Shown: positions 1-28,904 of the stretch, piece after piece
Layout of the letters: every line of letters begins with the position of its first letter
Numbering within the stretch: position 1 is the first letter of the stretch
IMG/VR virus record: IMGVR_UViG_3300001450_000030
Span: 1-28,904 of that record
DNA from: a virus
Reading direction: 5' to 3' (one strand)
DNA: 28,904 bases
Notes under the pieces: generated by a model
What the model was told of the DNA's origin: nothing
The model's database searches: none
The model's input: only the letters and a program-made list of their open reading frames with translations
Position numbers and translations under genes: made by a program

Positions 1-2
1 AA

Positions 3-344
3 AAGACTGCCACCGAAGTGGTTGAGGATGCGGCAACAGAAGAGGCTGAAGTTAAGACTGAAGCTGTTGAGACTGAAGTTGCAGAGCTAAAGGATAGTGA
101 TGAGCAGGAGACCAAGGTTGTCGATACTGTTGAGAAGATCGACAACCCTTCTGCATCTGTTACCGATGCTGTTAACAACCAAAGCGAAGTTGCTGAGCTC
201 ACTGACTACCAGCGTCAGAAGGTGAATCGTTACAAGCATATTCGCGACAGTCAGTCAGAAGAGGCAGCGGGTGCATTTATTTCTATGCTAAAACGTAGTA
301 ATAGATTGCCTGGTGACTTTGATGTCACACCCCATCTCAAGTAA
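3..344 (+). CDS. C-terminal part of an acidic virion-assembly protein (scaffold-like), 5' end outside window
   Basis: The reading frame is open to the left edge, so this is the end of a longer gene; a GTG at 18 is in frame but has no ribosome binding site and is probably internal. The visible ~114 residues are rich in Glu, Asp, Ala, Val and Thr and look disordered for the first ~65 residues. A more ordered basic-helical tail follows (DYQRQKVNRYKHIRDSQSEE, then AAGAFISMLKRSNRLPGDFD). It ends with TAA 22 bases before the next gene. Acidic helical proteins just upstream of capsid genes are often scaffolds, or the scaffold part of a prohead protease, in tailed phages, and that is the only basis for the suggestion. 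No catalytic motif is visible. It could equally be an unrelated head protein; I am sure of the gene, not of the role. Confidence 0.6.
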   Translation, partial: KTATEVVEDAATEEAEVKTEAVETEVAELKDSDEQETKVVDTVEKIDNPSASVTDAVNNQSEVAELTDYQRQKVNRYKHIRDSQSEEAAGAFISMLKRSNRLPGDFDVTPHLK

Positions 345-366
345 TTAATACGCAGAGGAGTTTTCA

Positions 367-1743
367 ATGCGTCTAAGTGATACATCCCCTTTCCTTCGTG
401 AAAACCTTCTGGGGCGAATTGCCCCTAAGGTTGACTATGGCGAGAACATCCAGGACCCCTTCGTTCCTGAACTACAGGTTGCCAAGTGGCTTCCCGTCGC
501 CTTCACCCAGACTGCTAACCGTGGCAACGGCCAGTCCGCTTACGTAATCGCCAAGGGCAAGCCAGTTGCTATGTGTCGCGGTGGAGACTTCGGTCTTGTC
601 CCCGCTGGCATTGCTGCTGACATTATTGCCGGTTCAGCTACAGCACTTATCTACTCAGCTGACGATGTCACCTGGAAGACCGAAGATCTTACCACTGGTG
701 CTGCTGTCACTGGTGCTGTCACCTACAGCCTTGGTGATGTGGCTCAGGCCGTCTGGGACCGTGGTCTAGTTGACGCTGCCATGGCTACAGAGGCTGCTGC
801 CAAGTATGCCATTGCAGGCTACGATGCTGCTGACCTTCCTGGCGTCGGAGGAGGAACACCGAGTCCCGCCGAAGACGAAGCAATCGTTCGCGCTCTAATC
901 TCCAGCCCCGTTGGGCATGCCAAGGATCACCTTTGGGTCTACCTTGGATCTGCTGAAGCTGGTGACTTTAAGTTCCAGAACTACGCTCCCAAGGCCAAGG
1001 CTTCCCTTCGCACTGCTGGCGTTCTTCGAGTCCCCCACATCGTTACTGCTTCTGCCACTCAGGTGGTTGATGGTACCGGTGCTACTGGCACTGGTGGCGC
1101 AAGCGCTCAGCCAACTGTCGGAGCATGGTACAACGCTACAAATGCCGCCCTGTTCGCTCGCTACTCCGAGCGTGGCTTGTCTGCCACTTCCAGCGTTGCA
1201 CTTGTCATCCTGACTGCTAACGTTCTTGCCAAGAACATTGCTGGCCGCACTCCCATTAGCTCCAGCCTTACTGGCCTTCTTCTTCGCGAGGTTTCCTCCA
1301 TCGCCAAGATTTCCAAGTCCGGTGACTTCTGGGTTGACGAGATGGGTGGAGCCCTGGTTGTGTTCAACACCGCCTGGACCGCAACTCCGACCAGCACCAC
1401 TTTCACCTTCTCGCACTATGCTGCTAACGTTGCTTCCACTTCAGCTGAGGTTTCCTTCGCTGGTGAGGCTCGCCCTGGTGACCTTGTCACCTTCGATGCT
1501 GCCTCCAACTTCATTGCCGCTGGCAGCACTGTTGCTTCCAGTGAGATCGTTGGTCAGGTTCTTGCAGTTCTCAAGGGACCACGTGGTGGCCTAGAGCGCG
1601 TTCGTACCGGTTACCACGACTCCGCAGTCAGTGCCAGATCCAAGATGCCTGGTTCCGCAACTGATGGTTACTCCGACCTTATTACTATGGCCGAAGAAAC
1701 CGCAGCTGATGAGACCATTATCATCAAGTTCTGTGTCAAGTAA
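367..1743 (+). CDS. Abundant virion protein upstream of the capsid gene, possible capsid decoration/cement protein
   Basis: This 458-residue protein starts at an ATG 8 bases after a strong AGAGGAG site. I do not recognise a named family. It is rich in Ala, Gly, Ser, Thr and Val, with no membrane segment, and the C-terminal half (about residues 310-458) looks all-beta, with alternating Thr/Val/Phe stretches such as TSTTFTFSHYAANVAS and a segment GQVLAVLKGPRGGLERV. A flexible Gly/Pro linker (VGGGTPSPAEDE) sits near residues 160-172. Codon use matches the major capsid gene that follows: arginine is nearly always CGT or CGC and most codons end in C or T, which points to very high expression. Position and codon use suggest a stoichiometric head protein such as a decoration or cement protein. 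A second capsid-fold protein is possible but I see no clear support. Confidence 0.6.
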   Translation: MRLSDTSPFLRENLLGRIAPKVDYGENIQDPFVPELQVAKWLPVAFTQTANRGNGQSAYVIAKGKPVAMCRGGDFGLVPAGIAADIIAGSATALIYSADDVTWKTEDLTTGAAVTGAVTYSLGDVAQAVWDRGLVDAAMATEAAAKYAIAGYDAADLPGVGGGTPSPAEDEAIVRALISSPVGHAKDHLWVYLGSAEAGDFKFQNYAPKAKASLRTAGVLRVPHIVTASATQVVDGTGATGTGGASAQPTVGAWYNATNAALFARYSERGLSATSSVALVILTANVLAKNIAGRTPISSSLTGLLLREVSSIAKISKSGDFWVDEMGGALVVFNTAWTATPTSTTFTFSHYAANVASTSAEVSFAGEARPGDLVTFDAASNFIAAGSTVASSEIVGQVLAVLKGPRGGLERVRTGYHDSAVSARSKMPGSATDGYSDLITMAEETAADETIIIKFCVK

Positions 1744-1765
1744 CCCTTCTTAGGAGACTAATACA

Positions 1766-3085
1766 ATGGCTTTCAAGCTTAAGACACTAAATGCAGAATA
1801 CGTACTGCCTGATTCTGAGAAGGGAATGACCAACGTCATTGCACAGATCTTCTCGAACCGTGGTCGCGTTTCTTCGGAAAACATTGTTCTCGATTCTGAG
1901 GACATGAAGAACCTAATCATGCGTCCCCGCGACGTGGTTCTTGCCGACGCCACTACCTCGACCGACATTCTTCCCCTTATGGAAGTTGCTCTGTCTGAGG
2001 CCATCCGCATGCCCATCGAGCCCCGCATGGTTCTTTCTGGCCTGTTCACCAAGATCAACCAGAAGGGTGGCATCACCCAGATTGTCACTGGTATCATCGG
2101 CGCTGTCGCCGCTGAGGACATTGACGAGGGTGAAGATTACCCTGAGGTCATGATCCAGCGTGGTGACGGTTCCCAGGTTGTGACCATGGGCAAGTCTGGT
2201 ATCAAGATGGGCTTCACTGAGGAAGCACTTCGCTACAGCACCTGGGACCTTGTGTCCATGGGTCTGCAGCTTATGCGTGACGCTCTCATGCGTCTGAAGG
2301 AGCAGAAGGCTGGACGTTACATGCGCAACCATGGTGTTGTTCTGTACGACAACCTTTCCCCCTCCTCCTCTCTCTTTGGTACCCTCACCGGTCGTGCTCG
2401 TGACATGACTGCTAACGGTTCCATGCGCATGGAAGATCTCTTCCGTGGCTACGCTCACATGAGCGAAGAGGGCTTCCCTCCGGACACCCTGCTTATGCAC
2501 CCCCTGCATTACCTTGCTGGTTATCGTGACCCGGTTATGCGTGAGATGCTTATCCACCACGGTCAGGGTGCTTACATCAAGGCCTACAGTGGTTCCTTCG
2601 GCAACAACGTCCCCTGGGATACCCTTGGTGGTCGCGCTGGTTCGACTGGTCTTCCCGTCACCCCCGGCGACAACGTTGCAGGTTCGGCTGCTGGCCCCCA
2701 GCATGGTCGTGACTTCGACATCGATGTCACTGCTCCCATCGTCTCGGAGGTCTTCCCCTTCCCGCTTCGCGTGATGAGCTCCCCCTACCTTCCCTTCGAC
2801 CACACCAACATGCTTGGTGACATGTTCCTCATTAAGACCGGCGCTGTCGGCCTTGAGATGCGTGACGAAGAGATCACTCTGGTGGAGTGGGACGACAAGG
2901 CTACCGACAAGACCTACATCAAGCTTCGTGAGCGCTATAGCCTCAACGTGATCTTTGATGGCATGGGTATTGGTGTTATCCGCAACGTTCCGGCTCTTGC
3001 TCAGAACTACGATGGCAACCTCCAGTACACTGTTGCTGGTAGCACTGCTGAAGTTGTTCAGTCGACTCCGATTGCTGGCCTCTAG
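1766..3085 (+). CDS. Major capsid protein (HK97-fold type, inferred)
   Basis: A 439-residue soluble protein preceded by TTAGGAGAC and 9 bases of spacing. Length, mixed alpha/beta composition, lack of signal or membrane segments, and position between head-assembly and neck genes fit an HK97-fold major capsid protein of a myovirus. The central part (about residues 125-245, from DIDEGEDYPEVMI to the helical segment LQLMRDALMRLKEQKAGRYM) resembles the region in which such proteins move from E-loop strands into the long spine helix. The C-terminal part (about 325-425) contains PFPLRVMSSPYLPFD and a strand-rich end, as expected for the A/P domains. Every arginine codon I read in this gene is CGT or CGC, none AGA or AGG, a mark of extreme expression. 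A strong intrinsic terminator follows 25 bases after the TAG stop. The role is secure from context; the family name is inferred. Confidence 0.85.
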   Translation: MAFKLKTLNAEYVLPDSEKGMTNVIAQIFSNRGRVSSENIVLDSEDMKNLIMRPRDVVLADATTSTDILPLMEVALSEAIRMPIEPRMVLSGLFTKINQKGGITQIVTGIIGAVAAEDIDEGEDYPEVMIQRGDGSQVVTMGKSGIKMGFTEEALRYSTWDLVSMGLQLMRDALMRLKEQKAGRYMRNHGVVLYDNLSPSSSLFGTLTGRARDMTANGSMRMEDLFRGYAHMSEEGFPPDTLLMHPLHYLAGYRDPVMREMLIHHGQGAYIKAYSGSFGNNVPWDTLGGRAGSTGLPVTPGDNVAGSAAGPQHGRDFDIDVTAPIVSEVFPFPLRVMSSPYLPFDHTNMLGDMFLIKTGAVGLEMRDEEITLVEWDDKATDKTYIKLRERYSLNVIFDGMGIGVIRNVPALAQNYDGNLQYTVAGSTAEVVQSTPIAGL

Positions 3086-3109
3086 TCTTTAAATAGATAC
3101 TAGAGCCTT

Positions 3110-3141
3110 ATGGCCCCCCGTAAGGGGGGCCATTCTTTTTT
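3110..3141 (+). terminator. Intrinsic terminator after the major capsid gene
   Basis: A perfect 10-bp stem (ATGGCCCCCC at 3110-3119 pairing with GGGGGGCCAT at 3124-3133) closes a GTAA tetraloop of the stable GNRA class and is followed by a run of six T (3136-3141). It lies 25 bases past the capsid stop codon. It would end most transcripts from the head block and make capsid mRNA more abundant than neck mRNA. Confidence 0.93.
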
Positions 3142-3145
3142 GTAA

Positions 3146-3160
3146 GGGTATAAGATGTAA
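3146..3160 (+). promoter_or_regulatory. Candidate promoter element, TATAAGAT-like
   Basis: Just after the capsid terminator the sequence reads GGGTATAAGATGTAAG, with a -10-like TATAAG/TAAGAT and no convincing -35. A similar string, GGTGTAAGATG, lies in the gap before 16909, and GATGTATAGTG in the gap before 9839. Restarting transcription after a strong terminator would need a promoter here. The similar strings could be coincidence, since AGGTAAGATGG also occurs inside a gene near 12830. Confidence 0.3.
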
Positions 3161-3193
3161 GTCGAAAACCAATACAGATTATGGAGCTACATA

Positions 3194-4282
3194 ATGGCAG
3201 CACCTACAGTTACTTCAGTATTTCCTGCAAATGGAGACACTGGCATCCCTATTGGGGCGCAGCCCTATGTGGAGTTTACAGGCCTTGTTGATACCAAGCG
3301 TATTGTAGATTCTTTTGTCATTCATGGAGTGGAAGAGCAGTTTGTCTCTGGCCACGCTATGGGAGTTCTGGACCCACCTTCGCAGGTAGAGAGTCCATAC
3401 TATTTGACTACGCCCGGTTTGAGAGGCGTAGTCAAGAAAGACATCGAGGTGAAGGTGTACTCGTCTGGAACAGAGTACACATCTGACATCTCTGACGAAG
3501 CAGACGTAACAAGTCTCACACTCACCACAAGAGTTCTGTTCAAGCCCAGTGTCTTGCTGGGGCACGAACAGGTCTATGAGGCTATCCTTGTTGGTGACCA
3601 GGGCAACACCCTTGGTGTGTCTAAGAGAACAGTCTATGATGCTGCTGCAGGCGGCAGCAACACAGGAAGCGGTTCGCTCAAGACATACGGTGGATACACT
3701 GGTGCCTCTGATGACACCATCAACATCACAGTCACCTCAGCTGGCAATCCTGGTTATGCCAAGTTTTCTTGGTACTACAGTAGCGACTCGTCAACTGTAA
3801 AGACAGGACTAGTTGCCCAGAGAAGGTACCAGATCATCTCCGATGGTGTGCAGGTTGCTTTCCGTGGATCAAGTCTTCAGGTTGGCGACACTTTTTCCAT
3901 CAAAGTTTACGCTGCAGAATTGCTAGCAGTAAACTACAAGTGGAGCTTCACCACAAACGATGGCAACTACACTGCAGTCCCCGACTCGCCGTCAACACCG
4001 GCAGAGTCGCTTCCTCCTGCAAGCGTTCTTCCAAGTGTGTCAACGTCTACAGACCTAGAGGTTCTGTCTTCAGTGCCCCAGTCTGGTCACTATCGAGTTG
4101 ATCCTGGTATCGATACTATTACGATTACTTTCGATGCGGTAGTAGATGCAGCAACTGTGTCAGAGGACAGCATTAAGGTCTTGGTACATCCAGCCCTTGG
4201 ATTGTTTGGTGGACAGGAAGGCATCAAAGAGTTGGCTACAAAGCTGACAGTAAGTGGCTCTACTCTAACCATTGAATTCTAG
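3194..4282 (+). CDS. Ig-like (Big_5-type) virion protein of the head-neck region
   Basis: This 362-residue protein starts at an ATG 7 bases after a GGAG. Residues 4-145 look like a bacterial Ig-like Big_5 domain: the hallmark start PTVTSVFPANGDTGIPIG, then YVEFTGLVD and YEAILVGDQGN. The closing strand, KWSFTTNDG, appears only at 249-257, so a second beta domain (about 162-245, TYGGYTG ... IISDGVQVAF ... VGDTFSIKV) seems inserted into it. After a Pro/Ser linker, a second Big_5 domain begins (about 288-362: LEVLSSVPQSGHYRV, DTITITFDAVVDAATV) but stops abruptly after STLTIEF, lacking its last strands. Those strands seem to lie in the next gene, in the same frame. Such domains usually decorate capsids or tails and can bind carbohydrate. 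It is probably a neck- or head-associated decoration; the exact location is unknown. Confidence 0.7.
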   Translation: MAAPTVTSVFPANGDTGIPIGAQPYVEFTGLVDTKRIVDSFVIHGVEEQFVSGHAMGVLDPPSQVESPYYLTTPGLRGVVKKDIEVKVYSSGTEYTSDISDEADVTSLTLTTRVLFKPSVLLGHEQVYEAILVGDQGNTLGVSKRTVYDAAAGGSNTGSGSLKTYGGYTGASDDTINITVTSAGNPGYAKFSWYYSSDSSTVKTGLVAQRRYQIISDGVQVAFRGSSLQVGDTFSIKVYAAELLAVNYKWSFTTNDGNYTAVPDSPSTPAESLPPASVLPSVSTSTDLEVLSSVPQSGHYRVDPGIDTITITFDAVVDAATVSEDSIKVLVHPALGLFGGQEGIKELATKLTVSGSTLTIEF

Positions 4283-4285
4283 GAG
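4281..4285 (+). promoter_or_regulatory. Ribosome binding site overlapping the upstream stop codon
   Basis: AGGAG overlaps the TAG stop (4280-4282) of the Ig-like gene and sits 6 bases before the ATG at 4292. Upstream and downstream genes are in the same frame, so this site is what makes the second half a separate start rather than part of one fused protein. Terminating ribosomes could re-initiate here. Confidence 0.8.
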
Positions 4286-4291
4286 TCCCTC

Positions 4292-5371
4292 ATGGGTACA
4301 AGATCACAGGTGAGAACTGGAGAGAGCCTATATCTCCGTTGCACTCTTACAGATGGAAGCGGTGACAGAGTCAATGCTGACTCTGCACCTCTTGTCTACA
4401 TCTATTCTTCTGCTGTTGCCTCTGAAACGATTACAGCAGAGACAGAAGCTGGAACATTTACATCTGCTACCGCAGGCCCATTCACTTCGACAAATGTTGC
4501 AACTGGATTCTACGAGTACCAGTACACTGTTACAAGTGGAAGCACAGACGAGGGGCTCTGGACTGACGTCTGGGTATCAACCATTGACACTCAGACTGTG
4601 AATCAGTATCTGACTTTTGATGTAACCATCCCAGGGTCGATCTCAATCGAGGCTCAAAGCCTCTCACAGAACAAGTTGGTGATTGTCGAAATCGACTCCT
4701 CAGTTGCTGACACAAGTGGAAACACCCTTTCTGCTGATCAAGTTATCTACTTCCTCACTGAACTGAATCCGTTCTATGCTTCTCCAGACTTGGTTCGTGG
4801 AGAGGTAGGGGCAGCTATTGACTATATCGATGACATCACTTTGTCTCTTTGTATTCATGTTTCTTCGAAGAAGGCCGACTACATTAAGCCTACTTCTACT
4901 TCTTATGGAGCAAGACTTGATGAGGCGCTAACATACTTTGTCATCTACGATGCAGCCCTGAGGGGGATTCATCTTGCAGAGGAAACCATTTATAATGCCT
5001 CAGCTGGAGACAAGGTAACTCTTGGAGACTTCTCAGTTAACAAGTCTGGTGGATCTAGCCCAGGCGTGTCGAAGCACTTGACAGAGCTAAAGCAGAGGCT
5101 AGCAGAGCTAAGAGAAGATTGGTTCGTAGTTGTGCAGGCTGGTGGATCGCTTGCCCCTGGACAGTCCTATGAGTCTCAGACTGCTGTTCGTGGACGTTAT
5201 ACCCCAGACAGAAGAAGGGGAGGAAGAAACTGGTTGGACCCAAGGTACCACCAGTACGACGTCCCAGCTCTGAACACTACTCTGAGCCCCGACGATGGTG
5301 GGTTCAACAAGCAGGGGTACGATAGCTCTCACAGAAGTGGAGCCATGAACTCTGATTGGGAGCTCTCATGA
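4292..5371 (+). CDS. Head-tail connector-like protein with a displaced Big_5 half-domain
   Basis: A 359-residue protein in three parts. Residues 1-113 form a beta-rich domain (GESLYLRCTLTDGSGDRVNA ... GFYEYQYTV ... GLWTDVWVS). Residues 116-160 (SISIEAQSLSQ, VEIDSSVADTSGNTLS, VIYFLTEL) match the second half of a Big_5 Ig-like domain, exactly the strands missing from the end of the preceding gene. Residues 159-280 are helical (NPFYASPDLVRGEVGAAIDY, ALTYFVIYDAALRGIHLAE), like the helical head-tail adaptors of tailed phages, and end in a coiled-coil-like KHLTELKQRLAELRED. The last ~80 residues are an Arg/Gly/Asp-rich extension, probably flexible. The adaptor role is inferred from the helical part and from its position between capsid and tail genes. 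The next gene overlaps its stop by ATGA. Confidence 0.6.
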   Translation: MGTRSQVRTGESLYLRCTLTDGSGDRVNADSAPLVYIYSSAVASETITAETEAGTFTSATAGPFTSTNVATGFYEYQYTVTSGSTDEGLWTDVWVSTIDTQTVNQYLTFDVTIPGSISIEAQSLSQNKLVIVEIDSSVADTSGNTLSADQVIYFLTELNPFYASPDLVRGEVGAAIDYIDDITLSLCIHVSSKKADYIKPTSTSYGARLDEALTYFVIYDAALRGIHLAEETIYNASAGDKVTLGDFSVNKSGGSSPGVSKHLTELKQRLAELREDWFVVVQAGGSLAPGQSYESQTAVRGRYTPDRRRGGRNWLDPRYHQYDVPALNTTLSPDDGGFNKQGYDSSHRSGAMNSDWELS

Positions 5372-5991
5372 GCTTCAAGAAAAGACCTTCCAAATATGGA
5401 TTTGGCTCTCCGTCCCTTACCGGACGGAGCCAACTCTCAAGCAGCCCTGCAGGAACAACTGGTGTTGATCTTAGAAGCGAGTTCGATAGGATTGTGTTCG
5501 GCACAGGGGATTGCCCCCGTCAGGGGCATCCCATTCAGATATGGAAAACCAGAAGGTCTTCAGATGGGGAGCCACAGGCCTGTGTGTGTCTTGATAACTT
5601 GACAAGAGATCCTGACATCCACTGCAAGTACTGCAGAGGGGTTGGCTACTACTGGGATGGAAGTTGGACCCTGACACGCAATGTCTGGGTCAGCTCCTCT
5701 GGTGGATTGGCAGCAAAGGAAAAGATGTCCCAGCCTGGGTATGTGGAATCAGAAAGCAAAGTATTCTATCTGAGATACGATATTGGAATTAGAACGGGAG
5801 ACTTCATTGCAGAGTGCCTGCTTGACCAAGAGGGAGAAGTGATCCTGGATTCCAAGAAGCAGCCTATCGTGACAGCAATTTATAGGCCACAGACAGTTGC
5901 TGACCGACGAGGTAAAAACGGGAGGATTGAGTATTATGCTGTATATTGCTTAGAGCGAAACTCAATTCGACCAAATGTGTTTACCAGCTGA
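5368..5991 (+). CDS. Neck / head-completion protein with a CxC...CxxC zinc motif
   Basis: I chose the ATG at 5368 because it overlaps the previous stop as ATGA, typical of translational coupling; a longer frame from a TTG at 5356 is less likely. The 207-residue product has C72-x-C74 and C86-K-Y-C89-R-G-V-G. The second half is the CxxCxGxG pattern of DnaJ-type zinc ribbons, so a structural zinc site is likely. The N-terminal ~35 residues are Ser/Gly-rich and basic; the rest (about 100-207) looks beta-rich, with DIGIRTGDFIAECLLDQEGE and a closing RIEYYAVYCLERN. Proteins with a small zinc ribbon occur among phage neck and head-closure proteins. The place between connector and tail terminator supports a stopper or head-completion role, which remains inferred. 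Confidence 0.6.
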   Translation: MSFKKRPSKYGFGSPSLTGRSQLSSSPAGTTGVDLRSEFDRIVFGTGDCPRQGHPIQIWKTRRSSDGEPQACVCLDNLTRDPDIHCKYCRGVGYYWDGSWTLTRNVWVSSSGGLAAKEKMSQPGYVESESKVFYLRYDIGIRTGDFIAECLLDQEGEVILDSKKQPIVTAIYRPQTVADRRGKNGRIEYYAVYCLERNSIRPNVFTS

Positions 5992-5998
5992 GGGATAA

Positions 5999-6748
5999 AT
6001 GTCCAAAGACGCTATCATAAGTGATCGCGACCCGACTCCATTGGAGAGGGTCACACTTGACTTTGAAGACGGACTGGGGCAGTCTGACAGCAGAAGTTTA
6101 TCTGTAGAACTAAGTGATGATTTCGAGCTAGACCTTTCATCTCTTGCGCCGAACGCAATGCTTCTAGAGGGCTTTGTGTCTACTATCAAGGACATTCTTG
6201 ATAAGGTGCAAGAGGTAAAGGGAATCGAAGAAAGCAAAAGAATCATTCTTGTGGACGACCATTCTGGAGACAGACTTGGTAACCTACTTAGAAACAGGAA
6301 AGCCGTAATCACATATCGCGTAATGTCACGCAAGCCAGCAAACATGTCTGCTGACGGTCGCAAGTTTAAATCTCGTTTGCATAGACCACAGAGGGTTTAT
6401 CAAGACCCATCAAAATTTGATAGAGCTATCGAAGTAAAGGTTCGATATATAATGCATAATATCGAACTGGCAGTTTGGTCGCCTAATGCTACTGCTGCCA
6501 ATCAAGTTGCTTTGTGGCTAGAGAGAACTCTAGTCATGGAGACTTGGAGGGTCAAACAGCAGGGGGCAGTTTCGTTTGAGTGGACTGGGCGTGGAATGGA
6601 TACGGCGACTAACGTTGCTGGCCAGAAGATAGAAACACGTCCACTAAATTTCCAGGTTCAACTTGCTGAGTTGATTACATCTTCTCATCCCAAGATTCGT
6701 TCTATTCGACTACGTTCTGGCCTATACTTAGTAGGCCTGGAGGACTAA
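5999..6748 (+). CDS. Tail-terminator-like / tail completion protein
   Basis: A 249-residue protein, ATG 7 bases after the preceding stop, with GAGGGAT as ribosome binding site. The first ~60 residues are acidic and probably flexible (LSVELSDDFELDLSSL). The core after residue 135 follows a pattern common to tail-terminator proteins: a strand-helix segment (VRYIMHNIELAVWSPNATAA, then NQVALWLERTLVME), a strand GAVSFEWTGRGMD, and a final strand with TRPLNFQVQLAELI. In myoviruses the terminator gene commonly sits just before the sheath gene, as here. The assignment rests on fold-like pattern and gene order rather than a firm family match; a neck protein of other type is possible. Confidence 0.55.
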   Translation: MSKDAIISDRDPTPLERVTLDFEDGLGQSDSRSLSVELSDDFELDLSSLAPNAMLLEGFVSTIKDILDKVQEVKGIEESKRIILVDDHSGDRLGNLLRNRKAVITYRVMSRKPANMSADGRKFKSRLHRPQRVYQDPSKFDRAIEVKVRYIMHNIELAVWSPNATAANQVALWLERTLVMETWRVKQQGAVSFEWTGRGMDTATNVAGQKIETRPLNFQVQLAELITSSHPKIRSIRLRSGLYLVGLED

Positions 6749-6752
6749 AAAA

Positions 6753-9098
6753 ATGGCTTTCAACAACATCCCTGGAATCCGAGCACAGTTCGGTGACCAG
6801 TTCTTCAACAAGACAATCTCAAGTAACCAGCCGCGTATCGTGGTTCTTGGGTTTGCTTCTTCCGGTAGCAGCTACAAGCTGCGAAGTGCCGCAAACATTT
6901 CTACTGAAGACTCCTACTACGGTCTAAGCTCTGAGCTTATGCGTGGTGTGCATGAGGTCTTCTCCCAGGGTGCTGAGAACATCGCAACAGTTCGCATCGG
7001 TGGCTCGCCTGGAAAGGTGACCCTGACAGACAGTGCAGGTGGAACTCTTGTTATCGAGACTGAGCGTCGAGACGACACTGTTCTTTCTCGCTACCATCTG
7101 ATCATCGAGCGCAACAGTGATGGCGACAACCGATATCTTCTCTTTGATGTGGAAGATGCTTCCTACGTCTTTGACTCCGAAGAGATCAAGGTTATCGATA
7201 CTGGACTAGTGATTGTTACTGACACCAACTTTGGTGACTTCAACTGTGGAGATTCGACTGATCCGTCAGACACTGCCACAAATGTTGATCTCGCTAGTCT
7301 TGTTCCTGGAAGTTTCACTGATGCTCTTGGTGGTGCAGCAACTGTTGCCGTAACACTAGTCGCTGGTGCTGATGGCTCCAACCCTTCTTTGGTTGCTCGC
7401 TACGCTGCCTTGTCTGAGGCTTACGAGCTTCTCGACAACAACGACCTGAACATGATTTATCCGGCAAATGCGCTTATCGACGACCTCAACATCGTCGATG
7501 ACACTAGCGCTGACGTAGCCAGCTACGGTTACTTCGGAAAGGGCATCCCATATTACAAGCACAGCAACAATGGTCTTGGCTACCTCTGGCAGTATCGCTA
7601 CCAGGGTAAGGTCTACACCTACTTCACTGATTCTGCTACCTACTTTGCAGGCATTGGATCTGCTGCCAAGGCCTCGCTGCCTGTGGTCGGCAGCCTTGTC
7701 GTTACTGCTTCTAAGGCTGGAATCGGCGGCAACGCTCACACTGTAGAGATTGTTGTTGGTTCTCCTGGGCCAACTGTAAGCGTCTCTGAGACTGCATTCG
7801 GAATTGATATCACCGTCACCGACGATGGTGCTGCAAGCGAAAGCGCCACCGCTACTGCTATTGACGCTGCTCTTGATGCATTCACCATGAAGAATGGCAA
7901 CAAGGCGTCAACATTGTTTGATGCATCTGTCGGTACAGCTTCTGCCCTGGGTGGTGGTGCCACCAAGGCCAACCTTACTGGAGGCACTGGTCCGAACCCT
8001 GCCCTTTCGCATGCTGACCTTACTGGCGACACTGTTCCCGCAGCAGTCACCACTCGCTGGGCAGCTGGTGCAGATGGTGAGCTTCGTGAAGCTAACTTCT
8101 ACCATCAGGCTCTTTCCTTCTGTGACCGTATCAGCCGTAGCCACAACATGGTTATGACTGCTATGAACTTCAAGCGTCCTTCTTCTGCTGCCCCCAGCGG
8201 TCTTGGAGCTTGGGCTGGCGACAAGCCGACCTACAGCACCATTGGCGAAGTTCAGGCTGTTGACGCTGTCGCAGACAACGGCAACGGAATTCTTGGCAAC
8301 AAGTTCTTTGCTGGTAAGGCTGCTACTTCTGCAGGATACCGTTCTGCTCTTGTCGTGGAAGGCAACAGCACCGATGGCTACGCTTTCGGTGGACTGATCA
8401 AGACAAAGGGAAGCAACCTTCCGGTTGGTTCTGACTGGGCTTACGGCATCAATGATGGTGACGAGGAAGCAGGATTCAACAACGCTCCCGTTGATATCGG
8501 TCGCTACGGCATCGCTTGCGCTGGCTGGCCAGTTCACCAGCACTCCTTCAATGGTTCCACCGCTTATCGTGGACCGCAGGCTGGTCTTGTTCTTGGACTG
8601 CTTGCTAGTCTTCCCGAGAACATTGCCCCAATTGGCCCCAACGGTCGATTCGCTAAGATCAGTAACCGACTTCGTCTTCAGGCTGACCAGATTGATTCTT
8701 TGGCTTCCATCAGAATCACTTCTGTCTCTGTTGATGACGGTGCTCTCATCAATGTCAAGGGCGACACTTCTGCGCATCCCGATTCCGACTACAACAAGGT
8801 CAGCACCATGCGCTGTCTTTCGCGTCAGGTTTCCGGTGTCCGCAGCATTGTCAAGCAGTACATTGGCAAGCCTTTCACCAGTGTTCAGCTTCTCAGCATG
8901 AAGAACTCTATTGAAGGATTCCTCACTGCAGAGCGATCTGATGAGTTCAACAATGGCTTTGCTGAGCCTGTCTTCGAGGTAACTCAGCTTGATAGAATTC
9001 TTGGCAACCTTACTGTTGTTCTTCGAATCGTTCCACCCTTCTCAATTGAAGCAGTCACTCTCCGCACCTCCCTTGCGGCTGATGAGACAGACCTCTAA
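6753..9098 (+). CDS. Contractile tail sheath protein
   Basis: This 781-residue protein is the contractile sheath around the tail tube. It begins MAFNNIPGIRAQFGDQFFNK after a GGAGG site. The C-terminal ~100 residues carry the conserved sheath ending: a helix with MRCLSRQVSGVRSIVKQYIG, then KPFTSVQLLSMKNSIEGFL and a final strand LTVVLRIVPPFSIEAVTL, which form the inner ring and arm exchange in T4 gp18-type sheaths. Residues ~305-412 look like an inserted beta domain with the common phage pattern GIGGNAHTVEIV ... ITVTDDGAAS ... NLTGG, probably displayed on the outside of the tail. It is longer than many sheaths because of this and an outer domain around 85-200. Arginine codons are mostly CGT/CGC with a few AGA. 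The tube gene follows 17 bases later, the usual pair. Confidence 0.92.
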   Translation: MAFNNIPGIRAQFGDQFFNKTISSNQPRIVVLGFASSGSSYKLRSAANISTEDSYYGLSSELMRGVHEVFSQGAENIATVRIGGSPGKVTLTDSAGGTLVIETERRDDTVLSRYHLIIERNSDGDNRYLLFDVEDASYVFDSEEIKVIDTGLVIVTDTNFGDFNCGDSTDPSDTATNVDLASLVPGSFTDALGGAATVAVTLVAGADGSNPSLVARYAALSEAYELLDNNDLNMIYPANALIDDLNIVDDTSADVASYGYFGKGIPYYKHSNNGLGYLWQYRYQGKVYTYFTDSATYFAGIGSAAKASLPVVGSLVVTASKAGIGGNAHTVEIVVGSPGPTVSVSETAFGIDITVTDDGAASESATATAIDAALDAFTMKNGNKASTLFDASVGTASALGGGATKANLTGGTGPNPALSHADLTGDTVPAAVTTRWAAGADGELREANFYHQALSFCDRISRSHNMVMTAMNFKRPSSAAPSGLGAWAGDKPTYSTIGEVQAVDAVADNGNGILGNKFFAGKAATSAGYRSALVVEGNSTDGYAFGGLIKTKGSNLPVGSDWAYGINDGDEEAGFNNAPVDIGRYGIACAGWPVHQHSFNGSTAYRGPQAGLVLGLLASLPENIAPIGPNGRFAKISNRLRLQADQIDSLASIRITSVSVDDGALINVKGDTSAHPDSDYNKVSTMRCLSRQVSGVRSIVKQYIGKPFTSVQLLSMKNSIEGFLTAERSDEFNNGFAEPVFEVTQLDRILGNLTVVLRIVPPFSIEAVTLRTSLAADETDL

Positions 9099-9115
9099 AA
9101 TAGGAGACACTAAAA

Positions 9116-9748
9116 ATGTCAACAACACCCATTCAGCGGTCCCGTCAGTATTCGTCCTACAGTGGTGCGGACATCCGCATTGTCATCAATGGCGAATACT
9201 TCGGAGCCTCCCAGGCCCTCTCTCACGCTATCCAGCGTGAGAAGGTGCCCGTTTATGTTCTCGGTAGCCCTGACCCGCTTTCCTTCTCAAGAGGAAAGCG
9301 TGGTATTGCAGGAACAATGGTCAACCTTGTTCTCGGTCAGGACCCCATCTACACTGAGCCTTTCGCCGACATGAAGTATCTTGCCCGCAAGGACGAGATC
9401 TTTGGATCGATTGACAACCTCAACGATGCAAGCGCTGGCCAGGATACTCTGAGCAATGTTGCAGATGATCCAAACTTTCAGTTTGACACAGGCGATCTGA
9501 CTAGTAACTATGTTGCTCGAAGTGCTTTCTACATGGACCAGCTTCCCCCGTTTGATGCGGTTGTTGTGGCTGCAAATGAGTACGGCAACGCTGCTAGCAT
9601 GAGAATTCTTGGAATTGAGATTCTCAATCAGGCAAGCGGAGTCAGTGTTGACGACTCTGCCATTGAGCAGCAGTCAACATATGTTGCTATCAGCATCGTT
9701 GGTTGGAGAGAGCTAGACATGAACGACTTCCAGGATCAGCTTGACTAG
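9116..9748 (+). CDS. Tail tube protein
   Basis: The 210-residue protein starts 8 bases after AGGAGACAC and lies directly downstream of the sheath, the standard sheath-tube order of myoviruses. The sequence fits the tube beta-barrel: an N-terminal SGADIRIVINGEYFGASQAL strand pair, then EKVPVYVLGSPDPLSFSRGK leading to GIAGTMVNLVL, a variable loop (about 85-135), and C-terminal strands ASMRILGIEILNQASGVS and TYVAISIVGWRELD. Two following genes share the same N-terminal plan, which supports a tube fold. Codons are of the high-expression type, and a strong terminator follows. It forms the channel through which DNA and any cargo proteins pass. Confidence 0.87.
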   Translation: MSTTPIQRSRQYSSYSGADIRIVINGEYFGASQALSHAIQREKVPVYVLGSPDPLSFSRGKRGIAGTMVNLVLGQDPIYTEPFADMKYLARKDEIFGSIDNLNDASAGQDTLSNVADDPNFQFDTGDLTSNYVARSAFYMDQLPPFDAVVVAANEYGNAASMRILGIEILNQASGVSVDDSAIEQQSTYVAISIVGWRELDMNDFQDQLD

Positions 9749-9775
9749 TAAGTCATTAAAACCCTGAAAGATTCT

Positions 9776-9805
9776 GAGGCCCCTTAACGGGGGCCTCTTT
9801 TTCTT
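9776..9805 (+). terminator. Intrinsic terminator after the tail tube gene
   Basis: GAGGCCCC (9776-9783) pairs with GGGGCCTC (9790-9797), an 8-bp stem with a six-base loop TTAACG, followed by TTTTTCTT. It lies 28 bases past the tube stop and would reduce transcription into the minor tail genes. Confidence 0.92.
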
Positions 9806-9810
9806 GGTAG

Positions 9811-9822
9811 ATGTATAGTGTA
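9811..9822 (+). promoter_or_regulatory. Candidate promoter element, TATAGT
   Basis: Just after the terminator, GATGTATAGTGTAAAC contains TATAGT (9814-9819), a five-of-six match to a sigma-70 -10 box. No -35 box is visible at the proper distance, and the leader to the ATG at 9839 would be very short. It resembles the strings after the capsid terminator and before 16909, which is the main reason to list it. Confidence 0.27.
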
Positions 9823-9838
9823 AACACTGGAGAGAAGT

Positions 9839-10564
9839 ATGTCCTACAAAAGAGAAATTGCGCTGTCTGGTGCAGATGCAAAGTGCTACTACTATTTTCA
9901 AGAGACCCCTGAGGAGAAAAAGCTTCTTACAAGCATCAACTCACTCAACCTTTCCGTGCACGAAGCCAGAGGTGCAGCTAGAGGCCTGGGATACAAAGGA
10001 GTCAAGGGATATGCTTCTGGCATCAGGACAATCGCAGGCAGCATGATCCTGCAGCAGCTGGGAGAACACCCCCTAAAGGGTCTGATGGACTCCTATCAGA
10101 CTATGGTAGGCAGAAGAAAGGGGCGAGTCCCTCACTGGAGCGTAGACTCTGCACTAAATGGTGTTGGAAGCTACTATGGTATTGACTACACGAATAGGCT
10201 GATGTCGTCTTTGCCTCCTTTCAATCTTATTGTGATGTATAGAACAGAGACACTTAATCCTTTTGAAACTCGACTTGCAGGAACTGATGCAAGTCAAAGA
10301 AACAAGAAGACTGAAATTGGAGGCGCTACTGCTCCAGGCAGGGGCGCATCCGAAATGATTGTGGGCGTAAACTTTGTAACTGAAGCAAAGACCATCTCAA
10401 TTGATGATGGCCTCATTCAGATTGCAGCAGAGTTTACAGCATGCGACTACAAGCCTTTCTCTTGGGACAAAGAGCTTCGGCAGGGTGCGTACAGCAGCAA
10501 CGCTGGAGAGACATATGGTATCTCTTCTGATGCAGCTTTAAGAGTAATTCTTTTTGGAGACTGA
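9839..10564 (+). CDS. Tube-like minor tail protein (paralog of the tail tube)
   Basis: A 241-residue protein preceded by GGAGAG at 5 bases. Its first 70 residues repeat the plan of the tail tube: SGADAKCYYYF in place of SGADIRIVING, then NSLNLSVHEARGAARGLGYK and GIRTIAGSMILQQLG where the tube has GKRGIAGTMVNLVLG. The C-terminal part has MIVGVNFVTEAKTISIDDGL followed by IQIAAEFTACDYKPF, again like the tube ending. Many myoviruses use tube-fold proteins at the baseplate end of the tube (T4 gp48 and gp54 types) as starters of the tube. I infer such a tube-initiator or baseplate-junction role. Arginine codons are now often AGA/AGG, so expression is likely lower than that of the tube. The next gene starts 3 bases after its stop. 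Confidence 0.62.
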   Translation: MSYKREIALSGADAKCYYYFQETPEEKKLLTSINSLNLSVHEARGAARGLGYKGVKGYASGIRTIAGSMILQQLGEHPLKGLMDSYQTMVGRRKGRVPHWSVDSALNGVGSYYGIDYTNRLMSSLPPFNLIVMYRTETLNPFETRLAGTDASQRNKKTEIGGATAPGRGASEMIVGVNFVTEAKTISIDDGLIQIAAEFTACDYKPFSWDKELRQGAYSSNAGETYGISSDAALRVILFGD

Positions 10565-10566
10565 CA

Positions 10567-11343
10567 ATGGGTTCATACTCTTTTTCTGACATGTACAAAT
10601 GTGGGGCTCAGTGCACGGTCCACGTTAACGGCTATCCAATCTTGGAGACTGTTGGTATCAGCTATCAGCTCCAGGAAAGCAAGCTTCCCATCTACGGTTA
10701 TTCTTCTACCCACTTTGATGCAGTCGGGAGGGGGCAGGTTCTTGTCCAGGGCTCTTTGGTTTGCAACTGGGTTCACCAAGACTACTTATACAGAGCAACT
10801 GAAATGGCTGAAAGGGAGCTTGGATCTGTTCAGGTCAATACTGCTTCTGTGGGGAACCTGACTCCGGAAGATGCCTATGCCGCAATTGAGCAAGCTGTTT
10901 TCTCTTACAACCAAGGTGAAGATGTAGATGGAATTGCTGAAACAATGAAAGCCCTAAAAGAGAGCTACTGGTCAAGCACAACATTGGGTGGCAATTCTGG
11001 GTTGGCATTTACAGCCAACCCCAGTGACATTGGTGGAGTGACAATCACTATCAAAGCAGGCCAGCCAACTGCACAATTGCCCAATGGCGATTGGGGTGTA
11101 ATGCTCACAAGTGTGCACTTCCTTGGGCGTGGAAAACAGATCCAAGTAAGTGAGGATGTTATCTTGGAATCGTATCCATTCATTGCGAGAAATGAACTTA
11201 CATTGGCTTCAAAGAAGCAGGAACCTGTGGTGGTCCAGCCAGAGCCAAAAGAGAGTGATATCGACTCTACTGAGCCTCCTGAAGGATCTCTTTGGGACGG
11301 AATTGACCCCGACGTTAAAAACGCCTACATCAGACCCCAGTAA
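10567..11343 (+). CDS. Second tube-like minor tail protein with flexible C-terminal tail
   Basis: The 258-residue protein starts two bases after the TGA of the previous gene, with its GGAGA site inside that gene, so the two are probably coupled. The N-terminus again follows the tube plan: CGAQCTVHVNGYPILETVGI, then ESKLPIYGYSSTHFDAVGRG and QVLVQGSLVCNWV, which parallel NGEYFGASQAL, VPVYVLGSPDPLSFSRGK and GIAGTMV of the tube. About residues 95-140 are an extra helical segment (TPEDAYAAIEQAVFSYNQGE), and the last ~40 residues (KKQEPVVVQPEPKESDID...) are a Pro/Glu-rich extension, probably disordered. I infer a tube-fold baseplate or tail-tip junction protein; a tail terminator is an alternative. 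Confidence 0.57.
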   Translation: MGSYSFSDMYKCGAQCTVHVNGYPILETVGISYQLQESKLPIYGYSSTHFDAVGRGQVLVQGSLVCNWVHQDYLYRATEMAERELGSVQVNTASVGNLTPEDAYAAIEQAVFSYNQGEDVDGIAETMKALKESYWSSTTLGGNSGLAFTANPSDIGGVTITIKAGQPTAQLPNGDWGVMLTSVHFLGRGKQIQVSEDVILESYPFIARNELTLASKKQEPVVVQPEPKESDIDSTEPPEGSLWDGIDPDVKNAYIRPQ

Positions 11344-11359
11344 TTGATTAGGAAAACAA

Positions 11360-12184
11360 ATGAACACAAATGATCTGCCAGCTCACCTGAGCGGCATGCT
11401 TGATGCAAATGCAAGAGGGCCTGCACTGCCCAGGGCAGATGACTCTCTTGCAACCAAAATCCTTGCTCACAAGGATGCTCTTAACCAGGAAATGATGGGC
11501 GAGAACTATATCGACCCTAATGACTACAAGCCAGATGTTCACGACTCCAGAGGAGATGTAAACAAGGCGAGAAAGGAAGTGGCGAGAAAGACTCAACCAG
11601 CACCGAAGAAGGTTGAGCCAAAGAAGGCTAAGTCAGTTAAGAAGGCACTCAAGCCAGCACCAAAGAGAGAGAAGAAGATGGAAGATCTAGATGCAGTCAT
11701 GAAGAAGGCAGAGCAGCACATCCAGGATGAGACTCCCGAGCAGGAGCCACAGGAGCAGAAAACTGTTGATGACTTCATCAGAGAGCGTGCTATCGCCATC
11801 CTTGCTGCACGTGGTACAGAGGACCCAGAGGCCGCTCTGGCGACACTAAAGCAGAAGCATGGATCGATCTACTTGACTCTGTTCAGCGAGGAAGAGCTGT
11901 ACATCTACACCTCTGTAAAGCGTTCTAAGTGGAAGCAGATCCAGGGCTACATTACCCAGCTTCAGGAAAACAACAGCAAGGAGGGCCGAGCTTTGGAAGA
12001 AGAGCTAACCAGAACCCTGGTTAGAAACTGCTTGGTTTATCCAGCTCTGAACAATGCTGACAAAGCTGAAGCTTTCTTTCAGAATGCACCGGCTGGAGTT
12101 ATTGACTCACTGTATACTGCAGTTCAGCAGGTGTCTTACTTCTGGACCCCACAGCAGGTTATGTCCCAGACCATTCGCATCTGA
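11360..12184 (+). CDS. Probable tail assembly chaperone, first of a pair
   Basis: A 274-residue protein with a weak AGGA site. Residues ~70-112 form a Lys/Pro/Ala-rich linker (KKVEPKKAKSVKKALKPAPK). The C-terminal helical domain (about 135-274) ends with LVRNCLVYPALNN, NAPAGVIDSLYTAVQQVSYF. The pattern 'C-hydrophobic-hydrophobic-P, then PAG-hydrophobic, then helix' is typical of tail assembly chaperones and related baseplate-assembly proteins encoded between tube and tape-measure genes. Those proteins bind the tape measure and are usually absent from mature virions. The location just before two very large tail genes fits. There is no frameshift link to the next gene, which lies in the same frame 12 bases later. 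Function is inferred from position and pattern. Confidence 0.5.
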   Translation: MNTNDLPAHLSGMLDANARGPALPRADDSLATKILAHKDALNQEMMGENYIDPNDYKPDVHDSRGDVNKARKEVARKTQPAPKKVEPKKAKSVKKALKPAPKREKKMEDLDAVMKKAEQHIQDETPEQEPQEQKTVDDFIRERAIAILAARGTEDPEAALATLKQKHGSIYLTLFSEEELYIYTSVKRSKWKQIQGYITQLQENNSKEGRALEEELTRTLVRNCLVYPALNNADKAEAFFQNAPAGVIDSLYTAVQQVSYFWTPQQVMSQTIRI

Positions 12185-12196
12185 TAGGCGGGTGTC

Positions 12197-12907
12197 ATGG
12201 ACGTTCAATCCATCCTAAAATCAGATGGAGTCTACCAAACTGAGATAGCAGGCTACACTTTTTTGTGGCGCCTGCTATCCATGCGTGAGTTTAGAATCAT
12301 CTCTGGACTTCGCGACAGTGGGCAGATTACAGAAGAAAGGGCATGCGAAGAAGCATTCAAGAGAGTCTTCTTTGGCAACTACGACATGCTCTCCTCAAAC
12401 ATGCATGCAGGAGCCAGCGTATCGATTGGTCGCACCGCTCTTTGGTTGAGCGGTGATAACCAATCCACAATCAAGGAAGACATCATTCTGGCTCGCAAGT
12501 ACCATCCAAGGTATAGCGTGTACGAGAAGATTAAAAGGATTGTACTTATTGCATACCCCGCATACAGGCCAGATGACCTAGAAGAGTGGAGTCGTGTGAA
12601 GCTTCTTGAAATGTTTGCTGCAGCTGAAGCTCTGCTAATTGAGAAGGGGTTCCCATATGAAGCCTTTGATGTCAATGACATCGGCAAGAAGGACAAGGGT
12701 CCTCCAAAGAACCAGAGGATTAGGACAGAGTCAGAGAATGCTTCGATGGAGTCTGCGTACCATGGACAGATGCAAGGGTCCACTGTTTGGGACAAGACCC
12801 CTGAGGAGCTTGGAAAAAGAGGTAAGATGGTTGGTAAGACAAGGGTGAGAAAAGAGAATCTATCTAGTCGAGATCTAGAAAGGCTAGATAGGCTCACTAA
12901 TAATTAA
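12197..12907 (+). CDS. Probable tail assembly chaperone, second of a pair
   Basis: This 236-residue protein follows the previous one by 12 bases, with AGGCGGGTG as ribosome binding site. The first ~165 residues are helical, with the segment YEKIKRIVLIAYPAYRPDDL then EEWSRVKLLEMFAAAEALLI. The pattern 'I-h-x-A-Y-P, D-x-x-x-W-S, then E-x-F-x-x-A-E-x-L-h' is shared with chaperone-like proteins found before tape measures of large myoviruses. The last ~70 residues are basic and polar (KKDKGPPKNQR, RKENLSSRDLERLDRL) and likely flexible. Compared with classic pairs made by -1 frameshifting, these two are separate genes in one frame. Role inferred; baseplate assembly protein is the main alternative. 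Confidence 0.48.
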   Translation: MDVQSILKSDGVYQTEIAGYTFLWRLLSMREFRIISGLRDSGQITEERACEEAFKRVFFGNYDMLSSNMHAGASVSIGRTALWLSGDNQSTIKEDIILARKYHPRYSVYEKIKRIVLIAYPAYRPDDLEEWSRVKLLEMFAAAEALLIEKGFPYEAFDVNDIGKKDKGPPKNQRIRTESENASMESAYHGQMQGSTVWDKTPEELGKRGKMVGKTRVRKENLSSRDLERLDRLTNN

Positions 12908-12919
12908 AGGTGCTAAGCC

Positions 12920-15900
12920 ATGGACTCTTCCGATCCATCAAACGATAGAAGCCTTCTGGCACCGGCCTTAGCAGCCGGTGTCAGTTCCATGGGCCTCATG
13001 TACGCAATGAGTACCAGAGGTGATGGCACTAGGTTCCTTGATGACATTGCAGACATGGCTACCTACTTGGGAGACAGCTCTCCTTTGGGCCTGATGCATA
13101 CCTTCCGCATTAGAGAGTTTGCTAGTCCTTTTACCTCATCTGCATATCAGATGAGACAGATTAACAAGCAAAGCGTTCCAGGTGTTAGTGCCTCCATGGT
13201 CGACGACACACTGAGCGTAATGTATGATAGTTCGTTTTTTCAGAATAAAGAAAGCATAAGCTATCTGTCTGATGTAACTGGATTGTCTACGGAAGAGCTA
13301 AAAGAAAAGGGAATTCATTCTACTTCTAGTGCGCAAGAGTTTGATATCTTGTTCAAGAGAGAGAAGAACGGAATAGGAAGCTTGCACGCTGTTCCCAAGC
13401 AAGGCGTGGACAAGAAGTCTGCTCTTTTGTCCTCCAATGTCAATTTGATGGAATACAGTGACACCAGTAGTGAGCTGTTGGACATTGGTAAGAGTACTCC
13501 AGTTAACCCTGCAGCCAAAGGCTACATGCAGGCTACTGATCAATATAGGCACGAGGGAGATCACAAGGTTGGCAGGATCTTCAAAAGAAAGATCAAGGGA
13601 CACGCTGAGGAGCTGGGGGATAAGGCTGTACACGCCTATGCACCGTATCTTCCAGTCTCTTCTATTCGGGGAGATGTAGATGACGCTGCCGGCCTGATGA
13701 GAAGAACGGGGCTGATAAGAGGCGTTGCTGCTGCATCTGTCGAAAGATTCAACAGGCTTGTTGACCAAACAGTTGGACTTATACCATCTCCAAAACTCCA
13801 GGAGATGGTCAGAGCTGCAGGAGTAGACAGAGTCAAAGAAGGGCCTGCTCTTAGACAGTACTTCATGGGATATGGCAAAAAGGCCATGAAGCTTGGAGCT
13901 ATTGGCCTAGGCGTTTCTACACTCAGTGACTTCAGAGACGACTTCGGTGGACTGGGCAACATACCCATATCAGGCATTGTTAGCGCTGGCCTGGGCATGG
14001 CGTTCAAGAAGTTTAACTTCTCAAACAAGACCTCTTTCGGAGTAGCAGCGGCCAGCTTCTTTGGACAGGTGCTGACCCCTGGAATGTCGAATGGACTAAT
14101 CTCTGGCTTTGCTGGCGCATATTCTTCACTGGATACTCTTAGAGGCAACACCCTCAACCCCTTCAACTACTATCGAAGAACGATGGAAGGGTTGCTCCCA
14201 GGTGTGTCAACCGTAGAGATGGGTGCCTTCTCCGCTGCAGCGGCAGTCACACTTGGTGCTTCTCAGTTTCGTGGGAAGACACTGCTGCAGCATGGATTGG
14301 AGAAGGTTGGATTTGCGGCAGACGATTATGTTCGACCACTGAGATCCATTGTTGAAGAAAAGTTTAATGAGAAAGCTCAAGGAAAGTTCAAGTTTGGGAT
14401 GAGGCACCTTTTCACAGATGGCGAAGACCTGTCATACGACAGGGTCCGAGACTATGTGAGAACAAGAAATGACGCTATGCGTTCGGCGAGAATTCAAAGA
14501 GAAGCTGAGTACCAAGATCTTCCTGCAGCAAAGAAGTATGAAAAAAGACTAGACCAGATTGCAAGTGAGTACCACCAGAGTGACTCCCCATTCAGGAGAG
14601 TGGAGCTGGAAGCAAGAGGGCTGTTTGAAGACGTCAGAGCGTCCATCATGGGGCTTGACCCAAAGCAGCATGTTGCACACGATGAGTTCAAGCTCAGGGG
14701 CCGGCTAGGAGCACTGGGCACACTTGGTGTCGCTGCCTTTATGGGGCAGCAACTTCTGACAGGTGGACTGCTCGGGTCAATGGAGTCCTCAGAAGAGCTC
14801 AGGGACATCTACTCAGGCGACCAGCTTGTTGAAGTCAAGAGTGGTCGGTGGTGGCTCTTTGGATCAAGAGAGTTCGGAGGTGACGAAGCCAACGTGAAGC
14901 TTCGTCACTCCAGGATTGCCCAGATCATGAATGGCACAGATGATGCTTGGGAGTGGGGTAACAGACAGGACAGTCTTGCAATCACAAAGTTCTTCCTAAA
15001 GAACTTCACATACCAACAAGAAGAAGAGCTGATGTACAGAGACCCATCTCTTGCATCTGCGTCTGCATTTGAAAACATTCCAATTGTAGGAGGCCTTCTT
15101 GCTGCCACCATTGGCAGGGTTGTAAAGCCTGAAAAGTATATAAGAGAAAATGAGTGGAACGATCCTGACTTCCCATCTTACTCTGCACTGGGTGATCCAA
15201 TTAGCGCAAACAGCTTTGGCACTAGAGCAGCTAATATGTATCAGCAGTTTACTGACATGATTGGTATGTGGGGTTGGGCCGCAAACACAGTTTCAAAGGC
15301 TACAATTGGTGACCAAAACTTTGAGTCAAGAAGACCTCATCTTGACACTATTGGTTACAGAACATCAATGACTGCATCTTTCTGGGATTCAGAGATTGGT
15401 GACCCAGGAACAACTGAAGCAGTTCGACGTGTCCTGATGAGAAGAAGCTCAGAGTACGAGACATTCAACCCTCTTCCGAACGACCAGCCCAGTTGGATGC
15501 CTATGAAGCTACGCATGGGTTCTCCAACTGCAAAGGCCGGTGGCCTAGCCAGATCCCTGCTTCCTGGCCCCTCAATGGAGAACATTTACCCAGAGCTGGC
15601 AGGAGTCCATCCTGAAGACTACCCGATGATTCACAGGATGAGAGTTCTATCTGCCCTTGCTCCAGAGACAAGAGAGTTTAGAGAGACGCAGAAAGCTGTA
15701 TATGAGATGGCCAAGAATGGTGCATACAAAGAAGAAGAGCTTAAACAGATTGAGCAGATGTCTCAAGATGCAGGCAGAACCCTTAGGGGCTATGTCAATG
15801 AAAAGGTAAACCCCAGAGCTATTGAAGTCCCCCTGATGAGCAGTCTGACCCAAGCAGCTTGGCAGACAGGTTGGGCTGCAGCCAGAAGTGCCGCTGCCCC

Positions 15901-16837
15901 AGCGGAGTACTTGGTCCCATTTGGTTTCAGGCCCTTCCAGAAGTTCACTGGATTCATGAGAGACCCCATTGAGCAGTACAAGTATGAAAATGTTTATGGC
16001 TCCCCGACTGGAGACTGGCAGGCTCCATGGAATGACTGGTTCAGACCAGCCTTCCTGACAGCTGGTTCATTGCTTCCAGGCGAGTTCACTCCTTCTTACA
16101 GGAAGAAGATTCACGATACAAACGAATACTTCGACAAGTTGGAGTTCTACAAGTACGCTTCGTTGGCTTTAGAAGCAGAGAAGATGGGAGGCAATGCAAA
16201 CGATCTGTATAGGCGCGCAGCTGAAACTCGATATGGAATCAATCCATATGGATCGACAATGGGTGTGTACTGGTCTCTGCCCATCGAGCAGAGAAAGTAC
16301 ATGCACTCATTCCTTGAGGCAGGAGAAAAAGAAAGGTCTCAGATTCTGAAGATCCTTCCAGAAGACCATAAGCATCTCTACAAGGCAATGTGGCAAAGGC
16401 TCGACTCTGGGGAAGACATGGAGCTGTTTGGTGGCAGTCGCTCTCGGGACGTTGACCCCAGATATATCCGACAGAGATTCTATGAGCTTCTTAACTACTT
16501 TGAAGAGAACCCCCTGCCTCCTCCAGACTTTATTGGCTGGGACCAAGGAGTCCAGATGGACGATATTCGAGTCCTCTTTATTAACGAAGAGGCCTCGAAT
16601 ATGCACAACTACAATGTGTGGGAGAAGCAGGTCCGATATGCAAGGGCAGAGCCCATGGCTGTCATGGCAGCACAGCAGCTTTCTGACATCACAGCAGGGG
16701 ATGCATACAGGGCTGCAAGTCGCACAGGAATGGATATCTCAGTTACACCAACAGGTGGAAGAACTGGTAGCGCAAACTTGGAGCTTGGTGACACAAGAGA
16801 AGATGGGATAACAAGTACCCTGCAACGCTTCTTGTAG
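12920..16837 (+). CDS. Giant tail protein in tape-measure position, with multiple hydrophobic segments
   Basis: A 1305-residue protein starting 7 bases after AAAGGTG. It has no recognisable enzyme motif. The N-terminus (residues 11-31, SLLAPALAAGVSSMGLMYAM) is hydrophobic. More small-residue-rich hydrophobic stretches lie at about 323-337 (MKLGAIGLGVSTL), 353-366, 373-400, 435-450 (GAFSAAAAVTLGASQF) and 596-620 (LGALGTLGVAAFMGQQLLTG). The second half is polar and aromatic, with a conspicuous SGRWWLFGS at 641-649 and helical runs such as EYFDKLEFYKYASLALEAEK. Following the two chaperone-like genes, this is where a tape measure is expected, and hydrophobic segments are common in tape measures that enter the host membrane. 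The rather globular second half is unusual for a pure tape measure, so an injected cargo protein is equally possible. Confidence 0.6.
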   Translation: MDSSDPSNDRSLLAPALAAGVSSMGLMYAMSTRGDGTRFLDDIADMATYLGDSSPLGLMHTFRIREFASPFTSSAYQMRQINKQSVPGVSASMVDDTLSVMYDSSFFQNKESISYLSDVTGLSTEELKEKGIHSTSSAQEFDILFKREKNGIGSLHAVPKQGVDKKSALLSSNVNLMEYSDTSSELLDIGKSTPVNPAAKGYMQATDQYRHEGDHKVGRIFKRKIKGHAEELGDKAVHAYAPYLPVSSIRGDVDDAAGLMRRTGLIRGVAAASVERFNRLVDQTVGLIPSPKLQEMVRAAGVDRVKEGPALRQYFMGYGKKAMKLGAIGLGVSTLSDFRDDFGGLGNIPISGIVSAGLGMAFKKFNFSNKTSFGVAAASFFGQVLTPGMSNGLISGFAGAYSSLDTLRGNTLNPFNYYRRTMEGLLPGVSTVEMGAFSAAAAVTLGASQFRGKTLLQHGLEKVGFAADDYVRPLRSIVEEKFNEKAQGKFKFGMRHLFTDGEDLSYDRVRDYVRTRNDAMRSARIQREAEYQDLPAAKKYEKRLDQIASEYHQSDSPFRRVELEARGLFEDVRASIMGLDPKQHVAHDEFKLRGRLGALGTLGVAAFMGQQLLTGGLLGSMESSEELRDIYSGDQLVEVKSGRWWLFGSREFGGDEANVKLRHSRIAQIMNGTDDAWEWGNRQDSLAITKFFLKNFTYQQEEELMYRDPSLASASAFENIPIVGGLLAATIGRVVKPEKYIRENEWNDPDFPSYSALGDPISANSFGTRAANMYQQFTDMIGMWGWAANTVSKATIGDQNFESRRPHLDTIGYRTSMTASFWDSEIGDPGTTEAVRRVLMRRSSEYETFNPLPNDQPSWMPMKLRMGSPTAKAGGLARSLLPGPSMENIYPELAGVHPEDYPMIHRMRVLSALAPETREFRETQKAVYEMAKNGAYKEEELKQIEQMSQDAGRTLRGYVNEKVNPRAIEVPLMSSLTQAAWQTGWAAARSAAAPAEYLVPFGFRPFQKFTGFMRDPIEQYKYENVYGSPTGDWQAPWNDWFRPAFLTAGSLLPGEFTPSYRKKIHDTNEYFDKLEFYKYASLALEAEKMGGNANDLYRRAAETRYGINPYGSTMGVYWSLPIEQRKYMHSFLEAGEKERSQILKILPEDHKHLYKAMWQRLDSGEDMELFGGSRSRDVDPRYIRQRFYELLNYFEENPLPPPDFIGWDQGVQMDDIRVLFINEEASNMHNYNVWEKQVRYARAEPMAVMAAQQLSDITAGDAYRAASRTGMDISVTPTGGRTGSANLELGDTREDGITSTLQRFL

Positions 16838-16849
16838 TCTTTCTAGCAC

Positions 16850-16866
16850 ACTTGGTGTAAGATGAT
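16850..16866 (+). promoter_or_regulatory. Candidate promoter element before the putative polymerase gene
   Basis: The 71-base gap between the two giant genes is AT-richer than its surroundings and reads CTTGGTGTAAGATGATTTG. GGTGTAAGATG resembles GGGTATAAGATG found after the capsid terminator. No terminator hairpin is visible in this gap; ACACTTGGTGT could form only a 4-bp stem. It may be a promoter or simply a leader. Confidence 0.25.
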
Positions 16867-16908
16867 TTGTAAAACGATTCTAGACACAACAGAGGCTTCG
16901 TAAACACT

Positions 16909-19900
16909 ATGGCACAGCCCCCCGATAATGATTCTGTTTTCAAAGATGTATTTGGCTTGTCAGTGGCAGCATCGCCGCTGCTGATTGGTGGCCTGTATGG
17001 CTACGGACAAGTGGTGTCCAACAGGTCGTCAGCCAATGCGCTTGATGCTGCTGTTGCTGTCGCTTCTGGCGAGTCCCCCAATGTGGCCCTGTCTGCCCAG
17101 AGCGGAAGGCTTGGAAGACTGGGCAGAGATGTTGGATCGGATGTAAGGAGGCAGGCCGAAGCAGTTGCGGAAAGACAAGTAAAAAGAAATGACCAACTCA
17201 TAACCGAGCTAACTGACGCTATCACAAGCGAAGAAAAACTATCACAGATGCTAGACCAGCAGGGTGCTGTGTTCCAGGCATTGTCTTCTACGATTGAGGA
17301 CCCCAACTCTGGCATGTCTGACGTCGTCAAGAAGCAAATGGGTTCCATTCTCGAAGACGCAATGAGATTGGAAAGCAATCCTGATGAGGTCAAAAAGGTT
17401 CTTGCTGGTGCTATCAGAACCATCATGGAAGGGGGAGAAAACAGAGATGGCCAAATTGCTTTCTCTCGACACCTGAAAGAGTATAGGAAGATAGGAAAGC
17501 ATCTTAGCGTTCCCAAAACTGGAAGAAGCTTATCAGGTGCGTTCCCCCCTCCATCTCCCGCTCTTGCTTCAAGCGCACGAGGGAGGGATCTTAGATCGGG
17601 CCTCAGCAAGGCGGGAGTGTCGAGGCTTGAGGCTATTCAGAAAGCAGTTCAAGGACAAGGCACTGTTGGCCTTGTCAGAAAGGGTGGTGTTACTACAGCA
17701 CAGATTAGAAGCAACAGGGGCGGTGGCTCTTTCGGCTCTGGTGCTTTTGTCACGAATGTTTCCTTGACAGACATCGAGTTTGGAAAACACAGGGTTTATA
17801 TGGGTGAGCAGCTGCAGACCCCCTATGTCGCCCCAAAGGGAATGATTAGCGAGAAGGATGCTTCTCAGGCTGTGGCAATGATGAGAAGAGGAAACACACA
17901 AGGAGCTCAAGCTTTTGTCGCAAGCTCAAGAGTAAACTTTGCAGATTTTCAAACAAGAAGATTTCTTACTGAGCTGGAAGAAGCTGGAAGCTTATTTGGA
18001 TTGGGGCGAAGAAAGAATGCTTTCAATGCGTCACTAACAGAAGTTATGCTTGTCGGTGACAGAAGCAGAGACAGTGTTACGAACACACAAGGAGCACCAG
18101 GAATTACCCAATTCGAAAGAGAGAAGATGAGCCATCTTAAGGTATTTGGATTGGAGAACATTCAAGACAAAGAAGCACAGATGGCCCTGATCAAGGGCAT
18201 GAGTGTCATGCCTGGGTATGATCCAGGTGTTAGCCCAGATGCAATCCAGACAACAATTAAAGACCCCATTCTTGCAGGAGGCAAGAGAGTGTACACCAGC
18301 GTAATGTATGCCCAGGGCGGAACTCTTGATCAAATGATGTCTGGGAGGGTAGGAGGGCATACAAGAAAAAGCCTGCCTATTACTGCTCGCGAAAGGCAGT
18401 TCTTTGGTAGAAGCCAGTTCTTTACTGTTAAGAAGAAAGACGGACGCATGGGAAAAAGCGGAAGAGGCGCTGGGTTCAGGTCTGGTGAAGGAAGGATTAA
18501 CAAAGCTGTCATTATGGACGTAAGACCAAAAGAGGTAATAGGAAGCCTTGCTAGTGTGACATCTGAAACAGGTGGAACTGTTTTTACAACCAGAAAGTTT
18601 ACCAGCACAAAGCTGTCAACCATACCAGTGCTAGACCCCAATGTCCACAAGAGTGCTATTAGTCCAATCTTGCAAAGGGTTTTAGATGAGGGCATGGGCG
18701 GTGAGACTGTTACGTTCACCCCAGCAGAGCTAGCAGAGCATGGAAGAGTTCTTGGTATGAGCAAGTCTGGTGTCAGACGCCTTACCCAAGAGGCGTCTGC
18801 TGCAAGTGGAGATGTGAGGATCAAGATTGCTGGATACTCAAGTGCATATGGACAGCATCTGATCAACCTTGCTATCGAGACAGACCAAACAGCTGGCACA
18901 GGAGTTAAGCTGTTCGGGCCTTTGGCCAAGGGTATCACTGACGAGATTGGCGAAGCCGAGGCAATAAAGCTGGTAGGGGGAGGCGGTGACCTAGCCAGCC
19001 TTGTCAGGGAAGGAGCATTGGTCACGGAAGGTTCAATGCTGAAGAAAAGCGCCGCCTTTATGGAACACCAGTTTCTTACAGGTGCTGCATACTTCTCAGT
19101 CTCAGAAGATCCAGATAGGTCAGTAGGCCGGATTCACAGTGTCTTTGGTGAAGCCAAGAATGTTATTAGCGATATTCTTAAAACAGAAAAAGGAATGACA
19201 GAAACAGAAGCTTTGTTCAGGTTTTCTCTTCGGAAGATGAGGGATGCTGGGGTCACCCCCCAAAGAGTTGGTCTTGTAGCTGGTGGCATGATGGCGCATG
19301 GTGAAAAGCTTTTGAGCGCCAACATGACTGTCAACCAGATTATTGAAAAGGAGTTTGGAAAAGACAAAGCAATGAAAATTATCGAAGAAGCAAAAAAAGG
19401 CTTTACTTTTGGTATTAGCGGTTTTGCAAAGGGAGAGGGCGCTGAGACTTTCGTCAACGCCCGAGGTTCAGTAGAGCGCAGAACCTTTGAGCAACTGCAG
19501 CACCAGCTAAGACTTAACCCAGATATGAGTGAAGACCAGATCTCAAAGATTCTGTCTGGAATCTACAGAAGAAAGGTTGGCGCTGCCGAGCACTTGGTTC
19601 TTGCTGAGTCAATGACTGCAATGGTCGGTTCCATGAAAGGCAAGGATTTTATAACTGAAGAAGCTGCAGAGAAGATGCAAAGGATTGGACTGGCAGAGTT
19701 GATCTCTAACAGAATGGCGAAGGGTGAGAAATTGGTTGACGTCTTAAAGGAGTCAGACAGTGGAACCATTCTGGATCTGTCTGATGTTGATGAGATGGTT
19801 CAGGGGGGCCGGAAAGCCGAAGAGTTCAAGTCTCTGGCAGCGGAGCTCAGAAAGAAGTTTGGTGGAACTGGAGAGATCTTTCTTCCAGGTGCAGATGCTT

Positions 19901-22164
19901 TTAAAGCAGTCAGAGAGGTCTCTATAAAGACAGACAAGGGTGCACGGATTGTTGATGCACCATTCAACAGAATGGTCAATGAGCTTGGCGCTAGCATGTT
20001 TGAGAGTGCCGGAACAGGTAGCAGTATCATGCCAGCACTTGACAAGTACGAATCAGAAGCCATTGACATGTACTCCAATGTCAGATCAAGAGTTCTGAGT
20101 GGCAAGATCAAGGGATCAGGCACTCATACGGCTGTAATGATCGACCCCTATTCTGGGGTCGGACTGACAGACAATCAGCAAAAGAGTGCCATGAAGGCTA
20201 TGAGGGCCTCAGGTGGGATGGGAATCTTTATGGACTCCAATGCCTTCCTGTCTCAGATGGCAAACTTCAGCAACTCTGATGGAGCCCTTAGTGACATAGA
20301 GCCTCATGGAAATGTTAACAAGTTTGTTGATAGAAAAATAAGCAAGTTCGGAAAGGTAATAAACCGATCTGACGATGTCACTCCTGAAGGCAGGATGATG
20401 AGAAGGTTCTTCACAGGCCTGGAAACAGAAAATGCTCAAGCCACTGTAGGGTTAGCTACAAGACACCCTATTCTTGCTCAGGGTAATGTGCAGATGACTA
20501 GTATCTTTAGGAGTGTCAAAGAAGTTGGAGGCTCGACAGAAGATATTGCCTTTAACATGTTTAAGCAAACAAAAAGCGGCAAAAGAGCAATTGCAAGGCT
20601 CAAAAGAAGAACAGGTTCCACAGTCAACAGCTTTGGAGCCATTGCCAATCTCATGGGCGAAGGTGGTAATCACAGAAAGGCTGTAGATGCTTTCTTTACT
20701 TCAATGCACAGAAACCTTGGAGAATGGTTTAGTAATGAAGGTGGAGGAGTTGTCTACCAGCCTGTAAGAGAGTTGGACGTGCATGCTAATGGTCAAAGGA
20801 ACAAGTATAGGATCGACTTTGGTGTTGCTGCCCAAGCCTTTGGTGATTTCGATGGTGATGCTTGGTCTGTTGTTCTCTTTTCAGAAGACGTACTCAAGTC
20901 AAAGAACGCTGGTGGCAAATCTGCAATGAACGTGCTTAAGGATTCTAGAGACCCAACCAGCCAGTACATGAAGAGACTGAACAGATACCAGACTACATTT
21001 GCAGTGTTTGGTGCAGAGGCAAAAGATGCACTCGAAATGATGGGAGGCAAATATGGCAAGACAGAAGATCTGGACAAGAGGATTGTTCAAGACCTGATGA
21101 AAGAGCATGCAGCTAAAACAGAAGTTGGAATGGTTGATGTAAACCTTTCCAAGATCAGAAGATCAATTCTCAATATGTCTGACCTGAGTACTGATGCTGC
21201 AACAGAAGCACTTGCTCTTTTGCAGGTGACTCAAGAGCATGCGGTAATTAAGGGAAAGAAGCTTCCAGTGTTCCTGCCTTTTGCAGCAGAAATGGTGGAA
21301 GCGTCGAGGGAACTGTTTGCAGGGAACGACAAGATGTTTAGAAGCTTTATGGAGAAAAGGATTTTTGGAGGCAGCGCATTTGACGATGGTGGGGTTGTTA
21401 AGATTACTGGAGCTGGCGATGATCCAGCTGAGGCGATCTCAAAGAATCTTAACAAAAAGCTTACCGATGGAACTGTGGATCAGCACACAGTCGATCTCAG
21501 GAGAGCCATAGACACTGTTGTCGCTGCAGTCACCCAGAGCAGACTCGACCCTCAAATCGAGGCTGCTTCTGCAGGCACTCTTGCAGCCATGCTGAAGAGA
21601 GACATAGATGACCCAGCCCTAAAAGAGCTAATGCTTGCAGAGAATGATGCAATTGGTGGAATGCTAGGAGGGGCTTCCAAGGGCTCAAGGATTTCTGTTG
21701 CAGACGCTCTAAACCTATCGTCAGATCAGTTGGCAAGAAGTGCCAAGCTCAACATGAAGGCGATGCTTGTTCCGACTGCAATAGGTTTGGTTGGCACACT
21801 CCTTGTTGGTGGAGTGATGAGCAGAGTCGGCTCGGCCCCCGGAGGAGGGGCCTCTGCCGAAGACTTGGCTCTAAGAGAGCAGCAAGCTGGTGGCTCTATG
21901 TTCAACCCACGTCCGAATCCAGAGCAGGCTCAGAAGTATGACAAGTCTCAAAGTGGTGGAGTTAGCAACAACCCACACCACATGAAGAGAGTTAAGACTA
22001 GGCAGAATTTCAATGTCAATGGTAAGCTGGGTGACAGTAGCCAGATAGGCCCTACAGCTGCAGCAATGTCTAGCATGCCAAACATGTCCGGTGGCATTAG
22101 GGTGTATGATGACAGACAGCCCATTACAGGCTCGTATGTAGAAAGAATGCTTGGTCTTGACTGA
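16909..22164 (+). CDS. Giant tail protein with RNA polymerase-like DFDGD domain (putative virion RNA polymerase)
   Basis: A 1751-residue protein. The ATG has only a weak, distant GAGG upstream, but no better start is in frame. Residues 15-36 are hydrophobic, ~65-170 are helical/coiled-coil-like, and 1618-1638 (AMLVPTAIGLVGTLLVGG) look membrane-active. Residues 1305-1322 contain AAQAFGDFDGDAWSVV. D1313, D1315 and D1317 match the metal-binding aspartates of the beta-prime catalytic loop (AAFNADFDGD in bacterial RNA polymerase; DLDGD in RDR/QDE-1). Upstream, TRHPILAQGNVQ (R1185, P1187) resembles R-x-P of beta-prime and NPCLHPGDVR of RDRs. Downstream, EVGMVDVN (1405-1412) and LQVTQEHAVIKGK (to 1450) parallel LG-I-NAH and LA-L-S-AVD--KTG of RDRs. 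GKIKG and KSAMK (1065-1096) may be the first barrel's lysines. I infer a single-chain two-barrel RNA polymerase fused into a tail protein; activity is unproven. Confidence 0.65.
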   Translation: MAQPPDNDSVFKDVFGLSVAASPLLIGGLYGYGQVVSNRSSANALDAAVAVASGESPNVALSAQSGRLGRLGRDVGSDVRRQAEAVAERQVKRNDQLITELTDAITSEEKLSQMLDQQGAVFQALSSTIEDPNSGMSDVVKKQMGSILEDAMRLESNPDEVKKVLAGAIRTIMEGGENRDGQIAFSRHLKEYRKIGKHLSVPKTGRSLSGAFPPPSPALASSARGRDLRSGLSKAGVSRLEAIQKAVQGQGTVGLVRKGGVTTAQIRSNRGGGSFGSGAFVTNVSLTDIEFGKHRVYMGEQLQTPYVAPKGMISEKDASQAVAMMRRGNTQGAQAFVASSRVNFADFQTRRFLTELEEAGSLFGLGRRKNAFNASLTEVMLVGDRSRDSVTNTQGAPGITQFEREKMSHLKVFGLENIQDKEAQMALIKGMSVMPGYDPGVSPDAIQTTIKDPILAGGKRVYTSVMYAQGGTLDQMMSGRVGGHTRKSLPITARERQFFGRSQFFTVKKKDGRMGKSGRGAGFRSGEGRINKAVIMDVRPKEVIGSLASVTSETGGTVFTTRKFTSTKLSTIPVLDPNVHKSAISPILQRVLDEGMGGETVTFTPAELAEHGRVLGMSKSGVRRLTQEASAASGDVRIKIAGYSSAYGQHLINLAIETDQTAGTGVKLFGPLAKGITDEIGEAEAIKLVGGGGDLASLVREGALVTEGSMLKKSAAFMEHQFLTGAAYFSVSEDPDRSVGRIHSVFGEAKNVISDILKTEKGMTETEALFRFSLRKMRDAGVTPQRVGLVAGGMMAHGEKLLSANMTVNQIIEKEFGKDKAMKIIEEAKKGFTFGISGFAKGEGAETFVNARGSVERRTFEQLQHQLRLNPDMSEDQISKILSGIYRRKVGAAEHLVLAESMTAMVGSMKGKDFITEEAAEKMQRIGLAELISNRMAKGEKLVDVLKESDSGTILDLSDVDEMVQGGRKAEEFKSLAAELRKKFGGTGEIFLPGADAFKAVREVSIKTDKGARIVDAPFNRMVNELGASMFESAGTGSSIMPALDKYESEAIDMYSNVRSRVLSGKIKGSGTHTAVMIDPYSGVGLTDNQQKSAMKAMRASGGMGIFMDSNAFLSQMANFSNSDGALSDIEPHGNVNKFVDRKISKFGKVINRSDDVTPEGRMMRRFFTGLETENAQATVGLATRHPILAQGNVQMTSIFRSVKEVGGSTEDIAFNMFKQTKSGKRAIARLKRRTGSTVNSFGAIANLMGEGGNHRKAVDAFFTSMHRNLGEWFSNEGGGVVYQPVRELDVHANGQRNKYRIDFGVAAQAFGDFDGDAWSVVLFSEDVLKSKNAGGKSAMNVLKDSRDPTSQYMKRLNRYQTTFAVFGAEAKDALEMMGGKYGKTEDLDKRIVQDLMKEHAAKTEVGMVDVNLSKIRRSILNMSDLSTDAATEALALLQVTQEHAVIKGKKLPVFLPFAAEMVEASRELFAGNDKMFRSFMEKRIFGGSAFDDGGVVKITGAGDDPAEAISKNLNKKLTDGTVDQHTVDLRRAIDTVVAAVTQSRLDPQIEAASAGTLAAMLKRDIDDPALKELMLAENDAIGGMLGGASKGSRISVADALNLSSDQLARSAKLNMKAMLVPTAIGLVGTLLVGGVMSRVGSAPGGGASAEDLALREQQAGGSMFNPRPNPEQAQKYDKSQSGGVSNNPHHMKRVKTRQNFNVNGKLGDSSQIGPTAAAMSSMPNMSGGIRVYDDRQPITGSYVERMLGLD

Positions 22165-22172
22165 GGTAGATA

Positions 22173-25100
22173 ATGCCAAACAACTATACTGACAGTGAAA
22201 AAGTATTCGTTATCAATGACGTAAGTCTAAAGATTGCACCAACAATGATCCAGCTCAACGAGCAAGATCTAACATACTCTTGGAAAACACTAAGAACAAA
22301 GTCGACAACGAAGATGGCATCTGGTCACACCAAGAAGGTGATCCACGTCCAGATCCCTTTTAAGAGCGAAATGATGCTTGATCTCCACAGGCTACTCGTG
22401 GAGTTCAGGCACTCTCCTTTTATGTTCATCGAGAACAGATACCTCAGAGAGGTTTTGTGTCCAGAATGGGGACCGAACAATAATCAGAAAATGGCCTTTA
22501 CACTGCGTAATGCAAATGTGCAACCAGCTGCAGGCCTTACTGATGTATGGATTCTCGACCTTCAGCTGTCTTGGTTTAACTACTTTCCATACACAAACAA
22601 CTGGCTCTACAGAGAAGACTGGTGTACCAATTGGCAGTTCTCTCAGAAAGAGGGAGAAGTCGGTCCAGGTTACAAGTACTCCATTGGTTGGACATACGAC
22701 GAGAACGGAAAGAAAGTAAACAGGCCCAGTTTGATTGACTACAACATAAATGCTGGCACCCAGAATGGAGTCCTGCCCTGGTCTGCTGTCCAGAAGGATT
22801 ATGAAAGCCTAGACAAGAAGACCATCATCGACATGGAAAGGATGCATCAGGGAGAAGTCTTTGACCTTCTACCCTTGCCCTCAAACATGTCTCCTGCAAA
22901 GTTTGTAAACAAGCCGTCTGACTCCAGAATCTATGTTCGTTATATCAACCTTCTTCAAAGAGATGCTTTGAAAAGGAACTTCAACATTGATTGCGAAGCA
23001 GATATTGTTGCACAAGATGGGTTCGACTACTTCTTTGCAGCAGCAAAAACTGCAGAAGGAAAGCTTACTACGCTCTCCCTCCATGAAGGAGGAGAGCTGC
23101 CCTGGTACGCTGGTCTGAAGAGCTCTTGGATATCTAAGATGCTTTATGAATCAGATGGGAATCTTTACAGCGAAGGGGTTGGTGGTGCTGACCAGCTTTC
23201 TTTTGCAGCATCCAAGGGAATCGAAGATAGAGACTTTGTCAGATCTATTAGAACAAGAAAGCCTGAAGTCGCCTCTGGAGTGAGGTTCTCATTCGAGAAG
23301 TATGCAAGTGTTCGCTACCCAGACAGCTGGGTTGAGAACCAGTATGTTCAAAGAAAGTCAGTACTCAGCAAGATTGAACTTGGTGCAATGAAGGACATGC
23401 TTCACGATAGATACTCAAAACATGATTCGAAAGTGGAGAATGCAGCTCTCATTGCTCAAATGCTCAATGAAAAAGGGGCAAGCGGAATGATGATTATTGC
23501 TGCGATTGTTAACTCTGTTGCAGAATCTGGTCTGGATCATGAAGCTGTCAATCAGAGCCCCCATCCAGATGGCGACCCTAATAGGTCTTCAGAGGGCCGA
23601 AGAAAATCTAATCACAATGCATACAACGTTGGGTATCCAAACGATCCAAGACCAGACAAGCCAAACTGGGCTGTCTCTGCTGGTCTTTTTCAGATTAATG
23701 ACTCTTCAGCAGCATGGGGCAACAAGGCTGGTACTGTAAAGCAAAGATGGGATCCTGTATTTAGCATTAACACGATTCAGTTAGACGAGGGCTGGCCACT
23801 ATTTGAGGCTGTAGCGAACGCAACAGGCGACTACAAGATTGCTGTAGCCGCATTTTGTCAGTTCGTAGAAAGACCACAGCACACAAATGATGCAAGCATT
23901 TATAAAGATTTGGAAGATTTAAGTACAAATACTCAGCAGAATAAAATAAACTTTCTGCTGATGAAGATCAACAAAAACGATCTTAACCTAACAGAGTTTG
24001 GCAAGCATGCCCAGACTAGAGCAAGAGGTGCGAAGGGAGTCTTTCCTGACATTGAGTCATATATTGATGGAAAATACAACAACAAGCCCAGCAATTCGAC
24101 ATCGCCTTCAACTCTTTCGAATAAAGGCACTGCGTCGACTGATGCAACAGAAGAGGAGCAAGAGGCAGCAAGGCTTGTAACGGAGAAAAAGCAGAAGAAA
24201 GTCCAAGAGCAAATGGCAGATTTTATGTCACAGATGCATGTTGACGGCTGGAGATACTACACAGAAAACTCCTATGTCACCAATGTTTGGTACAAGTACG
24301 AAGACATTTCTCTCACCCTTTCAAATAGCGAGTATTCGAATGGAGAGGTTGGGCAGTTGTTCAACCAACACAGTGCTGTTGTCACACATGTGTCAGCTGG
24401 ACTCAGACATGTTGTTGCTGACATTCCCATCATCGGGCAGAACACACCGACCCACCAGTTTCTGGGGTCGGTGCAGCCGTACTACGAGATGGAAATCACC
24501 TACAAGGATGGAGACTCTCCCTTGGGCGTGGGAGACAGGGAGGGCCTGCCCTTGGAGGCCAGAGAGATTAACAGTATGAAGAACATCTTGCAGAACAGCG
24601 CAAGGAACTTCAGACAGATTCCAGACTCTTGGTGCGCATCGGTAGACTGTTTCATAACTAGACTTTTTGGAAGCTATGAGTACGACGACCTATCTTTGCT
24701 AGAGTCAAAGTCCAATGCAGGTGGTGGTGTCAACCTCTTGGACTGGGAGATGACCAAGAGGATGGCATTCACAGGAAGTGCTCATGCGACTCTGCCTGGA
24801 CACCCTGGTGTGTCTACTGTCAAGCTGACGATGGAAGAGACCTCGCCCTACATCGAGGGCGAGACCCTGACGCCTACATCAGTTGCTGCAGATGGGCTTG
24901 ATGCGGCCAGATCAGAGGTCCTCAATGCAGTTTACAACTGGGGGCTAGACAAGTACGATCCGACTTTGACATCGCTCTATCTTGCTCAGCATGCAGGGTC
25001 CACCGATGATGAGCTGCTTGATCTTGGTTCGATGACCAACACTACGAGACCAGATGAGGAGAACTTTGGCAAGTTCGTACTGGATGACATCTTGTACCAT

Positions 25101-28100
25101 CCAAGTGAGACTGCACTGTTTGTTCCCAATGATGACTCGATTGCAAGCGCTCTGAATGCCCTTGGTGCAAACATGGGAGAGCCTGCAAGCAATGTTGGTG
25201 CGGGTGTTGGTGCAAACATGGGAGAGCCTGCAAGCAATGTTGGTGCGGGTGTTGGTGCAAATGGACAGCCAATTATATTTGCCAATAGTGACTATTACGA
25301 TGGCTACACTCAAGTAAGACTAGAAGACGATCAGAAGTACTTAGACTTTTCCCAAAGCAGTGTAACCTCTGGCGGTCATGTGTCTGGAGACATTAGCCAG
25401 CTGTTGGAAGAGAATCCAGATCTTGGAGACATTCCAATCAAGAAGCTTTTGGACTATAGGTTTGGACTTCATGGTCTGGTGGATAATGTCAGCTTGATGA
25501 TCGCAGAAGACCATCAAGCTGGTGGTGTAGACTTGTATAAGGATATTCAAGATCATAAACCAATCTATGGAGAGGCCCTGCCTCGCAAAGCTGTAGTTGA
25601 AGCGCTATACGGGCTCCCTGTCGAGCCTTCAATGTGGAGAGCATTTGCTTTGTACACGAGTACATATGCAGCACTTACATACAGAGGCAATACTGACACT
25701 TACACGATTTCCCCAAATAATGGTGCAGCACAAAGAGTAACGGGAAGTGTTGACTACTTTAAGGATCTTGAAGATGAATCGAAGTACCCGCCTGTTTTTG
25801 ATGAGGCTATTAGAACTCTTTCAAACAAGTACAAGAGATATGCAATAGACGCAGCATATCATGCTGACGATATTAACTCAAACCGTGACCCACTGCAGGG
25901 GCTGGGTAAAAAGCTCTGGGGAAGTATTGCGGGAGGAGCTGACAGAATTTTTAGTTCCATCATATCCGCATTCTCGGGAACCACTTCAGTCTCAGACCAC
26001 GATGATGCTGTGCATTATGACACCATGAAAAACATGGCAGACATCTATCTTGAAAAGATGCCTGCGAGAGTTCGCGTTAATGAGTTCCTGAAATTCTATG
26101 GATACGAACAGCTTCTTAGTGGCCTGTTTGCCGGTGGCTCTGATGAGGGAGATCTGAGTTCTCAAACTGGATACTTTGTACAGTCTCTTGACACATCTGC
26201 AGCCTGGGGGTGGGATGCTTCTCAGTCGTATGCAGTCTACAGAGGACCTTTCAACTGGCAGCTTTCTAAGGGAAAAGACGGTTTATTTGCCGGGGAGAAT
26301 GCGGTCATACAAGGAGTGGTAGAGACTGTTGCAGCCCCTCTTTTTGCGCTTGATAGCTCTCTTCCTGCAAGTTTGAATTTGTTCTCAGACCGAACTCTTG
26401 GAGAGTTTGTCCTGAATCCTATTACGTCGATAGACGATGTTCTGTACAATGATGGCTCTGATAGATTTTCGGTGGGAGATGGACTTCTACACGAGAGCGA
26501 TAATTATGCTTCTGTTCTTTATGAAGTCTCTCGGGAGCATGAAGCTTCCAAGGTTAAGTACTTCAAAAGCGCCTTTACCAACATGGCAGATGACCTTCTT
26601 AGAGATGTGGCTCTTCTTGAGTATCTTGGGCTGGGACACCTTGTTGGCTCTTTGAGCGAAGTGCAACCAAGAGGAGACCAAGCCTACCCTGACATGGAGC
26701 TTCCACATCACCCTTACTACGGTGATGTGTATTCTGTCAGCCCAGACTTCTACATGTGGAACATTTACCAAGATGGTGGCGTCGGAGCTGTAGATATCAA
26801 GGGAGAGATTGCAGCTTCTATCGATGTGATTGTAGACAGGTCATACTCTGCAAGCAGGAGGCTTGCGTCTGGTGGTACGACCAATACAGCAAGAAAGGTT
26901 TACGAGGAAGACTCACTTGCCAGACCAAATGTAAAGATTGGAAGTGAAGGAAAGGATGGAGTAGACATTCCCTTCGCCAGACCATCAGACAAGCCAGATG
27001 CTGTTGTGGAGTTTGAAGAAAGGTGGCAGACTGAGACAGGGGTCGACATAAGCCCCAACCAGCCGCTTGTTCAAACTGGATCTGCCCCCGTTAACTTTGT
27101 GCTTGATGTTCCGTTTACTGGACCAACAGTTAGTAACACTGTTTTCCCAGATAACCAAGCTGGAGCATTCGGTCAGGCTCTTCCATCAACTGTAATTCCA
27201 AGATTGTCTTGGGCAGAATCAGAAGCCCTCAGCAATCAGATGGCAACTCTTCTTGAAGAAAAGAGAGACATGTTTGGTTCGAGAGCAGGCTTTCTTGGAG
27301 AGCAAAACTCAGCTGCGTCTGGCAATGCTCAGGTCAAGGAAGCGGCAAAAGGAACCCAATTTGAAAGGCCTACTGCAAGCCACCTGTTTGACAGAGCAAG
27401 CCTGAGAAAGATGGCAGATGGTGCTGCCAATACAATGCTAACTCACAAGTACAGAGTGGCAAGAGCATATCCAACTTACAAGCTGTTCTTTGTTGAGGAG
27501 GATGAACTCACAGATCGATTCATTAACTATGATGACTTTTATTCTTATGCTGCAGTTAAAGACTTCTACTACGAAGAAGACAAGATGAGCCCAGTCCAGA
27601 CTGCAATCATCACTCTTCAGAACATCTCTGGAATTCTTGATGGGACAAAGAGAAATGCGGTAACAGACATTGACCATCTCAGTAAGTCAAAGAAAGCACA
27701 GAAGCAAAGTGATATTGACCTTCGCTCCATGGGCACCAGTCATGAAGAATTGTATTCAGAAGCAAATACTACAGACTATGAAAGCCAGGATGGGGTCCAA
27801 AGCTTTGGTGCCCTTGCGCTGAGAACAGGGCTCAATGTCCAGCTCCGTGTCGGCTATTCAAACGATCCCAGCGACCTTCACGTCCTCCTGAGTGGACGTG
27901 TTGTCGCAGTGCAGTGGAACAAGCAAGGAGACCTTGCAGAGATAACTGTGCAGTCTTTTGGTGCTGAGTTGGTTCAGGAGACAAAGGGTTGGCAGGAAGA
28001 TGGACAGGTCCCAAGCTACCCCACAACTCACCACCTTCTTGCATCCATGATTATGGAGCCTGAAGTCGTTCACTTTGGAAGATGGGAGATCGGACAGCTG

Positions 28101-28904
28101 TATCAGCCAGGAGAGTCCAAGGATGTTTCTTTTGACTTTACTGACTACTCCAACGAGGGTGCTCTTGCACATCTGACTGCACTAAACTCTGCTACTAAGT
28201 GGATGGCTAATCATCCCGGCCTTATGGCTGTTGGCATGATAGGCATAAGCGCATTCAGTTTAACTCCAGCCGGTGGAAGCATTGGAAGACTTCTTGGAAA
28301 GGCCCCCCTTGGCATCGGAAAGCTTGTCAGCTTTCTTGGCCGCTCACTGAATATTGTTCCTGGAAGAATGGGAGTGAACTCTTTCAAGAGGGTTCTGCCC
28401 AAGCAGGCTCTTTCGAGACCTGTTAGCGCCATAGAAGGTACGAACGGGAAGACCCTAATTGGTCAAGCGTTTGCTCGTGCAAGCGACAAAATTAGAGAAA
28501 GGCTTACGAGAGCAGGACTTGATAAAAAATTGATTGACGAAGTTTTTAATGTTGGCAAAGTTACTGCTTTCAAAGTAGATGATGCTGGTGAATTCATATT
28601 AGTAAACGGAGCGAAGGTTGTAAAAATAGGGTCTGAGTATGCAGCAGAAGCAGCAGCTATGAATGCGAAAATTGCCACCAGGGCCGCAAGAGCTCTCTGG
28701 CTTGGAAGGGCAGAGCCAGTATTCGGAGGCGTTGCATCAGGAGGAGTAGCAGGACTGAAATCACTGTTCAGCGTGTCAAATGCATGGAGTGGTGGCAAGG
28801 GTGCTGCTCGCTTCTTGTTCGATTTTGGTAGCAGTTACACTGGCACCTTTCTTAGAGTTGCTGCAGTTGGCTTTGGCGCAAGCGCGGCAACAATCGTGGC
28901 AAAG
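22173..28904 (+). CDS. Giant baseplate/tail-tip protein with tail lysozyme and hub-like domains (3' end outside window)
   Basis: The frame is open from ATG 22173 (GAGGT site 5 bases before) to the right edge, at least 2244 residues. Residues 1-160 look like a baseplate domain (FVINDVSLKIAPTMIQL, HSPFMFIENRYLRE), and a related-looking segment follows at ~690-810 (VADIPIIGQ, THQFLGSVQPYYEMEI). Residues ~425-585 form a lysozyme-like domain of the phage tail type: VAESGLDHEAV with likely catalytic E451, SAGLFQIND with Q507, and VERPQ with E566-R567-P568. A perfect 15-residue tandem duplication spans 998-1030. Residues ~1865-1990 resemble a tail hub (LRTGLNVQLRVGYSNDPSD, LLSGRVVAVQW). The last ~230 residues contain Gly/Ala-rich hydrophobic stretches at 2014-2040 and 2226-2244. 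I infer a tail-tip protein that cuts peptidoglycan and anchors the hub. Confidence 0.75.
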   Translation, partial: MPNNYTDSEKVFVINDVSLKIAPTMIQLNEQDLTYSWKTLRTKSTTKMASGHTKKVIHVQIPFKSEMMLDLHRLLVEFRHSPFMFIENRYLREVLCPEWGPNNNQKMAFTLRNANVQPAAGLTDVWILDLQLSWFNYFPYTNNWLYREDWCTNWQFSQKEGEVGPGYKYSIGWTYDENGKKVNRPSLIDYNINAGTQNGVLPWSAVQKDYESLDKKTIIDMERMHQGEVFDLLPLPSNMSPAKFVNKPSDSRIYVRYINLLQRDALKRNFNIDCEADIVAQDGFDYFFAAAKTAEGKLTTLSLHEGGELPWYAGLKSSWISKMLYESDGNLYSEGVGGADQLSFAASKGIEDRDFVRSIRTRKPEVASGVRFSFEKYASVRYPDSWVENQYVQRKSVLSKIELGAMKDMLHDRYSKHDSKVENAALIAQMLNEKGASGMMIIAAIVNSVAESGLDHEAVNQSPHPDGDPNRSSEGRRKSNHNAYNVGYPNDPRPDKPNWAVSAGLFQINDSSAAWGNKAGTVKQRWDPVFSINTIQLDEGWPLFEAVANATGDYKIAVAAFCQFVERPQHTNDASIYKDLEDLSTNTQQNKINFLLMKINKNDLNLTEFGKHAQTRARGAKGVFPDIESYIDGKYNNKPSNSTSPSTLSNKGTASTDATEEEQEAARLVTEKKQKKVQEQMADFMSQMHVDGWRYYTENSYVTNVWYKYEDISLTLSNSEYSNGEVGQLFNQHSAVVTHVSAGLRHVVADIPIIGQNTPTHQFLGSVQPYYEMEITYKDGDSPLGVGDREGLPLEAREINSMKNILQNSARNFRQIPDSWCASVDCFITRLFGSYEYDDLSLLESKSNAGGGVNLLDWEMTKRMAFTGSAHATLPGHPGVSTVKLTMEETSPYIEGETLTPTSVAADGLDAARSEVLNAVYNWGLDKYDPTLTSLYLAQHAGSTDDELLDLGSMTNTTRPDEENFGKFVLDDILYHPSETALFVPNDDSIASALNALGANMGEPASNVGAGVGANMGEPASNVGAGVGANGQPIIFANSDYYDGYTQVRLEDDQKYLDFSQSSVTSGGHVSGDISQLLEENPDLGDIPIKKLLDYRFGLHGLVDNVSLMIAEDHQAGGVDLYKDIQDHKPIYGEALPRKAVVEALYGLPVEPSMWRAFALYTSTYAALTYRGNTDTYTISPNNGAAQRVTGSVDYFKDLEDESKYPPVFDEAIRTLSNKYKRYAIDAAYHADDINSNRDPLQGLGKKLWGSIAGGADRIFSSIISAFSGTTSVSDHDDAVHYDTMKNMADIYLEKMPARVRVNEFLKFYGYEQLLSGLFAGGSDEGDLSSQTGYFVQSLDTSAAWGWDASQSYAVYRGPFNWQLSKGKDGLFAGENAVIQGVVETVAAPLFALDSSLPASLNLFSDRTLGEFVLNPITSIDDVLYNDGSDRFSVGDGLLHESDNYASVLYEVSREHEASKVKYFKSAFTNMADDLLRDVALLEYLGLGHLVGSLSEVQPRGDQAYPDMELPHHPYYGDVYSVSPDFYMWNIYQDGGVGAVDIKGEIAASIDVIVDRSYSASRRLASGGTTNTARKVYEEDSLARPNVKIGSEGKDGVDIPFARPSDKPDAVVEFEERWQTETGVDISPNQPLVQTGSAPVNFVLDVPFTGPTVSNTVFPDNQAGAFGQALPSTVIPRLSWAESEALSNQMATLLEEKRDMFGSRAGFLGEQNSAASGNAQVKEAAKGTQFERPTASHLFDRASLRKMADGAANTMLTHKYRVARAYPTYKLFFVEEDELTDRFINYDDFYSYAAVKDFYYEEDKMSPVQTAIITLQNISGILDGTKRNAVTDIDHLSKSKKAQKQSDIDLRSMGTSHEELYSEANTTDYESQDGVQSFGALALRTGLNVQLRVGYSNDPSDLHVLLSGRVVAVQWNKQGDLAEITVQSFGAELVQETKGWQEDGQVPSYPTTHHLLASMIMEPEVVHFGRWEIGQLYQPGESKDVSFDFTDYSNEGALAHLTALNSATKWMANHPGLMAVGMIGISAFSLTPAGGSIGRLLGKAPLGIGKLVSFLGRSLNIVPGRMGVNSFKRVLPKQALSRPVSAIEGTNGKTLIGQAFARASDKIRERLTRAGLDKKLIDEVFNVGKVTAFKVDDAGEFILVNGAKVVKIGSEYAAEAAAMNAKIATRAARALWLGRAEPVFGGVASGGVAGLKSLFSVSNAWSGGKGAARFLFDFGSSYTGTFLRVAAVGFGASAATIVAK
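25164..25261 (+). repeat. Perfect 45-bp tandem duplication inside the giant tail-tip gene
   Basis: Two identical in-frame 45-bp copies (25164-25208 and 25209-25253) are followed by 8 matching bases of a third. Each encodes GANMGEPASNVGAGV. Identity at every base, synonymous sites included, suggests a recent duplication, or one maintained by slippage, in a flexible linker. Confidence 0.97.

Follow-up and report, generated by a model that had tools for sequence, protein, structure and literature searches.

Three giant genes in a contractile-tail locus

We analysed a window of 28,904 nt, bases 1-28904 of the 68,562-nt virus record IMGVR_UViG_3300001450_000030. We observed head and tail genes that lead into three giant open reading frames, here called G1, G2 and G3, whose coordinates and sizes (1305, 1751 and at least 2244 aa) are exactly those of the original prediction.

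1766..3085, plus strand, major capsid protein (439 aa; phrog_3922, E 1.6e-14)
6753..9098, plus strand, tail sheath (781 aa; phrog_16991, E 3.4e-19)
9116..11343, plus strand, three tube-like proteins (210, 241 and 258 aa; phrog_9206)
11360..12907, plus strand, two genes in a split tail chaperonin slot (274 and 236 aa; assigned by position only)
12920..16837, plus strand, G1 (ORF, 1305 aa), unassigned virion protein, possible tape measure
16909..22164, plus strand, G2 (ORF, 1751 aa), tail-locus protein in the orf146 position, putative single-chain two-barrel RNA polymerase
22173..28904, plus strand, G3 (first 2244 of 2959 aa), putative baseplate hub with a lysozyme-like domain, orf147 position

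The G3 frame is open at the window end. Extending the contig downstream, as had been proposed, completed it at 2959 aa in the parent record; 3' of the giants lie small genes, then a Baseplate_J protein (E 8.5e-16) and tail proteins. Other head genes besides the capsid gene lie upstream of the giants, and the opposite strand of the record carries a DnaE-type DNA polymerase, a primase, a thymidylate synthase and other genes. Together, the sheath and Baseplate_J genes bear out the predicted contractile tail. Identical copies of G1 and G2 are present on a second contig (L009, L005), and an assembly artefact is therefore unlikely for these two genes. The small-residue-rich hydrophobic segments that had been attributed to all three proteins do occur in each, but they are few: a hydropathy scan returned aa 12-30 in G1, 14-32 and 1619-1637 in G2, and 2016-2034, 2225-2243 and 2840-2858 in G3.

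G1 and G3 are homologous to proteins of Acinetobacter phage ME3, Moorella phage MTATph1 and Bacillus phage KLEB27-3, all of which have the order chaperonin slot, G1, G2, G3. The chaperonin slot is annotated as tail chaperonin in ME3 and in plasmid relatives, and the slot of the tube-like proteins as tail tube in KLEB27-3. ME3 has been described as distantly related to Bacillus phage 0305phi8-36 (PMC5000817). The account of 0305phi8-36 (orf143-147) and of the BtI1 element describes an arrangement like that of the window, with sheath, tube, two chaperonins, orf145, orf146 and a hub with wall-degrading domains (PMC2147016). Matched by position, G1, G2 and G3 correspond to orf145, orf146 and orf147; for G1 the correspondence was also reached via ME3_35. 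Membership of this lineage was judged by structural gene order, which is conserved, and by hub and tail genes, which are homologous, and on these grounds the virus is placed among the myoviruses related to Bacillus phage 0305phi8-36.

Scans with G1 found some 20 further loci, IMG/VR loci included, most of them with the same three giants. About 20 divergent phages and Bacillus/Paenibacillus phage-plasmids have their giants in the G1-G2-G3 order. The suggested comparison with other myoviruses thus returned the same three-giant order in relatives whose G2 bears a DxDxD motif. Homologues of G1 also lie on 190-240 kb plasmids of Bacillus, Paenibacillus, Cytobacillus and Cetobacterium. The hosts are Bacillus licheniformis, B. 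velezensis, B. halotolerans, Paenibacillus, Cytobacillus and Cetobacterium (L040-L044, L046), and since these plasmids carry the tail module in whole or in part, they appear to be large phage-plasmids belonging to the 0305phi8-36 lineage. Among the plasmids examined, those of Bacillus, Paenibacillus and Cytobacillus have a G2 after G1. The Cetobacterium plasmid (L044 14101-20598) has type I restriction-modification genes directly after G1, in the expected place of G2, and the giant gene 3' of G1 on Cetobacterium plasmid p3 was rejected as a G2 because it is not a homologue. G1 is read or annotated as three consecutive ORFs in L022/L023 (4019-11251) and L008 (12826-19979), so this giant can be split. 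By eye, staphylococcal-nuclease-like segments were seen in G1 and at the start of G3 in L013 and L008.

Two segments stand out in G3.

23436..23888, plus strand, lysozyme-like domain (aa 422-572; Phage_lysozyme2, E 0.0034, below the Pfam cut-off)
27444..27986, plus strand, conserved hub segment (aa 1758-1938; phrog_20474, labelled endolysin, E 5.1e-29)

The lysozyme expected among the giants is represented by the first of these, through a sub-threshold match. G3 also matches the ME3 baseplate hub protein, and by homology we assign it as a baseplate hub of the 0305phi8-36 type with a lysozyme-like domain.

Conserved motifs of G2 and their match to RNA polymerases

The following motifs were located in the C-terminal two thirds of G2.

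18886..18948, plus strand, candidate second-barrel lysine pair (aa 660-680; K667 and K674)
20098..20148, plus strand, SG motif (aa 1064-1080), at the position of beta-prime DYSGRSVI
20461..20469, plus strand, RxP motif, RHP (aa 1185-1187; compare beta-prime NRAPT)
20845..20859, plus strand, metal-binding DxDxD signature, DFDGD (aa 1313-1317)
21247..21261, plus strand, IKGKK, a conserved [I/L][S/K]xK[K/H] motif (aa 1447-1451)

In an alignment of 16 divergent G2 sequences with a mean identity of 21%, the invariant columns were K667, R1185, D1313, D1315, D1317, P1689 and D1734. All three aspartates of DxDxD are thus conserved in 16/16 sequences, and the proline of RxP is nearly invariant. K667 is followed 7-8 residues further on by K or R, a K-x6/7-[K/R] spacing; the basic pair of E. 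coli beta is K-x7-K. In single-chain enzymes, too, such a pair precedes DxDxD. The SG segment is the start of the profile match to beta-prime. At about 20% identity, the lysine pair, RxP and DxDxD are nearly the sole conserved columns of the family, and DxDxD occupies the equivalent place in G2 of each relative that retains the polymerase region. The clade of the window G2 has ~85 extra residues between RxP and DxDxD. An IS-x-K-[K/H] motif lies ~130 residues C-terminal to DxDxD in nearly all G2 proteins. Residues K667, R1185, D1313, D1315 and D1317 fit the signature of a two-barrel RNA polymerase, with the motifs in the right order; the lysine pair marks a candidate second barrel, its identity deduced from two conserved basic residues. 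The polymerase that had been suspected among the giants would be G2, the protein that carries this signature.

By itself DxDxD says little, as about one third of shuffled proteins of G2 make-up contain one. Among 22 scanned proteins, however, 21 had the motif (shuffled mean 7.4, maximum 16), and 20 had RxP upstream of it (shuffled mean 1.4, maximum 6). Both frequencies are far beyond chance. G1 proteins put through the same test showed no motif excess over shuffled sequences.

Database searches with the relatives pointed the same way. Pfam RNA_pol_Rpb1_2 matched their G2 proteins at sub-threshold values (E 0.0043, 0.015 and 0.09), in register with the beta-prime NRAPT...NADFDGD stretch, and when run against whole phage genomes it had G2 as its sole match (E 7e-5, 4e-4). 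PHROGs returned an RNA polymerase subunit (E 8.4e-4). A 12-sequence profile of the G2 segment was compared with all PDB sequences (best E 6.4e-4); the best 60 matches listed were RNA polymerase largest subunits, phiKZ and phage beta-prime chains of the phiKZ/AR9 group among them. We dropped the idea that DFDGD marks a DNA polymerase, since the sequence around it aligns as in RNA polymerase beta-prime.

The window proteins themselves are more remote. Direct PHROGs, Pfam and NCBIfam scans of G1 and G2 gave no match, nor did tblastn of G2 against 50,697 phages or BLASTP of G2 against its L013 counterpart, for which profile methods were needed. Because direct searches fail, the case for the window G2 rests on its membership of the family. 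In hhalign, its clade matched the other clade at 92% (E 6.4e-7) over 607 columns that span DxDxD and the C-terminus, and the reversed-profile control scored 0%. L033 is an intermediate, matching the window clade at 97% (E 6e-11); the other-clade profile finds it independently (E 1.7e-5) as the sole match in its 151-kb record. Profile comparison thus places the window G2 in the family and links it, through intermediates, to a putative RNA polymerase ancestry. Comparisons of G2 profiles with P23-45 gp96 and the phi14:2 polymerase by hhalign were not significant, with DxDxD in register in some of them.

AlphaFold2 gave poor models (pLDDT 50 for each) both for residues 560-1751 of the window G2 and for the equivalent part of L016 G2. 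Foldseek with the poor L016 model had beta-prime as its top PDB match (probability 0.99, E 0.021), and with the window model it found no polymerase. What VIA-align matched in the L016 model was for the most part a helical hairpin of a common type; chains of yeast Pol I and of the chloroplast polymerase scored Z 6.4-7.3, within the noise described by the tool. Against viral models, the best Foldseek match of L016 G2 was an unnamed protein (E 2e-30). The second (E 1.8e-6) was BFVD A0A8S5SD80, labelled a Siphoviridae 'minor tail protein' and possibly a further tail-locus polymerase.

These data also bear on whether the locus holds just ordinary tape measure and hub genes, with DFDGD as a chance match. 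The frequency of DxDxD in shuffled proteins and the lack of a database match for the window G2 would suit that idea, but the motif is invariant family-wide, PDB, Pfam, PHROG and Foldseek results agree, and the profile link has a clean reversed control. Chance is already disfavoured and, in our judgement, highly improbable.

Modular build of G2 and its place in the tail

Two further segments lie at the C-terminal end of G2.

21763..21819, plus strand, hydrophobic segment (aa 1619-1637; hydropathy 1.97)
21982..22161, plus strand, C-terminal tail, conserved family-wide, even where the polymerase part is missing

At the other end, the N-terminus of the relatives' G2 matched a DNA polymerase exonuclease subunit in PHROGs (E 9.9e-8). 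A DEDD-type exonuclease domain was seen in the same protein in L016 (aa 269-398), in the N-terminal part of L008 and L013 G2, and in L007 (aa 851-1073); it was not seen in the window G2. In MTATph1 G2 the exonuclease (98.6%, E 9e-16) and the C-terminal tail (93%) are still present and the polymerase part is missing, while L024 G2 keeps the C-terminal tail alone (38%). Between its two retained parts, the G2 region of MTATph1 is interrupted by a transposase/ATP-binding pair resembling an IS21-family element (L007 24529-26780). Since these two relatives do without the polymerase part, it is not essential to the structural role of the gene, and since the tail is kept where the polymerase part is lost, the tail looks like a fixed structural anchor. 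We infer that polymerase and exonuclease look like an exchangeable payload on G2.

G2 might alternatively descend from a polymerase and now be a catalytically dead structural or membrane-pore protein. Its extreme sequence divergence and the two relatives without the polymerase part are compatible with such a history. However, the putative catalytic residues are the best conserved while the rest stands at ~20% identity, the opposite of what loss of catalysis predicts, and we consider this fate improbable.

The giants lie between the chaperonin-like genes and the baseplate genes, which is the classical tape-measure/hub position. A tape measure is expected between tail chaperonins and hub, and both G1 and G2 lie there; the tape measure may be G1, the direct neighbour of the chaperonin-like genes, or G2. 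If it were G2, one chain would set tail length and carry the polymerase, a fusion as in Thermus phage P23-45, which is a precedent. In the same position, 0305phi8-36 orf146 is called a tape measure, mainly from a tail-length correlation (PMC2147016). Yet the polymerase-like core of G2 fills most of the C-terminal two thirds and leaves ~560 residues for an extended tape, the chaperonin-like genes adjoin G1 rather than G2, and in MTATph1 both G1 and G2 are still long although the polymerase part is missing. We regard a fusion of this kind as rather unlikely, though the least so of the alternatives.

The original prediction had likened the three giants to the cargo module of crAss-like phages, in which case all three would be ejected together. 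Cellulophaga phage phi14:2, a crAss-like phage, has three giant virion proteins, one of which is a two-barrel polymerase in a single chain, as proposed for G2, and three adjacent giants with hydrophobic segments, one of them polymerase-like, are also what the window has. Crass-like phages are short-tailed, and the gene neighbourhood of phi14:2 differs from that of the window. In a homology comparison that covered phi14:2 gp76 and gp78 only, no homology to G2 profiles was detectable. Moreover, G3 is homologous to a baseplate hub (PMC2147016), and the order of the genes is the classical one of chaperonin, tape measure and hub. The polymerase-like giant stands from that prediction; joint ejection of all three as an equivalent module seems to us hardly probable.

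A putative virion RNA polymerase and its proposed delivery

We conclude that G2 is probably a virion RNA polymerase, a single two-barrel chain encoded in the tape-measure/hub cluster of 0305phi8-36-lineage tails. This reading draws on gene order, catalytic-type residues and the homology of the relatives. Hints of a virion location come from the KLEB27-3 record, which labels its G2 a structural protein, and from 0305phi8-36, for which the genes adjoining the chaperonin genes are described as virion structure genes (PMC2147016).

A close parallel is P23-45 gp96, a DFDGD-bearing polymerase in a giant tail-locus protein (PMC10770324), as is proposed for G2. P23-45 is a siphovirus with the polymerase N-terminal in a 5002-aa tape (PMC10770324), whereas in the G2 family, with proteins of 1500-2450 aa from contractile-tail phages, it would occupy the C-terminal two thirds. 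The tape-fused enzyme of P23-45 transcribes pre-early genes, and a separate, non-virion polymerase then takes over (PMC10770324). Five relatives likewise have separate polymerases of the YonO/RdRP type in their records. Such enzymes (PF05183) resemble G2 in being single chains with DxDxD, but in these relatives their genes lie outside the tail cluster. By analogy with P23-45, G2 would be the ejected virion enzyme and the separate polymerase the second. 0305phi8-36 also has a separate RdRP-type polymerase, orf99, according to the available part of its account, which describes orf146 as a tape measure only and notes no polymerase in it, in contrast to the signature in G2 (PMC2147016). Phages of the phiKZ/AR9 group are contractile-tailed and inject a polymerase, as proposed here, but theirs is split over several subunits rather than contained in one tail-locus chain (PMC7598289). 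A multisubunit virion polymerase of the phiKZ type does not fit the window, where a single chain of 1751 aa contains both sets of motifs.

We propose the following model, which covers virion location, ejection, activity and promoter use. The catalytic core, a lysine-bearing barrel followed by a barrel with SG...RxP...DxDxD, would make up the C-terminal two thirds of G2, and the hydrophobic segment and conserved tail at its end would probably hold it in place within the tail or against the hub. As the tail grows, the two chaperonin-like proteins may help G1 and G2 to enter it. Upon infection, the sheath would contract, the G3 hub/lysozyme would open the cell wall, and G1 and G2 would come out of the tube before the DNA does. 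G2 would then reach the membrane or cytoplasm and transcribe the first phage genes.

The predicted novelty of the arrangement holds in part. Injection of a polymerase by contractile-tail phages is known from the phiKZ group, but a single-chain polymerase in the G2 position of such a lineage appears to be new; our literature search, mainly of open-access papers without supplements, found no report of a polymerase in an orf146-type protein.

Going by the signature in G2, virions of this lineage seem to be equipped with a transcription enzyme of their own, which would enter the cell along with the DNA. In the fullest form of this reading, which we hold to be about evenly balanced between right and wrong, contractile-tail phages and phage-plasmids of an ancient and widespread lineage have an exchangeable payload on the tail-anchored protein long classed as their tape measure. 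This payload would be a single-chain RNA polymerase of the cellular type, in some members joined to a DNA-polymerase-type exonuclease domain, and it would be injected to start transcription without the host enzyme. If so, transcription of the first genes should be resistant to rifampicin, and the tape-measure assignment of the 0305phi8-36 lineage would need revision. The origin of cellular RNA polymerases could be traced with the help of about 20 new divergent two-barrel polymerases. The incorporation of a polymerase into a tail protein, known from one group of Thermus siphophages, would be a general strategy that extends to contractile-tail phages and large Bacillus phage-plasmids.

Follow-up and report, generated by a model that had tools for sequence, protein, structure and literature searches.

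What would the catalytic signature of an RNA polymerase be doing inside a phage tail gene? The window analysed here, a stretch of 28,904 nucleotides within a 68.6-kb record of an uncultured virus, contains an open reading frame of 1751 codons among the genes of a contractile tail. In a preliminary description, residues 1065-1457 of its product (20101-21279) had been read as the catalytic centre of a polymerase lodged in a protein of the tail module, whose gene follows those of the sheath and tube. DFDGD, with D1313, D1315 and D1317, is found at the quoted positions in ORF 16909-22164, and the accompanying R-x-P, EVGMVDVN, LQVTQEHAVIKGK and GKIKG/KSAMK are likewise as quoted. The surrounding genes are as follows.

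6753..9098, plus strand: tail sheath (phrog_16991, E=3.4e-19)
9116..9748, plus strand: tail tube (35% identity to the KLEB27-3 tail tube)
12920..16837, plus strand: conserved tail structural protein (orf145-like, 1305 aa), the synteny anchor, homologous to ME3_35, MTATph1 gp26 and KLEB27-3 gp033
16909..22164, plus strand: tail-slot protein with RNA polymerase core, 1751 aa, an ATG-start ORF syntenic with ME3_36 and KLEB27-3 gp034
22173..28904, plus strand: baseplate hub / tail lysozyme protein running off the window, homologous to ME3_37, with a weak PF18013 match

The gene and its synteny are established: the order from capsid through sheath, tube and, further on, the 1305-aa structural protein to the window ORF and the baseplate hub is common to three relatives of Bacillus phage 0305phi8-36, namely Acinetobacter phage ME3, Bacillus phage KLEB27-3 and Moorella phage MTATph1. 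The hub ORF carries a tandem repeat of GANMGEPASNVGAGV at residues ~997-1032 (window ~25160-25280). Past the window, structural genes extend to ~51.7 kb of the record and are followed by opposite-strand genes, including Pol III alpha, DnaG-type primase and ThyX, a layout that matches the published genome plan of 0305phi8-36 (PMC2147016). Three genes of this opposite-strand part have the following positions in L072, which represents the same virus record.

8056-8706, minus strand: Rv2179c-like exoribonuclease
12222-14750, minus strand: DnaG-type primase
16521-19127, minus strand: Pol III alpha

On its own, DFDGD, the only DxDxD in the window protein, is barely above chance. Among 20,000 composition shuffles of the ORF, DxDxD occurred in 25% and DxDGD in 3.3%, so that the motif alone is weak and its conservation in homologues is the real evidence. 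Compared directly, the window protein matched no Pfam or PHROG family and no convincing PDB family; sequence searches returned only a near-identical contig and no phage record, and an exact-pattern search for GDFDGDAW gave no other occurrence. A scan of genome contigs yielded a single MAG contig. Because the window ORF diverges too fast, relatives were sought through its upstream neighbour: IMG/VR was searched with an alignment of that protein, without using the motif, and the next large ORF was examined in 63 loci. About 40 distinct homologues, all from phages of the 0305phi8-36 / ME3 / KLEB27-3 type and all encoded after the conserved tail protein and before the baseplate hub, carry DxDxD in a polymerase-like context, with an upstream R-x-P and a downstream I-x-x-K (for example RYPTIKQSTVQ...VGTAARLKADYDGDFLSSV). 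This count takes in KLEB27-3, where the gene (gp034) is annotated as 'structural protein', and two loci added later; ME3_36 is annotated as 'hypothetical'. The features of the window protein that are aligned with these relatives or predicted from its model are given below.

18721..18978, plus strand: residues ~605-690, candidate for the beta-type (first) barrel, including K667 and K674 and corresponding to the relatives' conserved PGxxLG...K-x6-K segment (inferred assignment)
19960..20100, plus strand: residues 1018-1064, predicted from the window model's secondary structure (moderate local confidence) to form a helical hairpin where beta' has its clamp coiled-coil
20101..20121, plus strand: GKIKGSG, counterpart of beta' GKRVDYSGRS at the start of the Asp barrel (rGk..GS in the family alignment; S1070 in 27/31; phiKZ and AR9 beta' align here too)
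20461..20469, plus strand: R-x-P (R1185, P1187; TRHPILAQGNVQ), with R in 29/31 and P in 30/31, aligned with the R-x-P of phiKZ and AR9 RNAP
20521..20778, plus strand: insertion between R-x-P and DFDGD, ~residues 1205-1290, absent from most relatives in the alignment
20845..20859, plus strand: DFDGD, residues 1313-1317, predicted catalytic metal-binding motif, identical in 31/31 and 33/33 aligned sequences
21118..21168, plus strand: TEVGMVDVNLSKIRRSI, bridge-helix-region motif, aligned to GK..IG..SNLN..R of relatives
21247..21261, plus strand: I-x-x-K motif, K1450 (IKGKK), with K in 29/31 in alignment A4 and 33/33 in A7
21742..22161, plus strand: C-terminal tail-associated (anchor) domain with hydrophobic segment, recognized by the match of a profile of polymerase-bearing C-termini to polymerase-less slot proteins

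Members of the family are 11-18% identical to the window protein and the R-x-P is near-invariant; the only invariant columns are the three aspartates in the 31-member alignment and the aspartates with one K and one P in the 33-member alignment. Members had been picked for carrying DxDxD in the slot gene, and the triad's invariance follows in part from that choice. This does not hold for R1185, P1187 and K1450, which played no part in picking the sequences and are aligned and nearly invariant. Loss of the aspartates in homologues would have refuted the polymerase reading, and they are conserved. Full-length three-way MAFFT misaligned the core, and the core alignment uses trimmed C-terminal parts and added relatives; a long insertion interrupts the sequence of L009, the closest relative (trimmed pairwise alignment with L009 left out). 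A profile of relatives that included neither the window protein nor L009 matched the window ORF over residues 642-1740 (E=2.2e-5 per 100,000 sequences) and left the other 14 window ORFs and 200 shuffles unmatched (best shuffle E=35), and smaller group-set profiles alone were not significant against the ORF. Profile-profile comparison connects the window protein and L009 to group A (E=1e-10), group A to B (7e-21) and B to C (1e-30), and the all-group profile pairs DFDGD with DxDgD, RHP with RyP, GKIKGSG with rGk..gSg, EVGMVDVN with eiGqiSnln and IKGKK with IsaKH.

Judged by sequence profiles, the slot family appears to resemble multisubunit beta' subunits of the phiKZ/AR9 kind more than RDR/YonO enzymes. 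The best hmmsearch matches of the 31-member profile among PDB sequences were phiKZ nvRNAP (E=0.0026) and AR9 nvRNAP beta' (0.004), followed by Rpb1/beta', and RNAP chains made up 31 of its 34 matches, aligned from R-x-P to DxDGD. PF00623 (Rpb1 domain 2), the sole Pfam family matched by more than one member (5/31), was found in whole virus records in the slot gene only, with one match above the curated cut-off (E=3e-6). Homologue L061 matches phrog_2987 'RNA polymerase beta subunit' (E=1.8e-6), and KLEB27-3 gp034 has a weak match at the motif to RpoC of phage BpSp. The preliminary description had named RDR/QDE-1 as closest kin, a placement that does not survive, the profiles lying nearer multisubunit beta' (phiKZ, AR9, Rpb1). 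Membership of the RDR / QDE-1 / YonO group was ruled out, PF05183 matching neither the slot gene nor any homologue. Among the families it had proposed for comparison, Rpb1 domain 2 does match homologues, whereas PF05183 does not; single sequences of YonO, crAss gp66 and gp96, compared by hhalign, gave nothing significant. A search for a T7-type polymerase (PF00940) found no match, and since its controls were silent too, this absence proves nothing.

A first barrel had been suggested at residues 1065-1096. This assignment needs correcting: GKIKGSG belongs, as the beta'-type GKRVDYSGRSVI-like element, to the Asp barrel that also holds DFDGD, and any first barrel would more likely be found near 605-690, where K667 is kept in 28/31 relatives of the family alignment. 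Sequence and family searches of the upstream half for beta subunits or a beta-type barrel gave no significant match, and the only family match to such a barrel is a weak one to PF00562 in one relative. The alignment of profile A7 to T. thermophilus beta' 531-749 takes in the hairpin element and runs from the clamp coiled-coil as far as the active site.

Predicted structures were more informative for a homologue than for the window protein itself. The AlphaFold2 model of the latter has a pLDDT of 52 and a best Foldseek E of 0.02; RNA polymerase chains, almost only beta', account for 48 of the 50 best PDB matches to this model, and matches of such a model alone would prove nothing. By contrast, residues 1106-2256 of homologue L036 were modelled confidently (AF2; pLDDT 80, pTM 0.76) and have an RNA polymerase fold, with largest subunits of RNA polymerases making up all of the top 50 Foldseek matches in the PDB (E ~2e-6 to 7e-6). 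The matched part, ~250 columns, covers the beta'-type barrel and its surroundings. The fold claimed around residues 1305-1325 is in this way upheld in the homologue, although not by the window's own low-confidence model, and the catalytic centre in a tail-module protein is backed jointly by synteny, conserved aspartates, profile matches and fold match. The independently predicted BFVD model of ME3_36 has the L036 fold (E=7e-10), and the best named viral models for L036 include, besides ME3_36, the 'minor tail protein' of a siphovirus and subunits of viral RNA polymerases. That tail protein, BFVD A0A8S5SD80 (Siphoviridae sp. ctnpt50 minor tail protein), ranks second among the viral structures matched (TM 0.48 against the L036 model); its phage is classed as a siphovirus, and, as far as predicted models can tell, the protein probably contains this polymerase fold too. 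Upstream of the Asp barrel, L036 has a beta-rich segment with a conserved K pair, equivalent to window residues 605-690 (K667 and K674). By inference it stands where the beta-type barrel is expected, and it has no significant match of its own; for that reason a complete beta-type barrel, and with it a single-chain two-barrel architecture, is only inferred, if likely.

The last ~150 residues of the window protein stand apart as a conserved unit of their own, which includes a hydrophobic stretch. That this domain is separable is evident from polymerase-less slot proteins, which are matched by the profile of polymerase-bearing C-termini (0305phi8-36 orf146, 44 bits; L067, 36; L018, 32), and four lineages retain the slot protein without a polymerase. 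Since the C-terminal domain is common to these homologues, the polymerase can be regarded as a module of the tail-slot protein, and on sequence grounds it looks like cargo on a tail-associated platform. In 0305phi8-36 (L042, 14053-21663), the protein orf146 occupies the same slot and was assigned as tape measure by position and length (PMC2147016); its C-terminal ~150 residues are homologous to those of polymerase-bearing proteins, but it has no DxDxD and no detectable polymerase core. Slot proteins of groups B and C, such as L036 (residues 270-375), have an N-terminal RNase_T/DnaQ-like exonuclease domain.

Virion RNA polymerases in the form of giant structural proteins are known from short-tailed crAss-like phages and from N4-like phages. 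Gp66 of the crAss-like phage phi14:2 is, like the inferred window enzyme, a single-chain virion polymerase in a giant structural protein, and the slot profile aligns at its DFDID, although not significantly (E=0.06-0.1), and the gene has another neighbourhood. Thermus phage P23-45 gp96 shares with the inferred window enzyme the single-chain two-barrel RNAP, the DFDGD, the giant tail protein and the putative tape-measure position. However, the polymerase of gp96 lies at the N-terminus, lacks a clamp and belongs to the single-subunit clade, whereas that of the window occupies the C-terminal half and has a predicted clamp-like hairpin; P23-45 has a non-contractile tail and the window virus a contractile one. 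No homology of gp96 to the slot profile was supported (hhalign E=0.03, probability 2%), though the two were aligned at the catalytic motif. The phiKZ and AR9 beta' subunits give the best sequence-profile matches and have the same R-x-P ... DxDGD arrangement, but their RNAP is split over several polypeptides, whereas the window ORF is one continuous reading frame with the core fused to a tail domain.

P23-45 also has a second, non-virion polymerase elsewhere in its genome, gp64, whose transcript is among the pre-early ones made by the tape-measure-fused virion polymerase (PMC10770324), and some relatives of the window virus resemble it in this. In six records that have the tail-slot polymerase (G009, G010, G012, G013, G014 and G017), a gene away from the tail cluster encodes an RDR/YonO-like polymerase, 1100-1280 aa long. 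The PF05183 genes so placed are these and orf99 of 0305phi8-36, a non-virion RNA polymerase (PMC2147016); none was found in the window's own incomplete record. Orf99, YonO and RDR belong to the two-barrel superfamily, found in the same phage lineage, but orf99-type polymerases are separate genes, and neither comparison connects them with the slot gene: PF05183 fails to match it, and its profile has no match at the orf99 locus.

We consider it probable that the window protein is a single-chain two-barrel RNA polymerase, fused to a tail-associated C-terminal domain, that is carried in the virion, injected and used to transcribe the earliest genes, its packaging, injection and activity being inferred. 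The protein would be assembled into or beside the tail, travel in the virion and enter the host together with the DNA or before it, where it could transcribe the earliest phage genes without need of the host RNA polymerase; some relatives would then probably switch to the second, non-virion RDR/YonO-like polymerase, following the same logic as P23-45. That a ready-made RNA polymerase is probably injected is suggested by conservation of the signature in the same gene of ~40 related large phages. Virion delivery and early transcription are deduced from position, fusion and precedent; promoter use and RNA synthesis are inferred as well. The sole hint of virion presence is the annotation of KLEB27-3 gp034, and there are no proteomics or transcription data for the window virus. 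Without virion proteomics, the protein might also be a genuine two-barrel RNA polymerase that is not packaged, made late from the structural operon and serving late or middle transcription, as phage RNA polymerases can be non-virion (P23-45 gp64, PMC10770324; 0305phi8-36 orf99, PMC2147016). We find this unlikely, given a position fixed between two tail proteins in ~40 diverged phages, fusion to a C-terminal domain that in some phages persists in the tape-measure slot without the polymerase, the structural annotation in KLEB27-3, and the separate PF05183 polymerase in six related records.

The remaining alternatives dispute the polymerase itself or its product. Absence of the core from four lineages, and of DxDxD from the assigned tape measure orf146 (PMC2147016), would suit an ordinary tape measure or tail protein whose polymerase-like domain is degenerate, catalytically dead and by now structural in role, but we give this little credence: at 11-18% identity to the window protein, the Asp triad, the R-x-P and the Lys are the most conserved columns of the family, which is the opposite of relaxation. 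There is a similarly small chance that a two-barrel polymerase of other activity (primase-like, RNA-templated or PolD-like DNA synthesis) is delivered to start replication. RDRs and archaeal PolD are two-barrel folds too, sequence does not fix the template, and the N-terminal part of one relative has a weak PolD DP2 match; yet the best profile and fold matches are largest subunits of DNA-dependent RNA polymerases, and the record has its own Pol III alpha and DnaG-type primase for replication. A chance motif in an unrelated tail protein, conceivable from the shuffles (DxDGD 3%, DxDxD 25%), can practically be set aside in view of the independent profile (E=2.2e-5), the fold matches and the motif conservation.

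Virion polymerases carried by tail proteins have been recognised recently, and the one inferred here, in contractile-tailed large phages, is a new and apparently widespread form. No report of a tail-slot polymerase family in contractile-tailed phages was found in the open-access literature, and since the search was confined to open access, this novelty is provisional. If the packaged-polymerase reading is true, it explains how transcription starts in contractile-tailed large phages and revises which gene in the slot counts as the 'tape measure'; with the culturable phages ME3 and KLEB27-3 it could be tested directly whether a polymerase, folded or unfolded, is injected by way of a contractile tube. 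A broader proposal, which we regard as no better than evenly poised, is that in this large and ancient group of contractile phages the slot protein is an interchangeable platform for delivery: to its conserved C-terminal domain a single-chain RNA polymerase, derived from multisubunit beta/beta', was fused independently of the P23-45 and crAss-like enzymes, to be lost or replaced repeatedly and in some cases accompanied by an N-terminal exonuclease. In MTATph1 (L007, 29136-36492), the slot gene seems broken up, with a 1309-aa ORF, transposase and ATPase-like genes and, behind the transposase-like genes, a 313-aa ORF that consists of the C-terminal domain only.
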